The notes beneath the pieces were generated by a model. It saw only the letters and a program-made list of their open reading frames with translations, did no database searches and was not told the DNA's origin. A program made the translations under genes and the position numbers. This document shows positions 1 through 64,000 of a DNA stretch of 64,000 nt, in pieces (the first letter of the stretch is position 1; each line of letters starts with the position of its first letter). Source of the stretch: Flavobacteriales bacterium (GTDB lineage: Bacteria; Bacteroidota; Bacteroidia; Flavobacteriales_F; PHOS-HE28); NCBI GenBank assembly GCA_030584065.1, contig CP129489.1:3081497-3145496 (forward strand). Reading direction: 5' to 3'.

Positions 1-59
1 CGGCTTCCGCAAGCGAACAGGAGGAGGCACAGGGCCAGTGCGGTCGTTGCCTGCTTCAT
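1..59 (-). CDS. N-terminus of a lipoprotein (partial, leaves the window)
   Basis: Only the first 19 codons are inside the window. They read as a short positively charged start, a leucine-rich hydrophobic core and a lipobox LFAC followed by GS, so the product is probably an outer-membrane or periplasmic lipoprotein. Its ATG (59-57) overlaps the stop of the LysM transglycosylase gene (58-56) as ATGA, so the two are probably translationally coupled. In related Bacteroidota a DUF4837 lipoprotein often follows this transglycosylase. That identity is a guess from context, since no domain sequence is visible here. Confidence 0.55.
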   Translation of the reverse strand, partial: MKQATTALALCLLLFACGS

Positions 60-1510
60 CCCCGCGGAATGCGCACCTTGATCCGTGCGCCGGGCTTGAG
101 TCCATGCACGAGCCCGTCATTCAGGCGCCGCAGGTCCTCCACGCTCACCCCTGGGTACCGCTGCGCGATGCCCCAGAGCGTATCGCCCGGCTGCACGATG
201 TGGTAGTCGGCCTGCCCCTCGCTCCTGGGCTCGGGATCGGCCGTGCGGTCAACGGCCTTGGCCGCCCCCCGCCGTACGAGGAGCTTCTGGCCCGGATGGA
301 TGGTGTTGCTGCGAAGGCCATTGAGCCGCTTCAGTTCGGTGACCGAGAGGCCGTACTTGGCCGCAATGCCGCCCAGCGATTCGCCCCGTCTCACCACGTG
401 ACGCTTCTCCTCGGGAGGCGCTGGCGCCAAAGGGGCGGGTGCTGCAGAGCCGGGATTAGCAGCATAATAGCTGTAGCGGAGGGCCTCCTCGTTGCTGAGG
501 AACACGGGAACGGCATCCTTGGGAAGATAGAGGCTCACGGGCTGGTCCACATCCGGCACGATGCCGAGCTTGAAGGTCGGATTGAGGTCCCTGAGCTCCT
601 GCACTGTGCCACCGGTCAGCACGGCGATGGCGGAGAGGTCGAGCGGGTAGCACACGCGTACGGTGTCCACCTCATAGGCGCAATAGGTTGGTGCCACCGG
701 ATACAGGTTGTGGTCGGCGTGGTGGTTGAAGATGTAGTTGACCGCGATGAAGGCCGGCACATAGCCCCGGGTCTCGCGCGGGAGATGATCGTAGATGCGC
801 CAGTAATCCTTGGCTCCGCCGCTGCGGCGGATGGCCTTGTTCACGTTGCCGGGGCCGCAGTTGTAAGCGGCCAGGGCCAGCTCCCAATCGTTGTAGATGC
901 CATGGAGGTGCTTGAGGTACCGGCAGGCCGCTTCGGTGCTCTTGAACACATCGTGGCGCTCGTCGATATAGCTGTCGGCCTTCAGGCCGTAGAGACGGCC
1001 CGTGGGGAGCATGAATTGCCAGAGGCCCACGGCGCCGGCACGTGAGCGTGCGCTCGGGTTGAGCGCGCTCTCCACCACGGCCAGGTACTTCATCTCCAAG
1101 GGAATCCCGTGCCGGTCAAGGTGCTCCTCGAAGGTGGGGAAGTAGAGCTCGGCAAGGCCCAGCATGCGCGAGGTCATCTCCCGCTTGCGCACTGCATAGA
1201 GGTCGATGTAGGACTGCACCACGCGGTTGTGCACCAGGTCGAACGGGGTGGCGGCATCGAGCACGGCCAGCCGCTGGCGCACGGTCTCCTCCGGCCAAAC
1301 GGGCACCTGGTCGGGGGCGAAGCCGTGCACATTGTGGTGGGCGGTGTCGGTGGTGAATGGGGAATGCTTGATCCAGTGCAGTGCGGCCAGGTCGTCGAGC
1401 CGGGCGATCACCGGGTCGTCCGAGGGGAGCGTCAGCGGCGCTTCGTGCTGGGCGCTCAGCGCCGGGTGCAGCAGCGCGGCCGCGATGGTGATGCGAAGGT
1501 GCAGGGCCAT
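56..1510 (-). CDS. Membrane-bound lytic murein transglycosylase D-like protein with two LysM domains
   Basis: 484 aa. It cleaves the glycan strands of peptidoglycan in the periplasm. There is an N-terminal signal peptide (about residues 1-20, ending ALSA-Q). A transglycosylase SLT domain spans about 125-240, with the ES catalytic motif (Glu147) followed by the family signature A-S-R-A-G-A-V-G-L-W-Q-F-M. Two LysM modules lie at about 372-413 and 438-482 (HVVRRGESL and YHIVQPGDTL starts). This is the usual MltD arrangement. A TAACTTCGG -7-like element ends 4 nt before the ATG, so it may be transcribed on its own as well as from the tatA-gatA side. It overlaps the next lipoprotein gene by 4 bp. 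Confidence 0.9.
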   Translation of the reverse strand: MALHLRITIAAALLHPALSAQHEAPLTLPSDDPVIARLDDLAALHWIKHSPFTTDTAHHNVHGFAPDQVPVWPEETVRQRLAVLDAATPFDLVHNRVVQSYIDLYAVRKREMTSRMLGLAELYFPTFEEHLDRHGIPLEMKYLAVVESALNPSARSRAGAVGLWQFMLPTGRLYGLKADSYIDERHDVFKSTEAACRYLKHLHGIYNDWELALAAYNCGPGNVNKAIRRSGGAKDYWRIYDHLPRETRGYVPAFIAVNYIFNHHADHNLYPVAPTYCAYEVDTVRVCYPLDLSAIAVLTGGTVQELRDLNPTFKLGIVPDVDQPVSLYLPKDAVPVFLSNEEALRYSYYAANPGSAAPAPLAPAPPEEKRHVVRRGESLGGIAAKYGLSVTELKRLNGLRSNTIHPGQKLLVRRGAAKAVDRTADPEPRSEGQADYHIVQPGDTLWGIAQRYPGVSVEDLRRLNDGLVHGLKPGARIKVRIPRG

Positions 1511-1514
1511 GGCG

Positions 1515-1523
1515 CCGAAGTTA
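1515..1523 (-). promoter_or_regulatory. -7 promoter element of the lytic transglycosylase gene
   Basis: On the minus strand this reads TAACTTCGG, close to the Bacteroidota -7 consensus TAnnTTTG. It ends 4 nt before the ATG at 1510, so the transcript would start at or next to the start codon. No clear -33 TTG is seen. Confidence 0.45.
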
Positions 1524-1587
1524 CCCGCATTACGCGCGGGGACCGCTCTTGGTATGCAAGCGGCTCTTCCACAGCGAGGTGTGGACG

Positions 1588-2997
1588 TCAGGCGCCGAAG
1601 AGCGCCTTCGCGGCGGCGAGCAGCAGCGGCTCGCCGAAGGGCCGCGCCATGAGCTGGACTCCGAAGGGGAGGCCGTTGCTGTGCGTTCCGGTGGGGATGC
1701 TGATGGCGGGTGTTCCGGCAAGGTTGGCCTGCACCGTGAAGATGTCCTGCAGATACATGGCCACCGGATCGGTGATGGCGCCGTGGGCGAACGCCGTGGT
1801 GGGGCAGGTGGGACCCAGCAGCAGGTCGAATCGCTCGAAGGCCTCCAAGGTGCGGTTGCGCAGTATGCGCCGTACACGCTGCGCCTGGGCATAGTAGGCG
1901 TCGTAGTACCCGGCGCTGAGCACAAAGGTGCCGAGCAGGATGCGCCGCTTCACCTCGGGGCCGAAGCCTTCCGTTCGGCTTAGGCGATAGGTCTCCTCGA
2001 CGCCTTGGGCCAGCTTGCTGCGGTGTCCGAAATGGATGCCATCGAAGCGGGCCAGATTGCTGCTGGCCTCCGCTGTGGCCAGGATGTAGTAGGTAGGCAC
2101 CTGGTGGTCGAGCAGCGGCACATCCACGGGCTCCACGGTGTGGCCTTCGCGGGTGAGCCGGTCGATCTGGGCCTGCAGGTGGGCCACCACCTCGGGGTCC
2201 ATGCCTTCACGCTCGATGCCCTCGCGGAAGTAGCCGATGCGCAGCTTGCCCGGATCGTTGAGCGGAATGGGGTCGTTCGGCCTGCGGCTGGTGGTGCTGT
2301 CGTGCGGGTCGCTGCCGGCGATGACGCTGTATACGGCGGCGGCATCCTCCACAGAGCGCGTGAACGGGCCGATCTGGTCGAAGCTGCTGGCGAAGGCGAT
2401 GAGACCATGGCGGCTCACGCGGCCGTAAGTGGGCTTGAGGCCCACCGTGCCGGTGAACGATGCCGGTTGTCGGATGCTGCCGCCGGTATCGCTGCCCAGG
2501 GCCGCATGCACGATGCCGGCGGCCACACTGGCGGCGGCGCCTCCGCTGCTGCCGCCGGGGACCTTGCCGGGGTCCACGGGGTTCCTCACGCTTCCGTAGG
2601 CGCTGTTCTCGTTGCTGCTGCCCATGGCGAACTCGTCGCAGTTGGTGCGGCCGATGATCACCGCATCGGCGGCGAGCAGCCGCTCCACGACCGTGGCGCT
2701 GTACAGCGAGGTGAAGCCCTCGAGGATGCGCGAGGATGCACTCACGCGATGGCCCTTGTAACAGATGTTGTCCTTGATGCTCACCAGAAGGCCCGCAAGC
2801 GGGCCTGCCGTGCCCGCCTTCAACTTGGCATCCACCTCGGCGGCCTTGGCCAGCGCGCTGTCGGGGAAAAGCTCAAGGAATGCGTTCAGGTCCTTGTGCC
2901 GCTCGGCTTCAGACAGCGACCGTTGCGTGAGCGCGGTCGCTGTTGCGCCTTGGGTAAGGGAGTGGCGGGCCTCGGCGAAGGTCTTCGGGATGCTCAC
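1588..2997 (-). CDS. gatA: Asp-tRNA(Asn)/Glu-tRNA(Gln) amidotransferase subunit A
   Basis: 469 aa amidase-signature enzyme. In GatCAB it releases ammonia from glutamine to convert misacylated Glu-tRNA(Gln) or Asp-tRNA(Asn). The Ser-cisSer-Lys triad is visible: Lys75 in VSIKDN, the GGSSGG loop at 148-153, and the nucleophile Ser174 in DTGGSIRQP. The GatA-type stretch TVGLKPTYGRVSRHGL follows, which separates GatA from general amidases. The length is normal. gatB and gatC are not in the window. It starts 11 bp after the tatA stop and is probably co-transcribed with it. Confidence 0.93.
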   Translation of the reverse strand: MSIPKTFAEARHSLTQGATATALTQRSLSEAERHKDLNAFLELFPDSALAKAAEVDAKLKAGTAGPLAGLLVSIKDNICYKGHRVSASSRILEGFTSLYSATVVERLLAADAVIIGRTNCDEFAMGSSNENSAYGSVRNPVDPGKVPGGSSGGAAASVAAGIVHAALGSDTGGSIRQPASFTGTVGLKPTYGRVSRHGLIAFASSFDQIGPFTRSVEDAAAVYSVIAGSDPHDSTTSRRPNDPIPLNDPGKLRIGYFREGIEREGMDPEVVAHLQAQIDRLTREGHTVEPVDVPLLDHQVPTYYILATAEASSNLARFDGIHFGHRSKLAQGVEETYRLSRTEGFGPEVKRRILLGTFVLSAGYYDAYYAQAQRVRRILRNRTLEAFERFDLLLGPTCPTTAFAHGAITDPVAMYLQDIFTVQANLAGTPAISIPTGTHSNGLPFGVQLMARPFGEPLLLAAAKALFGA

Positions 2998-3008
2998 CGG
3001 TGGCAGGG

Positions 3009-3200
3009 CTACTTCGCGTCGTCCTTCTTCTCCTCCGCGCCGTCCTTGGCGTTCTTGAACTCCTTCATGCCCTGCCCTAGGCCGCGCATGAGCTCAGGAA
3101 TCTTCTTGCCCCCGAAGAGCAGTAGCAGCACCGCTACGATCAGGACGATCTGCCAGGGGCCGATGACGCCGAGCAGGATGGAAAGCGGCAGGGTGCTCAT
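3009..3200 (-). CDS. tatA: Twin-arginine translocase subunit TatA/TatE
   Basis: 63 aa. It has one N-terminal transmembrane helix (about residues 8-28), the FGGKK hinge (29-33), an amphipathic helix ([18 protein letters not shown]) and a charged KDD-rich tail, which is the complete TatA layout. It forms the pore of the Tat pathway for folded proteins. A Tat-like substrate, the RRRFLR-leader Rieske protein, is encoded at 45242-45661. tatC is not nearby. It sits between the EnvC-like gene and gatA and has a good -7 element 22 nt upstream. Confidence 0.93.
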
Positions 3201-3221
3201 GGGGGATGCGTTGATGCGCCG

Positions 3222-3230
3222 CCAAAGGTA
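3222..3230 (-). promoter_or_regulatory. -7 promoter element upstream of tatA
   Basis: The minus strand reads TACCTTTGG, matching TAnnTTTG. It lies in the 46-bp gap between the EnvC-like gene and tatA, so the tatA-gatA pair probably has its own promoter. Confidence 0.5.
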
Positions 3231-3246
3231 TACCGAAAGCGCAGGC

Positions 3247-4485
3247 CTATTGGCGGAAGAGCCACAGCGCGGGATCCACGTTCACCAGGCCTTCCGCGGT
3301 CACCTTCCAGACCTCGATGTGCGCCACAGCACCCTCATCGCCTGTGATGACCGTCCCGATGGGTTGCTTTGTATCCACCTTCTGGCCCTTGGCCACGCTC
3401 ACGGCGGCCAGGTTGCTGTAGACCGTCCTGTAGGCGCCATGGCTGACGATCACGGCCTTGCCGGCGCCGGGGAGCACGATCACGCTGCTCACCTCCCCGC
3501 GGAAAACCGCGCGCACGCCGGCACCCTTCTCCGTGGTGATGTCGATGCCGTTGTTGTCGATGACAATGCCCTTGAGCACCGGGTGCGGCTGCTTGCCGTA
3601 GCGGCCGGTGATTACGCCCTTCTCCACGGGCCAGGGCAGTTTGCCTTTGTTCTTCTCGAAATCGGAGCTCAGCTCCCGCGCCTCCGGTGTCAGGGTGATG
3701 TCGAGCTTGGCGGTGCCGGCCGCCGCTCCGCCGGGCTTGGGCTTCGGCTTCACCGCTTCCTCGATGGCCTTGCGGATGGCCGCCTCGAGCTCGCGACGCT
3801 GGCGCTCCTGCTTCTTCTGCGTCTCACGGAGCCGGCCCTCTTCCTTGCGTAGGGACACCAATGCGCTCTGCTGTCCGGCCCGGTCCGAGTCGAGCCTGCG
3901 CTTCTCCTGCACCTGCTCGGTCAGCAGCTGGGCCTTCTCCTGGCGCTGGGCCTTCAGCGCCTCCACCCGCGCATCGAGGGAGGCCTCGGTCTCGGCGATC
4001 AGCGCGGCCTGCCGGCGGCGCTGGGCCGCGAGCTGGTTGATATAGCGGCTGCGGCGGTAGGCCTGCTGGAAGCTGCTGCTTGCGAAAAGGTAGCTGAGGC
4101 GGTCGTAGGCGCTGCGGTTTCGGTAGGCGGCGGCGATCATTCGGGCGTATCCCTCCTTGAGCGCCTGCAGGTCGGCCTTCAGTGAGGCGATCGCCTCCTC
4201 GTCCTGCCGGATCCGGTCATCGGCCGCCCGCACCTCGCTGTCCATGGCCCGGATGAGCTGCGCACGAGCGGCGATCTGGCTCTCCAAGAGGCTCAGCTGC
4301 TCCTGTGTCACGCGTTGCTCTTTGCGGGCCTGCTCAATCAGGGCGGTGGTGGTGCGGATCTGCTTGTCCAGCGCATCGCGCCGCTTCTCCAGCTCCTTGC
4401 GGCTCTGGGCCAGGAGCAGCGCCGAGGCCAGCACCAGCGGGGCCAGCACCAGCCAGCGCAAGGGGCGTTCAGGGCATGGGCGCAT
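3247..4485 (-). CDS. EnvC-like murein hydrolase activator (coiled coil plus degenerate LytM/M23 domain)
   Basis: 412 aa. A signal peptide (about 1-27, ending LLLAQ) is followed by a long coiled coil (about 28-245, rich in K, E, Q, R) and a C-terminal LytM domain (about 285-412). The M23 zinc ligands are incomplete: the usual HxxxD reads NNGID, and the HxH motif is reduced to a single His in AHIEVW. This is the pattern of EnvC/NlpD-type proteins, which activate cell-wall amidases at division rather than cutting peptidoglycan themselves. The start overlaps the end of the DUF4292 gene by 17 bp, which supports coupling. Confidence 0.85.
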
Positions 4486-5356
4486 ACTTCTCGGGGATCT
4501 TGAAGCTCATGGGGAAGGGCCCCTCCAGGTCGATGCGCGATATCTCCAGCGCCCCGCTCACCACGCGGCCGGGCTCGCTGAGGGTGATGCGGATGCGCGT
4601 AGGCAGGTGCCTGATGTCGGCGCCGCCGCGCTCCTCATAACGCAGCTCGGCGGTGCGGTCGTGCACCAGGTCGGTGATCTGCACGCGCGCCACGCGGAAG
4701 CTGTCGGGGTCGATCCAGTAGCGTTGCACCACGGTCTCCTTCTCTTCGGCGCGCCGCAGGGTCCGTTCCAGCCTCCGCTCGCGCATGTCACGGTCTCGGG
4801 CCAGGGTGTCGCTGGGGCTGATGTCCTCTGCAGCGCGGACGAAGCGGCGCTTGGCGCGGCTGGTGAGCACGTAGTAGCCGTCCTCCCGGTCCGAGCGGAA
4901 GCGTTCCTGGGGATCGAGCCCGATGGCTTCGCCGTTGATGGCCTGCTGGAAGAGCGCCAGGTCGGGAGGGAGCCCGAAGCGCGCCTTGGCCAGGCCGGTG
5001 TCGCCCACGAAGTACCGGTCGTTGAGCTTGTCGAGCACCTTGAGGCTGTCGCGCGTGAGCAGCATACGGGCCACCTCGATCCCGAGGGCGGGCACCACGC
5101 TCACCCATGCGGCGCTATCCTGCGTGCTGCGGAGATGCACCTTGAAGGTCCGCGTCTGATCCGGAAGGGTCAGCTCTACGCTGGCCTTGGCCGAATAGTG
5201 CGCCACAGGCGGCTGCCTCGCCGCCAGCACGCGTTCCATGAGGCGCTCGGCCGAGCGCGCCGGGAGCTCCCGGTTGATCAGGGCGGTCGGCCTGCCGCTC
5301 TTGCACGCCGCTGCGGGGAGCGCTAGGAACAGCAGGGCCTTGGCGGTCGCGTTCAT
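4469..5356 (-). CDS. DUF4292 family lipoprotein
   Basis: 295 aa when started at the ATG at 5356, which overlaps the TPR gene stop as ATGA and opens directly into a lipoprotein signal (lipobox AAAC, Cys18). A longer reading upstream has no signal peptide and is rejected. The rest is a beta-rich domain (about 40-290) of the DUF4292/LolA-like kind, with many alternating strands such as RTFKVHLRSTQDSAAWVSV. Such folds bind acyl chains or lipoproteins in other families, but the role of DUF4292 is unknown. The position between a TPR lipoprotein and the EnvC-like gene is common in Flavobacteriia. Confidence 0.8.
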   Translation of the reverse strand: MNATAKALLFLALPAAACKSGRPTALINRELPARSAERLMERVLAARQPPVAHYSAKASVELTLPDQTRTFKVHLRSTQDSAAWVSVVPALGIEVARMLLTRDSLKVLDKLNDRYFVGDTGLAKARFGLPPDLALFQQAINGEAIGLDPQERFRSDREDGYYVLTSRAKRRFVRAAEDISPSDTLARDRDMRERRLERTLRRAEEKETVVQRYWIDPDSFRVARVQITDLVHDRTAELRYEERGGADIRHLPTRIRITLSEPGRVVSGALEISRIDLEGPFPMSFKIPEKYAPMP

Positions 5357-7110
5357 TCCACCCGCCGCCCTTCGTTGATCTTGCGGTCGATGACCTCGCT
5401 CGCTCCCCCGCGCTCCTTGGCGCGCTTCCATTCCTCCAGGGCCTTGGCTTGCTCCCCCAACTCGAACAGGATGTCGCCGTAGTGCTCGTGGAGCTCTCCG
5501 TCGGGGTCGGGCGATGCGGCCAGCGCCTTCTCCATCCAGATGCGCGCGTCGGCATAGCGCTTCATGCGGAAGAGCACCCAGGCGTAGGTGTCCTGGTAGC
5601 TCGGCTGCCCGGGGGCCAGCTCATTGCTGCGCTTGCTCATCCGCTCGGCCTTCTCCAGCTGCTCGCCCCGCAGGCTCAGGTAGTAGGCGTAGTTGTTGAG
5701 CGTGGTGGGCTCATCGGGCAGAATCGCCAGGGCGCGGTCGTAGGCCTGGTCGCTCTTGGCATGCTGCTCCGATGCATGGTAGGCCTCCCCGAGGCTGCTC
5801 CAGAACTGCGCGGTGAGCGGCGGGTTGTCCACCACCAGGTCGCGGCCGGTGACGAGCGCCTCGATGGCCTCCTCGTGCCGGTCGAGCTGCGAGAGCGCAA
5901 GGCCCTTGAAGAGGTAGGCCTCGGGAGCCGTGGGGAAGAGCTCGATGGTGTAGTCGGCATCCTTCACCAGGGCCGCGTGGTCGCCCAGCTGAAGGTCGAG
6001 CTGCAGGATCTGGGCATGGATCGGGTAGCGGTCCTTCTCCATCGCCAGGGCCTTGCGGAACTCCTGCCGCGCCTCGTCCAGCTTGCCGTCACGGAGCAGG
6101 AAATCGCCGTGGATGGTGTGCGGCTTCCCGCTCTCCGGGTGCGCCTTCTCCAGGGCTTCGATGAGCGTGTAGCTGCGCCGGATCAGATCGGGCCGGTCCT
6201 CGGGCTTCTCCCCCTCCTGCTCGGTCATCTCGAAGAAGCCGATGAGCACCTGCATCTTCGCGTCGATGTCCACATCGGGGTCGCGGAAGGCCTCGCCCAG
6301 CTCCGCATAGGCCTGCTCCATCTGCCCGGTGGCGTAGTAGTGCTCGGCCAGGGAGATGCGCAGCATGCTGTTCGAGGGGTCGAGCGCCAGCGCCGCGCGG
6401 TACTGTTCCAGGGCTTTGTCGTGCATGCCCTGTTCGTCATACACCTCCGCCAGCATGCCGGCGTACTCGGCGCTCGAGGGGTTGGCGGCGATGGCGCGGC
6501 TCAGGAGCTTCTGCGCCTCCGCCCACTGCCCCATGGCCATGTAGGTGTTGAAGGCGTGATGGATGAGGTCCTCGCCCAGCCCGAAGCGCTTCTCCACGTC
6601 GCTGTAGGCCTTGGCGGCTTCGTCGGCCTTGCCGGCGTAGGCATAGGCCGCAGCCAGGTCCAGGTACACCTCGTACCGCTCCGGCCATTGCTCCAGGATG
6701 CCCTTGTAGACACCGATCGCGTCCTCGGCGCGGTTGCCCTGGCGGTAGAGGTCGGCGAGCAGGAAACGGTACCAGATATTGCCCTTGTCGGTGGCGACGG
6801 CCTGCTTGGCGTAGCCCACGGCTTGTTCGTAGTTCTGGCCCTGGTGGTAGAGCTTGGCCAGCTCGAACATGCTCGCGGCGTTCTGCGGGTCGGCCTTCAA
6901 GCATTGCTGGTAGAGGAGGAGCGCCTTGGGCAGCTGGCCCTGCAGGCGGGCCTGCGTGGCTTCCATGAAGAGGCGCATCACCTCGGCGCGCTTGTCGCTC
7001 CCGTTGCCGATGGCAGGTTCGGTGGCGCCGCTCTCCTCGCGGGCAATGGGCTTGGCGCCGGCACACGCCAAGAACAGGGGGAGCAGGAAGAGCAGGGGGA
7101 GGCGCATCAT
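5353..7110 (-). CDS. Tetratricopeptide-repeat lipoprotein
   Basis: 585 aa with a lipoprotein signal (MMRLPLLFLLPLFLAC, Cys16). The mature part is mostly TPR motifs from about residue 50 to the end. Diagnostic A/Y/P positions appear in stretches such as AASMFELAKLYHQGQNYEQAV and LNNYAYYLSLRGEQLEKAERM. It is probably a periplasmic or inner-leaflet outer-membrane scaffold for other envelope proteins; the partner is unknown. It starts 5 bp after the nucleotidyltransferase stop and ends in an ATGA overlap with DUF4292, so it is an internal cistron of the operon. Confidence 0.88.
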   Translation of the reverse strand: MMRLPLLFLLPLFLACAGAKPIAREESGATEPAIGNGSDKRAEVMRLFMEATQARLQGQLPKALLLYQQCLKADPQNAASMFELAKLYHQGQNYEQAVGYAKQAVATDKGNIWYRFLLADLYRQGNRAEDAIGVYKGILEQWPERYEVYLDLAAAYAYAGKADEAAKAYSDVEKRFGLGEDLIHHAFNTYMAMGQWAEAQKLLSRAIAANPSSAEYAGMLAEVYDEQGMHDKALEQYRAALALDPSNSMLRISLAEHYYATGQMEQAYAELGEAFRDPDVDIDAKMQVLIGFFEMTEQEGEKPEDRPDLIRRSYTLIEALEKAHPESGKPHTIHGDFLLRDGKLDEARQEFRKALAMEKDRYPIHAQILQLDLQLGDHAALVKDADYTIELFPTAPEAYLFKGLALSQLDRHEEAIEALVTGRDLVVDNPPLTAQFWSSLGEAYHASEQHAKSDQAYDRALAILPDEPTTLNNYAYYLSLRGEQLEKAERMSKRSNELAPGQPSYQDTYAWVLFRMKRYADARIWMEKALAASPDPDGELHEHYGDILFELGEQAKALEEWKRAKERGGASEVIDRKINEGRRVE

Positions 7111-7115
7111 GCGGT

Positions 7116-8129
7116 CTAAGGTGAGCCCAAGGTACTGTCGTCGCTCAGGCTCAGGTCCATGGCCTTCCCGGTCACCTGGGCGCGCTCGCCGATCATGCTG
7201 TTGGCGATCACGGCGTCCAGTACACGCACGCCGCCCCGTACGATCGAGTCGCGCACCACGCTGCCGGCGATCACCGTGCCGGCCTCAATGGAGACGTTCG
7301 GGCCCACCACGCTGTTCACCAGTTCCACGCCGTCGCCGATGAAACAGGGCGGGATCACCACGCTGTGGGTGCTCTTCAGCTTGGCGCTCACCAGGCCCTT
7401 CTCGTCCTTCAGGAAGCCGAGCACCTTGGTGTTGGTGTCCACCATGGCGTTCTTGTTGCCGCAGTCCATCCACACATCCACCGCGCCGGCCTTGAAGCGC
7501 GCGCCCTTGCGCTTCATGTTCTCCATGGCGTTGGTGAGCTGGTACTCGCCCTTCTCCTTGATGTCGTTGTCGATCAGGTACTGCATCTCCTTGCGGAGGC
7601 GCTCGCCATCGGCGAAGTAGTAGATGCCGATGATGGCCAGGTCGCTCACGAACTCCTGCGGCTTCTCCACGAACTCGGTGATGATGCCGTTCCCATCGAG
7701 CTTCACCACGCCGAAGGGACGCGGGTCGTCCACCTTGTTCACCCAGATCACGCCGTCGCAGTCCTTGTCCAGCTTCAGCTGGGCGCGGAAGAGCGTGTCG
7801 GCAAAGGCCACGATGATGCGGCCGCTGAGGGCGCTTTCGGCGCAGAGGATGGCATGGGCGGTGCCCAGTGCCACCTCCTGGTAGTGGATGCTGCCCTTGG
7901 CGCCGATCTTCTCGGCGATGGCCACCAGGCCCTGCTCCACCTTCACGCCGAAGCTGGGGTGCACCACGAAGGCCACTTCCTCCACGGGTTCACCGGCCAC
8001 GGCGGCCAGGTCCTCCACGAGGCGTTGCACGATGGGCTTGCCCGCGATGGGCAGCAGGGGCTTGGCGGTGGTGTGGGTGTGCGGACGCATCCGCTTGCCC
8101 ATGCCCGCCATGGGGACGATGATCTTCAT
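7116..8129 (-). CDS. Sugar-phosphate nucleotidyltransferase with C-terminal left-handed beta-helix
   Basis: 337 aa. The N-terminal nucleotidyltransferase fold (about 1-235) starts with the NTP-binding motif PMAGMGKRMRPHT and the downstream KPLLPIAGKP. The C-terminal part (about 255-330) carries hexapeptide-like repeats (IGDGVELVNSVVGPNVSIEAG). The family includes glucose-1-phosphate thymidylyl- and uridylyltransferases. The substrate cannot be fixed from sequence alone, although the neighbouring flippase suggests surface polysaccharide precursors. It is separated from dut by a palindromic element. Confidence 0.85.
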   Translation of the reverse strand: MKIIVPMAGMGKRMRPHTHTTAKPLLPIAGKPIVQRLVEDLAAVAGEPVEEVAFVVHPSFGVKVEQGLVAIAEKIGAKGSIHYQEVALGTAHAILCAESALSGRIIVAFADTLFRAQLKLDKDCDGVIWVNKVDDPRPFGVVKLDGNGIITEFVEKPQEFVSDLAIIGIYYFADGERLRKEMQYLIDNDIKEKGEYQLTNAMENMKRKGARFKAGAVDVWMDCGNKNAMVDTNTKVLGFLKDEKGLVSAKLKSTHSVVIPPCFIGDGVELVNSVVGPNVSIEAGTVIAGSVVRDSIVRGGVRVLDAVIANSMIGERAQVTGKAMDLSLSDDSTLGSP

Positions 8130-8140
8130 CTCAATGCTGT

Positions 8141-8217
8141 TTCACCACGGAGGCACAGAGGACACAGAGAAATCCGTCGAGCATCCCCCTCCGTGGCCTC
8201 TGTGCCTCTGTGGTGAA
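8141..8217. repeat. Imperfect palindrome (29-bp arms) between dut and the nucleotidyltransferase gene
   Basis: The left arm 8141-8169 (TTCACCACGGAGGCACAGAG and on) pairs with the right arm 8189-8217 (ending CTCTGTGGTGAA). 26 of 29 positions are complementary, with a 19-bp loop. Each arm is itself built from GAGGCACAGAG-like words. It fills most of the 108-bp gap between two co-directional genes. It resembles a mobile intergenic palindrome (REP/MITE-like) and could also act as an mRNA hairpin. Confidence 0.75.
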
Positions 8218-8237
8218 TGGATTCGCCGCGAAGGTCT

Positions 8238-8696
8238 TCAATTTGTTCCAGTATGGCCGAAGCCGCCGGCCCCGCGTGCTGACGAGCTCAGGTCAGCAAC
8301 TTCCTGCCATTCGGCCCGCACGTAACGGGCGATCACGAGCTGTGCCACCCGCTCGCCATCCTTCACCTCGAAGGGCTCATGCCCGTGGTTGATCAGCAGC
8401 ACGCCCACTTCGCCGCGGTAATCCGCATCGATGGTGCCCGGGCTGTTGAGCACGGTGACCCCGTGCTTGAAGGCCAGTCCGCTGCGGGGCCGCACCTGCG
8501 CTTCGGTGCCTTCGGGGAGCTCCAGGAAGAGGCCAGTGGGGATCAGGGCGCGCTGGCCGGGGGCGAGGATGATGGGTGCCTCGAGGTTGGCGCGCAGGTC
8601 CATGCCGGCGCTGTGCGGCGTAGCATAGTGGGGCAGGGGGTGCCTGCCTTTGTTGATGATGCGGACGGGGAGCTGCGCTGCGAGGGTCTCAGTCAT
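8238..8696 (-). CDS. dut: Deoxyuridine 5'-triphosphate nucleotidohydrolase (dUTPase)
   Basis: 152 aa, the normal length for trimeric dUTPases. It converts dUTP to dUMP and PPi, keeping uracil out of DNA and supplying the dTMP pathway. All five motifs are present: AGMDLRA (30-36), [25 protein letters not shown], and the glycine-rich C-terminal arm [10 protein letters not shown]. The ATG at 8696 overlaps the flippase stop as ATGA. A longer in-frame extension upstream lies inside the flippase gene and is not real. Confidence 0.95.
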
Positions 8697-10126
8697 GGCC
8701 TCAAAGGTCGGATGGTGAAGCGCTCGATCCTCCATACCGCAGCTCCGAATGCCAATAGGGCGATACCCCGGATGCCGTAGCCCAGCGCTTCGCCAACGGG
8801 AAGCCGCTCGCATGCCCACCAGATCATCACCGCCCCCGCCATGTAAAGCAGCACGCGCGTCACGTTGTAGGGGATGGGGTAGTGCTTCTGCCCCCATGCG
8901 TAGCTGATGGCCGCCATGCTCGCGTAGCAGGCCAGCGTGGCCCAGGCGGCGCCCATGTAGCCGAGGCGCGGCACCAGCGCGAAGAGCAGCACCAGCGTGA
9001 CGGCCGCACCGATGAGGCTGATGGTGCTGCCCGCCTTGGTGCGGTCCGTGAGCTTGTACCACACGCTCTGGTTGTAGTAGATGCCTAGGAACACGTTGGC
9101 CAGCATCAGGATGGGCACCACGCGCAGCCCTTCGTGGTAGGCCGGGTTGGGGATGAACCACTTGAACACGTCGAGGAAGAGCATCACCACCAGGAAGGCC
9201 GTCATGCACACCGCCACGAAGAGGTTCATGATGCGGGCGAAGGTCTCCCTGCTGTTGGCCTCCTTGGCGTGGCTGAAGAAGAAGGGCTCGGCACCCATGC
9301 GGAAGGCCTGGATGAAGAGCGAGATGAGCACCGCCAGCTTGTAGCACGCGCCGTAGATGCCGAGCTGCTCATCGGCCACGTCCGCAGGCAACAGGAACTT
9401 GAGCACAGCCCGGTCGGCGGTCTCGTTCACCATGCCGGCCAGGCCCGCGATGGCCAGTGGCCAGGCGAAGGCGCGCATGGGCTTCAGCAAGGCGCGATCG
9501 AACTGCGCGATACTTGGCCATTGTGGCACCAACAGCAGGAACTTCGCTCCGCTGGCGATGAGGTTGATCAGGAACACATGGCTCACATCGATGCTGGGAT
9601 CGTGCGGCATGCGGTAGGCGAAGAAGTAGAGGCTGAGCGCAACGGTGATGCCGATGTTGCTCAGGTTCACCGCCACGAAGCGCCAGGGCTTGCCCTCGTG
9701 CCGCAGCCTCGCCATGGGGATGGCCGTGAGGGCGTCGAGGCCCAGGGCCAGTGCGAGCATCCACACCAGGTTGCCGAACTCCGGGTAGCGCATGGCCGCC
9801 GCGATGCCGTCCTGGAACAGCGCGCTCAGCCCCATGAAGGGCAGTGCGAGGAAGGCCACGGCGAAGAAGGCGGTGGCATAGGCGCGCTTCGGGTCCAGCT
9901 CCTTGCGGTTGGCGAAGCGGAAGAAGGTGGTCTCCATGCCGAAGGTGAGCAACACGGTGAGGAAGGCGGCCCAGGCATAGAATGCGGTGATCACGCCGTA
10001 CTCCTCGGGCGGGAACACGTCCTTGCTGGTGTACAGCGGGGTGAGCAGGAAGTTGAGGAAGCGGGCAACGATGCTGCTGAGCCCGTAGACGGCCGTTTGG
10101 CCGGCGAGTTTGCGGAGGGCGCTCAT
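8693..10126 (-). CDS. Polysaccharide flippase (MATE/Wzx-like, multi-pass membrane protein)
   Basis: 477 aa from the ATG at 10126 ([15 protein letters not shown]). The upstream in-frame extension is non-hydrophobic repeat sequence and is rejected. About 12-14 hydrophobic segments fill the protein, starting with the typical flippase opening [23 protein letters not shown] and including an internal oligosaccharide-flippase repeat pattern. It probably moves a lipid-linked glycan across the inner membrane. It leads the dut operon. A second, degenerate copy of its first 15 codons lies at 10841-10887. Confidence 0.85.
10080..10126 (-). repeat. Direct repeat copy 1: first 15 codons of the flippase gene
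   Basis: This 47-bp stretch matches 10841-10887 at 41 positions without a gap. It encodes the flippase start ([15 protein letters not shown]). Together the two copies bracket the parDE cassette. Confidence 0.85.
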
Positions 10127-10135
10127 GAATGCGGC

Positions 10136-10163
10136 CGCAGATGACGCAGGTGAACGCAGATGA
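10136..10163. repeat. Tandem 9-mer repeat in the flippase leader
   Basis: Three near-identical 9-mers lie almost head to tail: CGCAGATGA, CGCAGGTGA, then one A, then CGCAGATGA. They lie just upstream of the flippase start in the 100-bp gap to parE. No gene is seen in the gap. Confidence 0.7.
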
Positions 10164-10226
10164 TGATCGAACCGGAGATGACCAACGCGGTCGGAAGGGC
10201 TCTGACGGTCGATCTGTGGAAGGCGC

Positions 10227-10526
10227 TCATGGATCCAACCGGTTCTCAATGTCCATTCGACCGTGCAGCACGCGGATGATCTCAATGGTCCGCTCCGCTT
10301 CGTTCCGCTTGTAGAAGACCAGATGCGACCCGGCCTTCATGGCAAGGTAGCTCTCGCGTACATGCCCGAAGTCCTTGCCGGCCCATGGGTCACGCAGGAT
10401 CAGACCGAACGCATCGAGGATCAGGCCCACATACCGGTCGGCCTGCTCCACGGACCAATGCTCGACCGTGTACAGCCAGATGCCCTCAAGGTCATCGGCC
10501 GCGGCGCGGCTGACCTTCAGCTTCAT
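10227..10526 (-). CDS. parE: ParE/RelE-family toxin
   Basis: 99 aa. The small basic beta-sheet protein has the ParE pattern: an N-terminal helix with AADDLEGIWLYTVEHWS, then a core with SHLVFYKRNEAERTIEIIRVLHGRMD. ParE toxins poison DNA gyrase, and related RelE proteins cleave mRNA. The ending IIRVLHGRMD is typical of ParE. It overlaps the antitoxin gene by ATGA, the usual antitoxin-first type II order. The length is normal and no frameshift is visible, so it is likely functional. Confidence 0.9.
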   Translation of the reverse strand: MKLKVSRAAADDLEGIWLYTVEHWSVEQADRYVGLILDAFGLILRDPWAGKDFGHVRESYLAMKAGSHLVFYKRNEAERTIEIIRVLHGRMDIENRLDP

Positions 10527-10774
10527 CCCTTCCGGACGTGCTTCCGGTGAAGGTCCTTCAGGAATGAGTCCCCATCGAAGTCCGCCACGAAGCCGGAGCG
10601 CTCCCCTTTCTTCAGTTCCTTGATCAGGCTCTCCTTCATCGTTTCCTCCACCTCGAATAGCCGTAACGCCGCGCGGATCACTTCGCTCACCGAGGTGTAC
10701 TTGCCGGACTTCACCAGCCTGGTCACGAAGGCCTCGAAGTGATCGCCCAAGAGGATGGAGGTGTTCTTGCTCAT
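10523..10774 (-). CDS. parD: ParD-family antitoxin
   Basis: 83 aa from the ATG at 10774 (MSKNTSILLGDHFEAFV); a longer reading upstream would run through the promoter and operator. The N-terminal part (1-45) fits the ribbon-helix-helix ParD fold (FVTRLVKSGKYTSVSEVIRAALRLFE). The charged C-terminal part (46-83) would wrap the toxin. The protein should repress its own operon. An inverted repeat overlapping the -7 element lies directly upstream. Confidence 0.9.
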   Translation of the reverse strand: MSKNTSILLGDHFEAFVTRLVKSGKYTSVSEVIRAALRLFEVEETMKESLIKELKKGERSGFVADFDGDSFLKDLHRKHVRKG

Positions 10775-10790
10775 GGTGTCGGAATCAACG

Positions 10791-10812
10791 CGAATATACC
10801 ATGCTTTGGTAT
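10791..10812 (-). promoter_or_regulatory. parDE promoter and probable ParD operator
   Basis: On the minus strand TATATTCG (10791-10798) is a good -7 element, 16 nt before the parD ATG. It overlaps the perfect inverted repeat ATACCA-TGCTT-TGGTAT (10796-10812), the size and position expected for autorepression by a ribbon-helix-helix antitoxin. Confidence 0.55.
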
Positions 10813-10837
10813 CCTTGGTTGAATGGTCGGACCACAC

Positions 10838-11158
10838 CTCAGCCCGTAGATGGCCGTCCGGCCGGCGAGTTTGCGGAGGATGCTCACCTCAAGCTAACCA
10901 CGGATGGACACAGAAAAGTGATCGGAGAACACCATGTCGCACAGGTCCGATCTTCTGCAAAGACGAAGGTCGCATGCCGGAGAAGATGAACGTTATCGGA
11001 TAGGACAAGTTGTGAATGCGGGGCTGGGGATAGACCGCGGAGGACCGGGTTCGGCTACAACTGAAGGTCAGCATCGTTCAACCGGTGGAAGATCAGGTCA
11101 AACGCCAACCACCAGCAGCGCTGACGACTCCGATTCGGGAGCTTGACCCGAACGGTCG
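10838..11158. other. Gene-free stretch upstream of parDE
   Basis: I see no credible gene in these 321 bp. It holds the degenerate flippase-start copy (10841-10887) and a short TAACCACGGATGGACACAG-type repeat (about 10894-10917). Beyond that is unremarkable sequence up to the stop of the 169-aa membrane protein gene. It may be the former promoter region of the flippase operon. Confidence 0.6.
10841..10887 (-). repeat. Direct repeat copy 2: relic of a flippase 5' end
   Basis: On the minus strand it reads V-S-I-L-R-K-L-A-G-R-T-A-I-Y-G with GTG in place of ATG. The flippase reads [15 protein letters not shown]. Identity stops abruptly at both ends. It is a duplicated or recombined gene start left on the far side of parDE. 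Confidence 0.8.
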
Positions 11159-11668
11159 CTACCACCCCCACGCCGTTTCCTTTTGATGGATGGGCAATTG
11201 AAGCATCCGGGACAATTCCTGGGCAAGGTCCTGCGATGACTGACCATCAGCGTAATACACCAGCACGATACGATCACCATCCCTCGATCGCAGGGACACC
11301 CTGAATGACCGCGTCGCATTGTCGCCCCAGATCAAGGTGCGTTCCACGCGTTCAACTTCCTGCAGGGGGATCGCGCGGTCATTGATCGAAAGTCGTTCCC
11401 CGTTGATGACCACCACGACATCGCGCTCCTGGAAGAACCTCCGGATGTAGAAGGAACAGAGGGTGATGACAACGAGGAGGACAACGAGGAAAGTTCCCCA
11501 TCTGAAGAGGAGGGATACCTCTGCCTTAGAGGAGATGATGCCGTTCAACAGGTAACCACCGAAGAGGATGATGGCCAGGACCAGAGGGAAGGTCATCACG
11601 CCAAGGAAGATGCGGTTCTTGACGATCGTCAAGGTCCGGTCCTCCCTATGCCAATGGAATCGTTTCAT
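11159..11668 (-). CDS. Unrecognised membrane protein with two transmembrane helices
   Basis: 169 aa from the ATG at 11668 (MKRFHWHREDRTLTIVKN); the open frame extends further upstream into the hydratase gene but without coding character. Two adjacent hydrophobic helices (about 22-42 and 52-72) are followed by a soluble domain of about 95 residues (FFQERDVVVVINGERLSINDRAIPLQ and on) that looks like a small PH-like beta domain facing the cytoplasm. I do not recognise a family. The gene lies between parDE and the hydratase, 28 bp after the hydratase stop. Its base composition is lower in G+C at third positions than its neighbours, which may mean transfer or weaker selection. Confidence 0.65.
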   Translation of the reverse strand: MKRFHWHREDRTLTIVKNRIFLGVMTFPLVLAIILFGGYLLNGIISSKAEVSLLFRWGTFLVVLLVVITLCSFYIRRFFQERDVVVVINGERLSINDRAIPLQEVERVERTLIWGDNATRSFRVSLRSRDGDRIVLVYYADGQSSQDLAQELSRMLQLPIHQKETAWGW

Positions 11669-11696
11669 GGAACGGCGGAGAGGAATGATCTTCCGA

Positions 11697-12485
11697 TCAC
11701 TCCCCCTTGAACTCCGCCTTCCGCTTCTCCATGAAGGCGCTGGTGCCCTCCTTGAAGTCTGCCGTGCCGAAGCATTTGCCGAACTCCTCGATCTCGCGTT
11801 GCAGGCCGTTGGCACCGGGCTCGTACCCGGCGTTCACCGCGCGGATGGCAGCGCCCAATGCCGTCGGGCTGTTCTTCGCGATGGCCGCAGCGAGCTCGGT
11901 GCACTTGGCCATGAGCTGGTCCTGGGGAACAACGTGGTTCACCAGTCCCCATTGCAGGGCCTCATCGGCCTTGATCATGCCCACGCTGCCCAGGAAGATC
12001 ATCTCCATGGCTTTGCCCTTGCCCACCAGGCGGGCCAGGCGTTGCGTGCCGCCGTAGCCGGGAATCACCCCCAGGCCCACTTCGGGCAGGCCCAGCTTGG
12101 CGTTGTCGCTGGCCACGCGGAAGTGGCAGCTCATGGCCAGCTCCAGTCCGCCGCCGAGAGCAAAGCCGTTCACCGCAGCGATCACGGGCTTGTTCAGGCG
12201 CTCCACATGGTCGAATAGCTTGGAATGGCCATCGGCGCTGAGCGCACGGCCCTCCTCCACGCTGAAGTGGGCGAACTCCTTGATGTCGGCCCCCGCTACA
12301 AAGGCCTTTGGGCCGCTGCCGGTGATGATCACCACGCGCACGCTGCGGTCGGCCTCGGCCTCGTTGAGTGCGCTGTCCAGCTCGTTGATGGTGGCGCGGT
12401 TCAGCGCGTTGAGCTGGTCGGGACGGTTGATGGTGATGGTGCGGATGCCATCGGCATCAGACACCAGGAGGTTGGTGTAGGACAT
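11697..12485 (-). CDS. Enoyl-CoA hydratase/isomerase (crotonase family)
   Basis: 262 aa, normal for the family. It hydrates trans-2-enoyl-CoA in fatty-acid or butyrate-type pathways. The oxyanion-hole and CoA-binding motifs AGADIKEF (64-71) and GFALGGGLELAMSCHFR (107-123) are clear. Both catalytic glutamates of hydratases are present: Glu115 and Glu135 in LGLPEVGLGVIPG. This favours a true hydratase (crotonase, FadB-like) over a pure isomerase. The substrate chain length cannot be told. It has its own -7 element 5 nt before the ATG. Confidence 0.92.
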   Translation of the reverse strand: MSYTNLLVSDADGIRTITINRPDQLNALNRATINELDSALNEAEADRSVRVVIITGSGPKAFVAGADIKEFAHFSVEEGRALSADGHSKLFDHVERLNKPVIAAVNGFALGGGLELAMSCHFRVASDNAKLGLPEVGLGVIPGYGGTQRLARLVGKGKAMEMIFLGSVGMIKADEALQWGLVNHVVPQDQLMAKCTELAAAIAKNSPTALGAAIRAVNAGYEPGANGLQREIEEFGKCFGTADFKEGTSAFMEKRKAEFKGE

Positions 12486-12490
12486 TGGCC

Positions 12491-12498
12491 CAAATGTA
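12491..12498 (-). promoter_or_regulatory. -7 promoter element of the enoyl-CoA hydratase gene
   Basis: The minus strand reads TACATTTG, a full match to TAnnTTTG. It ends 5 nt before the ATG at 12485 and lies in the 18-bp gap to the kinase stop. Confidence 0.5.
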
Positions 12499-12503
12499 TC
12501 GGC

Positions 12504-15500
12504 CTATCGATGCAAGGGCAGCTCCACGACGAACCGCGCGCCCTCGCCCTCCTCGCTCTCGAACCACACGCGGCCGCCGGCCTGTTCCACCATGCGCTTC
12601 ACCATGGCCAGTCCCAGTCCCATACCGCTGCTCTTGGTGGTGAAGCTGGGCGTGAAGATGCGATCGCGGGCATCCAACGGGATACCGGTGCCGTTGTCGC
12701 GCACCTCCACCCTGGCCTGGTCGCCCTCCCGGCTGGCCGTGACCAGGACCCGCCCATGGCGCCCTTCCGGAATGGCCTGTACGGCGTTCTTGAGCAGGTT
12801 GTTGATCACCCGCAGCATGTGCTCCCTGTCGGCCAGCACGGGCAGCGGGCCATGCTCCTCGTGGGTGATGCTGACGCCGGGCGTGGCGTGGAACACATCC
12901 ACGGCAGCGCGTACCGCTTCGCAGAGGTCGAGCTCGCTGGGTGCAGCTGCCGGCATCTGGGCGAACTGCGAGAATGCGGTGGCCACGCCGTTCAGCGCAT
13001 CGATCTGCTCCACCATGCTCTTCGCGAAGCGGTCCAGGCGCTCCCGGGCGTCGGGCGCCTGCGGATCCCAGGTGCGCTGGAACTGCTGGATGCCCAGCTT
13101 CATCGGGGTAAGCGGGTTCTTCACCTCATGGGCCACCTGGCGCGCCATCTCGCGCCAGGCGCTCTCCCGTTCGCTGCGTGCCAGCTTCTCGGCGCTCTCG
13201 CGCAGCTCGCCCACCTTGCGGTTGTAGACAGCCACCAATTCGCCCACTTCGTCGCGCCCTCGGTAGAGCAAGGGCTGATTGCTCCCGCGCAGCACCATGC
13301 CGGCCAGCGAATGCTTCAGCTGGTCCAAGGGCCGGGTGGTCCAGTTGCTGATGAAGACGGCGAGCAGGACGCTGAGCGCGAAGAGCAGCACGAAGAGGTT
13401 CACCACGGCCACGAGCAGTTGCGCGCGCTCCTCTGCCTGCTGCGCCTGGTTGGCGAAGCTGGGCAGGGCCAGGTAGGCGATGAGTCCGCCACGGCTGTCG
13501 AGCAGCGGCATGTAGGCGGTGCGGAATACGGCACTGCCCACGGTCTCCTCATGCACCACGGCGCTCCGGCCCTGCAGGGAGAGCTGGGCGAATGCCATGT
13601 GGTGCAGTCGCGGGCCGAGCAGCCCGGTGGTGAACATCTGGGGCCGTGAGGAGGCCAGCCAGCGGCCATCGGGCGCATAAAGGGTGAGGTCTGTGAAATA
13701 GGCGTTGCCCAATTGGCCGAGCAGGTAGTGCAGGTAGCCGGAATAGGCATCGCCGTCGATGCGCTCATCGCCGATGCGCCTGCGCAGCTCCTGCGACACG
13801 GAGCGGGCCTTCTCCAGTGTGGTGGCGGCTTCGCGCTCCTCGAACTGGCGGCTGAGCAGCTGCTGCGAGCCCGCGCCGAAGAAGATGAGCCCGGTGATGG
13901 CGAAGAGCACCAGCGCGGCGCGCACCTTGGTACCGATCCCCATGTCGGGAAGCGTGCCGGTGAGCGCGGCGTGAGCGGCGAGCACCAGGAGCAGGAGAAG
14001 GCCGAAGAAGGTGAAGAGGTAGCTGAAGGTGGTGGCCCGGTCCACGAGGCTCCGGTGCGGCAGGCCAAGCACCATCACCACATTCCCCCCCACGGGCTTG
14101 GCGAGGTAGTCCATGCCATCGGCCAGGTACCATTCCTCCTCCGCCAAGGGCCGCTCCCAGCGCTGGGGCTGCGCCACACGGCCCCGCTGCTCGAACAGCA
14201 GCCCGTCCACGTAGCGGGCCTGCACGTAGCGCTCCGTCCGGCGCGAGAGGTCATCGGTGCCCGCAAGGAGTAGCTCGGGGAAGCCGGGCCCTTCTGAAAG
14301 GGACCGGGGCTTGAGTTCCACCACCAGCTGCGCTGGGGGTGCGCTATCCGTGGGCATGATGGCGATGCGGGCGTGGTAGAACACCTCGCCGCCAATGCGC
14401 TCGTCGATGAACAGGTCCGGCATGTCGCTCACGCCGGAAGGGAAGGAGGCGGTATCCCGTGCGAATCCGCGAGGTGGTTCCATGTCCGTAGCGCAACGCA
14501 GCTCGCCATTGGGCGAATAGCCGAACAGACGCTGGTCGTACCGCTCCCAGTAGCCGCTGAAATAGGGTTGGCGGATGCGGCGCAGGAGGTCGCTCGCATC
14601 GCAGTAGCTGCCCAAGGCAAGGAGGCGGTAGAGGGCGGTGTCCCGCCGGAGGGCAGGGGCGCTCTCCCGGAATAGCTGCTCCACGACGGGGTCCTCGCGC
14701 ACCGCCAGCCGCTCGGCAAGCACCACGCGCTCCCTGCGCTCGCGCTGCCCCATGTACTTGGCGATGATGTGCGTGCTGATGCCTGCAAGGGTGGCCAGGA
14801 GCAGCACTCCCATGAGGAAGCTATGCGACCGCGCCTGCCCCCAGGCGAGCAGGCCCAGGGCCGGCGCCGGCCAGAGGAAGAGGATGGTGTCGCGGCTGCC
14901 CAGCAGGTGATGCAGCACTGCCGAGGCGGCGAGCAGTGCCGCAGCCAGCAGCGCGCCCCGCCGCAGGCCGACTGCTGGGATCAGGAGGCCCACCACCGTC
15001 ATGGCCGCAAGGCACCAGGCACCCAGCAGCAGTGCCACCACGATGAGCGCCACCGCGCCATAGGCGCCAAGTCCCTGTACGTGGTAGAGGTCGAGGTCGA
15101 TGCTGCTGTCGTTGACCAGCCCGATGCACAGGTCGGTCACCCAACCGCCCAGGAGGAGCAAGAGCGCAATGGCCAGCCCGGCGCCGGCGAAGGATGCAAT
15201 CGGCGGCATGCGGAGGGCCAAGGTGCGCAGGAAGGCAGCGCAAAGCGCAAGCAAGGCGGCATTGATCAACAGGTCGCCAAGCGAGGGGAACCAGGTGGAT
15301 GTGGCGTATACGGCGGGGTCGAACAAGGGCCAACGGTCGAAGGGCGCTACGGTCCCGTAGGCCAGCGTCGCCCATCGGGCCACCACCACCGCGCCGATGA
15401 AGCCCAAGGCTGCGGTCCTAGGCCGCTGAGCGGATAGGTGACGGCACGCCTTCCACAAGGCGGTAAGCAGCAGGGCGGAGGCCAAGCCGAGCAGCGCGCC

Positions 15501-16109
15501 GCGCCACCACAGCCAGTCGCCCAGCTCCAAGGCGCCCTCACGCCAATGCAGGTGGACCAGATCATCGCCCGCAGCCGTGCGAATGGGTATCCCGATACCG
15601 CCGCCGCGGTGCGCCACCAGACCATCCGGCACATGGAACGAGGGGTGGAAGGACTCCCGCAGGAAGCGATTCTGCACAGGCGGTGAGATCCAGAGCGGCC
15701 TGAAGGCTTCAACGCGGATGCGGTCGATGGCGGCCTCGGAGCGGAGCCAAGAACTGGCTTCCAGCGATGGGTGCTCCCCGGCTGCAGACCGATCGGGCAA
15801 TCCGGAAAGGTCGCCTGACCACCCGACCAGGCTATCGCCGACCCAGGCGCGAACCGATGCGCCCGTCCTCTTCCGCTCGGACTCCAGCCACGCTGACTGG
15901 TGAGCGAGCCAGCCTTTGGCGCTGGAGTCGGTAAGGTAGCGCGCCTGTTCCTGGGCAAGGGCACCCAGCTCGCGCTCCGCCTGCCACACCCGTTTCTGCA
16001 GGGCGTCCGCCTCGGTCACCAGCCGCCTGTCGGCATCCGGCTCTTGCACCACCAGCGCCGCCAGGGTGCAGAGCGCGCCGAGCAGCAGCAATGGCAATGG
16101 GCGGGACAT
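12504..16109 (-). CDS. Large multi-pass sensor histidine kinase (NtrY-like)
   Basis: 1201 aa, well above the usual 400-750. Layout: an N-terminal helix (about 5-20) and an extracytoplasmic segment (to about 195); a block of about seven hydrophobic helices (about 200-460); a second extracytoplasmic segment (about 480-690); two more helices (about 700-765); a third sensor segment (about 770-920); a helix (about 925-950); HAMP; HisKA with the phospho-acceptor His994 in AHEVKNPLTPMK; and HATPase with INNLLKNAVQA, VRDNGTGIP and SGMGLGLAMV. The kinase core is intact. No response regulator is adjacent. A lone receiver domain is encoded at 51828. The signal is unknown. Confidence 0.9.
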   Translation of the reverse strand: MSRPLPLLLLGALCTLAALVVQEPDADRRLVTEADALQKRVWQAERELGALAQEQARYLTDSSAKGWLAHQSAWLESERKRTGASVRAWVGDSLVGWSGDLSGLPDRSAAGEHPSLEASSWLRSEAAIDRIRVEAFRPLWISPPVQNRFLRESFHPSFHVPDGLVAHRGGGIGIPIRTAAGDDLVHLHWREGALELGDWLWWRGALLGLASALLLTALWKACRHLSAQRPRTAALGFIGAVVVARWATLAYGTVAPFDRWPLFDPAVYATSTWFPSLGDLLINAALLALCAAFLRTLALRMPPIASFAGAGLAIALLLLLGGWVTDLCIGLVNDSSIDLDLYHVQGLGAYGAVALIVVALLLGAWCLAAMTVVGLLIPAVGLRRGALLAAALLAASAVLHHLLGSRDTILFLWPAPALGLLAWGQARSHSFLMGVLLLATLAGISTHIIAKYMGQRERRERVVLAERLAVREDPVVEQLFRESAPALRRDTALYRLLALGSYCDASDLLRRIRQPYFSGYWERYDQRLFGYSPNGELRCATDMEPPRGFARDTASFPSGVSDMPDLFIDERIGGEVFYHARIAIMPTDSAPPAQLVVELKPRSLSEGPGFPELLLAGTDDLSRRTERYVQARYVDGLLFEQRGRVAQPQRWERPLAEEEWYLADGMDYLAKPVGGNVVMVLGLPHRSLVDRATTFSYLFTFFGLLLLLVLAAHAALTGTLPDMGIGTKVRAALVLFAITGLIFFGAGSQQLLSRQFEEREAATTLEKARSVSQELRRRIGDERIDGDAYSGYLHYLLGQLGNAYFTDLTLYAPDGRWLASSRPQMFTTGLLGPRLHHMAFAQLSLQGRSAVVHEETVGSAVFRTAYMPLLDSRGGLIAYLALPSFANQAQQAEERAQLLVAVVNLFVLLFALSVLLAVFISNWTTRPLDQLKHSLAGMVLRGSNQPLLYRGRDEVGELVAVYNRKVGELRESAEKLARSERESAWREMARQVAHEVKNPLTPMKLGIQQFQRTWDPQAPDARERLDRFAKSMVEQIDALNGVATAFSQFAQMPAAAPSELDLCEAVRAAVDVFHATPGVSITHEEHGPLPVLADREHMLRVINNLLKNAVQAIPEGRHGRVLVTASREGDQARVEVRDNGTGIPLDARDRIFTPSFTTKSSGMGLGLAMVKRMVEQAGGRVWFESEEGEGARFVVELPLHR

Positions 16110-16134
16110 GGGGCGCGCGGCCGCAAGGGCTGCG

Positions 16135-16142
16135 CCAAAGTA
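16135..16142 (-). promoter_or_regulatory. -7 promoter element of the histidine kinase gene
   Basis: The minus strand reads TACTTTGG, close to TAnnTTTG, 25 nt before the ATG at 16109. Confidence 0.45.
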
Positions 16143-16309
16143 CGGGACGGGATTCCCGGCCTGCCCTTCAAGGCCGCTGCGACTCGGACAGGCATGGGTC
16201 AGTTGGTCGACCTAGCGGCGTTGGATGGTGATGGCCCTTGGCCGATGCGCGGCCCTAACCTCAATGCCGGTGCGACTGTGCATCGGGCTGCGGCTGTCCA
16301 TGCGGGCCA

Positions 16310-16337
16310 TGATTCCTGGGTGCTCATGCCTGAATCA
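16310..16337. promoter_or_regulatory. TGATTC-N16-GAATCA inverted repeat
   Basis: Perfect 6-bp half-sites are separated by 16 bp. The same half-sites recur with a 6-bp spacer at 16519-16536. This may be a secondary operator of the giant gene. Confidence 0.3.
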
Positions 16338-16518
16338 CAGGCGATGGAGTGTCGTTGCGGCGGTTTGGGCGTGCCAGAGGCGCTAAAAGCCAGGGGCAGC
16401 CGGAACCTCAAAGGTGGATTACGATGGGAGGATTAGTGCCATCAAGTACCTGATAAATAGCACGATATGGATGTGCTGGTGCTTTGAGAACCGCCATGGG
16501 GGAGTCGGTGAAACGGCG

Positions 16519-16536
16519 TGATTCATCGACGAATCA
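16519..16536. promoter_or_regulatory. Palindrome TGATTC-N6-GAATCA, possible operator of the giant gene
   Basis: An 18-bp site, tgattcatcgacgaatca, with perfect 6-bp arms, centred about 71 bp upstream of the ATG at 16599. The size and symmetry suit a dimeric regulator. Confidence 0.4.
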
Positions 16537-16598
16537 AACCATGTGGTTCTTCTGCCGTACAAACGCCCGGCCCACCACTCATGGGCTGACCTTATCGA

Positions 16599-19500
16599 AT
16601 GAAACAGGCACTGCTCTGGGTGCTTGGGGTGCTCCTGACCGGGCTGCTCCATGCACAGACGGGAACCGAGTTCTGGATGGCCCCTCCGGACGTGACCCTG
16701 CGGCATAACATGCCGGGGGACGAGCCGATCTTCCTGAATGTCGCCACGGGCAATGCGGCGGCCACGGTCACCGTGTCGCAACCGGCCAATCCGGCCTTCA
16801 ATGGAGGCAGCCCGATCGTGCTGAACGTGCCGGCCAATGCGGCCGTGCGCTACAACATGACCTCGCTGAAGGCCCAGTTGGAGACGCGCCCCACCAATTC
16901 GGTGCGCAACACCGGCCTGCTGATCCAGTCCACGGCCGACATCACCTGCTACTACGAGAGCAGCAACACGAACAACCCGGACATCATGGCGCTGAAGGGC
17001 GCCAACGGCCTTGGCACCGAGTTCTACATACCGCTGCACAAGCATGCGCCCTTCTACAACCACAACTTCTCGCCGAACAACGCCGATCTGGCGTTCGCCT
17101 CGTTCGATATCGTGGCCACGGAGGACAACACCACGGTGCTCATCTATTCGCCCGTGGCGGTGGATGGCCATCCTGCCCTGACCCCCTTCACGGTCACCCT
17201 GAACAGGGGGCAGACCTATTCCTGTGGAAACACCGTTCCCGCCACCCACTTCGATCCCGCCACGCACCCATCTGGCGCGGTGGTCCTGGCCAACAAGCCA
17301 GTTGCCGTTTCCATCAAGGATGACTCGAACCACAACCCGTCCGGCGGGTGCTACGACCTTATGCTCGACCAGATCGTGCCGGTGAACATCCTCGGCACGG
17401 ATTACATCGCCGTGAAGGGCGCTCTGAATCCCACCGGCGATGAGTCGCTCTTCATCATGGCCGTGCAGAACAACACGCAGGTGTTCGTGGACGGAAGCGC
17501 CACGCCGGTGGCCACGCTCTTCGCCGGGCAGTACTACCGGCATGACATGGATTACCTCTCCGGGGGAGGGAACAACTCCACCTACATCTCCGCGAGCAAG
17601 CCGGTATACGCGATCCACGTGACGGGCTTCGGTTGTGAGCAGGGCATGGCGATCCTGCCGCCCTTGAACTGCGCGGGCAGCACCAACCTGAGCTTCACGC
17701 GCTCCACCAGCGAGGCCTTCTTCCTCAATCTGTTGGTGCGCAATGGCTCGCAGGATGACTTCGTGGTGACGGGTCCTGGCACGGCAACGATCCCGGCTTC
17801 GGCGTTCCAAGCGGTGCCCGGCACGGCCGGTGCCTGGATGGCGGCCCGGATTCAGTACAACACCACGCAGGTGCCGGTGAACCAAGCCTTCATGGTCACC
17901 AATACCTCTGACGTGTTCTCGCTGGCCATCATCAATGGGGGGGGCGCCACGGGTTGCCGCTACGGCTTCTTCTCCGAGTTCTCCGGCCGCATCGATGTGA
18001 GCGCCGGGCCGGACGTGACCCTCTGCGCCGATCAGGTGGTGCCCTTGGCGGGTACGGTAAGTGGCGGAAGCACCACCGGCATTTGGACGACGAACGGCAG
18101 CGGCACCTTCAGCCCGAGCGCCACCGACCTGAACGCCACCTACGAGCCGAGCCTCGGGGATATCGCCTTGGGCACGGTAACGTTGACGCTCACCTCCACC
18201 GGCAACTGCACGCCTGTGAGCGACAGCCGGGTGGTCACCTTCGCTCCGCGACCGCTGCCTGAGGCCGGTCCGGACCAGCTGGTGTGCTCCAACAACCCGC
18301 AGGTAACGCTCAACGGATCCGTCCTCAATGCACTTGGCGGCGTATGGACGGGTGGATCGGGCACCTTCCTGCCGGCCAATAGCAACCTGAACGCCACCTA
18401 CACGCCGACCGCTGCGGAGATCACGGCGGGCTCGGTGCGGCTATACCTCGCCACCACCGGCAACGGCGTGTGCCAGGCCGTTGAGGACAGTGTGCTCATC
18501 ACCTTCACTGCTTCGCCCACGGTGAATGCCGGCGCGGACCAGTCGCTGTGCTCGAACAACGCCGCAGCAGTCCTGAGCGGCTCGTTCACGGTGGCCACGG
18601 GTGTGATCTGGAGCGGCGGTTCTGGCAGTTTCGATCCGAGCACCACCAACCAGAACGTGACCTACACGCCCACCGCAGCCGAGATCGCCAGCGGCAGTGT
18701 GACGCTCACCCTCACCACCACGGGTAATGGCAATTGCGTGGCGGTGAGCGACCAGGTCACCCTGACCTTCACGCCGGGCCCCACGGCCAATGCGGGAGCG
18801 AACGGTTCGGTCTGCGCCAACAATGCCGCGGTAAGCCTGAACGGGGCCGTCACGGTGGCCACGGGCGGCATCTGGAGCGGCGGCACCGGTGTGTTCACAC
18901 CGGGCAACACTGCGCTGAACGCCACCTACACGCCGACCGCTGCGGAGATCGCCGCAGGCTCGCTGACACTGACGCTGACCACCACGGGCAACGGCACGTG
19001 CGTGGCCGCCACGAGCAACCGGACGATCACCTTCACACCGGCACCGACGGTGAGCGCCGGCGCGAACGGAACCGTATGCGCGAACAACAGCGCCATCAAC
19101 CTGAACGGCACTGTTTCGGGTGCGGCTGGTGGTGTGTGGAGCGGTGGAACGGGGTCCTTCGCACCGAACAGCAGTGCGCTCAATGCGGTGTATACGCCGA
19201 GCGCCGCCGAGGTCACTGCGGGCAGTGCGACGCTCACGCTCACCACCGTCGGCAACGGCACCTGCAACGCTGAGAGCGCGCAGGTCACCTACGCCATCAC
19301 GTCGGCTCCCACGGCCAACGCAGGCAGCGACCGGGTGGTGTGCGCGAACAATGCGGCGGTCACCCTGAACGGCAGCTTCACGGTCGCCACGGGCGGCGTG
19401 TGGAGCGGTGGCGCGGGCACCTTCGACCCCAGCACCACCAACATGAACGCGGTCTATACGCCCACTGCAGCTGAGATCGCCAACGGCAACGTCACGCTCA

Positions 19501-22500
19501 CGCTCACCACCACTGGCAATGGTTCGTGCAGCGCGGTGACGGACAACATGGTGATCAGCTTCACGCCTGCGGCAATGGTGAACGCGGGTGCACCGGTGTC
19601 GGTCTGCGCCAACAATGCGGCACTGGCCCTGAACGGCAGCGTTACCGGTGCCACGGGTGGCGCTTGGAGCGGCGGTGCGGGTACGTATGCGCCGAACAAC
19701 ACCATGCTGAACGCCACCTACATGCCCACGGCCTCGGAGATCGCAGCGGGAACGCTGACGCTCACCCTGACGAGCACTGGCAACGGTACGTGCCTGCCCG
19801 TGTCAAGCGACCGCATCATCACGTTCACACCGGCTCCCGTGGTAGATGCAGGTGTGAACGGCAGTGTCTGCGCCAACAACAGCGCCATCAGCCTGAACGG
19901 TTCGGTGACCGGTGCTGCGGGCGGCACTTGGAGCGGTGGAGGGGGCACCTTCGCCCCCAGCAGCACCGCACTGAACGCCACCTACACACCTACGGCCGCC
20001 GAGCGCGCAGCGGGCACGGTGACCCTCACCCTCACCAGTACGGGAAATGGAACCTGCAATCCGGTGAGCGACCAGGTCACTTTCAGCATCACACCGGCCC
20101 CCACCGCCAATGCGGGCGCCGATCAGACGTTGTGCAGCAACAACCCCGTGGCCACGCTCAACGGTAGCTTCACAGTGGCCACAGGTGGCGTATGGAGCGG
20201 CGGCAACGGCAGCTTCGACCCGAGCACCACCAACATGAACGCGACCTACACGCCCACCGCGGCGGAGATCGCGAACGGCAGCGTGACACTCACGCTCACC
20301 ACCACCGGCAACGGCAGCTGCAACCCGGTGAGCGACAACATCACCTTGAACTTCACGCCCTCGCCCGTAGTGAACGCCGGGGTGGACGTGTCGCTCTGCG
20401 CGAACAATGCAGCCATTGCGCTCAACGGCAGCGTTACCGTGGCAACGGGCGGCGCATGGACCGGCGGACTGGGCAGCTTCACCCCGAACAACAGCGCGCT
20501 CAACGCCACCTATACGCCCACTGCGGCGGAGATCGCGGCGGGATCCTTGACGCTCACCCTGACGAGCACAGGCAATGGCACCTGCACTGCGGTATCCGAC
20601 AGCCGGGTCATCACCTTCACGCCGGCACCTACGGTGGATGCCGGAATGAACGGAACGGTATGCGCCAACAATGCGGCCATTGACCTGAACGGTGCGGTCA
20701 CCATAGCCACCGGCGCGATCTGGAGCGGCGGCACCGGCAGCTTCAGCCCGAACAACAGCACGTTGACCGCCACTTATACCCCGAGCGCTGCGGAACGTGC
20801 GGCTGGTACCGTGACGCTCACCCTGACCAGCATCGGCAACGGCACCTGCAATGCCGTGAGCGACCAGGTCACCTACACCATCACCCCAGCACCCACGGTC
20901 ACCGCAGGAGCCAACCAGACGCTATGCGGCAACAATGCGAACGCCATCTTGAACGGCGGATACACCGTAGCCGCGGGCATCATCTGGAGCGGCGGTGCGG
21001 GCACCTTCACGCCGGGCAACACGGCGGTGAACCCGGTGTACACACCAACGGCAACGGAGATCGCCAATGGCGGTGTGACGCTCACCGCCACGACAACAGG
21101 TGTCGGAGCATGTCTCGCCGTGAGCGATGCAATGACGCTGAGCTTCACCCCCTCGCCCACCGCCAACGCAGGTGCTGATGTAACGCTTTGCGCGAACAAC
21201 TCCAGCGTGGCGTTGAACGGGAGCATCACCCTGGCGACCGGTGGCGTTTGGAGCGGTGGAGCGGGGACCTACACCCCGAACAACACTGCGCTCAACGCCA
21301 CCTATACACCCACTGCGGCTGAGGTCGCCGGGGGCATCCTCACCTTGACACTGAGCACCACCGGCAACGGCACGTGCAATGCCGCGACCGACAGTCGCAT
21401 CATCACCTTCACCCCGGCGCCGGTCGTGGATGCCGGAGCCAATGGTGTCGTCTGCTCGAACGCGTCCACCATTGCTCTGAATGGCAGTGTGATCGGAGCA
21501 GGCGGTGGTGTATGGAGCGGCGGTACGGGGACCTTCAACCCGAACAGTACCGCGCTGAACGCGACCTATCTGCCCAGTGCTGCAGAGCGCGCAGCAGGCT
21601 CGGTGACCCTCACGCTCACCAGCACCGGCAATGGCCTGTGCAATGCGGTGAGCGATGCGGTCACCTACACCATTTCGGCGGCCCCTACGGCCAATGCCGG
21701 TGCCGATCAGGCACTGTGCAGCAACAACCCGGCGGCGGCCTTGACCGGGGGCTTCACCGTGGCTACCGGTGGTGTTTGGAGCGGTGGCGCAGGCACCTTC
21801 TTCCCCAGCACGACCAACATGAACGCGACCTACACGCCCACTGCGGCAGAGATCGCGAACGGCAGCGTGACCCTCACACTCACCACCACGGGCAACGGCC
21901 TGTGCAACCAGGTGAGCGACAACATCACGTTGAACTTCACGCCCTCGCCCACGGTGAACGCCGGTGCCGATGCATCGGTATGCGTGAACAACCCGGTGGT
22001 ATCCTTGAGCGGGGCCGTCACCATCGCAACGGGCGGTATTTGGAGCGGCGGTGCCGGATCATTCACGCCGAACAACACCGCGCTGAACGGAACCTACACG
22101 CCAACCGCAGCTGAACTTGCAGCGGGCACCGTCACATTGACCTTGACCACCACCGGGAATGGCAACTGCACAGCGGTGTCGGATAGCCGCGTAATCACAT
22201 TCACGCCTGCGCCGATCGTGAACGCAGGAACCGCAGCGTCGGTCTGTGCGAACGCACCAGTGATGAGCTTGAACGGTTCAGTGAGCGGTGCGACCGGTGC
22301 CATCTGGAGCGCTGGTGCAGGAACTTTCACGCCGAACAACACCACGCTGAACGCCACCTACACGCCGACCGCAGGGGAGATCGCGAATGGAAGCGTCACC
22401 TTCACCCTGACCTCGGCTGGCAACGGTAATTGCAGCGCGGTCAGCAGCCAGGTCACGTACACGATCACGCCGGCACCAACGGCCAACGCCGGGGCGAACA

Positions 22501-25500
22501 TTTCGCTCTGCTCAAACAATGCCAACGCTGCCTTGAACGGTAGTGTCACGGTGGCCACTGGTGGTGTCTGGAGCGGCGGCAACGGCACCTTCGCACCGAG
22601 CAACACCAACCTGGGTGCGGTTTACACGCCAAGCCCCGCGGAGATCGCGAACGGAACGGTCACGCTAACCCTCACCACCACGGGCAATGGCCTGTGCGGG
22701 GCGGTGAGCGACAACGTTCAGCTCACCTTCACGCCCTCACCCACGGTGAACGCCGGTGCTGACGTAGCCATCTGCGCGAACAACGCTGCGGTGGCCCTGA
22801 ACGGTGCAGTGGGGGGAGCGACGGGTGGTGTATGGAGCGGTGGCAACGGTTCGTTCACGCCGAACAATACCGCACTGAACGCTGTGTACACACCCACTGC
22901 AGCGGAGATCGCGAACGGCATCCTTACGCTCACGCTGACGAGCACGGGCAATGGCAACTGCAACGCGGTGTCCGATGAACGAGTGATCACCTTCACGCCC
23001 GCACCGGTGGTCACTGCCGGTGTCAACGGTACGGTATGCGCGAACAACGCCACCATCACGCTGGCCGGTTCCGTCGTAGGTGCGACCGGTGGTGTTTGGA
23101 GCGGTGGTGCGGGCACCTATGCCCCCAACAACGCCACCTTGAACGCGGTGTACACACCGACCGCAGCTGAGCGCGCTGCTGGTAGTGTGAACCTCACGTT
23201 GACCAGCACGGGTAACGGTAACTGCAGCGCCGTGAGCGATCAGGTATCCTGGACCATCAGCCCTGCACCAATTGCCAACGCTGGTGCGGACCAGACGCTT
23301 TGTGCGAACAACCCGGTGGCCACTTTGAACGGGGGCTTCACCGTGGCGTCCGGAGGTTTGTGGAGCGGTGGAGCAGGCACCTTCAGCCCCAGCGCGAGCA
23401 ACATGAACGCGAGCTACACGCCCGCCGCGGCCGAGATCGTGAGCGGGAATGTCACGCTCACGCTCACCACCACGGGCAACGGTCTGTGCAACCAGGTGAG
23501 CGACAACATTTCCTTGAACTTCACGCCGGCACCCACGGTGAACGCAGGATTGGATGCCAGCTTCTGCGCGAACAATGCCGCCATCGGCCTGAACGGCAGC
23601 GTCACCATTGCGAGCGGCGGTATCTGGAGCGGTGGTCTGGGCAGCTTCACGCCCAACAATACCACGCTCAACGCCACCTACACGCCGACCCCTGCGGAGA
23701 TCGCGGCGGGCACGCTTACGCTCACACTGACCAGTACGGGCAACAATACTTGCACGGCGGTATCGGACAGCCGGGTGATCACATTCACGCCGGCACCCAC
23801 GGTGGATGCTGGGGCGAACGGCACGGTGTGTGCCAACAATGCTTCCATCAACTTGAACGGCAGTGTGACGGTCGCCACAGGTGCCATTTGGAGCGGTGGA
23901 ACTGGAACGTTCACGCCCAACAACAGCACCTTGAACGCCATCTACCTGCCGAGCGCTGCCGAGCGTGCTGCGGGTACGGTCACCCTCACGCTCACGACCG
24001 TGGGCAATGGCACTTGTTCGCCTGTGAGCGATCAGGTCACCTACACCATCACACCGGCCCCCACGGCGAACGCCGGCGCTGACCGCGTGCTCTGCGCCAA
24101 CAACGCCGTGACCTCGCTGGCGGGTGCTTTCACCGTGGCGACGGGTGGTGTTTGGAGCGGTGGCAACGGGACCTTCGATCCCAGCACGACGAACATGAGC
24201 GCGATCTACACGCCCACGGCGGCGGAGATCGGCGCTGGCAGTGTGACGCTCACGCTCACGACCACGGGCAACGGCCTGTGCAACGCAGTGAGCGACCAGG
24301 TGCTGCTCACCTTCACCGACGCGCCGACCGCCAATGCAGGTCCGGATGTGACGGTATGCGCCAACAATGCCGCCGTACCCTTGGGCGGTAGCGTGGTCAC
24401 GGCCACGGGCGGAGTGTGGAGCGGTGGTACGGGAACCTTCAGCCCTAGTGCCAACGCGCTGAACGCGACCTACACACCGGGTGCTGCGGACATTGCCGCC
24501 GGTCAGATCACCTTGACGCTGACCTCCACGGGCAACGGGAACTGCGCTGCCGCTACGGATACGCGCGTCATCACGTACACGCCAGCACCGATCGTGAACG
24601 CCGGCCCGGATGGCCTGGTGTGCGCGAACGCACCGCTCATCAGTCTGAACGGCGCCGTGAACGGTGCCGCGGGTGGCGTATGGAGCGGTGGGTCCGGCGT
24701 GTTCTCGCCGAACAGCATCACGCTCAATGCCACCTACATGCCTACTGCGGCCGAGATCGCCAGCGGCAGCGTGACGCTCACCCTCACCTCGGCAGGCAAC
24801 GGTCTGTGCAACCCTGTCACGGACCAGGTGACCTATACCATCACTCCGGCACCCACGGTGAGCGCCGGTGCTGACCAGACGCTTTGTGGCAACAACGCCA
24901 ATGCGGTGCTGAACGCCGCGATCACGGTGGCCACCGGCGTGCAGTGGTCAGGTGGAGCGGGGGTCTACGCTCCTGGGAGCACGGCACAGAACATCACCTA
25001 CCAGCCTTCGCCGATCGAGGTCGCGAACGGGAGTGTTACGCTGACGGTGACCACCACGGGCAATGGCATCTGCGCGGCTGTTAGCGACCTGGTGACCCTC
25101 GACTTCACTCCGGCTCCGATCGCGAACGCAGGCCTGGACCAAACGGTGAGCAGTAACAATGCCAACACCACGCTGGCGGGCTCCTTCAGCATCGCCACGG
25201 GGATCATCTGGAGCGGTGGTGCGGGCACCTACGCTCCGAACAACACCACGGCGAACGCGGTATACACGCCCACGGCCGCTGAGATCGCCGCGGGTAGCGT
25301 GACCCTGACGATGACCACCACGGGCAACGGTGCCTGCGCGTCATCGAGCGATGCGATGACCATCACCTTCGGTGCAGCGCCCACGGCCAATGCCGGTCCC
25401 GACCAGAGCATCTGTGCGAACAACGCAAGTGTGGTGTTGAACGGTCAGGTGACCATTGCCACAGGTGGCATCTGGAGTGGCGGAACGGGCACTTTCACGC

Positions 25501-28500
25501 CCAACAGCGGCGCCCTGAACGCGACCTATGTGCCGAGCGCTGCTGAGATCGCCGCGGGAACGGTGACACTCACCCTCACCACGGTGGGCAATGGCAACAG
25601 CCTGCCCGTGACCGACCAGGTGACCATCACCATCACACCGGCACCGGTGGTGAACGCGGGTACGAACCTCACTGTCTGCGCCAACCAATCGACCGCGCAG
25701 CTGGCCGGGACCGTGAACAATGCGACCGGCGGTGTGTGGAGCGGCGGATCGGGCACCTTCAACCCGGGCATTTCCAACTTGAACGCGACCTACACGCCCA
25801 CCCCGGGTGAGATCTCCGCCGGTACCGTTACCCTCACGCTCACCAGCACGGGCAATGGCTTGTGCAATGCTGTCAGTGACCAGGTGGTGATCACCGTGGC
25901 ACCTGCACCAGTGGTGAACGCCGGCCTGGACGGAACTGTGTGTGCGAACAACGCCGCAGTGCAGCTGGCAGCTTCGGTTGGCAATGCAGGCGGTGGCATC
26001 TGGAGCGGCGGCACCGGTGGCTTCTCGCCGAGCATCACCGCACTGAACGCCGTCTATACCCCGAGCACCACCGAGCTCAACAACGGTTCGGTGACACTGT
26101 ACCTCACCAGCACCGGCAACGGCACCTGCGCGCAGGTCACGGACGAGGTGTTCATCGTCTTCACACAGGCCCCGGTCGTCAATGCAGGTCCTGATGTGAC
26201 CGTTTGCGCGAACGGTGCAACGGTCAGCCTGAGCGGTACAGTGAGCATCGCCGGTGGTGGTGTGTGGAGCGGCGGCAGCGGCAGTTTCAGCCCGAACGCC
26301 AACACCCTGAATGCGACCTACACACCCAGTCCGGCGGAAGTGGCCCTGGGCACGGTGACCCTCACGCTCACATCCACCCAGAACGGCTTGTGCAACGCAG
26401 TGAGCGACCAGATGACCATCAGCATCATCGCCGCTCCGGTGGCGGAAGCAGGCAACAACCTCTTCGTGTGCAGCAACAACGCCAGTGTGCAGCTCGGCGG
26501 TAGTGTGGCCGGCGCGGGCGGTGGTCAATGGAGCGGTGGTGCGGGAACGTTCACGCCGTCCATCGCATCGCTGAACGCCGTGTACACGCCGACTCCCACC
26601 GAGATCGCAGCAGGTACGCTGAACCTAACCCTCACCACCATCGGCAATGGCAATTGCGTGCCGGTAACGGACAACGTGCTCATCACCTTCACGGCCGCTC
26701 CCACGGCGGAAGCGGGTGTCGGCGGTGTATTCTGTGCGAACAATGCCAGCATCCAACTGAACGGTAGTGTTACCGTGGCCAATGGTGGGTCCTGGTCCGG
26801 CGCGCAGGGCACCTTCGCCCCGAACGCCAACAGCCTCAGCGCAGTGTACCAACCTTCTGTGGGTGAACTGGCCGCTGGCAGCGTGACCCTGACCCTGACC
26901 ACCACTGGCAACAACGGCTGCACGGCGGTGAGCGACGAGGTGACCTACACCTTTACGCCTGCGCCTACTGCGAATGCAGGTGTGGACCTGAACAGTTGTG
27001 CGAACAGTTCCACCGTACAGCTCAATGGTGCGGTCACCGTGGCCGCTGGAGGGCTGTGGACCGGTGGCACAGGCGGCTTCAGCCCGAACAGTGGTACGCT
27101 GAACGCTACCTACACGCCGAGCGCCGCCGAGATCGCAGCGGGTACGGCCACGCTGACGCTTACTACGGTGGGCAATGGCTTGTGCAATGCCGTAAGCGAT
27201 CAGGTGGTCATCACCATCGCCCCTGCGCCCATCGTGGATGCTGGTGCTGCGATCCAAGTGTGTGCCAACAACGCCAGCGCTGCCCTCAACGGCAATGTGC
27301 TCAATGCGGCCGGTGGTGTATGGAGCGGTGCAGGCACGTTCAGCCCCAACGCAACGACGCTGAACGCCATCTACACGCCCACCGCGGCTGAGATCACGGC
27401 AGGCAACGCGACCATCACCCTCACCAGCACCGGCAATGGCCTGTGTGCAGCAGTGAGCGACAATGTCGTGATCACCTTTACCCCGGCACCGATCGTGGAC
27501 GCGGGGGTCGCCCAGACGCTTTGTGCGAACAACGCGAACGCCCAGCTCGCCGGAAATGTGTCGGGTGCCATCGGTGGGACCTGGAGCGGTGGTGCAGGAA
27601 CGTATGGGCCTGCGGCCAACAGCCTGGGTGCGGTCTACACGCCGACCGCTGCGGAACTCAACGCAGGCAACCTATGGCTGTACCTCACCTCCACGGGTAA
27701 TGGTGGTTGCAACGCCGCCCTTGATTCGGTGCAGCTGTTCTTCACACAGGCGCCCACCGTGGATGCTGGTATGAACGCCCATGTGTGTGCCAATGCTGCG
27801 GAAGTGGCGCTGAATGGCGCGGTGACCGTAGCTACAGGTGGCGTATGGAGCGGTGGTTCGGGCAGCTTCGGCCCGAACGCGAATACGCTGAGTGCGACCT
27901 ATACCCCGAGCCTCGCTGAGATGGCTGCGGGTAGTGTCACGCTTACGCTCACCACCACAGGCTTCGGCAATTGCACGGCTGTGCAGGACAACATGGTCAT
28001 CACCATCGATCCTGTACCTGTCGTCAACGCTGGTCCCGACCAGGCCATCTGCGCGAACAACCCCAACATCCAGCTCAATGGCTTTGTGGGCAACGCGCCG
28101 GGTGCCATCTGGAGCGGCGGTGCAGGCACGTACGTCTCAGGTGTTACGGCCACGGCCACACAATACATTCCCACGGCGGGTGAGATCGCTGCGGGTGTGA
28201 TCACCTTCACGCTCACCAGCACGGGCACCACCATCTGCAACGCGATGAGCGACCAGATGACCGTCACCTTCACTGGTGCGCCCATTGTGGATGCCGGTAC
28301 CGACCTCGCGATCTGTGCCAACAACAGCGATGTACAGCTGAACGGCAACGTGATCAATGCCAACGGTGGAGCCTGGTCCGGCGGTAACGGATCCTTCTCA
28401 CCGGCCAACAATGTGTTCGCTCCGGTGTACACTCCGACCGCTGCTGAACTGGCTGCTGGTAGTGTGCTCCTCACGCTCACCAGCACAGGCAATGGCAGCT

Positions 28501-31500
28501 GCTTCGCCGTGAACGATCAAGTGCTCATCACCTTCACGCCGGCACCATCGGTGAATGCTGGTGCGGATCTGACCGTCTGTGCGAACAACCCTACGGTCGA
28601 CCTCAGTGGTGCACTGACGGTAGCCAACGGCGCCACATGGAGCGGCGGCCTGGGGACCTATTCACCAGACGCCAACGCGCTGAACGCCCAGTACACGCTG
28701 ACGCCCTTCGAGCTGCAGCAGGGTACCATCACCCTCACCTTGACCAGCACCGGCAATGGCAACTGCCTTGCGGTGAACGATCAACTGAACATCAGCGTGA
28801 CCCCGGCACCTGTGGTGAACGCTGGTGCGGACATCACGGCTTGCTCCAACGCCCTGGATGTGGCGTTGAACGGAAGCGTGAGCGCTGGTGCGACCACGGG
28901 TCAGTGGACCACCTCGGGAACAGGATCGTTCGCGCCGAACGCGAGCGCCCTCACCGCGACCTATCTGGCGAGCAGCCTGGATTCGCTCAATGGCGGTGTA
29001 CAGCTCATCCTGACGTCCACCGGCAACGGACTCTGCGCAAGCGTGAGCGATACGTTGGACCTGATCATCCTGCCCAACGCGATCGCCAATGCCGGGCCTG
29101 ATCAAGTGGTGTGCGCGACAGAAGCGACCATTGCATTGAACGGCACCATCACCGGCAACGCCACACAAGGCACATGGACCACTACCGGAGCAGGTTCGTT
29201 CGCGCCGAACGCAAGCGCGCCGAACGCGGTGTACACCATTGCTCCCAGCGATGCGCTCGCTGGCAACGTCACCTTCACCTGGAGCGTGAACAGCTGCGAC
29301 AATGCCATGGATCAGATGACACTGACCATCGTGCCGGAGTCGCAGGTGGACGCAGGCAACGATCTGGTGGTGTGCGTGGACGACCTCGATATCCTCATCA
29401 ATGGCAGCGTGAGCGGCGCTTCCACCACGGGTGTATGGAGCACGCTCGGCACGGGCACCTTCCAGAACGCCACGAGCGCACTGGCCAACATCTATCGGGC
29501 GAGTTCACAGGATTCCCTGGCCACCGGCGTGGACCTGATCCTCACGGCCACCAGTACCAGCGTGTGCCCTGCGGCGATCGATACCATCCACATCGACATT
29601 CTGCCCTTCGGGACGGTGAACGCCGGTGCGGACATGACCGCCTGTGCCAACAATGCAGTGGTGCAGCTGAACGGCAGCCTGCTGGGCGATGCCACACAAG
29701 TACAGTGGACCACCAGCGGTACCGGCCAGTTCTTCCCGAACAACACGGTACTCACGCCCACTTATGTGCCCAGCGCACTCGACACGTTGATCGGTGAAGT
29801 GACCCTGACGCTGAGCGCACTGAACAGCTGCAACAGCGCCAACGATGCCATGGTCTTGAGTCTCACTCCAGCGCCCTACGTGAACGCTGGTCCGGACCAG
29901 ACCTACTGCGATGGCGTCAGCACGTTCGACCTGCAGGGCATCGTGTCCGGCATCACCGATCTGGGCTTGTGGAGCACCACGGGTACGGGTACGCTGGCTT
30001 CGACCACTGACCTCAGCACTGCGTACACCGCAAGTGCCGCCGATATCCAGAACGGGTCTATCACCTTCACACTGACCTCCCAGAACAACGGCACCTGCAA
30101 TGCCGTCACCGATGCGATGACCATCTACCTCACCGATGGTCTGCAGGCCAATGCAGGTCCTGACATGAGCGTGTGCGTGCTCGATGATCATGCTCAATTG
30201 CAAGGTCAGATCGTCAACGGTTCGCCATCGGGTATCTGGTCCAGCACGGGTACCGGTTCCTTCGAGCCCAGTGCCGATGTGCTCAATGCTCAGTACCATT
30301 TCTCGCCCGCCGATGTGGCCAATGGGAGCGTAGTACTCACGCTCCTCAGCACCAACACGGGCACCTGCGCTCCTGTGCAGGACCAGTTGGTGCTCACCTT
30401 CGGCAACAGCAGCTTCGCCTTTGCCGGGGACGATCAAGTGGTGTGCGCCAATGCGCCCATCGTGCAGCTCGCTGGTAATGTGAGCGGCGCGCAAGGTGGA
30501 CAGTGGACCACCGGTGGCAGTGGCTTCTTCAGCAACACCACCGCCACCAACAGCACCTACACGCTCAGCGCTGCCGATATCGCCAATGGCGAGGTCCAGC
30601 TCACCCTCACCACGGTGGGCAATGGGCTCTGTGCGGCCGCCAGTGATGTGGTCACCATCAGCGTGAACGCATTGCCCCAGGTGAACGCCGGCGCGGACAT
30701 CGTGGCCTGCACGGCCGCTCCCGTGCAGCTGGTGGCCAATGTGGCGAACGTACCCACCGTGAGCTGGAGCACCAGCGGCACCGGCAGCTTCCTGGATGCC
30801 AATGCCTTGGCCACACTCTATACACCGAGCGCTGCTGATAGTACCGCTGGCAGTGTGGTGCTCACCGCCACCACAACGGGTGTGGAGCCCTGTGCCGCGG
30901 TCAGCGATCAGCTCGTGATCACCTTTGGTGGTGGACTCGCTGCGACCGCTGGACCGGATGTGGTGGCCTGCAGTACCGATGCCAACATCGTCCTGAACGG
31001 TGCAGTGGCCGGAACCACCACGGGCATCTGGAGCAGCACCGGTACGGGTTCCTTCTTGCCCAGCGCCACTGCGCTCAACGCCACTTACGTGCCCGGCCCG
31101 GCCGACTTCGTGATCGGTGATGTGTCGCTGGTGCTCTCCACCACCAACAACCAAGGTTGTGCAGCCGGGCGCGATACCCTCGTGGTGAGCTACCATGTGC
31201 CCCCCACCGTGGATGCCGGTGCAAGTGTGTTGCTGTGTGATGGGCTGGAGGATGTGTCCCTCAACGGGCAGGTGCAGAACGCCGGCAGCGTGCAGTGGTT
31301 CACCACGGGCACGGGCAGCTTCAGCCCCTCGAACACCGTGGCCAACGCGGTCTACACGCCTACAGCGAACGATAGCATCGCAGGCGGCGTGTACCTCATC
31401 CTCACCGGATTCGGAACAGGTACGTGCGGCAACGTGAGCGACTCGCTTTTCGTGGACATCGGTCCCACGCGCATCGCCAATGCTGGCACCGACCAAGTGA

Positions 31501-32765
31501 TCTGTGCCGATGGTGGCGCGATCCAACTGAACGGTGCGGTGATCGGTGTGAGCGGTGGCCAATGGAGCACCACCGGTACCGGCACTTTCGCACCGGACCA
31601 CACCAGCCTCACCAGCACCTACGTACCCAGTGCCACGGACCTGGTCTTCGGCGAACTGCGCTTCGTGCTCAGCACCACCGGAAACCTGGGCTGCCCTGCA
31701 GCGCACGATACCCTGGTGGTGGCCCTGCAGCAGATGCCCACGGTGAACGCCGGCCAGGACATCAACGTGTGCGATGCCACTACAGCAGTTCAGCTCGGCG
31801 GTTCCTTCACGGGAGCATCGGGTGTGCAATGGTCGAGCAACGGTGCCGGTGTATTCCTGCCGAACACGGCGGATGCCAACGCCACCTACCAGCCGGGCGT
31901 CACGGATGGTCAGCTGGGCTCGGTGCGCATGGTCCTCACCACCACCGGCAACGGTGTGTGTGCGGCAGCGCGTGATACCGTGCTCCTGAGCTTCGTGAAC
32001 CCCCTGACGGCCGACTTCACCTGGAGCAATGCCTGTGCCGGAGGGCAGACGCAGTTCACCAGTACCAGTACCACCTCGGGTGCGCCCATCGTGGGCTGGA
32101 ACTGGGAATTCAGCAATGGAACCACTGGCAGCGGTCCGCAGACCGGTAGCACCTTTGCCACGCAGGGCCAGTACACCGCCACGCTCACGGTCTTCGCCCA
32201 GAACGGCTGCAGCAGCAGTGTCACCCGTACCGTTGATGTGCTGCAAGCGCCTGTGGCGGGCTTCAGCATCAGCGGCGATTCCTTCACCGACACGCCGATC
32301 GAGTTCACAGACAGCTCCTTCGGGGCCACCGGCTGGCAGTACGACTTCGGCGATGGCAACGGAGCCCTGGCGGCCGAACCGGTGCATGAGTACACCGAGG
32401 CCGGTCAGTACATCATCGTGCAGACCGTGAGCAATGCCAACGGCTGCACCGATCGCGACTCGCTGTTGATGAGCATCGCCGTGAAGGACATCCTGCCACC
32501 CAAGCTGCCGAATGCGTTCAGCCCTAACGGCGATGGCGTCAATGATGTGTTCTACGTCCGCGGCGGTCCGTTCGAGACCATCGATCTGAAGATCTACAAC
32601 GGCTGGGGCGAGCTCATCTTCCAGACCACCGATCCCACCTTCGGCTGGGACGGCACCCACGACGGCCGGCCGGAGATCAACGGGGTCTATGTGTACACGG
32701 TCCAGGCCACATTGGTCGATGGCCAGCAGCACGAGCGGTCGGGTAAGGTCACACTCATGCGATAA
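16599..32765 (+). CDS. Giant secreted repeat protein with IgGFc-binding-like domain and T9SS type B sorting domain
   Basis: 5388 aa, perhaps about half a megadalton. A signal peptide (1-19, ending LLHA-Q) is followed by an N-terminal domain (about 20-465) resembling the IgGFc-binding family (GTEFWMAPP, FDIVATEDNTTVLIYSP). Next come 53 tandem units of about 88 aa (466-5134), each with a G-x-W core and a cysteine pair about 62 residues apart. Two PKD-like domains (about 5138-5215 and 5220-5296; the second has WQYDFGDGNG) precede a gliding-motility-associated C-terminal domain (5299-5388: PNAFSPNGDGVNDVF, IYNGWGELIF, GWDGTHDG), the type B signal for T9SS export. It is probably an adhesin or surface fibre. 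It is followed 19 bp later by a PorP/SprF-like gene, the usual partner of type B cargo. The frame is unbroken throughout. Confidence 0.93.
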   Translation: MKQALLWVLGVLLTGLLHAQTGTEFWMAPPDVTLRHNMPGDEPIFLNVATGNAAATVTVSQPANPAFNGGSPIVLNVPANAAVRYNMTSLKAQLETRPTNSVRNTGLLIQSTADITCYYESSNTNNPDIMALKGANGLGTEFYIPLHKHAPFYNHNFSPNNADLAFASFDIVATEDNTTVLIYSPVAVDGHPALTPFTVTLNRGQTYSCGNTVPATHFDPATHPSGAVVLANKPVAVSIKDDSNHNPSGGCYDLMLDQIVPVNILGTDYIAVKGALNPTGDESLFIMAVQNNTQVFVDGSATPVATLFAGQYYRHDMDYLSGGGNNSTYISASKPVYAIHVTGFGCEQGMAILPPLNCAGSTNLSFTRSTSEAFFLNLLVRNGSQDDFVVTGPGTATIPASAFQAVPGTAGAWMAARIQYNTTQVPVNQAFMVTNTSDVFSLAIINGGGATGCRYGFFSEFSGRIDVSAGPDVTLCADQVVPLAGTVSGGSTTGIWTTNGSGTFSPSATDLNATYEPSLGDIALGTVTLTLTSTGNCTPVSDSRVVTFAPRPLPEAGPDQLVCSNNPQVTLNGSVLNALGGVWTGGSGTFLPANSNLNATYTPTAAEITAGSVRLYLATTGNGVCQAVEDSVLITFTASPTVNAGADQSLCSNNAAAVLSGSFTVATGVIWSGGSGSFDPSTTNQNVTYTPTAAEIASGSVTLTLTTTGNGNCVAVSDQVTLTFTPGPTANAGANGSVCANNAAVSLNGAVTVATGGIWSGGTGVFTPGNTALNATYTPTAAEIAAGSLTLTLTTTGNGTCVAATSNRTITFTPAPTVSAGANGTVCANNSAINLNGTVSGAAGGVWSGGTGSFAPNSSALNAVYTPSAAEVTAGSATLTLTTVGNGTCNAESAQVTYAITSAPTANAGSDRVVCANNAAVTLNGSFTVATGGVWSGGAGTFDPSTTNMNAVYTPTAAEIANGNVTLTLTTTGNGSCSAVTDNMVISFTPAAMVNAGAPVSVCANNAALALNGSVTGATGGAWSGGAGTYAPNNTMLNATYMPTASEIAAGTLTLTLTSTGNGTCLPVSSDRIITFTPAPVVDAGVNGSVCANNSAISLNGSVTGAAGGTWSGGGGTFAPSSTALNATYTPTAAERAAGTVTLTLTSTGNGTCNPVSDQVTFSITPAPTANAGADQTLCSNNPVATLNGSFTVATGGVWSGGNGSFDPSTTNMNATYTPTAAEIANGSVTLTLTTTGNGSCNPVSDNITLNFTPSPVVNAGVDVSLCANNAAIALNGSVTVATGGAWTGGLGSFTPNNSALNATYTPTAAEIAAGSLTLTLTSTGNGTCTAVSDSRVITFTPAPTVDAGMNGTVCANNAAIDLNGAVTIATGAIWSGGTGSFSPNNSTLTATYTPSAAERAAGTVTLTLTSIGNGTCNAVSDQVTYTITPAPTVTAGANQTLCGNNANAILNGGYTVAAGIIWSGGAGTFTPGNTAVNPVYTPTATEIANGGVTLTATTTGVGACLAVSDAMTLSFTPSPTANAGADVTLCANNSSVALNGSITLATGGVWSGGAGTYTPNNTALNATYTPTAAEVAGGILTLTLSTTGNGTCNAATDSRIITFTPAPVVDAGANGVVCSNASTIALNGSVIGAGGGVWSGGTGTFNPNSTALNATYLPSAAERAAGSVTLTLTSTGNGLCNAVSDAVTYTISAAPTANAGADQALCSNNPAAALTGGFTVATGGVWSGGAGTFFPSTTNMNATYTPTAAEIANGSVTLTLTTTGNGLCNQVSDNITLNFTPSPTVNAGADASVCVNNPVVSLSGAVTIATGGIWSGGAGSFTPNNTALNGTYTPTAAELAAGTVTLTLTTTGNGNCTAVSDSRVITFTPAPIVNAGTAASVCANAPVMSLNGSVSGATGAIWSAGAGTFTPNNTTLNATYTPTAGEIANGSVTFTLTSAGNGNCSAVSSQVTYTITPAPTANAGANISLCSNNANAALNGSVTVATGGVWSGGNGTFAPSNTNLGAVYTPSPAEIANGTVTLTLTTTGNGLCGAVSDNVQLTFTPSPTVNAGADVAICANNAAVALNGAVGGATGGVWSGGNGSFTPNNTALNAVYTPTAAEIANGILTLTLTSTGNGNCNAVSDERVITFTPAPVVTAGVNGTVCANNATITLAGSVVGATGGVWSGGAGTYAPNNATLNAVYTPTAAERAAGSVNLTLTSTGNGNCSAVSDQVSWTISPAPIANAGADQTLCANNPVATLNGGFTVASGGLWSGGAGTFSPSASNMNASYTPAAAEIVSGNVTLTLTTTGNGLCNQVSDNISLNFTPAPTVNAGLDASFCANNAAIGLNGSVTIASGGIWSGGLGSFTPNNTTLNATYTPTPAEIAAGTLTLTLTSTGNNTCTAVSDSRVITFTPAPTVDAGANGTVCANNASINLNGSVTVATGAIWSGGTGTFTPNNSTLNAIYLPSAAERAAGTVTLTLTTVGNGTCSPVSDQVTYTITPAPTANAGADRVLCANNAVTSLAGAFTVATGGVWSGGNGTFDPSTTNMSAIYTPTAAEIGAGSVTLTLTTTGNGLCNAVSDQVLLTFTDAPTANAGPDVTVCANNAAVPLGGSVVTATGGVWSGGTGTFSPSANALNATYTPGAADIAAGQITLTLTSTGNGNCAAATDTRVITYTPAPIVNAGPDGLVCANAPLISLNGAVNGAAGGVWSGGSGVFSPNSITLNATYMPTAAEIASGSVTLTLTSAGNGLCNPVTDQVTYTITPAPTVSAGADQTLCGNNANAVLNAAITVATGVQWSGGAGVYAPGSTAQNITYQPSPIEVANGSVTLTVTTTGNGICAAVSDLVTLDFTPAPIANAGLDQTVSSNNANTTLAGSFSIATGIIWSGGAGTYAPNNTTANAVYTPTAAEIAAGSVTLTMTTTGNGACASSSDAMTITFGAAPTANAGPDQSICANNASVVLNGQVTIATGGIWSGGTGTFTPNSGALNATYVPSAAEIAAGTVTLTLTTVGNGNSLPVTDQVTITITPAPVVNAGTNLTVCANQSTAQLAGTVNNATGGVWSGGSGTFNPGISNLNATYTPTPGEISAGTVTLTLTSTGNGLCNAVSDQVVITVAPAPVVNAGLDGTVCANNAAVQLAASVGNAGGGIWSGGTGGFSPSITALNAVYTPSTTELNNGSVTLYLTSTGNGTCAQVTDEVFIVFTQAPVVNAGPDVTVCANGATVSLSGTVSIAGGGVWSGGSGSFSPNANTLNATYTPSPAEVALGTVTLTLTSTQNGLCNAVSDQMTISIIAAPVAEAGNNLFVCSNNASVQLGGSVAGAGGGQWSGGAGTFTPSIASLNAVYTPTPTEIAAGTLNLTLTTIGNGNCVPVTDNVLITFTAAPTAEAGVGGVFCANNASIQLNGSVTVANGGSWSGAQGTFAPNANSLSAVYQPSVGELAAGSVTLTLTTTGNNGCTAVSDEVTYTFTPAPTANAGVDLNSCANSSTVQLNGAVTVAAGGLWTGGTGGFSPNSGTLNATYTPSAAEIAAGTATLTLTTVGNGLCNAVSDQVVITIAPAPIVDAGAAIQVCANNASAALNGNVLNAAGGVWSGAGTFSPNATTLNAIYTPTAAEITAGNATITLTSTGNGLCAAVSDNVVITFTPAPIVDAGVAQTLCANNANAQLAGNVSGAIGGTWSGGAGTYGPAANSLGAVYTPTAAELNAGNLWLYLTSTGNGGCNAALDSVQLFFTQAPTVDAGMNAHVCANAAEVALNGAVTVATGGVWSGGSGSFGPNANTLSATYTPSLAEMAAGSVTLTLTTTGFGNCTAVQDNMVITIDPVPVVNAGPDQAICANNPNIQLNGFVGNAPGAIWSGGAGTYVSGVTATATQYIPTAGEIAAGVITFTLTSTGTTICNAMSDQMTVTFTGAPIVDAGTDLAICANNSDVQLNGNVINANGGAWSGGNGSFSPANNVFAPVYTPTAAELAAGSVLLTLTSTGNGSCFAVNDQVLITFTPAPSVNAGADLTVCANNPTVDLSGALTVANGATWSGGLGTYSPDANALNAQYTLTPFELQQGTITLTLTSTGNGNCLAVNDQLNISVTPAPVVNAGADITACSNALDVALNGSVSAGATTGQWTTSGTGSFAPNASALTATYLASSLDSLNGGVQLILTSTGNGLCASVSDTLDLIILPNAIANAGPDQVVCATEATIALNGTITGNATQGTWTTTGAGSFAPNASAPNAVYTIAPSDALAGNVTFTWSVNSCDNAMDQMTLTIVPESQVDAGNDLVVCVDDLDILINGSVSGASTTGVWSTLGTGTFQNATSALANIYRASSQDSLATGVDLILTATSTSVCPAAIDTIHIDILPFGTVNAGADMTACANNAVVQLNGSLLGDATQVQWTTSGTGQFFPNNTVLTPTYVPSALDTLIGEVTLTLSALNSCNSANDAMVLSLTPAPYVNAGPDQTYCDGVSTFDLQGIVSGITDLGLWSTTGTGTLASTTDLSTAYTASAADIQNGSITFTLTSQNNGTCNAVTDAMTIYLTDGLQANAGPDMSVCVLDDHAQLQGQIVNGSPSGIWSSTGTGSFEPSADVLNAQYHFSPADVANGSVVLTLLSTNTGTCAPVQDQLVLTFGNSSFAFAGDDQVVCANAPIVQLAGNVSGAQGGQWTTGGSGFFSNTTATNSTYTLSAADIANGEVQLTLTTVGNGLCAAASDVVTISVNALPQVNAGADIVACTAAPVQLVANVANVPTVSWSTSGTGSFLDANALATLYTPSAADSTAGSVVLTATTTGVEPCAAVSDQLVITFGGGLAATAGPDVVACSTDANIVLNGAVAGTTTGIWSSTGTGSFLPSATALNATYVPGPADFVIGDVSLVLSTTNNQGCAAGRDTLVVSYHVPPTVDAGASVLLCDGLEDVSLNGQVQNAGSVQWFTTGTGSFSPSNTVANAVYTPTANDSIAGGVYLILTGFGTGTCGNVSDSLFVDIGPTRIANAGTDQVICADGGAIQLNGAVIGVSGGQWSTTGTGTFAPDHTSLTSTYVPSATDLVFGELRFVLSTTGNLGCPAAHDTLVVALQQMPTVNAGQDINVCDATTAVQLGGSFTGASGVQWSSNGAGVFLPNTADANATYQPGVTDGQLGSVRMVLTTTGNGVCAAARDTVLLSFVNPLTADFTWSNACAGGQTQFTSTSTTSGAPIVGWNWEFSNGTTGSGPQTGSTFATQGQYTATLTVFAQNGCSSSVTRTVDVLQAPVAGFSISGDSFTDTPIEFTDSSFGATGWQYDFGDGNGALAAEPVHEYTEAGQYIIVQTVSNANGCTDRDSLLMSIAVKDILPPKLPNAFSPNGDGVNDVFYVRGGPFETIDLKIYNGWGELIFQTTDPTFGWDGTHDGRPEINGVYVYTVQATLVDGQQHERSGKVTLMR
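17994..32000 (+). repeat. 53 tandem 264-bp (88-aa) repeat units
   Basis: Units open with [VA][ND]AG-x(5)-C, continue with LNG-x(6)-[TG]G-x-W-[ST]GG-x-G-x-F-x-P, then Y-[TL]-P-[ST]-A-x-E-[IR], and close with TLT-[ST]-TGNG-x-C followed by SD-x-[VR] and FTPAP. Counting the AG starts gives 53, and the span divided by 53 is 88.1 aa. From unit 2 to unit 36 every checked unit start falls on an exact 264-bp grid. The first indel is in unit 36 (SGAG for SGGAG). Units 42-53 are the most divergent and vary in length. Confidence 0.92.
18522..24857 (+). repeat. Eight copies of a three-unit, 792-bp higher-order repeat
   Basis: Units 3-26 cycle A-B-C. A units (3, 6, 9 ... 24) mostly have NMNATYTPTAAEIANGSV-like cores and end SDN-x-TLNFTPSP. 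B units (4, 7 ... 25) end SDSRVITFTPAP. C units (5, 8 ... 26) carry AERAAG in most copies and end SDQVTYTITPAP. A units start at 18522, 19314, 20106, 20898, 21690, 22482, 23274 and 24066, exactly 792 bp apart. Units 27-29 look like a ninth, decayed copy. Confidence 0.88.
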
Positions 32766-32784
32766 ACGGAAGCCCTGAACAATC

Positions 32785-33774
32785 ATGAGCATCTACAAAC
32801 GCCTTTGCCACCTGACCATTGCCTTCGGCGTCAGCGCTGCGGCCCATTCTCAGGATGGCCAGCTGTCGCAGTATGAAGCAGCACCGGTATTGCTGAATCC
32901 CGCGCTAACAGGGATGTACGAGAATGCGGAGTTCCGCATGGCCTGCAACGTCCGCAGCCAGTGGACCAGCCTGTCGAGCAATTTCCTCACGACGGCGTTC
33001 GCCTATGACCTTTCGTTCCAGAAGCGTTTCGGGGCAGGGATGTACCTGACCAATTACAACATGGCAGGAATCGTGAACACCTTCCAAGCGGGCGCCTCGG
33101 GGGCCTACAACGTCTTCGACCCGAAGGGGCATCATACCCTGTCCGCGGGGGTGCAGCTGGGCCTTGTCTACAAGAAGATCAATGACCAACAGCTGGTCTG
33201 GGATGCCCAGTACAGCAACGGCAACTTTGATTCGGACCTGCCATCCGGGGAGAACCTTCAGCGCGGTGCCCGCCTGATGCCGGACGTATCGCTTGGAATC
33301 GCCTATCGCAGCACCAGTCCACGGGCGGCGGTGAAGCCGTTCGCCAACGTTGCGCTGTTCCATGTCACCACGCCCGACGAGTCCATCCTGCGGAGCACGA
33401 AGAGCGATCTGCCGATCCGCTATTCGATCAATGCCGGCCTGCGGGTGAATATCAACGAGCAGTTCGTCCTCATTCCGCAGGCCCTAGGCATGCGGCAGGG
33501 GGCTGACCAGCAGATCCACGCCGGCATGCTGGCCGAGTTCGTCATCGGTGGTTCGGTGTACAGCGCGCTGTGCGGCGCCTCTTATCGCGTGGACGATGCC
33601 GTCGTTGCCCATGTGGGCCTGAAGCACAAGAACAGCGCCTACCGGTTCAGCTACGATGTGAATACGTCTCCCCTGCGCTCGTATTCCCGGAGCAACGGGG
33701 CTTTCGAGTTCTCCATCGTGTACTACGGGACGCACGCCGGCCGCGAACGGCGGCTGGTAAGCAACGCGTTCTGA
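32785..33774 (+). CDS. PorP/SprF family type IX secretion membrane protein
   Basis: 329 aa with a signal peptide (about 1-22, ending AHSQ) and a beta-barrel-like body of alternating strands. The family opening QLSQYEAAPVLLNPALTGMYENAEFR is clear, followed by QWTSLSSNFLTTAFAYD. PorP/SprF proteins are outer-membrane partners of T9SS type B cargo; SprF is needed for export of SprB in Flavobacterium. It lies 19 bp downstream of the giant gene on the same strand and probably shares its transcript. Its stop is only 8 bp from the stop of convergent atpG. Confidence 0.9.
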   Translation: MSIYKRLCHLTIAFGVSAAAHSQDGQLSQYEAAPVLLNPALTGMYENAEFRMACNVRSQWTSLSSNFLTTAFAYDLSFQKRFGAGMYLTNYNMAGIVNTFQAGASGAYNVFDPKGHHTLSAGVQLGLVYKKINDQQLVWDAQYSNGNFDSDLPSGENLQRGARLMPDVSLGIAYRSTSPRAAVKPFANVALFHVTTPDESILRSTKSDLPIRYSINAGLRVNINEQFVLIPQALGMRQGADQQIHAGMLAEFVIGGSVYSALCGASYRVDDAVVAHVGLKHKNSAYRFSYDVNTSPLRSYSRSNGAFEFSIVYYGTHAGRERRLVSNAF

Positions 33775-33782
33775 GCAGGGCC

Positions 33783-34661
33783 TCAGCCCTTCAGCGCCTC
33801 AGCGCCGCCTACGATCTCGAGGATCTCGTTCGTGATGCTCGCTTGGCGCGCCTTGTTGTAGGTCAGCTTCAGGTCCTTCAGCAGCGCATCGGCGTTGTCG
33901 GTGGCCTTGTGCATGGCGGTCATGCGTGCACCGTGCTCCGCAGCGAAACTGTCGAGCAGCGCCTTATAGAGCTGGATCTTCAGGCTCTTGGGGATGATTC
34001 CCTCCACGATGGTGGCCCTGTCGGGTTCCATGATGTGGTCTGCCTTGGTGCTGCCTCCGGATCCCTTCTCGGCGGGCGCGATGGGTAGGTACTGCTCCTC
34101 GGTGGTGATCTGCACCGCGGCGTTCTTGAACTTGTTGTAGAAGAGCACCACGCGGTCGTAGCGGCCCTCGGCGAACTGCTTCATGAGGAGCTCCGCAACC
34201 GGTGCGGCCTTGTCGAAGCTGAGGCCGTCGAACAGCGAAGCCAGGTCCGTCGGCAGGTTGCCATCCAGCATCCCGCTGCGGCGATAGAGGTCCATGGCCT
34301 TCTTTCCGATGGGCAGGATGCTCACCTCCTGGTTGTTCGACCGTGCCTCGGCAATGGCTTTGCGCATCAGGCGGAACACCTGGGTGTTGAATGCGCCAGC
34401 CAGCCCGCGGTTGCTCACGATGGGCACCAGCAGCACCTTCTTCACCTCTCGCTGGGCGCTGTACACCCCCTCGCTGCTGTCGAGGCTTGCGCTCACATTG
34501 CCCAGGATGGTCTGCAGCTTCTCGGCATAGGGGCGCATGCGCACGATGGCGTCCTGCGCACGGCGCAGCTTTGCCGCACTCACCATCTTCATGGCTGCGG
34601 TGATCTGCTTGGTGCTGTTCACCGAGACGATCCTGCTCCGTACCTCCTTCAGGCTGGGCAT
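33783..34661 (-). CDS. atpG: ATP synthase F1 subunit gamma
   Basis: 292 aa. This is the central stalk of the F1 motor. The N-terminal helix MPSLKEVRSRIVSVNSTKQITAAMKMVSAAKLRRAQ and the C-terminal helix (KLTYNKARQASITNEILEIVGGAEAL) are the conserved coiled-coil parts. The length is normal. It is the last gene of the local atp cluster and lies 66 bp after atpA, with a strong hairpin between them. The beta and epsilon genes, often separate in Bacteroidota, are not here. Confidence 0.96.
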   Translation of the reverse strand: MPSLKEVRSRIVSVNSTKQITAAMKMVSAAKLRRAQDAIVRMRPYAEKLQTILGNVSASLDSSEGVYSAQREVKKVLLVPIVSNRGLAGAFNTQVFRLMRKAIAEARSNNQEVSILPIGKKAMDLYRRSGMLDGNLPTDLASLFDGLSFDKAAPVAELLMKQFAEGRYDRVVLFYNKFKNAAVQITTEEQYLPIAPAEKGSGGSTKADHIMEPDRATIVEGIIPKSLKIQLYKALLDSFAAEHGARMTAMHKATDNADALLKDLKLTYNKARQASITNEILEIVGGAEALKG

Positions 34662-34688
34662 TGTACAGTGCTGCTGGTTCGGGGCCTC

Positions 34689-34711
34689 GGGCCGACCCCC
34701 AGGGTCGGCCC
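34689..34711. other. Strong hairpin between atpA and atpG
   Basis: GGGCCGACCC-CCA-GGGTCGGCCC is a perfect 10-bp stem with a 3-nt loop. No T-tract follows on the minus strand, so it is more likely a processing, stability or translation-tuning hairpin than a terminator. Confidence 0.65.
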
Positions 34712-34727
34712 CATTCGGTCTCCGCTA

Positions 34728-36308
34728 TTAATTGTCGAGGCTTTTCACCAGGTCAGCGGCCACCTTCTCCAGCGTGCCGGTGATCTGGTCGTTGTAATCG
34801 CCTTTCTTGAGCGCGGCGAGCACATCGCTGTGCTTGTTGCGCAGCATGGTGATGAACTCGGCCTCGAACTGCTTCACGTTCTTCACGGGCACCTTGCTGA
34901 GCAGGCCCTTGGTGCCGCAGTAGATGATGGCGATCTGCTCCTCCACGCGCATGGGGCTGTTCTGGCCCTGCTTGAGGATCTCCACGTTGCGCGCGCCCTT
35001 GTCGAGCACGGACTTGGTGGCGGCGTCGAGGTCGGAGCCGAACTTGCTGAAGGCCTCCAGCTCGCGGTACTGAGCCTGGTCGAGCTTCAGCGTGCCGGCC
35101 ACCTTCTTCATCGACTTGATCTGGGCATTTCCGCCCACGCGGCTCACGCTGATGCCGACGTTGATCGCGGGGCGCACGCCACTGAGGAAGAGGTTGCTCT
35201 CCAGGAAGATCTGCCCGTCCGTGATCGAGATCACGTTGGTGGGGATATAGGCGGACACGTCGCCGGCCTGCGTCTCGATGATGGGCAGCGCGGTGAGGGA
35301 GCCGCCCCCTTTCACGCGGCCCTTCAATGAGGCGGGCAGGTCGTTCATCTCAGCGGCCACCTTGTCGTCGGCGATCACCTTGGCGGCGCGCTCCAGCAGA
35401 CGGCTGTGCAGGTAGAACACGTCGCCGGGATAGGCTTCGCGGCCCGGGGGGCGGCGAAGCAGCAGCGACACCTCGCGATAGGCCACGGCCTGCTTCGAGA
35501 GATCGTCATACACGATCAGGGCAGGGCGTCCGGTGTCGCGGAAATACTCGCCGATGGCAGCGCCGGTGAAAGGCGCGTAGAACTGCATCGGGGCGGGGTC
35601 GCTGGCGTTGGCAGCAACCACGATGGTGTAGGGCATGGCGCCGTTCTCCTCCAGGGTCTTCACCGTGGCCGCCACGGTGCTGCCCTTCTGGCCGATGGCC
35701 ACATAGATGCAGTACACCGGCTTGCCGGCCTCGTAGAATTCTTTCTGATTGATGATGGTGTCGATGGCCACCGTGCTCTTTCCGGTCTGGCGGTCGCCGA
35801 TGATGAGCTCGCGTTGGCCGCGACCGATGGGAATCATGGCATCCACGGCCTTGATGCCGGTCTGCAGGGGCTCCTTCACGGGCTCGCGGTAGATAACGCC
35901 CGGGGCACGGCGCTCCAACGGCATTTCGAAGAGCTCGCCGCCGATGGGGCCCTTGCCGTCGATGGGCTCGCCAAGGGTGTTCACCACGCGGCCCACCATC
36001 TGCTCGCCGACGTTGATGCTGGCGATGCGCTTGGTGCGCTTCACGGTGTCGCCCTCCTTGATGCCCACGCTGGACCCTAGGAGTACGGCGCCCACGTTGT
36101 CCTCCTCCAGGTTGAGCACGATGCCGCGGAGGCCGCTGTTGAACTCGATGAGTTCGCCGCTCTGCACGCCCTTGAGGCCGTAGATGCGTGCGATGCCATC
36201 ACCGACCTGCAGCACCGTTCCGACCTCTTCCAGCTCGGCCTCGCTGCGGAAGCCGGCGAGTTCTTGTTTCAGGATCGCCGTCACTTCGGCGGGTTGCACA
36301 TGGGCCAT
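34728..36308 (-). CDS. atpA: ATP synthase F1 subunit alpha
   Basis: 526 aa. It is the non-catalytic nucleotide-binding subunit of F1. The Walker A region [11 protein letters not shown] (in [12 protein letters not shown]), the [11 protein letters not shown] stretch, [48 protein letters not shown] and the catalytic-site arginine region SVSRVGG are all intact. The length is normal. It is preceded by atpH (12-bp gap) and followed by atpG. Confidence 0.97.
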
Positions 36309-36320
36309 GGCCTTCTTGCT

Positions 36321-36881
36321 TTAGATCTCGGGGATGTACGGGTTCTCGGAGAACTTGCGGCGCAGGTCGCTCAGGCGGCGGCTCACGCTGCCGTCGTACT
36401 GCTCGTCTCCGATGCGGATGGTGAGCCCGCCGATGAGTGCGGCGTCCACCTGCTCCTGCAGTTCAATGGTCTTTCCGGGGTGCTGCTTCTCCGCAAGGGC
36501 GCGCACCTTGGCACGCGTGGCATCGCTGATCGGCGCGGCGCTAGTCACCTGCGCGGTGACGATGCCCTTATGCTGCCGGTACAGCTCGCCGAACGCTTCG
36601 GCCACGTGCGGAAGGAGCTCTTCCCGGCCCTTGCGCGCCAGCACGCCCATGAAGGCGTTGGTGATCTGGCCCACCTTGCCGGCGAACACCTGCTCCAGGA
36701 TGCGCTCCTTCTTGTCCGTCTTCACCACCGGGCTTTTCAGCAGCACCACCAGGTCGCGGCTGCCGGTGCATGTGGCGGCCACCAGGCGCATGTCCTCGTG
36801 CACGCCTGCGAGCACGCCCCTCTCTTGGGCGAGCTCCATGAGCGAGCGGGCATAGCGGTAGGCTACCGGGGCGACGTTCAT
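36321..36881 (-). CDS. atpH: ATP synthase F1 subunit delta
   Basis: 186 aa from the ATG at 36881, which overlaps the atpF stop as ATGA. A longer in-frame reading runs into atpF in another frame and is rejected. The N-terminal helical domain (MNVAPVAYRYARSLMELAQE) and the C-terminal part (DAALIGGLTIRIGDEQYDGSVSRRLSDL) are the standard OSCP/delta features. It links F1 to the b-subunit stalk. Confidence 0.95.
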   Translation of the reverse strand: MNVAPVAYRYARSLMELAQERGVLAGVHEDMRLVAATCTGSRDLVVLLKSPVVKTDKKERILEQVFAGKVGQITNAFMGVLARKGREELLPHVAEAFGELYRQHKGIVTAQVTSAAPISDATRAKVRALAEKQHPGKTIELQEQVDAALIGGLTIRIGDEQYDGSVSRRLSDLRRKFSENPYIPEI

Positions 36882-37375
36882 GACTTGCGCAGCTCGGCTT
36901 CGGCCATCACCTTGTCCACCAGGCCCTGTTGGGCGGCGGCGTCCCCGAGCTTCTCCCGCAGGATGCGCTCGGCCACCAGGATGCTCAGCTCGGCCACCTG
37001 GTTCTTCATGTCGGTGATGGCGGCGTTCTTCTCGTTCTGGATGTCGGTGCGGGCGCGCGCCAGCAGCGCGTCCGCCTCGGCTTTCGCCTTCGCTTTCGCC
37101 TCGGCGATCTCCTTGTCGCGGATGTCGCGGGCCTCCTTCAGCAGCAGCTCCCGCTCCTCGCGCGCCTGGCGCATCAGCTCCTCGTTGCGGGCATTCAGGG
37201 CCGTCATCTCCTCGCGCGCCTTCTTCGCTTCGTTGAGCGCGTCGGCAATGGAGGACTCTCGGTCCTTGAGTCCCTTGAGGATCGGCTTCCACGCGAACTT
37301 GGCCAGGATGAACAGCACCGTCAGGAACGATACCATCATCCAGAAGATGAGGCCATAGGAGAACTCGATGAGCAT
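36878..37375 (-). CDS. atpF: ATP synthase F0 subunit b
   Basis: 165 aa. One N-terminal transmembrane helix (about 8-27, LIFWMMVSFLTVLFILAKFAW) is followed by the family word KPIL and a long charged coiled coil rich in E, K and A that forms the peripheral stalk. It lies 45 bp after atpE and overlaps atpH by 4 bp. Confidence 0.95.
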   Translation of the reverse strand: MLIEFSYGLIFWMMVSFLTVLFILAKFAWKPILKGLKDRESSIADALNEAKKAREEMTALNARNEELMRQAREERELLLKEARDIRDKEIAEAKAKAKAEADALLARARTDIQNEKNAAITDMKNQVAELSILVAERILREKLGDAAAQQGLVDKVMAEAELRKS

Positions 37376-37420
37376 GACGCTGAGGTTGGGTCGATGACGA
37401 GGCGTTGCCGTGCGGCGCCC

Positions 37421-37672
37421 TTAGAGCACCATGGCCAGCAGGCCCACCACGATGCCGAACATGGCGGCGCCTTCCACGAGGGCGGCGGCGAGGATCATGT
37501 TGGCGCGGATGTCGTTGGTGGCTTCGGGCTGGCGGGCGATGGCCTGCATGGCGTCACCACCGATGCGGCCGATGCCGATGCCGGCGGCCAGGGCGGCCAC
37601 GCCTGCGCCGATGGCGGCGAAACCGAAGTGACCATTCTCAGCGACGGCTTGCAGGAGGAACGAGAGGAACAT
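37421..37672 (-). CDS. atpE: ATP synthase F0 subunit c
   Basis: 83 aa hairpin of two glycine- and alanine-rich helices (about 15-40 and 57-82) joined by the polar loop RQPE. The ion-carrying carboxylate is Glu67 in AALVEGAAMF. The extra Gln and Ser/Thr ligands typical of sodium-binding rings are not seen, so proton use is likely. It lies 25 bp after atpB. Confidence 0.95.
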   Translation of the reverse strand: MFLSFLLQAVAENGHFGFAAIGAGVAALAAGIGIGRIGGDAMQAIARQPEATNDIRANMILAAALVEGAAMFGIVVGLLAMVL

Positions 37673-37697
37673 GACGTTGTTGGGTTTGCGGGTTGTT

Positions 37698-38852
37698 CTA
37701 GTGGTGATGGGGCTCTTCGATGGCGGCCCCGAAGTACATCGCGGAGAGGAAGGTGAACACGAAGGCCTGGATGAAGGCCACCAGGAGCTCCAGCATGCTC
37801 ATGAACACGGTGAAGAGCAGGCTGAAGATGCTCACGCCCCAGCCAAGCCCGGCGTTGATCTCACCGAAGATGAAGATGAGCGCGAAGAAGCTTAGCACGA
37901 TGATGTGGCCCGCCGTGATGTTCGCGAAGAGTCGGATCATCAGGATGGCCGGGCGCAGGAACACGCCCAGTATCTCCACCGGGGTGAGGATCAGCAGCAC
38001 GGGCTTCGGTACGCCCGGCATGGCCAGGATGTGGCCCCAGTAATGCCGGTTGCCGTTCAGCAGGGTGATGATGAAGGTGATGGCCGCCAGCGCGAAGGTG
38101 ACAGAGATGCTGCCGGTTACGTTGGCACCGAAGGGGAAGAGTGGGATAAGCCCCATCAGGTTGTTGATGAGGATGAAGAAGAACACCGTGAGCAGGTACG
38201 GCATGAAGCGCTCGTACTTGGGCCCGATGTTCGCTCTGGCCACGTCATCGCGCACGAAGAGGATGATGGGCTCGATGAGGTTCTGCAGGCCAGTGGGAGC
38301 CTGGCCGGGGCGGCGGGCGTAGGCCTTGGCCACGCTCAGGAAGATCAGCAGCATGAGCGCCGCGCTCACGAAGATGGCCAGCACATTCTTGGTGATGCTG
38401 AAGTCGATGGTGGCCTGCGTCAGCTCCTCGTTCACTGTTGCCGCATGCACCGGTGTGCCATCAGCCGCGTCGGTGGCCACGATCTTCTTGCCCTGCAGCA
38501 TGTACCCGCCATAAGCTTCCTCGCCGTGGTGGAACTTTCCGCTGCTGAAGATGCTCAGGCCGCGCTGGCTGTTGTACACGATAACCGGGAGCGGGAGCGA
38601 AGTGTGCCCCCACAGGTGCCAGCCGTGCTCGTCGGTCACGTGGCCCATGATCATCTCGCCCGGGTTGAACTTGGCATGGGCGGCCTCCTCATGGGAGCCG
38701 TGTTCGACGGCCGTCATCGCAACGGCGGCGGAATCCACCTGGCCATGGCTGTGCCCGTCGTGCTCATGACCTTCGTGCTGCGCGGCGACGGGGCCCAACG
38801 CAAGGGCTCCGAACATCAGGGAAATCAGGCGCAGCAAGGCTTTCAGCGGCAT
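37698..38852 (-). CDS. atpB: ATP synthase F0 subunit a with histidine-rich N-terminal extension
   Basis: 384 aa from the ATG at 38852 (MPLKALLRLISLMFGALAL). It begins with a signal-like helix and an extracytoplasmic region of roughly 140 residues that is rich in His (QHEGHEHDGHSHG, HGSHEEAAHAK). The membrane body (about 155-380) carries the essential arginine in MIRLFANITAGH and the PVEILGVFLRP motif. Long AtpB N-terminal extensions are known in Bacteroidota. The His cluster could bind metal, but no function is shown. It ends in PHHH. Confidence 0.93.
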   Translation of the reverse strand: MPLKALLRLISLMFGALALGPVAAQHEGHEHDGHSHGQVDSAAVAMTAVEHGSHEEAAHAKFNPGEMIMGHVTDEHGWHLWGHTSLPLPVIVYNSQRGLSIFSSGKFHHGEEAYGGYMLQGKKIVATDAADGTPVHAATVNEELTQATIDFSITKNVLAIFVSAALMLLIFLSVAKAYARRPGQAPTGLQNLIEPIILFVRDDVARANIGPKYERFMPYLLTVFFFILINNLMGLIPLFPFGANVTGSISVTFALAAITFIITLLNGNRHYWGHILAMPGVPKPVLLILTPVEILGVFLRPAILMIRLFANITAGHIIVLSFFALIFIFGEINAGLGWGVSIFSLLFTVFMSMLELLVAFIQAFVFTFLSAMYFGAAIEEPHHH

Positions 38853-38884
38853 CACGGACAAGGGGCACCCCTTCTTTGCGGCCG

Positions 38885-38892
38885 CGAAGGTA
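38885..38892 (-). promoter_or_regulatory. -7 promoter element upstream of atpB
   Basis: The minus strand reads TACCTTCG, close to TAnnTTTG, 32 nt before the atpB ATG in the 106-bp gap after atpZ. A TTG lies about 18 nt further upstream, which suits a -33 element. Confidence 0.5.
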
Positions 38893-38958
38893 GGGATCCG
38901 CGCGGAACAACAAGGAATCCGCGCAAAACGATCGGTGGCGCCCGAAGGGCCCAGGCCG

Positions 38959-39186
38959 TCAGCGGGGCCTGGTCTCTTTGAAGAGGTGCAGCATGGCGCC
39001 GGCGATGCCAATCAGGCTCAGCCCGAGCGTGAACACCGGGAAGCGCCAGGCCAGCTGCTTGTCCGCCCACATGCCCAGGAAGGTGAAGGCCAGCACGATG
39101 CCGATCATGGTGAGGCCGAGCCCCATGAAGCGCAGGTAGCCGCCATAGGCCTTGCGCGCCTTGCGCAGGTCGTCGGGCCCCTTCAT
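38959..39186 (-). CDS. atpZ: AtpZ-type ATP synthase accessory protein
   Basis: 75 aa with two transmembrane helices (about 18-40 and 48-69) and the family layout of a short basic N-terminus, YLRFMGLGLTMIGIVLAFTFLGMWADKQL, then a second helix. AtpZ/AtpI proteins help magnesium uptake or c-ring assembly in other bacteria. The ATG overlaps the stop of the upstream membrane protein gene as ATGA. The longer open reading upstream is rejected. Confidence 0.85.
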   Translation of the reverse strand: MKGPDDLRKARKAYGGYLRFMGLGLTMIGIVLAFTFLGMWADKQLAWRFPVFTLGLSLIGIAGAMLHLFKETRPR

Positions 39187-39575
39187 GTCCTCGGAAGCCG
39201 GCGCGACAGCCCGCTCAAACGAACCGTGCTGAACGCCAGGTAGGCGAGGTACAGCGCCGCGAACGTGATGCCCGCCGTGAGCACCGACTCCTTCGGTGAG
39301 CGCAGGAGCACCAGGACGAGCATGCCCAGGGAAAGGAGCATCTTGATGCCCAGTCCCGCCATGAAGCGCCTTGCGAAGCCCTTGGGATCCGCGGCCATCG
39401 CATGTTCCTGCCACAGGTGCAGCCCGATGGCGAGCAGGGTGAACCACGCCAACATGAGCCCATGCACGGGTTCGAACGGCAGGCGCAGGGCGAACAGCAC
39501 CAGCCATTGCAGCAAGCCCAAGGTGGCTGCGAAGAGCAGGATGGGAATGAGGAAGGACCAGCGGCGCGGTGCCAT
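39183..39575 (-). CDS. Small membrane protein in the AtpI position
   Basis: 130 aa with four predicted transmembrane helices (about 8-28, 36-55, 70-90, 98-118). It lies between bactofilin and atpZ with an ATGA overlap to atpZ, the position of AtpI-like proteins in Bacteroidota atp clusters. The sequence is too poor in motifs to name with certainty. It is probably an ATP synthase assembly factor. Confidence 0.7.
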   Translation of the reverse strand: MAPRRWSFLIPILLFAATLGLLQWLVLFALRLPFEPVHGLMLAWFTLLAIGLHLWQEHAMAADPKGFARRFMAGLGIKMLLSLGMLVLVLLRSPKESVLTAGITFAALYLAYLAFSTVRLSGLSRRLPRT

Positions 39576-39607
39576 CGGCTAAGCTCCGGCTGGGACGCCC
39601 GGCATCA

Positions 39608-40069
39608 TCAGCGCGATGCCTGAGCGGGTTGGGCGGCGCTTCCCGCGGCGTTCTCCGTGCGCAGGCGAACGGGGTCCATTTCCTTCACCACGCCGCCTGC
39701 CATGCTGCAGTTGCCGGTGAAGACGGCCCCCGGCTCGATGGCCAGCTTCTTGGTGTTGATGTCGCCCTGGAGCTTGGCGGTGGCTTTCAGGCTCAGCAGG
39801 TCCTGGCAATTGATGCGGCCCAGCACGGTGCCCTCGATATCACTGCTCTGGCAGACCACCTCGCCCTCGATCACGCCCGTTTGACCGACGATCACCCGTC
39901 CGCGGGCATGCACGGTGCCCTTCACCCGGCCATCGATACGGATGTTGCTGTCGCTCTGGATCTCGCCCACGATGGAGGTGCCCTCCATGATGCTGTTGAT
40001 CTTGCCGGGGCTAACGGGTTCGTTGGGCTTGCTCATGGTCGTTGGGGCGGGTTTATCGCTGCGGAACAT
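39608..40069 (-). CDS. Bactofilin (polymer-forming cytoskeletal protein)
   Basis: 153 aa from the ATG at 40069 (MFRSDKPAP); a start at 40036 is also possible. The central domain (about 30-130) is a regular right-handed beta-helix with short Gly/Val repeats: GTSIVGEIQSDSNIRIDGRVKGTV, ARGRVIVGQTGVIEGEVVCQS, DIEGTVLGRINCQDLLSLKATAKLQGDI. Flanking ends are proline- and alanine-rich and disordered. Bactofilins form filaments that place cell-wall enzymes. It lies between the SprE/PorW-like gene and the atp genes. Confidence 0.93.
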   Translation of the reverse strand: MFRSDKPAPTTMSKPNEPVSPGKINSIMEGTSIVGEIQSDSNIRIDGRVKGTVHARGRVIVGQTGVIEGEVVCQSSDIEGTVLGRINCQDLLSLKATAKLQGDINTKKLAIEPGAVFTGNCSMAGGVVKEMDPVRLRTENAAGSAAQPAQASR

Positions 40070-40105
40070 GGTCCCTTGGCTGGGTGTTAACGATGGCCTT
40101 CGCGG

Positions 40106-40113
40106 CAAAGATA
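40106..40113 (-). promoter_or_regulatory. -7 promoter element upstream of bactofilin
   Basis: The minus strand reads TATCTTTG, a full match to TAnnTTTG, 36 nt before the ATG at 40069, in the 63-bp gap after the SprE/PorW-like gene. Confidence 0.55.
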
Positions 40114-40132
40114 GCCGTGCCGGCCACTTATC

Positions 40133-42760
40133 CTACTGACGATCAAGGTAATTCTGCTGGAAGAAGGCCCGGTAGCCCGCCACATCCTTCGCCTTGTAGA
40201 AGAGGGTGTAATTCGCCTGGGTGATGGCAAAGGCCGGATAGCCTTGGTCGGAGAGACCCTGGAGCATGTCCTCGTTTCCCGTGAAGAGCGCATGGTACTC
40301 CATGGCCTTGGCCTTGTTGGGGAGCGGGCTGATGAGCACCAGTTGCTGGTCGCTGCCCAGGATACTGCTGGTCACCTGTAGCGGCGTATGGCCGAAATAA
40401 GCCCCATTGAAGTCCGAGACCGCTGCGCGGATGGTGCTCATGTCCGTGCCGGCGTTGGGTACCACCACCACATACGTGTGCGGGCCATCGTCCTTGGAGT
40501 AGGGCGTGGCTTCGGCCGCCCTGGGCTTGGGCGCACCGCCACCGCTCCCATCAAGGCCGGCAAGCAGTTCCTCGGCGCGCGAGGCCTCCTCCGTACCGGG
40601 GAACTGGGACTTCACGGCGAGGAGCGCGGTACGGTATTCAGGGATGTTGCGCGTGCCGCCGATGGCCATGGCGCGCAGGAAGTGGTATTTCGGGCGGTAG
40701 TGGTTGTTGGGCTCCTCCGCGATCACCCTGTCGCAGGCGGCGATCACAGGGTAATAGGAGTATTGGCGGAACAGGCGGTACACCTCCTTGTAAGCGGCTT
40801 CCTCCTCCTTCTTGCGGGCCTCGTCGGCCATGAGGATGTTGGGGTCGCGCACGAGCCGCGCGAACTCCGACTCGGGCCAGCGGTCGAGGATGATGTTGGC
40901 GTAGGTCTGGGAGCCGCTGCCGCCCATGAGGTCCACCCACCCGTTGGCTTCCTTCTCCAGGTAGATGCGGTAGAGCTGATAGTGGCTCTCAGGGGTGTAC
41001 CGGCATTCATCGAACCGGTTGTTGAGCACCTCGAAGCTCTCGATGGCATTGTCGATGTCGCGCAGCTGCTCCTTGTAGATCATGCCGCTGGCGTAGAGTG
41101 CACCGCAGATCCGCCCGTTCGAGGCCGCCAGCGCGGAGTCGCCGCGCGGGATGTCCCGGAGGTAGAAGGAGGGGTCCTTCCATTCCGCCTCGGCTTTATC
41201 GCCCGCACCATCATCGCCCCCTTCCTCCTCTTCCTCGTCATCGCCCATGGCCAGGGCGCTGCCGCTGCGGTCCTGCCGGCGCCAGTCGTCCTCCAGCTTG
41301 CGGCTGCCCCACTTCTTGCGAAAGCTGGCCATGCCCCGGCTGATCTGCTGCGGGTCGTAGAAGTACCAGTTCCCGCGGCTTCCCGGAGGGCCACCCGGCG
41401 GTTTGGCCGCCGGCGTCTCGGGCAGGGCGCGCGCCTCCGCCTCGCGCCGGGCGCGGTCTTCCTCGGCGTTCTCCCGCTCGCGGATGATTCCGCGGATCTT
41501 CTTCTCCAGCTCGGATTCATCCAGCCCCATCAGCCCTTGCAGGCTGTCCTCCCGAGCGATGATATCGAGCTGTTGCACCAGGTCGCCCAGTACCCTGGCG
41601 CGGGTCTCCACCTCTCCGTAGCGCACATGCGTTTCGGCCAGCAGCACCTTGGTGCTGTCGTAGTACTGCTGCGCGGGCACGTATCTGCGGTCCTCGAAGA
41701 ACAGGTCCGCGAGCCTCAGGAAGCTCTTGGCCTTCTGCTTGGTGTCCGTGGTGCTCGCCTGCACGCTCTGCTTCAGCCGGGCAATGGCCTCGTCGCGCTT
41801 CCGCTCCTTCAGGTCCAGGTCCGCCAGCGCGTAGTGGATCATGTCGAAGTGGTCGATGTGCTTGTCGTCGCGGAGCATGGCATTGAGCCGTTTGCGCAGC
41901 GTCTTGGTGTCGCCCTTGTTGAAGGAGAGCGCCTGGAAGATCTGCGCATGGAACGCCATCTCATAGGGCGGCGCCATCTTCACCACGGCCGCGAACTGGT
42001 CGATGGCCTTCTTCTCCTGGCCCTTGATGCCGTAGAGCTGCGCCAGTACGAAGGCCCACCGCACCTTCTCGCGCTTCCGCTTGGCGAGCGGGACGGCACG
42101 CTCCAGATGCATGATGGCATCATCCACCTTGCCGCGCTTGAGCTCCAGTTCAGCCTGCACGGCGGCCAGCTCGCCCTCGTCGAGATGCTTCGGGCGGTCC
42201 TTGGCGTTGGCTACATTATCCAACGCGCTCTGGGCCTTGGCGAACTGCTCGAGCTGGATTGCGGTGCGCGCCACCCAGACCAGCGCGTCGTGCTCGCGGT
42301 CGCTGCCCTTGTAGGCCCTGGTAATGTGCGTGAAGCCGCGCTCCGCCTCGGAGAAGTTGCGCTTGTAGAACTGGCTGCGCGCGATCACGAACCAGGCATC
42401 GTCCACCCAGGTGTTCTTCTCCTTGCCCTTGATCTCCATGCTGTGCCGCTCGATGACCAGCGAGCACTTGTCGATGCACTTCTCCAGGTCGGGCGTTGCG
42501 GATTTGGCCTGCTGCTCGCTGCCATAGACGAAGAGCGGCAGCACCTGGTCGAAGTCGTCCACGTGCGCGTCCTCGATGCCCATCACCACCTCCTTCAGCT
42601 TCTCGTTCGCGTTGAACCAGCCGTTGTCGCGTGCGGTGAGCCGGTGGTAGGTGCGATTGGCGAACGCGTCCTTTTCCGTGGAGCAGCCCCCATGCAGCAG
42701 GGCCAGCGCCCCCCCGAAAAGGAGGGCGTGCGGAAGCAGGGACGTGCGGGGAAGGGCCAC
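40133..42760 (-). CDS. sprE: SprE/PorW-type type IX secretion and gliding lipoprotein
   Basis: 875 aa from the GTG at 42760, the only start that opens into a lipoprotein signal (LPRTSLLPHALL and on, lipobox HGGC followed by STEKDAF). The mature start NRTYHRLTARDNGWFNANEKLKEV resembles SprE/PorW proteins, and the length is close to Flavobacterium SprE as I recall it. TPR-like helices fill about residues 90-420. A charged linker (about 430-530) and a further helical region lead to a C-terminal domain (about 780-875, VVVVPNAGTDMSTIRAAVSDFN). SprE/PorW is a T9SS component. The name rests on memory of the family. Confidence 0.8.
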   Translation of the reverse strand: MALPRTSLLPHALLFGGALALLHGGCSTEKDAFANRTYHRLTARDNGWFNANEKLKEVVMGIEDAHVDDFDQVLPLFVYGSEQQAKSATPDLEKCIDKCSLVIERHSMEIKGKEKNTWVDDAWFVIARSQFYKRNFSEAERGFTHITRAYKGSDREHDALVWVARTAIQLEQFAKAQSALDNVANAKDRPKHLDEGELAAVQAELELKRGKVDDAIMHLERAVPLAKRKREKVRWAFVLAQLYGIKGQEKKAIDQFAAVVKMAPPYEMAFHAQIFQALSFNKGDTKTLRKRLNAMLRDDKHIDHFDMIHYALADLDLKERKRDEAIARLKQSVQASTTDTKQKAKSFLRLADLFFEDRRYVPAQQYYDSTKVLLAETHVRYGEVETRARVLGDLVQQLDIIAREDSLQGLMGLDESELEKKIRGIIRERENAEEDRARREAEARALPETPAAKPPGGPPGSRGNWYFYDPQQISRGMASFRKKWGSRKLEDDWRRQDRSGSALAMGDDEEEEEGGDDGAGDKAEAEWKDPSFYLRDIPRGDSALAASNGRICGALYASGMIYKEQLRDIDNAIESFEVLNNRFDECRYTPESHYQLYRIYLEKEANGWVDLMGGSGSQTYANIILDRWPESEFARLVRDPNILMADEARKKEEEAAYKEVYRLFRQYSYYPVIAACDRVIAEEPNNHYRPKYHFLRAMAIGGTRNIPEYRTALLAVKSQFPGTEEASRAEELLAGLDGSGGGAPKPRAAEATPYSKDDGPHTYVVVVPNAGTDMSTIRAAVSDFNGAYFGHTPLQVTSSILGSDQQLVLISPLPNKAKAMEYHALFTGNEDMLQGLSDQGYPAFAITQANYTLFYKAKDVAGYRAFFQQNYLDRQ

Positions 42761-42784
42761 TCGGCGTGGATAACTGCGGGCGGC

Positions 42785-42792
42785 CGAAGTTA
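42785..42792 (-). promoter_or_regulatory. -7 promoter element of the SprE/PorW-like gene
   Basis: The minus strand reads TAACTTCG, 24 nt before the GTG at 42760, in the 72-bp divergent region shared with the M23 gene. Confidence 0.4.
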
Positions 42793-42819
42793 TTTCATGG
42801 CGCCCTAAGGCGCGCGCGC

Positions 42820-42827
42820 GAACTTTG
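42820..42827 (+). promoter_or_regulatory. -7 promoter element of the M23 peptidase gene
   Basis: GAACTTTG differs from TAnnTTTG at the first base only. It ends 5 nt before the ATG at 42833. Confidence 0.45.
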
Positions 42828-42832
42828 CGCCC

Positions 42833-43720
42833 ATGGCGGTGGATGCCGGAACCCGGAAGCGAACCCAACGGCGGAGCCTGTGGCAGCGGCTGCGCAGCCG
42901 CTACCGGCTGGTGCTCATCGACGAGCGGGATTTCCGGGAGCGCTTCTCCTTCAGGCTCAACCGACTGAGCTTCCTGGTGTTCACGGTCGTGGCCTTCGTG
43001 CTCTACGGCACCATGGTGGCAGCCGTGATCGTGCTCACGCCGCTCAAACGGTACATTCCCGGCTACTCCGACCAGGAGACGAAGCTCAACGCCTATCGGA
43101 GCACTATGCTGGCCGATTCGCTGGAAGCCGTGGCGGGTGCCCAGCGCGCCTACATCGAGAACCTGCGCGCGGTGCTTACCGGCGATGTGGCGGCCGACAG
43201 CGTGCAGCTGCGTCCCTCGCTGCTGAAGCCCGGTCCGCAGGACCTGAAGCCAGGCGCTGCGGATAGCGCCCTGCGCGCCAAGGTGGCGCAGGAGGAGCGG
43301 TACAGTCTGGTGGAGGGACGCGCTACCACCGAGCGGCGCGAGCTCGCCAGCGTGCTCTTCGTGCCGCCGGTGACCGGTGTCATCACCGCTGAATTCGACC
43401 GGGCGCTCGGCCACTATGGCATCGATGTGGTCACCACGGCCGATGCCGCGGTGAAGTCGTGCCTGGCCGGCACCGTTACCCTCGCCAGCTGGACCACCGA
43501 TGCCGGGTATGTGCTGCAGGTGCAGCACACCAACGGTGTGACCAGCCTCTACAAGCACAATCGCGTGCTGCTGAAGAAGGTGGGCGACCGCGTGAAGGCC
43601 GGGGAGGCGCTGGCCATTGTCGGCAACACCGGGGAGAACAGCACCGGCCCGCACCTGCACTTCGAGCTGTGGCACAATGGGGAGCCGGTGGATCCCCAGG
43701 CCTACATGGCGTTCAAATGA
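42833..43720 (+). CDS. M23 family metallopeptidase (membrane-anchored peptidoglycan hydrolase)
   Basis: 295 aa. A basic cytoplasmic N-terminus and one transmembrane helix (about 47-70) are followed by a helical linker (80-175) and a LytM/M23 domain (about 180-290). The zinc site looks complete: His194 and Asp198 in HYGIDVV, then His274 and His276 in PHLHFELW. So it is likely an active endopeptidase, unlike the EnvC-like protein at 3247-4485. It is divergent from the SprE/PorW-like gene, an arrangement I recall from Flavobacteriia. RRRSLWQRLR-type basic N-termini are common in this subgroup. Confidence 0.92.
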   Translation: MAVDAGTRKRTQRRSLWQRLRSRYRLVLIDERDFRERFSFRLNRLSFLVFTVVAFVLYGTMVAAVIVLTPLKRYIPGYSDQETKLNAYRSTMLADSLEAVAGAQRAYIENLRAVLTGDVAADSVQLRPSLLKPGPQDLKPGAADSALRAKVAQEERYSLVEGRATTERRELASVLFVPPVTGVITAEFDRALGHYGIDVVTTADAAVKSCLAGTVTLASWTTDAGYVLQVQHTNGVTSLYKHNRVLLKKVGDRVKAGEALAIVGNTGENSTGPHLHFELWHNGEPVDPQAYMAFK

Positions 43721-43765
43721 ACATACTCCCCGCCACCGCCGCCGGGCAGCGTCACTGACTGTGCC

Positions 43766-45241
43766 ATGTCACTGAAAGCAGCCATTGCAAGGCCCTATGC
43801 GCAATCGGTGACCGGTGCCGTGATGCGGCGGGCCTTGGACCCCCCCGCCACGCAGCTGGCCGTGCTGCGCGGCCTGGTGCGCTTCGGCGGCGACACGGCC
43901 TTCGGGCGCGAGCACCGCATCCACGATGTGCGCGACCACGCCGGGCTTGTGCAGGCTGTTCCCCTGCGCGACTACGAGGGCTTCAGGCCTTATGTGGACC
44001 GCATCCTCTTCGGGGAGGACGACGTGCTCTGGCCCGGCCGCCCGCTCTACTTCTGCAAAACAAGCGGCACTACCAGCGGGGCCAAGTACATCCCCATCAC
44101 GCGTGAGAGCCTGCCCAACCACATCGGCAGCGCCCGGCGCGCCCTGCTGGCCTACATCGCCCACAGTGGCCGGGCCGACTTCGTGGATGGCAAGATGATC
44201 TTCCTCCAGGGCAGCCCGGTGCTCGACCGATCGCGCCGCATCCCCATCGGGCGCCTCAGCGGCATCGTGGCCAACCACGTGCCCGCCTACCTGCTCAAGA
44301 ACCGCATGCCCAGTTTCGCCACTAACAGCATCCCCGACTGGGAGACGAAGGTGGAGGCCATCGTGGGCGAGACGATGACCGCGGACATGCGCCTTATCAG
44401 CGGCATCCCCGCCTGGGTGCAGATGTACTTCGAGCGGCTGCTGGCACGCACCGGCAAGGCCACCGTGAAGGAGGTGTTCCCGAGATTCTCCCTCTTCGTC
44501 TACGGCGGCGTCAACTACGCGCCCTATCGCTCGCGGATGGAGGCGCTCATCGGCGGCAGCGTGCCCAGCGTGGAGCTCTTTCCTGCGAGCGAGGGCTTCA
44601 TCGCTTATCAGGACAAGGACAACGACGACGGCCTGCTGCTGGTGCTGGACAACGGCATCTACTTCGGCTTCGTGCCCATGCAGGGCAACGACCGCCGCCC
44701 GCGATCCATCGCCGAGGTGGAACTGGACACGCAGTATGCGCTGGTGCTCTACACCAATGCCGGGCTTTGGGGCTACGAGATCGGCGATACGGTGAAGTTC
44801 ACCTCGCTCACCCCGCCACGGATCAAGGTCACCGGCCGCACCAAGCACTTCACCAGTGCCTTCGGTGAGCACGTGATCGCCGAGGAGGTGGAGGGCGCGC
44901 TGAAGGACGCCATCGCCGCCGTGCCCTGCGAGGTGGCCGAGTTCACCGTGGCCCCGCAGACCGATCCTGCCGAGGGCCTGCCCTACCACGAGTGGTTCAT
45001 CGAGTTCGCAGCGCTGCCGGCGGACATGGCCCGGTTCGCTGCAGCGATGGACGAGGCACTGCAGAAGCGCAACCCCTACTACAAGGACCTCATCACCGGC
45101 AAGGTACTGCGGCCGCTCGTGATCACGACCGTGGCGCGTGGCGGCTTCGCGGCGTGGATGAAGGCCCGTGGCATGAACGACGCCCAGAGCAAAGTGCCGC
45201 GGCTGGCCAACGATCGGCGGTACGTGGAGGGATTGGGGTGA
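43766..45241 (+). CDS. GH3 auxin-responsive promoter family protein (adenylate-forming acyl-amido synthetase-like)
   Basis: 491 aa, the normal length for bacterial GH3 proteins. The ATP-binding motif is KTSGTTSGAKYIPITRESL (about 97-115). Further family words are VYGGVNYAPYR, ELFPASEGFIAYQD, and the C-terminal RTKHFTSAFGEHVIAEEVEGAL. Plant GH3 enzymes join amino acids to plant hormones; the substrate of bacterial ones is unknown. It lies 45 bp after the M23 gene on the same strand. Its stop abuts the stop of the convergent Rieske gene with no gap. Confidence 0.9.
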   Translation: MSLKAAIARPYAQSVTGAVMRRALDPPATQLAVLRGLVRFGGDTAFGREHRIHDVRDHAGLVQAVPLRDYEGFRPYVDRILFGEDDVLWPGRPLYFCKTSGTTSGAKYIPITRESLPNHIGSARRALLAYIAHSGRADFVDGKMIFLQGSPVLDRSRRIPIGRLSGIVANHVPAYLLKNRMPSFATNSIPDWETKVEAIVGETMTADMRLISGIPAWVQMYFERLLARTGKATVKEVFPRFSLFVYGGVNYAPYRSRMEALIGGSVPSVELFPASEGFIAYQDKDNDDGLLLVLDNGIYFGFVPMQGNDRRPRSIAEVELDTQYALVLYTNAGLWGYEIGDTVKFTSLTPPRIKVTGRTKHFTSAFGEHVIAEEVEGALKDAIAAVPCEVAEFTVAPQTDPAEGLPYHEWFIEFAALPADMARFAAAMDEALQKRNPYYKDLITGKVLRPLVITTVARGGFAAWMKARGMNDAQSKVPRLANDRRYVEGLG

Positions 45242-45661
45242 TTACCCCACGGTTACCCGCAGCATGTCCCCTTCCACGGTGGCCGGAAAGCGCTTCAGGT
45301 CGTGCTTGCTGGGCCCCTTGGTCACCTTGCCGTCGCGGTCGAAGGTGCTGCCGTGCCACTCGCAGGTGAGCACGCCGCCCTTCTCCTTCACCGGGCCGTT
45401 CTTGTGCGGGCAGTTCAACAGGAGCGCGGCGTAGGAGCCATCGTCGCGTCGCACCACCATCAGCTTGGCGTCCAGTCCTTGTGCCCGCAGCACGGTAGTG
45501 CCGCTCTTTCCCAGGTCAGCCAGCGGAACGCTCAGGGTGCCATTGCTCACGGCGAGGCCTTTGGCGCCGGAACAGCTTTCCAGCGATGCAGCGGCGGGCA
45601 CCACCGCCAGCGCGGCGCAAGCCTGGCAGGCGGTACGGAGGAATCGTCGACGGTCCATCAT
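45242..45661 (-). CDS. Rieske [2Fe-2S] protein with Tat-type leader
   Basis: 139 aa. The leader MMDRRRFLRTACQACAAL has a twin-arginine-like motif. A following LESC (Cys30) could be a lipobox or a simple cleavage region. The small Rieske fold (about 42-138) has all four cluster ligands: Cys84 and His86 in CPH, Cys100 and His103 in CEWH. It is a free-standing periplasmic ferredoxin-type domain of the nitrite-reductase-small-subunit kind; its partner is unknown. It lies 21 bp after the glycosyltransferase gene and has its own TAAATTCA element. Confidence 0.9.
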   Translation of the reverse strand: MMDRRRFLRTACQACAALAVVPAAASLESCSGAKGLAVSNGTLSVPLADLGKSGTTVLRAQGLDAKLMVVRRDDGSYAALLLNCPHKNGPVKEKGGVLTCEWHGSTFDRDGKVTKGPSKHDLKRFPATVEGDMLRVTVG

Positions 45662-45665
45662 GCGG

Positions 45666-45673
45666 TGAATTTA
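45666..45673 (-). promoter_or_regulatory. -7-like element of the Rieske gene
   Basis: The minus strand reads TAAATTCA, a weaker match to TAnnTTTG, ending 4 nt before the ATG at 45661. Confidence 0.35.
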
Positions 45674-45682
45674 GCTGGCGGA

Positions 45683-47080
45683 TCAATCCGTCCGCCGCGG
45701 CGCGCCATGCACCCGCCAGTGCGCGTCCTCGTGCAGCACCGGCCATGGCACGGCCGCATCCGTTTCGCGCCGCTCCACGAACACCGCGCGCAGGCCCAGG
45801 GCCGCCAAGCTGTCCAGGGTGTGCCGCTGCTGCGCTTCTTCCGCTGTCAGGTTCCAGCCGGAACGGTGCAGGTAGTACATGGGTCGGGGGTCCAGGCCGG
45901 ACGAGGTGGCCACCAGGTCGTGGGGGCCGGTGAAGCGGTCCGCGAGGCCCTCGGCTTCCAGGAGGTAGGCGCGCTCACTTCCCCCGGTGAGGTCGTGCCA
46001 GCGCATGCCCGCGCCCTCCGCCACCACCAGCGCCAGCACCGCCGCCGTGGCCGCCCCTCGCGGGAGGCACTCCAGCCCCAGCCCCGCCAGCAGGGCCAGG
46101 AGCGGCACCAGTGGGATGATGTAGTAGGCATGCAGGGCGAACACATCGCCGGCCTTGACCATGATCAGCGCGAAGGGCAGCAGGATGCCAAGCGCCACGC
46201 CCGCCGTTCGGGTATCGCGGTTGCGCATGGCCCTCCAGATGCCGACGCATACGCCGAGGAAGGCGGCATGGCTCATCAGTGCGGAGAAACGGAAGCGCTC
46301 GGCGGCCTTGCCGGCATGCGCCCAGAGCTGCTGCAGCCCCTCCGCGAGGGGGTAGGGGAAGTAGAGCGGGTTGCCGTATGCGGTGAGCAGGTGGGGCTGC
46401 CAGACGAAGTACCACCAGGCCACGGGCGCGATTGCCAGGGCCAGCGACGCGAGGGCCAACACGCGCCGACCCTGCGTGAAGCCGCGCTCAAGTGTCATCA
46501 GCGCCCAGGGCGCCAGCAGAACCACCGCTGGAATCTTGCAGAGGCCGCCGATCGCTGCCATGGGAATGGCCAGGGCGAACCACCAAGCGCTGGTTCGCAG
46601 CGCCCGGTCCACGGCCCATAGGGCGATGAGCACCAGCGCCGCGCTGAAGACGTCCGGCATGGACTTGCGGCCATAGACGAACCAGGAGGACCACAGCAGG
46701 ATGAAGGCGGCAAGGAATGCCACGCGCTCCCCGTAGCGCTGCCGAACAAGCGCATGAAAGGCCCAGGCTCCGAGGGCGGAAGCGATCAAGGCCACCAGGC
46801 GCCCATACCAGTGCGCAGGCCCGAACGCCCGGTAGAGAAGCGCCACCGCTGCATTGAACCCCGGGAATTCGCTGGCCACCACACCGGGTCGCTCGCCGGA
46901 GAGGTCCGTTCGTGGGTGCAGCAGGTCGATGCCCTCCTCGGCCATGTTGCGCGCCACCATATTGGTGAACGCCTGGCGCCAGCTGTGCGCGGTCTCCAGC
47001 GGCGGGGAGGTGATGCCGATCAGCCGCACCAGCGTGGTGAGCAGGATCCACAGGCGGATGTCGCCGAGACGCTTGGGCAT
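45683..47080 (-). CDS. Multi-pass membrane glycosyltransferase (ArnT/PMT-like, GT-C fold)
   Basis: 465 aa from the ATG at 47080; the in-frame extension upstream runs antisense through tsaC. About ten hydrophobic helices follow a first periplasmic loop with ETAHSWRQ, the place where GT-C enzymes keep an acidic catalytic residue. Later words GRKSMPDVFSAALVLIALW and a C-terminal soluble domain (about 380-465) fit dolichyl-phosphate-mannose or ArnT-like enzymes (PF13231/PMT_2 type). It probably moves a sugar from a polyprenyl carrier to an outside target. Confidence 0.8.
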   Translation of the reverse strand: MPKRLGDIRLWILLTTLVRLIGITSPPLETAHSWRQAFTNMVARNMAEEGIDLLHPRTDLSGERPGVVASEFPGFNAAVALLYRAFGPAHWYGRLVALIASALGAWAFHALVRQRYGERVAFLAAFILLWSSWFVYGRKSMPDVFSAALVLIALWAVDRALRTSAWWFALAIPMAAIGGLCKIPAVVLLAPWALMTLERGFTQGRRVLALASLALAIAPVAWWYFVWQPHLLTAYGNPLYFPYPLAEGLQQLWAHAGKAAERFRFSALMSHAAFLGVCVGIWRAMRNRDTRTAGVALGILLPFALIMVKAGDVFALHAYYIIPLVPLLALLAGLGLECLPRGAATAAVLALVVAEGAGMRWHDLTGGSERAYLLEAEGLADRFTGPHDLVATSSGLDPRPMYYLHRSGWNLTAEEAQQRHTLDSLAALGLRAVFVERRETDAAVPWPVLHEDAHWRVHGAPRRTD

Positions 47081-47084
47081 GCGG

Positions 47085-47092
47085 CCAAAGTA
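47085..47092 (-). promoter_or_regulatory. -7 promoter element of the membrane glycosyltransferase gene
   Basis: The minus strand reads TACTTTGG, ending 4 nt before the ATG at 47080. It forms a divergent pair with the tsaC element 25 bp away. Confidence 0.5.
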
Positions 47093-47117
47093 GGCGGCGC
47101 AGCGCGCGTTGACGTCG

Positions 47118-47125
47118 CACATTTG
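47118..47125 (+). promoter_or_regulatory. -7-like element of tsaC
   Basis: CACATTTG has the TTTG part of the consensus. It ends 4 nt before the ATG at 47130. Confidence 0.35.
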
Positions 47126-47129
47126 CAGC

Positions 47130-48080
47130 ATGCAATCGGCCATCGGCACCGATTTGGAGCATGCCGCACGACTGCTCGAGGCGGGAGGCATCGTGGCGAT
47201 ACCCACCGAAACGGTGTATGGGCTCGCCGCCAATGCCTTCGATGAGTCCGCGGTGCTGAAGGTCTTCGAGGCGAAGCAGCGCCCGGCCTTCGACCCGCTG
47301 ATCGTGCATGTGGGCGCCTTGGGCGATGCGCACAAGGTGGTCCGCGAGCTGCCTCCCGGCGCGGAGGCCCTCATGCACGCCTTCTGGCCGGGACCCCTTA
47401 CCCTGGTGCTGCCCAAGCGCCCTGCGGTGCCCGACCTGGTGACCAGCGGGCTCGACACCGTGGGCGTGCGCATGCCGCGCCACCCGCTCACACGCGCGCT
47501 GCTCGAGCGGCTCCCCTTCCCCCTGGCCGCGCCCAGCGCCAACCCCTTCGGCTACGTTAGCCCCACCACCGCGCAGCACGTGGCCGACCAGCTCGGCGCG
47601 CGCATTCCGTACATCCTCGATGGCGGCCCGTGCGCGGTGGGCGTGGAATCCACCATCCTCGGCTGGGAGGGCGATCGCTGGGTGCTCTACCGCCCGGGCG
47701 GCATCGCGCTGGAGGATATCGAGCGCGTGATTGGCACCGTGGCGCAGGCGGTGAAGCAGGTGCTGCCCGCGGCGCCCGGCATGCTCGAGAGCCATTACGC
47801 TCCCCGTAAGCCGGTGCACGTGGGCGACATCGATGCACTGCTGCGCCGCTTCGCGGGAAGGCGCATCGGCATCATCAGCTTCCGGAACGAGTACCCGGGC
47901 CACCGCTGCGAGTTGCTCAGCGAGCGCGGCGACCTGGCCGAGGCCGCGCGCAACCTCTTCGCGGTGCTGCGCGACCTGGACGGCGGCGATTGCACGGTGA
48001 TCCTCGCCGAGCGCTTCCCCGACGAGGGCCTTGGCCGAGCCATCAACGACCGGCTGCGGCGGGCATCGGCGGCACGCTGA
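47130..48080 (+). CDS. tsaC: L-threonylcarbamoyladenylate synthase (TsaC/Sua5)
   Basis: 316 aa from the ATG at 47130; a TTG at 47109 in the same frame is less likely because the promoter lies between. The YrdC domain (about 1-200) has the KxR/SxN-type nucleotide pocket: GGIVAIPTETVYGLAANAF, KVFEAKQRPAFDPLIVHV, FWPGPLTLVL, VGVRMPRHP and APSANPFGYVSPTTAQHV. A Sua5 C-terminal domain (about 215-316) follows a PAAPGMLESHYAP linker. It makes threonylcarbamoyl-AMP for t6A37 of tRNA. Confidence 0.95.
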   Translation: MQSAIGTDLEHAARLLEAGGIVAIPTETVYGLAANAFDESAVLKVFEAKQRPAFDPLIVHVGALGDAHKVVRELPPGAEALMHAFWPGPLTLVLPKRPAVPDLVTSGLDTVGVRMPRHPLTRALLERLPFPLAAPSANPFGYVSPTTAQHVADQLGARIPYILDGGPCAVGVESTILGWEGDRWVLYRPGGIALEDIERVIGTVAQAVKQVLPAAPGMLESHYAPRKPVHVGDIDALLRRFAGRRIGIISFRNEYPGHRCELLSERGDLAEAARNLFAVLRDLDGGDCTVILAERFPDEGLGRAINDRLRRASAAR

Positions 48081-48089
48081 TACCTTTCG
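48081..48089 (+). promoter_or_regulatory. -7 promoter element of the 166-aa secreted protein gene
   Basis: TACCTTTCG directly follows the tsaC stop and ends 13 nt before the ATG at 48103. Confidence 0.4.
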
Positions 48090-48102
48090 CGGAAACCGCC
48101 GC

Positions 48103-48603
48103 ATGAGGATCCTGGTATCGATGGTCTTGTTGCTGCTAGTCGGCGACGCTTCTGCGCAAGCGCCCGGCAGGGAGCCGGGCCACCAGCTCAGGCTGATCAG
48201 GGCCGCCTACCTGAATAAGGACCATCCACACTCGGTTGGTGCCTTGTTCATGGTCACAGCTACGGACACGGCTCACTTCCCGCCCGTTCTGAGCATGGGT
48301 ATCAGCTACGCGGTGAATGGCGATAGTGCGATGCAGCGGATCGACATTCAGAAGGACCCCTTGGGGCGTGTTTCGATTGAGATTTTCGACAAGAACATCA
48401 AGGAGAAGGCGCCGAACCTCTACTCCCGCATCAAGCACAGGGTTGACATGGATGCGCACGAGCATCTGCTCTTCCTGTTCATCCGGATGCGGAACATCTC
48501 CGAGGAGCCGATAAAGGAGATCGAGCTCGCGTATGGCCTATGGGAGAAGCAGGACCTGAGCGTCCGGGTTGAACAGCGCTTCAAGGCGCGTCTCGCCGAT
48601 TGA
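48103..48603 (+). CDS. Small secreted protein of unknown function
   Basis: 166 aa. A signal peptide (MRILVSMVLLLLVGDASAQ, cleavage near 18-19) is followed by a soluble mixed domain: beta strands up to about residue 70, then an acidic/basic helix region (RIKHRVDMDAHEHLLFLFIRMRN). I do not recognise a family. It starts 23 bp after tsaC with its own promoter-like element. Codon use looks less G+C-biased than in tsaC, so it could be a lineage-specific gene. Confidence 0.7.
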   Translation: MRILVSMVLLLLVGDASAQAPGREPGHQLRLIRAAYLNKDHPHSVGALFMVTATDTAHFPPVLSMGISYAVNGDSAMQRIDIQKDPLGRVSIEIFDKNIKEKAPNLYSRIKHRVDMDAHEHLLFLFIRMRNISEEPIKEIELAYGLWEKQDLSVRVEQRFKARLAD

Positions 48604-48721
48604 GTCGCGCGGCCGATCGCGCACGGCTCAGCCACGTCGATCCGCAGGCTCGACCGGTCGAAAAGCAGGCGCGCGGGGCACATTTCCCCCGCAACACGGC
48701 ACCAATCGGCGCGTTCGCCAC

Positions 48722-48729
48722 TAACTTCA
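48722..48729 (+). promoter_or_regulatory. -7-like element of the ArsC-like gene
   Basis: TAACTTCA, a weak match to TAnnTTTG, 24 nt before the ATG at 48754, in the otherwise featureless 150-bp gap 48604-48753. Confidence 0.3.
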
Positions 48730-48753
48730 CCGTGCCACCAAATCCTCTTCGCC

Positions 48754-49140
48754 ATGAGCACCACCCTCAACTCGAAGGAACTGACGCTCGTGTACGACAG
48801 CAGCACCCCGGAGGGCCGCAAGGCATTGGCCTATGCCTACACGCTGGCGCCCCGGGTGAACAAGCAGGATGTGAGCGAGGTGAGCCTGAGCACGACCTTC
48901 GTGCGCCAGGTGCTGAAGCAGTTGAACCTGAGGCCCAAGGACCTGCTGAACCGTGCGCATCCGTACTACCAGCAGCACCTGCGCGGCCGTGACCTGGACG
49001 GCGAGGGCTGGCTGAACGTGCTCGCGCACAATCCCGGCCTGCTCAAGGCGCCCATCGCGCTCCAGGGTGACAGGGCCGTGCTCTGCGAGCCGGCCTCCCT
49101 GATCTGCACCATCACGGAGGCGCAGCGCAAGGCCGGTTAG
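48754..49140 (+). CDS. ArsC/Spx-like thioredoxin-fold protein without the catalytic cysteine
   Basis: 128 aa. The order of elements follows arsenate-reductase-like proteins: a first strand and turn LVYDSSTPEGRKALAYAYTL, a central helix FVRQVLKQLNLRPKDLLNRAHPYY, and a C-terminal AHNPGLLKAPIALQGDRAVLCEP that corresponds to the ArsC hPxLikRPi region. The cysteine expected in the first loop is absent (Ser-Thr-Pro-Glu instead), and the usual Arg before Pro is Ala. So arsenate reduction is unlikely. A regulatory or binding role is possible. Family placement is by pattern only. Confidence 0.65.
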   Translation: MSTTLNSKELTLVYDSSTPEGRKALAYAYTLAPRVNKQDVSEVSLSTTFVRQVLKQLNLRPKDLLNRAHPYYQQHLRGRDLDGEGWLNVLAHNPGLLKAPIALQGDRAVLCEPASLICTITEAQRKAG

Positions 49141-49217
49141 CAGCAGCCCTGCCAACACCGATCTTCGCGCCCCGGTCGCGCGCCCCTTGGCCCATGCGCA
49201 GACGGCCGCATGAGCAC

Positions 49218-50369
49218 ATGAAGCGTATCGCCATACTCGGCTCCACCGGCTCCATCGGCACGCAAGCGCTGGAGGTGGTGCGTGAGCAACCGGACCATTT
49301 CCAGGTGGAGCTGCTCACCTGCGGCAACCGCGTGGACCTGCTGATCGAGCAGGCGCTCACCTTCAAGCCCAATGCGGTGGTGATCGGCGACCCCGCCCAA
49401 TTGCCGCGCGTGAAGGACGCCCTCTTCCCGCACGGTATCAAGGCCTATGCGGGCACGGAGGCGCTGGAGCAGGCGGTGACCATGGAGGACATCGATGTGG
49501 TGCTTACCGCGCTGGTGGGCTATGCCGGCCTGAAGCCTACACTGGCCGCCATCGAGGCCGGCAAATCCATCGCGCTCGCGAACAAGGAGACGCTGGTCGT
49601 GGCCGGCGCGCTCGTCACCAAGGCCGCCCGCGAGAAGGCGGTGAACATCTACCCGGTGGACAGCGAGCACAGTGCGATCTTCCAGTGCCTCGCGGGCGAA
49701 TGGGAGAACCCCATCGAGAAGATCGTGCTCACCGCCAGCGGCGGGCCCTTCCGGGGCAAGAGCCGGCAGGAGCTGGCCGCAGTGACCAAGGCGCAGGCCC
49801 TGAAGCACCCCAATTGGGACATGGGCGCGAAGATCACCATCGACAGCGCCAGCCTCATGAACAAGGGGCTGGAGGCCATCGAGGCGAAGTGGCTCTTCAA
49901 CCTGGGCAAGGAGCAGATCGAGATCGTGGTGCATCCACAGAGCATCATCCACAGCGTGGTCCAGTTCCGCGACGGCAGCATGAAGGCGCAGATGGGCCTG
50001 CCGGACATGAAGCTGCCCATCCAGTACGCGCTCTCGTACCCGCAGCGCCTTCAAACAACCTGGCCGCGCTTCGATTTCACCAAGTACCCCGCGCTCACCT
50101 TCGAGCAGCCCGACCTCGCCACCTTCCGCAACCTGGCGCTCGCCCTCGATGCCATGGACCGCGGGGGCAACGCGCCCTGCGTGCTCAACGCCGCCAACGA
50201 GGTGGCCGTGGAGCTCTTCCTCAAGGACGCCATCGGGTTCCTCGCGATGAGCGACCTGGTGGAGGACTGCCTGGCCCGCGTCCCATTCACCCCCGATCCG
50301 CAACTTGCCGACCTCATGGCCAGCGATGCCGAGGCCCGGCGCCTGGCGCGTGAGCTTGCCCGCCGCTAG
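49218..50369 (+). CDS. dxr: 1-deoxy-D-xylulose-5-phosphate reductoisomerase
   Basis: 383 aa from the ATG at 49218 (MKRIAILGSTGSIGTQAL). It makes 2-C-methyl-D-erythritol 4-phosphate, the committed step of the MEP isoprenoid pathway, with NADPH and a divalent metal. The NADPH loop is at 7-17. The substrate and metal motifs ALANKETLVVAG, YPVDSEHSAIFQCL, LTASGGPFRGKS, ITIDSASLMNKGLEAIEAKWLF and VHPQSIIHS are all present. The length is normal. It is followed by rseP after 20 bp, a common pairing in bacteria. Confidence 0.97.
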   Translation: MKRIAILGSTGSIGTQALEVVREQPDHFQVELLTCGNRVDLLIEQALTFKPNAVVIGDPAQLPRVKDALFPHGIKAYAGTEALEQAVTMEDIDVVLTALVGYAGLKPTLAAIEAGKSIALANKETLVVAGALVTKAAREKAVNIYPVDSEHSAIFQCLAGEWENPIEKIVLTASGGPFRGKSRQELAAVTKAQALKHPNWDMGAKITIDSASLMNKGLEAIEAKWLFNLGKEQIEIVVHPQSIIHSVVQFRDGSMKAQMGLPDMKLPIQYALSYPQRLQTTWPRFDFTKYPALTFEQPDLATFRNLALALDAMDRGGNAPCVLNAANEVAVELFLKDAIGFLAMSDLVEDCLARVPFTPDPQLADLMASDAEARRLARELARR

Positions 50370-50389
50370 ACAGGCGCGACCGAACGAAC

Positions 50390-51721
50390 ATGGAGATCCT
50401 GATCAAAGGAGCACAGCTCATCCTCAGCCTCAGCATCCTCGTCACGCTGCACGAGCTGGGGCATTTCCTGCCCGCCCGCTGGTTCAAGACCCGCGTGGAG
50501 AAGTTCTACCTCTTCTTCGACCCTTGGTTCTCGCTGGTGAAGAAGAAGATCGGCGACACCGAGTTCGGCATCGGCTGGATCCCCTTCGGCGGCTACGTGA
50601 AGATTAGCGGGATGGTCGACGAGAGCATGGACAAGGCCCAGATGGCCAAGCCTGCCGAGCCGTGGGAGTTCCGCAGCAAGCCCGCCTGGCAGCGGCTCAT
50701 CATCATGGTGGGCGGCGTCACCGTGAACCTGCTACTGGGCATGGTGATCTACATCATGATCCTGTGGGTATGGGGCAAGGACTATCTGCCGATCGATGCC
50801 GTGCGCTTCGGGGTGCACCCGAGCGAGGTGATGGCCGAGATGGGCGTGGAGGAGGGTGATCGCCCGGTGGCGGTGAACGGGCAGCGGCCCCGCAGCCTGG
50901 AGGACCTGAACAGGGCTCTTACCAAGGCGATCCTGGATGAGGGCACGGCATCCCTCACCGTGCTGCGCGGCGGCGCCGAGGTGGAGATTCCGCTGCACGG
51001 CGACATGCACGAGCGGATCAGCAAGAAGGGCAAGCAGATGCACTTCATGCCGCGGATGCCCTTCGTGGTGGATACCCTGGTGCGCGGCGGCAATGCGGCA
51101 CGCAGTACATTGCAGAAGGGCGACAGCATCGTGGCCGTGGATGGCGCTCCAGCCGCCTATTTCGGCGATTTCGTGAAGGCAGTGCAGGCGCGGAGGGGCC
51201 AATGGGTCCTCGTCGATGCCGTGCGGCAGGGGCAGCGGACCTCCCACGTGGTGCAGGTCAATGGAAACGGACAGGTCGGAATCGGCCCCAAGGTCGATAC
51301 GGCCTGGTTCGCGCATGGCCACGAGGAGTTCACCTTCCTGCAGTCCATACCGCTGGGAATCGCCAGCGGCGTGGAGACACTGGGACTCTACGTGAGTTCG
51401 CTGAAGCTCCTCTTCACCCCCAGCGGCGCCGGGCAGATTGGCGGTTTCGGTGCCATCGGTGGCCTGTTCAGCCCCACGTGGGATTGGCAGGTCTTCTGGA
51501 ACATGACGGCCTTCCTGAGCATCATCCTGGCGTTCATGAACATACTGCCCATTCCGGCGCTTGATGGGGGGCACGTGGTCTTCCTGCTCTATGAGATGGT
51601 CACCGGCCGGCCGCCGCACCAGCGCGTACTGGAGGTGGCGCAGATGATCGGCATGGTGCTGCTGCTGGGCCTCATCATCTTCGCCAACGGCAACGACCTG
51701 TTCAAGGCTCTTTTCGAGTAG
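50390..51721 (+). CDS. rseP: RIP metalloprotease RseP (site-2 protease family, M50)
   Basis: 443 aa. The HExxH zinc motif is in the first helix (His21, Glu22, His25 in TLHELGHFLPAR). The C-terminal LDG motif (Asp392 in PIPALDGGHVVFLLYE) completes the site. PDZ-like sequence (about 135-205 and 215-290) lies between the membrane halves. It cuts within the membrane, typically releasing an anti-sigma-bound factor or clearing signal peptides. The substrate is unknown; no sigma or anti-sigma gene lies nearby. Confidence 0.95.
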   Translation: MEILIKGAQLILSLSILVTLHELGHFLPARWFKTRVEKFYLFFDPWFSLVKKKIGDTEFGIGWIPFGGYVKISGMVDESMDKAQMAKPAEPWEFRSKPAWQRLIIMVGGVTVNLLLGMVIYIMILWVWGKDYLPIDAVRFGVHPSEVMAEMGVEEGDRPVAVNGQRPRSLEDLNRALTKAILDEGTASLTVLRGGAEVEIPLHGDMHERISKKGKQMHFMPRMPFVVDTLVRGGNAARSTLQKGDSIVAVDGAPAAYFGDFVKAVQARRGQWVLVDAVRQGQRTSHVVQVNGNGQVGIGPKVDTAWFAHGHEEFTFLQSIPLGIASGVETLGLYVSSLKLLFTPSGAGQIGGFGAIGGLFSPTWDWQVFWNMTAFLSIILAFMNILPIPALDGGHVVFLLYEMVTGRPPHQRVLEVAQMIGMVLLLGLIIFANGNDLFKALFE

Positions 51722-51827
51722 GGCGGCAAGGTGTTCCATGGGGGTCGGAAAGGGCAGGTCGGTCCAGCCTTGGCCGGCTTTCCGTTGAACCCGGAACCCG
51801 CTGCCCGCGGCAGCCGTAAGAGCGGCC

Positions 51828-52187
51828 ATGCCGCGCGTGATACTGGTGGAGGACGATGCCTTGGTGCGCAAGCTGCTGGAGATGCGGCTCGTGCGTGCCG
51901 GCTGGGAGGTGACCGCATTGCGGGATGGCCGGGACCTGCTGGCTTTGACCAGAGAGCACCCCCCGGATCTGGTGCTCGTTGACCTAGGCCTGCCGGGCGT
52001 GGATGGCCTCTCCTTGGTGGAGCGGCTGCGTGCACAGGGCGTGACGGCACCCATCCTCGTGCTCACCGCCTACGAGCTCCCACACCTGCATGCCACGGTG
52101 CGTGGTGCCGGGGCCAACGACCTGGTGCAGAAGCCCTACGACCAGGAGGAGCTCTTGGCCCGGATGGAGCGCTTGCTGGCGGCTTGA
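51828..52187 (+). CDS. Stand-alone response regulator receiver domain
   Basis: 119 aa, only a REC domain. The acidic pocket (Asp9, Asp10), phospho-acceptor Asp52 (VLVDLGLPG), Thr80 and Lys102 (QKPY) are all in place, so it can be phosphorylated. There is no output domain. Such CheY-like proteins relay by protein contact or act in phosphorelays. No kinase is adjacent; the only kinase in the window is at 12504-16109. The start is ATG with no clear Shine-Dalgarno. Confidence 0.9.
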   Translation: MPRVILVEDDALVRKLLEMRLVRAGWEVTALRDGRDLLALTREHPPDLVLVDLGLPGVDGLSLVERLRAQGVTAPILVLTAYELPHLHATVRGAGANDLVQKPYDQEELLARMERLLAA

Positions 52188-52336
52188 CCGCTTGAAAGGT
52201 CGGGTTGTCACAGGCTTACGTTGGGTACAACCGGTGCCGCTGACTAGGGCAATCGCCGGGCCGCGGTAGAATCCGGCAACCGAACGGCGCAATCCGTGAA
52301 GCCCGGAGCCTCCCGCCTTCGGACCTTAGCATCCGC

Positions 52337-53365
52337 TTGACCCACACGCATGACATCCTGATCCTCGGTCGCGGCATCGCGGGCGTGGTGCTGAGCGAGA
52401 CGCTCGCGGCGCGCGGCCTGCGCGCCTGCGTGATCGACGCACCGCAGGAGGGACGCGCGAGCTGGGTGGCCGCCGGGGTGGTCAACCCCATCGTGCTGCG
52501 CCGCACCGTTCCCAGCTGGCGCGCTTCCGAGCTGCTCGCCATCGCGGGCCCATTCTATCGCGAACTGCAGCAGAAGTACGAGGCGCCGCTTTGGCACCAG
52601 CTGCCCTTGGCGGAGATCTTCCCCACGGCGAATGAGGCCGGCCTCTGGCAGCTACGCATGCGTGAAGAAGAGCTGTCGCGCATGATGGGCCGGGGCCCCC
52701 TGAGCGATGGCGGACTCGCCCGCCTGCCGCAGCCCTATGGCCATGGCGTGGTGCTGCGTGCGGCATGGCTCGACATGAAAGGGCTGCTGCAGCTGCACCG
52801 CGAGCGCTGGCTGGCGGAAGGGGCCTTGCTTGAGCACGAGCTGCGCATCGAGCACATCCGCGAGGATGAGGGCGGAGTGGAAGCGGCAGGCTGTGCTGCT
52901 CCGCTGCTCGTGCATTGTACCGGCCCCTTCGCGCAACAGAAAGGGCTCGTGCCCGTGCGCGGCGAGGGTCTCACCGTGCGCATGCCGGGCCTCGGCCTGG
53001 GGGCGATCGTGCACCGTGGCGTGTTCATCGTGCCGCTCGGCGACGACCTATATCGCATCGGCGCCACCTTCGCCTGGGATGATGTGTGGAGCGGCCCTAC
53101 GGAGGAGGGCCGGCGCCATCTGCTGGACAAGCTCAGACGGCTCTGGAGCGGTGAGGTGCAAGTGGTTGAGCACTGGGCCGGCGTGCGCCCTGCTTCAGCG
53201 GACCGCAGGCCTATCCTCGGCCGCATCACGCCAAGGCAGGCCGTATTCAATGGCCTGGGCTCGCGCGGGGCCCTGCTCGCGCCTTGGTGCGCGGCGCACT
53301 TGGCCGATCACCTGTACGGCAGCAGGCCGCTGGACCCGGAGGTGGATGCAGCGCGCTTTGGCTGA
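52337..53365 (+). CDS. FAD-dependent oxidoreductase (DAO family)
   Basis: 342 aa from a TTG at 52337 (then T-H-T-H-D-I-L-I-L-G); no ATG is in frame near the Rossmann start, and the ATG at 52350 is in another frame. The GxGxxG dinucleotide motif is GRGIAG (11-16). A substrate domain follows and the C-terminal FAD closure is DRRPILGRI and FNGLGSRGALLAPW. This resembles the oxidase half of MnmC and glycine/D-amino-acid oxidases. The substrate is unknown. The 149-bp gap upstream (52188-52336) holds nothing I can name. Confidence 0.8.
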   Translation: MTHTHDILILGRGIAGVVLSETLAARGLRACVIDAPQEGRASWVAAGVVNPIVLRRTVPSWRASELLAIAGPFYRELQQKYEAPLWHQLPLAEIFPTANEAGLWQLRMREEELSRMMGRGPLSDGGLARLPQPYGHGVVLRAAWLDMKGLLQLHRERWLAEGALLEHELRIEHIREDEGGVEAAGCAAPLLVHCTGPFAQQKGLVPVRGEGLTVRMPGLGLGAIVHRGVFIVPLGDDLYRIGATFAWDDVWSGPTEEGRRHLLDKLRRLWSGEVQVVEHWAGVRPASADRRPILGRITPRQAVFNGLGSRGALLAPWCAAHLADHLYGSRPLDPEVDAARFG

Positions 53366-53488
53366 TTCGTCGTTTGCGGCCGAGCGACACCCCGAAGTCG
53401 TCAGGCGTTCCCGTGATGCGTAGATTGAGTTTGCGCAGGGGGGTGCTCCGTTCGCCACCGGGCCGCCGCGCATCTCGCGCACGAACCG

Positions 53489-53496
53489 GAGCTTTG
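53489..53496 (+). promoter_or_regulatory. Possible -7 element of the alpha-2-macroglobulin gene
   Basis: GAGCTTTG keeps the TTTG part of TAnnTTTG and ends 17 nt before the ATG at 53514. Confidence 0.3.
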
Positions 53497-53513
53497 CGCC
53501 GTTCATTCAGCCC

Positions 53514-56500
53514 ATGCGCCACTCCGTTCTCCGAGCCTCACGCCTCCTTGTCCCAATCATGCTGATCGGGTTCGTGGCCGCGTGCCGAAGCAAGAAACCC
53601 ATCGCAGCGGGGTCGCTGCCCGACCCGCGCTGGGCCGTGATCGACTCCCTCGCCGGAATCGCGCAGTACGCCACGGCGCTGGAGCGCACGGACGCGCTGC
53701 TCGACGAGGCGCGGGTTGCCGGCGATTGGCGCACCGAGTTCATGGCATGGACGCGCCGCGCCACCTACCAGGAGCTGATCGGCGTGGGGCCCGACAGCAT
53801 CATCGACCCCATGGATCGACGCGCGGCCGAGGCCGGGCCGCCGCTCGCGCAGCTGCTGCGCTCAGCGCTCATGGACCGCTGGTGGCAGCGCTACCAACGC
53901 GAGCGCTGGCGGATCATGGAGCGCACCGAGCTCGCCGGCTCCTTCGACGCGGCCGACCCGGAGACCTGGACGCAGGGCCGTTTCATGGAACGGGTGATCC
54001 GCGAGGCGCGCGCCTCCATTGAGCCCTTCGACACGCTGCGGCGCATCCCTGTCGGCGAGCTGCGCGAACTGCTCGTGGGCGATACCGGTGCCTTCTACCT
54101 GCGTCCCACGATCTACGATGTGCTGGCCCATCGCGCGCTGCGCATCTTCAGCAATACGGAGACGCGCCTGGCAGAACCGTCATGGCGCTTCGCCCTCAAC
54201 GACCCGAAGGACTTCGAGCTCTTCGAGCCCTTCCTCTTCCGGCCCCTTGTGCACCGCGACAGCACCGCTTGGGAGTTCCAGGCCATGCGCATCCACCAGC
54301 GGCTGGAGCGCGCGCACATCAACGCCGACAAGCTCGATGCGTACGTGGACGCGGTGCTGCAGCGGCTCGCCTATGTGCGCGAGCACAGCGTGCTGCCGGA
54401 GAAGGACAGCCTCTATCTCGGCGCGCTCGAACTCCTGCGCACGCGCCTGCCTGTGGATGCCTGCGAGGCCGAGGTGATGGTGGCCATCGCGCGCTGGCAC
54501 GAGGAGCAGTCCGGCAGGTACGATCGCCTGCGCGGCGACGACTGGAAGTGGGAGCGCCGCACGGCCATTGAGCTTTGCCGCGAAGCGAACGCCAAGTGGC
54601 CCGGCACCTTCGGCGCGCGGAGCGCGTCGGCGCTGCTGGCCCGTGTGCAGCATCCCTCGCTGAGCATCTCCTCGGAGCAGGCGGTCCCGCCGGGGAAGGA
54701 TTTCCTCGCGCTGGTGAAGTACCAGAATACCACGAAGGCGTGGCTGCGCGTGGTGGCCGATCCCGAGCGCGACGAGAACGACCGGCGCTACGACCCCGAC
54801 CGCAACGCCTGGCTGCTGAAGCAGAGCGCCATCAAGGAGTGGAGCATCGAGCTGCCCGATGACGGCGACCACAATGAACATGCGGTGGAGGTCGCCATCG
54901 ATGCGCTGCCGCTGGGGCGATACGCCATCCTCATCTCCAATGGCGCATCGTTCGCTGCCGGTGAGGACGCGATAAGCTGGTGCGAGGTGCGGGTCACCGA
55001 CCTCGCGCTCGTGCATCGAGACGATGGCAGCATGCACGAATTGCTCGTGCTTGACCGGACAACGGGACGGCCCATCGAAGGGGCGATCGTGCGGGTCTTG
55101 ATCGCCTTGTGGGAAGACGGCCAGCAGCGGAGGAAGGAGATCGCCAGCCGCACCACGGCCGAAGATGGGTCCGTGCGATTCAACCTTGCCCAGCAGCGCG
55201 GCAGCATCAGCTTCCACGTGAAGCGCGGCGAGGACCAATACACCAGCAGCGGCCATTACACCTACGACCCTTACCGGGAAGAACCGGACTCCATCCGCAC
55301 CTTCCTCTTCACGGACCGCGCCATCTACCGGCCGGGGCAGGAGGTGCGCTTCAAGGGCATCGCCACCGTGAAGCGCGGCAAGCGCACCGAGGTGCTGCCC
55401 GGCTACGAGACCGAGGTGTGGCTGAGCGACGCCAACGGTGAGGAAGTGGACACCATGACCGTGACCACCGACCGCTTCGGCGCATTCCAAGGTCGCTTCA
55501 CCATTCCGCAGGGCCGGCTTACGGGCCATTGGTCGCTGGAGGCCGATGACGGCGCGAAGGGCCTCCGTGTCGAGGAGTACAAGCGGCCCAGCTTCGAGGT
55601 GGTCTTCGATCCGGTGAGCGCAACGCCCAAGCTCGGGGAAGAGGCCACCGTGACCGGTGTGGCGAAGAGCTATGCCGGTGCGCCGCTCGATGGCGCCGCT
55701 GTGCGGTACACCGTGAGCCGCAGCGCGCGCATGCCGTGGTGGTGCGGCTGGCGCTGGGGCGGATTGCCTTGGGGCCGCAGCACCGAGATCGCCAGCGGTG
55801 AGGCCATCTGCGACGCGCAGGGCCGATTCAGCGTGAAGTTCAAGGCCGAGCCCGATCGCGCCTTCCCGCGCGGCGCCGACCCCAGCTTCAGCTACACGGT
55901 GAGCGCCTCAGTCACCGACGTCACCGGCGAGACGCACGATGCGGGCATGGATCTCGTGGTGGGCTACCGCAGCATCGACCTGGAGCTGGGCATCGACGCG
56001 GCAATCGACCGGAGCACAGCCGACAGCGCGCTCATCCGCGTGGTGAACCTGAACGGCCAAGAGCAGCGAATGCCCTTCAACCTGCGCATCGCGAAGCTCG
56101 TCATGCCTGCCGGCGGCGCGAAGCGCGAGCGCCTGTGGGAGCGACCTGACCGCTTCGTGATGACGAAGGCGGAGTTCGAGCGACGCTTCCCGCAAGATCA
56201 ATACGTCAACGAGCGCGACCCGGAGACCTGGGCGCGCGGCGCGGAAGAGATGCGCCGAGACTCGATAAACGCACAGGGCAGGCGCACGGCGTTGGGCGGC
56301 ATACGCGACTGGGAGGTGGGCACCTACCTGGTCGAGATGGAAGCGCGCGATCCATCGGGCGAAGCGGTGAAGGCCTTCAAGGTGTGCACGCTCTACGATC
56401 CCGACATCCAGAACACGGGTTTCGAGAATGAAGCGTTCCATGCTCAGGCGGTGAAGGACCGCTGCGAGCCGGGCGAGAAGGCCATCATCCTGCTGAGCAC

Positions 56501-59500
56501 GGCGCTGCCCGAGTGCCGCGTGCTCATGGAGGTGGAGCGCGATGGCCGCATCGCCGTGGTGCGTCCCCTCCAGCTGAAGCGCGGCCAACAGCGCGTGGAG
56601 CTGCCTGTTTTGGAGGACGATCGTGGCGGATTCACCGTGCATTTCGTGTGCGTGGAGCGCGGCCGGCCGCACACCTCCAGCCAGCGCATCGAGGTGCCGT
56701 GGACCAACAAGCAACTGAAGGTGGAATGGACGAGCTTCCGCGACAAGCTGCTGCCCGGCGCGAAGGAGGAATGGCGCCTGAGGATCACCGGTCCCAAGAA
56801 GGAGCAGGTGGCCGCGCAGGTACTGGCCACGATGTACGATGCCTCACTCGACCGGTTCGCGCTGCCGGAGTGGTGGATGAGCGTATGGGGCTCCAATCGC
56901 GAACGCATGGCATGGGGCCGCTCATTGCCTTTTGGCGCGGCTGGCGCCAGGCAGATGGCACGCGCCCACCAAGCCGTTTCGGATAGCGCACGGCGGTATC
57001 CGCAGCTGTCCAGTGATATCTACTTGGGCCGGGGCAGCTATCGCGGCGCGGGAATCATGGGCAATGTGGCACGCGGCGACGGCGAGCGTGAGTTGCAGGC
57101 CCTGCCAGGCGTCGCTATGGCTGCGCGGAAGCAGGAAGAGGGCGTCTTTGGCTTCGCGGAAGATGCGGATTCAGGGGTTGTACTGGAGGAGGTCGTTATG
57201 TACGACATGGAGCGTCCAGGACCTCCATCCGCATCATCCTCACCATCTCCCCTCCGCACCGATTTCCGCGAGACCGCGTTCTTCTTCCCCGATCTGCTCA
57301 CCGACCGCGACGGCAACGTGGTGCTGCGCTTCAGCATGCCCGATGCGCTCACGCGCTGGAACCTCATGGGCCTGGCGCACACCACCGACCTGAGGACCGC
57401 GCAGTTCACGCGCAGCACCATCACGCAGAAGCCGCTGATGGTGGTGCCGAACCTGCCGCGCTTCCTCCGCCAGGGCGATCAGATCACGCTAACCGCCAAG
57501 ATGAACGCGATCGAGGGCGGCACGCTCAATGGCTCGGCACGCCTCGAGCTCTTCGACCCGACGACGAACAAGCCGGTGAACGAGCTCTTCAATCTGAAGA
57601 AGGCCGAGCGTGCATTCAGTGCAGCTCCGGGCAGCAGTGCCGTGGTGTCCTGGAGCATTGCGGTGCCGGAGCGGATGGATGCCGTGGCGGTGCGCATCAC
57701 GGCCAGCGCGGGCGGCATGAGCGATGGTGAGGAGCGCGCGCTGCCCATTCTCACGGATCGCGTCCTCGTCACCGAGAGCGTGCCGATCAGCATCACCAGG
57801 GCCGGGACAAAGTCCTTCGAGCTGAAGAACCTCGTGAACGCGGAATCAACCACGCTGCGCCATCAGAGCCTGAAGCTGGAATTCACCCCCAACCCCGCAT
57901 GGTATGCGGTGCAGGCACTGCCCTACCTCATGGAGTTCCCGCACGAATGCGCCGAACAGGTATTCAGCCGCTACTATGCCAACCGGCTCGCAGGGCACTT
58001 CGTGCAGCAGCGCCCGCAGGTGAAGAAGGTCTTTGAAGCGTGGAGCAAGGGCGGCCCGGGCAACGAGCAGGCCTTCCTGAGCAACCTCGAGAAGAACCCC
58101 GAACTGAAGGGCATCGTGCTTGAGGAGACGCCCTGGCTGCTCAACGCGAAGGATGAAGGCGGGCGCAAGCGCCGCATTGCGCTCTTCTTCGACCTGCACC
58201 GCATGGCCAACGAGGAGGCCGCATCGTTGAAGAAGCTGGCCGAGCAGCAGTTGCCGCAAGGCGGCTGGGGCTGGTGGAGCGGCATGCAGCCCTCACGCTA
58301 CATCACGCAGCACATCGTGGCGGGCTTCGGGCATCTGCTCCAAGTGGACGCGCTCAATCCGGACCCCGACACCGAAGCGCGCCGCATGGCCAAGCGCGCC
58401 ATCGACTGGCTCGACCAGGAAGTGGAGCGCGAGCACCAACGCCAGTTGCGCGGCACCAAGGCCGACAGCCTGCCGGACCCATCCGCGGAGGACATCCAGT
58501 ACCTCTATGCGCGCAGCCACTTCGCGCAGCATGCCTTGGACCGCAAGAAGGGCAGCGCCGCGCAGTTCATCATCGAGCGCGCGCAGCGCAACTGGCTTCG
58601 CTACGGCTTGCAGGAGCAGGCCATGATCGCCATCGCGCTGCATCGCCTGGCTGACGACTTGGCGGCGCCGGCGCTCATCCTGGAGTCGCTCAGCCAGCGC
58701 GCCACCCTGAGCGAGGAGCTGGGCATGCACTGGAAGGACTTCCGCGCCGGCTATTCCTGGAGCAGCTTCCCCACAGAGACGCACGCGCTGATGATCGAGG
58801 CCTTCGAGCTGGTGGCACGCGATAGGCCCAAGGTGAACGCGCTGCGCCAGTACCTGCTCACCCTGAAGCGCACCACCGACTGGGGCACCACCAAGGCCAC
58901 GGCCGACGCGTGCTTTGCGCTGCTGCTCACCGGCGAAGATTGGCTGGAGCCGAAGTCGGCCCCCGTGATCAAGGTGGGTGCGGAAGAGGTGAAGGCCACG
59001 AAGATTGAAGCAGGCACCGGCTACTTCGAGCGCAGCTGGAAAGGCGAGGACGTGAAGCCCGCCATGGGCCGCGTGTCGGTGACCACCGCGAGCGATGGCG
59101 TGCAATGGGGCGCGCTGCATTGGCAGTACTTCGAGCGGATGGACCAGGTGACGCCGCATGAATCGCCCTTCAGCCTGAAGCGGAACGTGATGCTGCGCGA
59201 GCAGACCGATGCGGGAGCGCGCCTGATCGAGCTGGACAAGGGCCGGGCGTTGAAGCCGGGCGACCGCCTCGCCGTGCGCGTGGAGCTCCGCACCGACCGC
59301 TGGCTCGACTTCGTGCACCTGAAGGACCTGCGCGCCGCCGGCCTCGAGCCCGTTGACGCGCTCAGCGGCTACGAATGGAAGGGCGGCCTGGGCTACTACC
59401 GCAGCATCCGCGACGCGGCCATGCACTTCTTCTTCGACCGCATCAGCCCGGGCACCTACGTGTTCGAGTACGAGCTGAAGGTGACCCACGCGGGCGAGTT

Positions 59501-59588
59501 CAGCAACGGCATCACCACGGCCCTCTGCATGTACGCGCCGGAGTTCTCTTCGCACAGCGAAGGCTTGCGCATGAAGGTTGGCGAATAG
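53514..59588 (+). CDS. Alpha-2-macroglobulin family lipoprotein with thioester motif
   Basis: 2024 aa. The lipoprotein signal has lipobox VAAC (Cys24). Long N-terminal helical and beta regions (about 30-420) lead to MG-type beta-sandwich domains including the MG2-like segment RTFLFTDRAIYRPGQEVRFKGIA (about 600). The A2M core begins near FRETAFFFPDLLTDRDGNVVLRF and PDALTRWNLMGLAHT. The thioester motif Cys1479-Ala-Glu-Gln1482 (in EFPHECAEQVF) is followed by the alpha-alpha toroid (about 1480-1800) and a C-terminal receptor-like domain. Bacterial A2Ms trap attacking proteases in the periplasm. No penicillin-binding protein 1C gene accompanies it. Confidence 0.92.
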   Translation: MRHSVLRASRLLVPIMLIGFVAACRSKKPIAAGSLPDPRWAVIDSLAGIAQYATALERTDALLDEARVAGDWRTEFMAWTRRATYQELIGVGPDSIIDPMDRRAAEAGPPLAQLLRSALMDRWWQRYQRERWRIMERTELAGSFDAADPETWTQGRFMERVIREARASIEPFDTLRRIPVGELRELLVGDTGAFYLRPTIYDVLAHRALRIFSNTETRLAEPSWRFALNDPKDFELFEPFLFRPLVHRDSTAWEFQAMRIHQRLERAHINADKLDAYVDAVLQRLAYVREHSVLPEKDSLYLGALELLRTRLPVDACEAEVMVAIARWHEEQSGRYDRLRGDDWKWERRTAIELCREANAKWPGTFGARSASALLARVQHPSLSISSEQAVPPGKDFLALVKYQNTTKAWLRVVADPERDENDRRYDPDRNAWLLKQSAIKEWSIELPDDGDHNEHAVEVAIDALPLGRYAILISNGASFAAGEDAISWCEVRVTDLALVHRDDGSMHELLVLDRTTGRPIEGAIVRVLIALWEDGQQRRKEIASRTTAEDGSVRFNLAQQRGSISFHVKRGEDQYTSSGHYTYDPYREEPDSIRTFLFTDRAIYRPGQEVRFKGIATVKRGKRTEVLPGYETEVWLSDANGEEVDTMTVTTDRFGAFQGRFTIPQGRLTGHWSLEADDGAKGLRVEEYKRPSFEVVFDPVSATPKLGEEATVTGVAKSYAGAPLDGAAVRYTVSRSARMPWWCGWRWGGLPWGRSTEIASGEAICDAQGRFSVKFKAEPDRAFPRGADPSFSYTVSASVTDVTGETHDAGMDLVVGYRSIDLELGIDAAIDRSTADSALIRVVNLNGQEQRMPFNLRIAKLVMPAGGAKRERLWERPDRFVMTKAEFERRFPQDQYVNERDPETWARGAEEMRRDSINAQGRRTALGGIRDWEVGTYLVEMEARDPSGEAVKAFKVCTLYDPDIQNTGFENEAFHAQAVKDRCEPGEKAIILLSTALPECRVLMEVERDGRIAVVRPLQLKRGQQRVELPVLEDDRGGFTVHFVCVERGRPHTSSQRIEVPWTNKQLKVEWTSFRDKLLPGAKEEWRLRITGPKKEQVAAQVLATMYDASLDRFALPEWWMSVWGSNRERMAWGRSLPFGAAGARQMARAHQAVSDSARRYPQLSSDIYLGRGSYRGAGIMGNVARGDGERELQALPGVAMAARKQEEGVFGFAEDADSGVVLEEVVMYDMERPGPPSASSSPSPLRTDFRETAFFFPDLLTDRDGNVVLRFSMPDALTRWNLMGLAHTTDLRTAQFTRSTITQKPLMVVPNLPRFLRQGDQITLTAKMNAIEGGTLNGSARLELFDPTTNKPVNELFNLKKAERAFSAAPGSSAVVSWSIAVPERMDAVAVRITASAGGMSDGEERALPILTDRVLVTESVPISITRAGTKSFELKNLVNAESTTLRHQSLKLEFTPNPAWYAVQALPYLMEFPHECAEQVFSRYYANRLAGHFVQQRPQVKKVFEAWSKGGPGNEQAFLSNLEKNPELKGIVLEETPWLLNAKDEGGRKRRIALFFDLHRMANEEAASLKKLAEQQLPQGGWGWWSGMQPSRYITQHIVAGFGHLLQVDALNPDPDTEARRMAKRAIDWLDQEVEREHQRQLRGTKADSLPDPSAEDIQYLYARSHFAQHALDRKKGSAAQFIIERAQRNWLRYGLQEQAMIAIALHRLADDLAAPALILESLSQRATLSEELGMHWKDFRAGYSWSSFPTETHALMIEAFELVARDRPKVNALRQYLLTLKRTTDWGTTKATADACFALLLTGEDWLEPKSAPVIKVGAEEVKATKIEAGTGYFERSWKGEDVKPAMGRVSVTTASDGVQWGALHWQYFERMDQVTPHESPFSLKRNVMLREQTDAGARLIELDKGRALKPGDRLAVRVELRTDRWLDFVHLKDLRAAGLEPVDALSGYEWKGGLGYYRSIRDAAMHFFFDRISPGTYVFEYELKVTHAGEFSNGITTALCMYAPEFSSHSEGLRMKVGE

Positions 59589-59594
59589 CAGGAC

Positions 59595-59602
59595 TACCTT
59601 AG
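59595..59602 (+). promoter_or_regulatory. -7-like element of the 171-aa lipoprotein gene
   Basis: TACCTTAG, ending 4 nt before the ATG at 59607, in the 18-bp gap after the alpha-2-macroglobulin gene. Confidence 0.35.
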
Positions 59603-59606
59603 CGCC

Positions 59607-60122
59607 ATGCGTGCCACCATCCTGTTCACGATAGCGCTCTCGCTCGCCGCCTGCACCGGTGGGGGCGAGGCCGAAGCCACCGCGGAGCAGAGCCCCGCTG
59701 CCACCAGCCTGGCCGTGGATCTGGCAGGCCATGACATACCGCTTTCCATCGAGCTCGGCGACCCGGCCACCTTGGGCGTTGACAGCGCCACGGTGCGCTG
59801 GAGCGAGGAGTCCGGGCAGCTTTCCGTGCTGGCGGGCGAGCGCTTCAGCATCCTCGTCACAGAGGAGCGGGGCGACATCGCGCGCCTCAAGGCCGACCTG
59901 GCGCGCGATCAGCTGCGGACAAGCACCATCATCGAGGAGCAGCCTGACCGCATCGTGTGGCGGTCGGTCTTCCCCGACGACGAGATCGTCTTCGTGCACT
60001 TCTACCGCATTGTTGAGGCGGATGGGCGCACCTTCATCGTGCAGGACGATGACCGCGGCCGGTACAGCGAGGCCGATGTGGCCCGCATGATGGGTAGCGT
60101 CCGCACCAGGCAGCCGGTATGA
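59607..60122 (+). CDS. Small lipoprotein of unknown function
   Basis: 171 aa with a lipoprotein signal (MRATILFTIALSLAAC, Cys16) and a low-complexity Gly/Glu/Ala/Thr linker (about 17-35). The mature domain (about 36-170) is mixed alpha/beta and acidic (VFPDDEIVFVHFYRIVEADG, FIVQDDDRG). I do not recognise a family. It overlaps the DUF1684 gene by ATGA and lies 18 bp after the alpha-2-macroglobulin gene, so the three may form one unit. Confidence 0.75.
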   Translation: MRATILFTIALSLAACTGGGEAEATAEQSPAATSLAVDLAGHDIPLSIELGDPATLGVDSATVRWSEESGQLSVLAGERFSILVTEERGDIARLKADLARDQLRTSTIIEEQPDRIVWRSVFPDDEIVFVHFYRIVEADGRTFIVQDDDRGRYSEADVARMMGSVRTRQPV

Positions 60123-60727
60123 TGCGTTGGTTCGCCGCAGTGCTCGGGGTGAGCATGGCCCTCGGCCTTTCCGCCCAGGCCGAGGATGCGGCATGGGCCG
60201 ACAGCCTCACGGCCTATTGGGCCCGCATCAACGCCGACTACCGCGACCCCGGCCACTCGCCCCTGCTGCCCCAGGACCGGGAGCGGTTCACCGAGCTGGA
60301 GCGCTTCGCCCCGGATGTGCGCTTCCGCGTGCTGGCCACCTTCAGGCCCAAGGCCGGCAGGCCCTTCGGCATGAGGACCACAACAGACCGACTGCCGCAG
60401 TACCAGGCCGTGGGTCAGCTGCGCTTCACCGTGGCAGGGAGGAGGGAGCGCCTCACCGTGTTCCAGAACATCGACCTGGCCAGGAAGCCGGGCTACGAGG
60501 ACTACCTCTTCGTGCCCTTCACCGACCTGACCAATGGCGAGGAGACCTACGGCGGGGGCCGTTACCTCGACCTCCGCGCCCCGCTCGGGAAGCGGGTTGA
60601 ACTGGACTTCAACAAGGCTTACAACCCCTATTGCGCCTACGGCGGCAAGTATTCCTGCCCCATCCCGCCCATGGAGAACCACTTGGAGGTGCGCATCGGA
60701 GCCGGCGTGAAGGCCTTCGCGCACTGA
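60119..60727 (+). CDS. DUF1684 family secreted protein
   Basis: 202 aa. A signal peptide (about 1-20, ending GLSAQ) leads into the DUF1684 domain. Its hallmark C-terminal stretch is complete: EETYGGGRYLDLRAP, then VELDFNKAYNPYCAYGGKYSCPIPP and LEVRIGAGVKAF. The two Cys in NPYCAY and YSCPIPP are part of the conserved core. The function of the family is unknown. Translation is probably coupled to the preceding lipoprotein (ATGA). Confidence 0.88.
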   Translation: MMRWFAAVLGVSMALGLSAQAEDAAWADSLTAYWARINADYRDPGHSPLLPQDRERFTELERFAPDVRFRVLATFRPKAGRPFGMRTTTDRLPQYQAVGQLRFTVAGRRERLTVFQNIDLARKPGYEDYLFVPFTDLTNGEETYGGGRYLDLRAPLGKRVELDFNKAYNPYCAYGGKYSCPIPPMENHLEVRIGAGVKAFAH

Positions 60728-60803
60728 GCATCAGGGGAGTGCAACCCCGGGCGCTACCATCCGTAAACAGCCTCCCCACAGCCCTACGGCTCGAATGAAC
60801 GAC

Positions 60804-60811
60804 TATCTTCG
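60804..60811 (+). promoter_or_regulatory. -7 promoter element of the 262-aa secreted protein gene
   Basis: TATCTTCG, close to TAnnTTTG, 22 nt before the ATG at 60834. This supports that ATG over one at 60795, which lies upstream of the element. Confidence 0.45.
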
Positions 60812-60833
60812 CCTGCCGAAGCCCTCCAAGAAC

Positions 60834-61622
60834 ATGCGCCTTCATTCCGCCTTCCTTGCTGCGCTCCTCGCGGTGCCCGCCTTCGCCGGTACCATCGTAA
60901 TCGAGGGTCACTACCAAGGCAAGAACCTGTTCATCCAGAACCCCTTCTCCGAGGCCGGGGTCGGCTTCTGCGTGTTCGAGGTCACGGTGAACGACCAGAT
61001 CGCCACCGACGAGATCAACTCCAGCGCCTTCGAGGTTGATATGAACAACTTCGGGCTGAAACTGGGCGATCCCGTGGTGGTGAAGATCCGGCACAAGGAC
61101 GGCTGCACCCCCGTGGTGCTCAACCCCGAGGTGCTGAAGCCCAAAAGCACCTTCGACATCGTGCGCCAGGCCATCGGAAGCGATGGCGTATATAAATGGA
61201 CGGCGACCAATGAGACGGGCGAGCTGCCTTTCATCGTGGAGCAGAAGCGCTGGAACAAATGGGTGAAGGTGGGCGAGGTGATGGGCGTCGGCAAGCCGGG
61301 TGAGAACAGCTACGAATTCAAGGTGACGCCCCACAGCGGCGAGAACACCTTCCGTGTGCGCCAGGTGGACCTCACCCGGAAGTCGCGCTACAGCGAGTCC
61401 GTGAAGTACACGGACCCCAGCGTGCAGCCGGTGACCTGGAGCCCCGCCAAGCCGAAGGACGAGATCGTGTTCTCGGCCAACACCCTCTACGAGATCTACG
61501 ACCAATACGGGAATATCGTGAAGCGGGGCTATGCCAGCAAGATCGACATCACCGGTCTGAAGAAGGACCTCTACTACCTGAACTACGACAACAAGATGGG
61601 TGAGAGCTTCCTGAAGCGCTGA
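60834..61622 (+). CDS. Conserved secreted protein with possible T9SS-type C-terminus
   Basis: 262 aa from the ATG at 60834, which opens into a signal peptide (MRLHSAFLAALLAVPAFAG). The body is beta-rich with fibronectin-like strands (TWSPAKPKDEIVFSANT). The last 40 residues (LYEIYDQYGNIVKRGYASKIDITGLKKDLYYLNYDNKMGESFLKR region) follow the layout of a type A T9SS sorting domain: a strand with D-x-x-G-x-x-V, an I-D-I-T-G-L turn and a basic end. I regard that match as suggestive. A terminator hairpin follows the stop. Confidence 0.75.
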   Translation: MRLHSAFLAALLAVPAFAGTIVIEGHYQGKNLFIQNPFSEAGVGFCVFEVTVNDQIATDEINSSAFEVDMNNFGLKLGDPVVVKIRHKDGCTPVVLNPEVLKPKSTFDIVRQAIGSDGVYKWTATNETGELPFIVEQKRWNKWVKVGEVMGVGKPGENSYEFKVTPHSGENTFRVRQVDLTRKSRYSESVKYTDPSVQPVTWSPAKPKDEIVFSANTLYEIYDQYGNIVKRGYASKIDITGLKKDLYYLNYDNKMGESFLKR

Positions 61623-61646
61623 GCCCTCCTGAGATCGACCTTCGAG

Positions 61647-61677
61647 GCCCTCCTACGACGGAGGGCTTCGCGTTTCT
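61647..61677 (+). terminator. Rho-independent-type terminator
   Basis: GCCCTCC (61647-61653), a 6-nt loop, GGAGGGC (61660-61666), then the moderately T-rich TTCGCGTTTCT. It follows the 262-aa protein gene and precedes mce, whose -7 element starts at its end. Confidence 0.6.
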
Positions 61678-61684
61678 AACCTTG
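61677..61684 (+). promoter_or_regulatory. -7 promoter element of the methylmalonyl-CoA epimerase gene
   Basis: TAACCTTG, ending 4 nt before the ATG at 61689. Confidence 0.45.
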
Positions 61685-61688
61685 CCGC

Positions 61689-62099
61689 ATGGAACACCTC
61701 ATCCGCATCGAGCACATCGGCATCGCCGTGAAGGACCTGGGCGCTGCGGAAGCGCTCTACACCAAGCTGCTGGGCCAAGCCCCCTACAAGCGCGAGGAGG
61801 TGGAGAGCGAGGGCGTCATCACTTCCTTCTTCCGCACCGGGCCCAACAAGATCGAACTGTTGGAGAGCACCCGGCCTGATGGGCCCATCGCCAAGGCCAT
61901 CGAGAAGCGGGGCGAAGGCATCCACCACATCGCCTTCGAGGTGGCCGATATCCGCGCGGAGATGGCGCGCCTGAAGGCCGAGGGCTTCACCCTGCTGAAT
62001 GAGGAGCCCAAGCGCGGCGCGGACAACAAGCTGGTGTGCTTCGTGCATCCGAAGAGCGCCGGCGGCGTGCTGCTGGAGCTGTGCCAGGAGATCAGCTGA
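61689..62099 (+). CDS. mce: Methylmalonyl-CoA epimerase
   Basis: 136 aa glyoxalase-fold enzyme. It interconverts the D and L forms of methylmalonyl-CoA in propionate metabolism. The metal ligands are in place: His9 (IEHIGIAV), Glu56 (KIELLE), His80 (IHHIAFEV) and Glu130 (GVLLELCQ). The length is normal. The mutase genes are not in the window. It is separated by 3 bp from the TfoX-N gene and probably co-transcribed with it. Confidence 0.95.
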   Translation: MEHLIRIEHIGIAVKDLGAAEALYTKLLGQAPYKREEVESEGVITSFFRTGPNKIELLESTRPDGPIAKAIEKRGEGIHHIAFEVADIRAEMARLKAEGFTLLNEEPKRGADNKLVCFVHPKSAGGVLLELCQEIS

Positions 62100-62102
62100 A
62101 CC

Positions 62103-62438
62103 ATGGCCACACGGAAGGAGACGGCGGCTTTCATCCTCGCCCAGCTGGGCCATGCGGATCGATTCAGCGTGAAAGCGATGTTCGGTGAGTTCGCGCTCTA
62201 CGCTGATGGCAAGCCGGTGGCCTTCATCTGCGATGATCAGCTCTTCGTGAAGATCCTGCCTGAGAGCGCCGCATTGGATGCGCGCTGCGAGCGCGCGCCG
62301 GCCTATCCCGGGAGCAAGGACTACTACCTGGTGCCGGAAGAACTCATCACCGGCGACCGCAAGCTGCCGGAGCTGTTGCTGCGGATGGCGGAAGTGCTGC
62401 CGTTGCCGAAAGGGAAGAAGCCGCGCCGGAAGCCTTAA
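62103..62438 (+). CDS. TfoX N-terminal domain protein
   Basis: 111 aa. It has the family opening FSVKAMFGEFALYADGKPVAFICDDQLFVKI and the middle part GSKDYYLVPEELI. The C-terminal half of Sxy/TfoX, needed for competence regulation in enterics, is absent. Single-domain versions are common in Bacteroidota and have no proven role. The basic tail is KGKKPRRKP. Its stop is 7 bp from the stop of the convergent HAD gene. Confidence 0.9.
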   Translation: MATRKETAAFILAQLGHADRFSVKAMFGEFALYADGKPVAFICDDQLFVKILPESAALDARCERAPAYPGSKDYYLVPEELITGDRKLPELLLRMAEVLPLPKGKKPRRKP

Positions 62439-62445
62439 GCCGCCC

Positions 62446-63078
62446 TCACAGCCCCAGCCTCCGCACCATCCCGATCACATCCTCCTTCTCCAGCTCCAGG
62501 TGCTCGGCATGGAGCCCGGCCTCGCGCGCGCCGACCACATGCTGGATGCTGTCGTCGATGAAGAGCGTGCGCGCGGGGTCCGCATGGTGCTGCGCCACCA
62601 CATGCTGGAAGATGCCGGCGTTGGGCTTGCGCATGCCGAGCTCGCAGCTGTAGTAGGCCCCGTGGAAGATCCCTTTGAAGTCGCCGATGCCCAGGTCGCG
62701 CGCGATGATGGCCTCGAAGGCGGGCACATGGATGGCGTTGGTGTTGCTGAGCAGCAGCAGCCGGTAGCGTTGCTTCAGCTCCCTCACCAGGGCTATGCGC
62801 TCCCGCGGGATGGTGCCGAGCATGGCGTTCCAGCCGGCGTCGATGTCGGTATCGGAGAGGTCGGCGTGCAGCAGGGCGCGCACCTCGTCGCGGAAGCCGG
62901 CAGGCGTGAGCTCGCCCGTCTCGAAGCGATCGAAGAGGTCGGTCTGCTTCGCCTTGGAGTAGAGCGCTCCGAAATCGGGGAATCCGAGCGCGGCGAAGTG
63001 GCGGGCGCTGGCGGCGTAGTCCACATCGATGAGCACCCCGCCGAGGTCGAGGATGAGGGTGTCGGTCGACTCCTTCAT
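62446..63078 (-). CDS. HAD superfamily hydrolase (subfamily IA, YihX-like)
   Basis: 210 aa from the ATG at 63078. This start is preferred over one at 63111 because a TAGCTTTG element lies between them and the longer form overlaps the next gene. Motif I is LDLGGVLID with nucleophile Asp11; Gly13 replaces the usual second Asp, as Asn does in YihX-like enzymes. Motif II is LLLLSNTNAIH, motif III Lys is in GMRKPNAGIF, and motif IV is FIDDS. It is probably a sugar-phosphate phosphatase; the substrate is not known. Confidence 0.9.
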   Translation of the reverse strand: MKESTDTLILDLGGVLIDVDYAASARHFAALGFPDFGALYSKAKQTDLFDRFETGELTPAGFRDEVRALLHADLSDTDIDAGWNAMLGTIPRERIALVRELKQRYRLLLLSNTNAIHVPAFEAIIARDLGIGDFKGIFHGAYYSCELGMRKPNAGIFQHVVAQHHADPARTLFIDDSIQHVVGAREAGLHAEHLELEKEDVIGMVRRLGL

Positions 63079-63083
63079 GGGGC

Positions 63084-63091
63084 CAAAGCTA
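63084..63091 (-). promoter_or_regulatory. -7 promoter element of the HAD hydrolase gene
   Basis: The minus strand reads TAGCTTTG, a full match to TAnnTTTG, ending 5 nt before the ATG at 63078. Confidence 0.5.
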
Positions 63092-63101
63092 TCGGGGCGG
63101 T

Positions 63102-63917
63102 TCATCGGCACACCGACAAGTGGTAGCAGGCCTGGCGGGCCTCGCGCGTGGCGAACAGCTGCTTATCGCGTGCACGGTGCCCGGCAATCACTTCGGCGAG
63201 CGTTTCGGCCAGGAAGACCTGTTGGCAGCCGGCGAGCGGCAGTTCCTTGCCGTCCTTGTCCACGAACCTCATGTACGACAGGTCCATGGAGGTGCCATGC
63301 GTGTGCGGCGCATCCGCATCCCGCGTCGCATTCACGTTACCCCGCCCCAAGTTGCGCTGGTCCTGCCGCGTCCGGAACAGGCTGGTGACCTTAATGCGCG
63401 CCCCGGCCAGGTCGGTGCGGGCGATGCGGCCCTTGAAGTCATCGGCAATGGCGTGCAGCACCTGCTTCGCTGCCGGTGTGAGGTAGGGCCGGCCATGCGC
63501 CATGGGCGCCACCCAGAAGGCAGCGGTGCTTTCCACCGGAACAAGTCCGATCGCCCCTTTCGCCAAGTGCTGATCCAGGGCCTTTGCGTCGGCAATGGGT
63601 TTCACGCCGGCCATCTGGGAGCGCTTCTTGTAGGCGGGCAGGAGGTCCTTGAGCTTGCCGCTGTGATGCTTGAAGGGGTAGCGAGAGCAGTCTACAGGTG
63701 CCGGGGCCCGGTTCTCCGCCCGTGGGGATGGTGGGGGCGGCGCAGGCTCACCCCAGTAGGCAAGGAGGACCAGGAAGAGGCCGGCCAGCAACGCCCCGAC
63801 CAGGAGGATGAGGCGTCGCCGCCGGCGTCGCCGGCGCTTCGGCGGCAGGGGAGAAGGCGCTGGCGCGGTGCGCAGGCGATTGATCGGTGGCTGGCCGGAG
63901 GGGTGGGAACGGGACAT
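63102..63917 (-). CDS. DUF5715-like membrane-anchored M15-type protein
   Basis: 271 aa from the ATG at 63917. A proline-rich start and a run of Arg (KRRRRRRRR, about 28-36) precede a transmembrane helix (about 38-56) and a Pro-rich linker. The C-terminal domain (about 75-271) has SLFRTRQDQRNLGRGNVNA and APHTHGTSMDLSYMRF. The HxxGxxxD pattern resembles D-Ala-D-Ala peptidases of the M15/VanY type, so a peptidoglycan role is likely. DUF5715 proteins in Bacteroidota share this pattern. Catalysis is not proven. Confidence 0.8.
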   Translation of the reverse strand: MSRSHPSGQPPINRLRTAPAPSPLPPKRRRRRRRRLILLVGALLAGLFLVLLAYWGEPAPPPPSPRAENRAPAPVDCSRYPFKHHSGKLKDLLPAYKKRSQMAGVKPIADAKALDQHLAKGAIGLVPVESTAAFWVAPMAHGRPYLTPAAKQVLHAIADDFKGRIARTDLAGARIKVTSLFRTRQDQRNLGRGNVNATRDADAPHTHGTSMDLSYMRFVDKDGKELPLAGCQQVFLAETLAEVIAGHRARDKQLFATREARQACYHLSVCR

Positions 63918-63950
63918 GCGGTCCGCGGTGCGCGCAAGGTAGCCCGCAGG

Positions 63951-63958
63951 TACTTTTG
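63951..63958 (+). promoter_or_regulatory. -7 promoter element for a gene beyond the right edge
   Basis: TACTTTTG matches TAnnTTTG exactly. An ATG at 63997 follows 38 nt later and may start a plus-strand gene outside the window. Confidence 0.4.
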
Positions 63959-64000
63959 CGGCCTGCCTCCAGGGACGGCTCACGTTCTTCGGGTAAATGA

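Follow-up and report, generated by a model that had tools for sequence, protein, structure and literature searches.

Domain super-repeats have been described in the muscle proteins nebulin and titin, and the domain pattern of titin mirrors the underlying filament (PMC1553488, PMC7427331). Repeats of this kind would be expected to show greater similarity at a fixed multi-unit distance than between neighbors, and expansion by whole super-repeats. Among giant bacterial proteins, the adhesin MpAFP consists mostly of Ig-like repeats, an identical 104-residue repeat reportedly being present in roughly 120 copies (PMC4083281), and Aureispira sp. CCB-QB1 has the grappling-hook protein GhpA (PMC13319060, PMC11205867). 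Cargo proteins of the SprB/SprF type carry a type B sorting domain for the type IX secretion system (T9SS) and have a PorP/SprF gene immediately downstream (PMC9143113, PMC12618676). Here we describe a giant gene in a 64,000-nucleotide stretch of a Flavobacteriales genome (hereafter the window) for which these are the closest known systems. Its family would be a bacterial case of domain super-repeats, previously known from muscle proteins. While nebulin and titin are eukaryotic and belong to other protein families, the array described here has a period of three and sits in a bacterial protein that is predicted to be secreted by the type IX system. We found no account of this array or of its three-unit length ladder in the mostly open-access literature searched, judging by titles and abstract openings.

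The gene (16599..32765, plus strand, as for all features below) begins with an ATG and encodes 5388 aa, comprising a head, 53 units of ~88 aa, a PKD region and a T9SS type B sorting domain. A start that resembles a signal peptide by eye and the head together make up residues 1-466 (16599..17996), and residues 136-434 of the head (17004-17900) match IgGFc_binding (PF17517, E 8.6e-37). The array follows in three parts. Units 1-2 (17997..18521) form a stable N-terminal flank and are reciprocal best matches of units 1-2 in five relatives (G016, G018, G002, G022, and G004); units 3-26 (18522..24857) are the periodic core; and units 27-53 (24858..32006) are a diverged part that is mostly orthologous, position by position, to the matching part in relatives of the genus. 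Units were counted with an iterated unit model and gap-free tiling, which replaced a first threshold, and no gap between the 53 units exceeded 6 residues. Beyond the array lie a PKD domain (PF18911, 32025..32237, 8.9e-22; two PKD stretches were found in the same search) and a CHU_C / TIGR04131 C-terminal sorting domain of the type B class (32502..32753; PF13585 3.3e-17; TIGR04131 46.6 bits against a cut-off of 35).

The type B sorting domain of a T9SS cargo is therefore present above its cut-off, and a gene for an outer-membrane protein of the PorP/SprF family (32785..33774; TIGR03519 8.5e-48, PF11751 3.4e-36) lies directly downstream, 19 bp past the stop codon. This neighbor is likely the cognate shuttle or anchor of the giant protein. 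A PorP/SprF signature was also recognized by eye downstream of nine other complete genes of the genus and of D061-D064, the L141 stretch being too short to judge. The translocon is represented by SprA in the same genome (2569 bits) and by PorW/SprE within the window. The giant protein is thus predicted to leave the cell by the type IX route and to form a surface stalk. Its head would be at the far end, while the PorP/SprF neighbor would hold the C-terminal sorting domain at the outer membrane. The combination of a type B sorting domain and a PorP/SprF gene directly downstream matches SprB/SprF-type cargo, but the head here is an IgGFc_binding-type domain.

The closest solved fold to the units is that of the GhpA grappling-hook shafts (PDB 9flw, 9fly, 9flp and others), with which they share a tandem beta-sandwich arrangement of GhpA-like fold and spacing. 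Searches with three units or with a six-unit profile found no sequence homology to the solved GhpA chains at E <=1. Our structure model of six units reached a pTM of 0.57 with low inter-domain confidence. The head was modeled with AlphaFold at a pLDDT of 87.7 and a pTM of 0.88; it had no clear match among solved structures, and none among the solved GhpA chains either with a head profile or with the head itself at E <=10.

The core of the array is strictly periodic. A sequence-only reading had proposed that units 3-26 form eight A-B-C triplets, each of them exactly 792 bp long, and our analysis confirmed this: all 24 units are 88 aa long, and A units start at 18522, 19314, 20106, 20898, 21690, 22482, 23274, and 24066 (18522 + 792k), spanning 6336 bp without an indel. 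Its prediction that units would resemble those three positions away more than their neighbors also held at the DNA level for 23 of the 24 core units, so that the window shows the greater similarity at a fixed multi-unit distance that is typical of super-repeats. The best match of every core unit (24/24) belonged to its own subtype. DNA identity was 0.699 within subtypes and 0.638 between them, a difference of 0.061; over 20,000 permutations of the subtype labels, the largest difference obtained was 0.028. The linker motifs assigned to the subtypes do occur, but more loosely than had been claimed: by eye, SDN is present in four of eight A units and TDN in a fifth, B units have the exact SDSRVITFTPAP in 3/8, and C units have the exact SDQVTYTITPAP in 2/8 and AERAAG in 5/8. 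Tandem Repeats Finder, run with periods <=500, reported only a 264-bp array at 18383-20794. The same periodicity extends to other genes, with a positive lag-3 excess in 35 of the 37 scored and z >=2.0 in 30 of these; z was below 2 in seven arrays, including the two with negative values (L062 and L078).

It had also been suggested that the triplets reflect recent or continuing length change, as in satellite DNA. This would mean that they arose in this genome by late, repeated unequal crossing-over and that turnover is ongoing, which we regard as very unlikely. The exact, indel-free 792-bp spacing is in keeping with such amplification, as are a 197-bp tract in the window at 86% identity (offset 1584), tracts of younger appearance that relatives carry at offset 792 (e.g., 585 bp at 90% in G053 and 480 bp at 90% in G059), and proteins of relatives that are 97-98% identical and still differ by triplet indels. 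Within the window, however, DNA identity between triplets is flat, at 0.696-0.706 for every distance, and at offset 792 identity stays below 0.88 in every 150-bp stretch; near-identical blocks with the nearest copies most alike, as expected of satellites, are absent. Synonymous codons are nearly saturated: where amino acids are identical, codon identity is 0.522 within subtypes and 0.497 between them, compared to 0.446 expected from codon usage. Moreover, lineages far outside the genus share the triplet together with its subtype residues, and an assembly of the same species is collinear across the array, scaffold gaps aside. The window array is not recent, and its recent amplification is contradicted at the resolution used. 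Because the triplet is old, the comparison to satellite DNA misdescribes this copy. The array differs in a similar way from MpAFP, as its core repeats are three subtypes ~60-70% alike and the window has no near-identical copies (compare PMC4083281).

The expectation that length would change in steps of 792 bp was borne out in relatives, where unit counts mostly shift by three. Unit counts in 39 complete close homologs lay between 26 and 68; in 36 of these the count was 2 mod 3, and 13 different values occurred. The three exceptions, P0020 (67 units), P0034 (48), and P0037 (39), owe their counts to C-terminal changes of +2, +4, and -2 units; other non-triplet changes were +2 at the C-terminal end of P0048 and gaps of 5 and 2 between P0045 and P0043. 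When 107 complete genes were placed on a tree, unit number changed 68 times but residue class modulo 3 only 19 times, while null simulations (n=271) never gave fewer than 29 class changes (mean, 38). A modulo-2 control gave 33 class changes, which is not below its null mean of 28. Differences between independent pairs on the tree were multiples of three in 33/41 cases and not in eight, and for near pairs (tree distance <=0.5) in 20/22 (P 3e-8). Unit alignments of 10 complete genes of the genus agreed, with 53 of 55 gaps being multiples of three across all 45 pairs, which are not independent. Expansion is thus mostly by super-repeat-sized steps, with the exceptions given above. In another set of 48 pairs, 46/46 gaps were multiples of three, but these pairs had been preselected by their last nine units and by overall identity. 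Such a filter discards pairs with C-terminal differences, and we do not treat the set as main evidence. For the tree, 13 proteins were dropped, namely those that were incomplete (P0011, P0029, P0039, P0044, P0061, P0064, P0070) or lacked units (P0086, P0088, P0089, P0090, P0091, P0092), and 12 near-duplicates with heads within two differences were merged. The protein search scored the best 1094 word-sharing candidates at 0.55 to 1.75 times the query length, a range that leaves out the short end of the ladder.

Several changes are recent enough to be seen individually. P0005 and P0006 are 96.8% identical and differ by one 263-residue gap within the array; they were merged as near-duplicates, and this three-unit difference is hence outside the tree counts. 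P0058 and P0059 each differ from P0060 (97.6% and 97.9% identical, respectively) by one 263-residue gap in the array. At six sites of recent indels, mean identity at lag 3 was 0.67-0.82, compared to 0.52-0.64 at lags 1, 2, and 4. It is extremely unlikely that collapsed or expanded repeats in the assemblies produced these unit counts. The sequences of many relatives do come from metagenome assemblies, contig ends cut several genes (e.g., G010, G012, G020, G050, G051, and G053), and there are 83 Ns in the G041 stretch and N gaps in UBA2426, but the window genome is a single 3.9-Mb contig, and DNA identity of the most similar unit pairs within the examined genes of the genus is 83-95%, too low for simple collapse. 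The ladder also appears across several source collections, including P0013 from a 3.86-Mb contig, and in P0062, which is named Cryomorpha ignava and has 41 units.

Taken together, we consider it quite probable that the arrays of this predicted surface stalk and its relatives lengthen and shorten mostly by complete triplets, in-register recombination between domains of the same type being the likely route. An A unit is far more similar to other A units than to B or C units, so misaligned copies would pair three, six, nine, or more such steps apart, and unequal crossing-over between same-type domains would therefore add or remove whole triplets. The DNA register alone may not explain the near-exclusive triplet steps, since only 167 of 263 identical runs of at least 25 bp lie at multiples of three. 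A purely mutational account, in which three units were duplicated in an ancestor and the resulting lag-3 homology has guided recombination ever since, with subtypes that are only historical and no structural meaning to the triplet, strikes us as somewhat unlikely. It fits the local maximum of similarity at lag 3 around each of the six recent indels examined, of which one follows unit 35 in P0006, and the observation that C-terminal changes beyond the A-B-C core are often not multiples of three. The indel after unit 35, however, lies outside the core as well, where lag-3 similarity in the window is hardly raised, and the subtype-specific residues have outlasted great divergence. As amino acids are subtype-specific while synonymous codons are near saturation, selection probably keeps the three types distinct, although third codon positions also carry a subtype signal that is weak but significant (0.505 vs 0.471). 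Alongside recombination between same-type domains, a structural period of three domains is plausible, and three successive domains forming one structural repeat of the shaft would be the likely reason that the types are maintained. A more specific and rather doubtful idea is that surface ropes shared across Bacteroidota are multi-stranded and GhpA-like, that each triplet makes up one turn or one bundle register of the rope, and that A, B, and C each make their own lateral contact. Stalk length would then be set by the cell in whole turns, as by a ruler that counts in threes, and the differences between subtypes would confine recombination to insertions of complete turns.

The family offers a strong natural experiment, with dozens of homologs on a length ladder of ~264 residues and subtype identity kept beyond one order, and a testable link between recombination register, selection on domain subtype, and fiber geometry. 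It also predicts that type IX surface stalks would show a periodicity of three domains in cryo-EM. Triplets with shared subtype residues were found in at least two Bacteroidota orders. As our first mapping of phase across lineages was possibly driven by units at the same position, it was repeated without these; the register was then the same in 56 of 78 lineage pairs (26 expected by chance) with the Cryomorpha-like representative left out, and in 59/91 with it included, this group having a rotated or ambiguous phase. At the top of a ranked list from many column-residue tests, Ile at column 84 was enriched in C units in all 12 lineages, and Leu at column 35 in B units in 11 of 12.

The giant open reading frame at 16599-32765 on the forward strand encodes 5388 aa, and its profile-matched units, 53 in number, tile residues 467-5136 with a largest gap of at most 6 residues. 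They are preceded by a head (residues 1-466) that matches IgGFc_binding (PF17517, E 8.6e-37) and followed by PKD domains and a CHU_C/TIGR04131 C-terminus, while the 88-aa unit itself has no matching model in Pfam or NCBIfam. The eight A-B-C triplets of 792 bp proposed in the sequence-only reading were borne out, as units 3-26 (18522-24857) are each exactly 88 aa from position 18522; the linker motifs said to mark the three subtypes do exist, although they are less uniform than described. Within this core, DNA identity is 0.699 between units of the same subtype and 0.638 between different subtypes, a difference reached in 0 of 20,000 permutations. Every core unit has its best DNA match in its own subtype (24/24), and units three away are nearer than neighbours for 23 of the 24, as had been predicted.

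The same reading had suggested that the array was amplified recently or is still changing in length, and here our analysis disagrees. Same-subtype DNA identity is flat, at 0.696-0.706, over distances of 3 to 21 units. Where amino acids agree, codons agree at 0.522 within and 0.497 between subtypes (codon-usage expectation, 0.446). The subtype signal at third codon positions is weak but significant (0.505 versus 0.471), with the best third-position match of the same subtype in 13/24 core units, which indicates that codon saturation is near but incomplete. Scanning units 3 to about 36, we found no 150-bp stretch of at least 0.88 identity at offset 792; offset 1584 gave a single tract of 197 bp at 86% identity. 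UBA2426, another Flavobacteriales bacterium assembly, has a head 100% identical to that of the window and 99.2% identity over 12.7 kb, and is collinear on to window position 24219 through two further pieces (94.1% over 3.2 kb and 99.3% over 1.5 kb); across these pieces, which are divided by scaffold gaps, there is no sign of a difference in array length. Given the flat identity, the near-saturated codons and this collinearity, the triplets of the window are therefore old. Subtype residues have been kept although synonymous codons are near-saturated, which points to the types being under selection.

Among relatives, array length does vary, and it does so mostly in steps of three. All ten complete genes of the genus have a unit count of 2 modulo 3: 53 in the window's gene, G002, G004 and G049, 62 in G016 and G041, 59 in G022 and G044, 41 in G059 and 38 in G018. 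Across all 45 pairs of these genes, which are not independent, 53 of 55 alignment gaps are multiples of three units, the other two (17 and 20) both falling in the pair G044-G018. Relative to the window, G041 carries an extra six units behind unit 7 or 8 and an extra three behind unit 35, G044 has three plus three extra, and G059 lacks twelve. In four of these genes (G002, G004, G022 and G016), reciprocal best matches run position by position through units 1-2 and the majority of units 24-53. Most of units 3-23 find their best match at another position, usually shifted by a multiple of three; the pattern is less clear in G018. A three-unit indel after unit 35 (window position 27234), outside the A-B-C core, recurs in G041, G044 and the homologue P0006, and may be a shared polymorphism or a repeated event.

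Using the head to search proteins gave 92 matches, taken from the 1094 candidates sharing most words with the query at 0.55 to 1.75 times its length. Heads at least 73% identical defined 42 close homologues including the window's own, and 36 of the 39 complete ones have 26, 29, 32, 38, 41, 44, 47, 50, 53, 56, 59, 62 or 68 units. P0020 (67), P0034 (48) and P0037 (39) are off this ladder because of changes at the C-terminal end (+2, +4 and -2 units, respectively), their remaining gaps being multiples of three. In most of the 42 the core consists of 2 to 13 whole A-B-C triplets, with ambiguous subtype strings in, for example, P0009, P0035, P0041 and P0042. Nearly identical proteins show single steps: P0059 and P0060 (97.9% identical) differ by one 263-residue gap and nothing else, P0058 and P0060 (97.6%) by the same gap plus 26 N-terminal residues, and P0005 and P0006 (96.8%) by a 263-residue gap (three units) plus a one-residue gap. 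Distant clades have another residue class, mostly constant inside each clade. Mapped onto a 107-gene tree of complete genes, built like the others by a quick search, 68 count changes entail 19 changes of class modulo 3, whereas 0 of 271 null simulations fell below 29 (null mean, 38); a modulo-2 control gave 33 changes, not under its null mean of 28. Independent pairs on this tree differ by a multiple of three in 33 of 41 cases (P 8e-10), and in 20 of 22 at distances up to 0.5 (P 3e-8); on an earlier tree, of 41 genes, the corresponding figures were 10 of 14 overall and 8 of 8 for the nearest pairs. The relatives are mostly metagenome assemblies, and unit counts depend on the profile, with gap-free tiling in nearly all genes; the exceptions are incomplete proteins, which were dropped, and D064 (L135), where 153 residues after unit 13 lack a unit match. 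This stretch may be an insertion or an assembly error in an otherwise regular array of 62 units above threshold. D065 (L133+L134) also has 62 units, exactly twice the 31 of its near relatives L080 and L090, as a doubling of the entire array might produce.

The triplet extends well beyond the genus. Excess identity between units three apart is positive in 35 of the 37 genes whose arrays were long enough to score, with z of at least 2.0 in 30, and these include records titled Flavobacteriales, Bacteroidales and Cryomorpha ignava; it is negative in L062 and L078 and weak in L061, L087, L088, L095 and L101. Counted from the N-terminal unit, 13 lineages share the subtype register in 56 of 78 pairs (chance, 26), with same-position pairs removed and lineage pairs being non-independent; adding the Cryomorpha-like D062, a lineage rotated or unclear in register, gives 59 of 91. 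The highest-ranked of many column-residue tests show C units enriched in Ile at column 84 and Val at column 9 (12/12 lineages each), and B units in Leu at column 35 (11/12). An AlphaFold model places column 84 where the final strand ends, adjoining the linker, with single domains confident (pLDDT 93.3) and the inter-domain arrangement uncertain (pTM 0.57). The alternative offered by the sequence-only reading, a structural period of three domains, may hold.

Around six recent indels, units three apart have a mean local protein identity of 0.67-0.82, versus 0.52-0.64 at lags 1, 2 and 4, and the longest identical runs also lie at distance three. This peak suggests in-register recombination between same-type units as the likely cause of the triplet steps. 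Unequal crossing-over, as proposed, is a likely source of the three-unit steps among relatives, but recency is not supported for the window's array. In the ten genus genes, 167 of 263 identical DNA runs of at least 25 bp lie at multiples of three, so the register bias is strong but not total, and selection favouring whole triplets may contribute as well.

A PorP/SprF gene starts 19 bp past the giant gene's stop codon, and, judging the sequence by eye, such a neighbour also lies downstream of D061-D064 and of each of the nine further complete genes in the genus. PMC9143113 and PMC12618676 describe type B cargo as binding or depending on PorP/SprF-like partners. The genome encodes SprA, and the type IX secretion component PorW/SprE lies in the window (40133-43675, reverse strand). 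From these sequence features, we infer that the giant protein would be secreted and form a surface stalk, anchored through PorP/SprF and carrying the head at its far end. At E up to 1e-100, the head is present in 22 of 45 genus genomes (the window's own and same-species genomes counted) and was not found in 23, among them G054 (9 contigs, rated 100% complete), which suggests a patchy distribution of the stalk gene within the genus. A weak relative of the head lies elsewhere in the same genome (C1:3411929-3412942), as do two more ORFs with diverged copies of the 88-aa unit outside the window (C1:1359330-1361912 and C1:2764017-2764667; open frames of 1854 and 2901 aa). An antisense open frame of 1095 aa opposite the array end (29505-32792, reverse strand) probably results from GC-rich codon use. 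Genes for ATP synthase gamma, alpha, delta and A subunits, followed by PorW/SprE, occupy 33783-43675 (reverse strand) in the same neighbourhood, and a 2024-aa bacterial alpha-2-macroglobulin-type protein (MG2, A2M, bMG10) is encoded at 53514-59588 on the forward strand.
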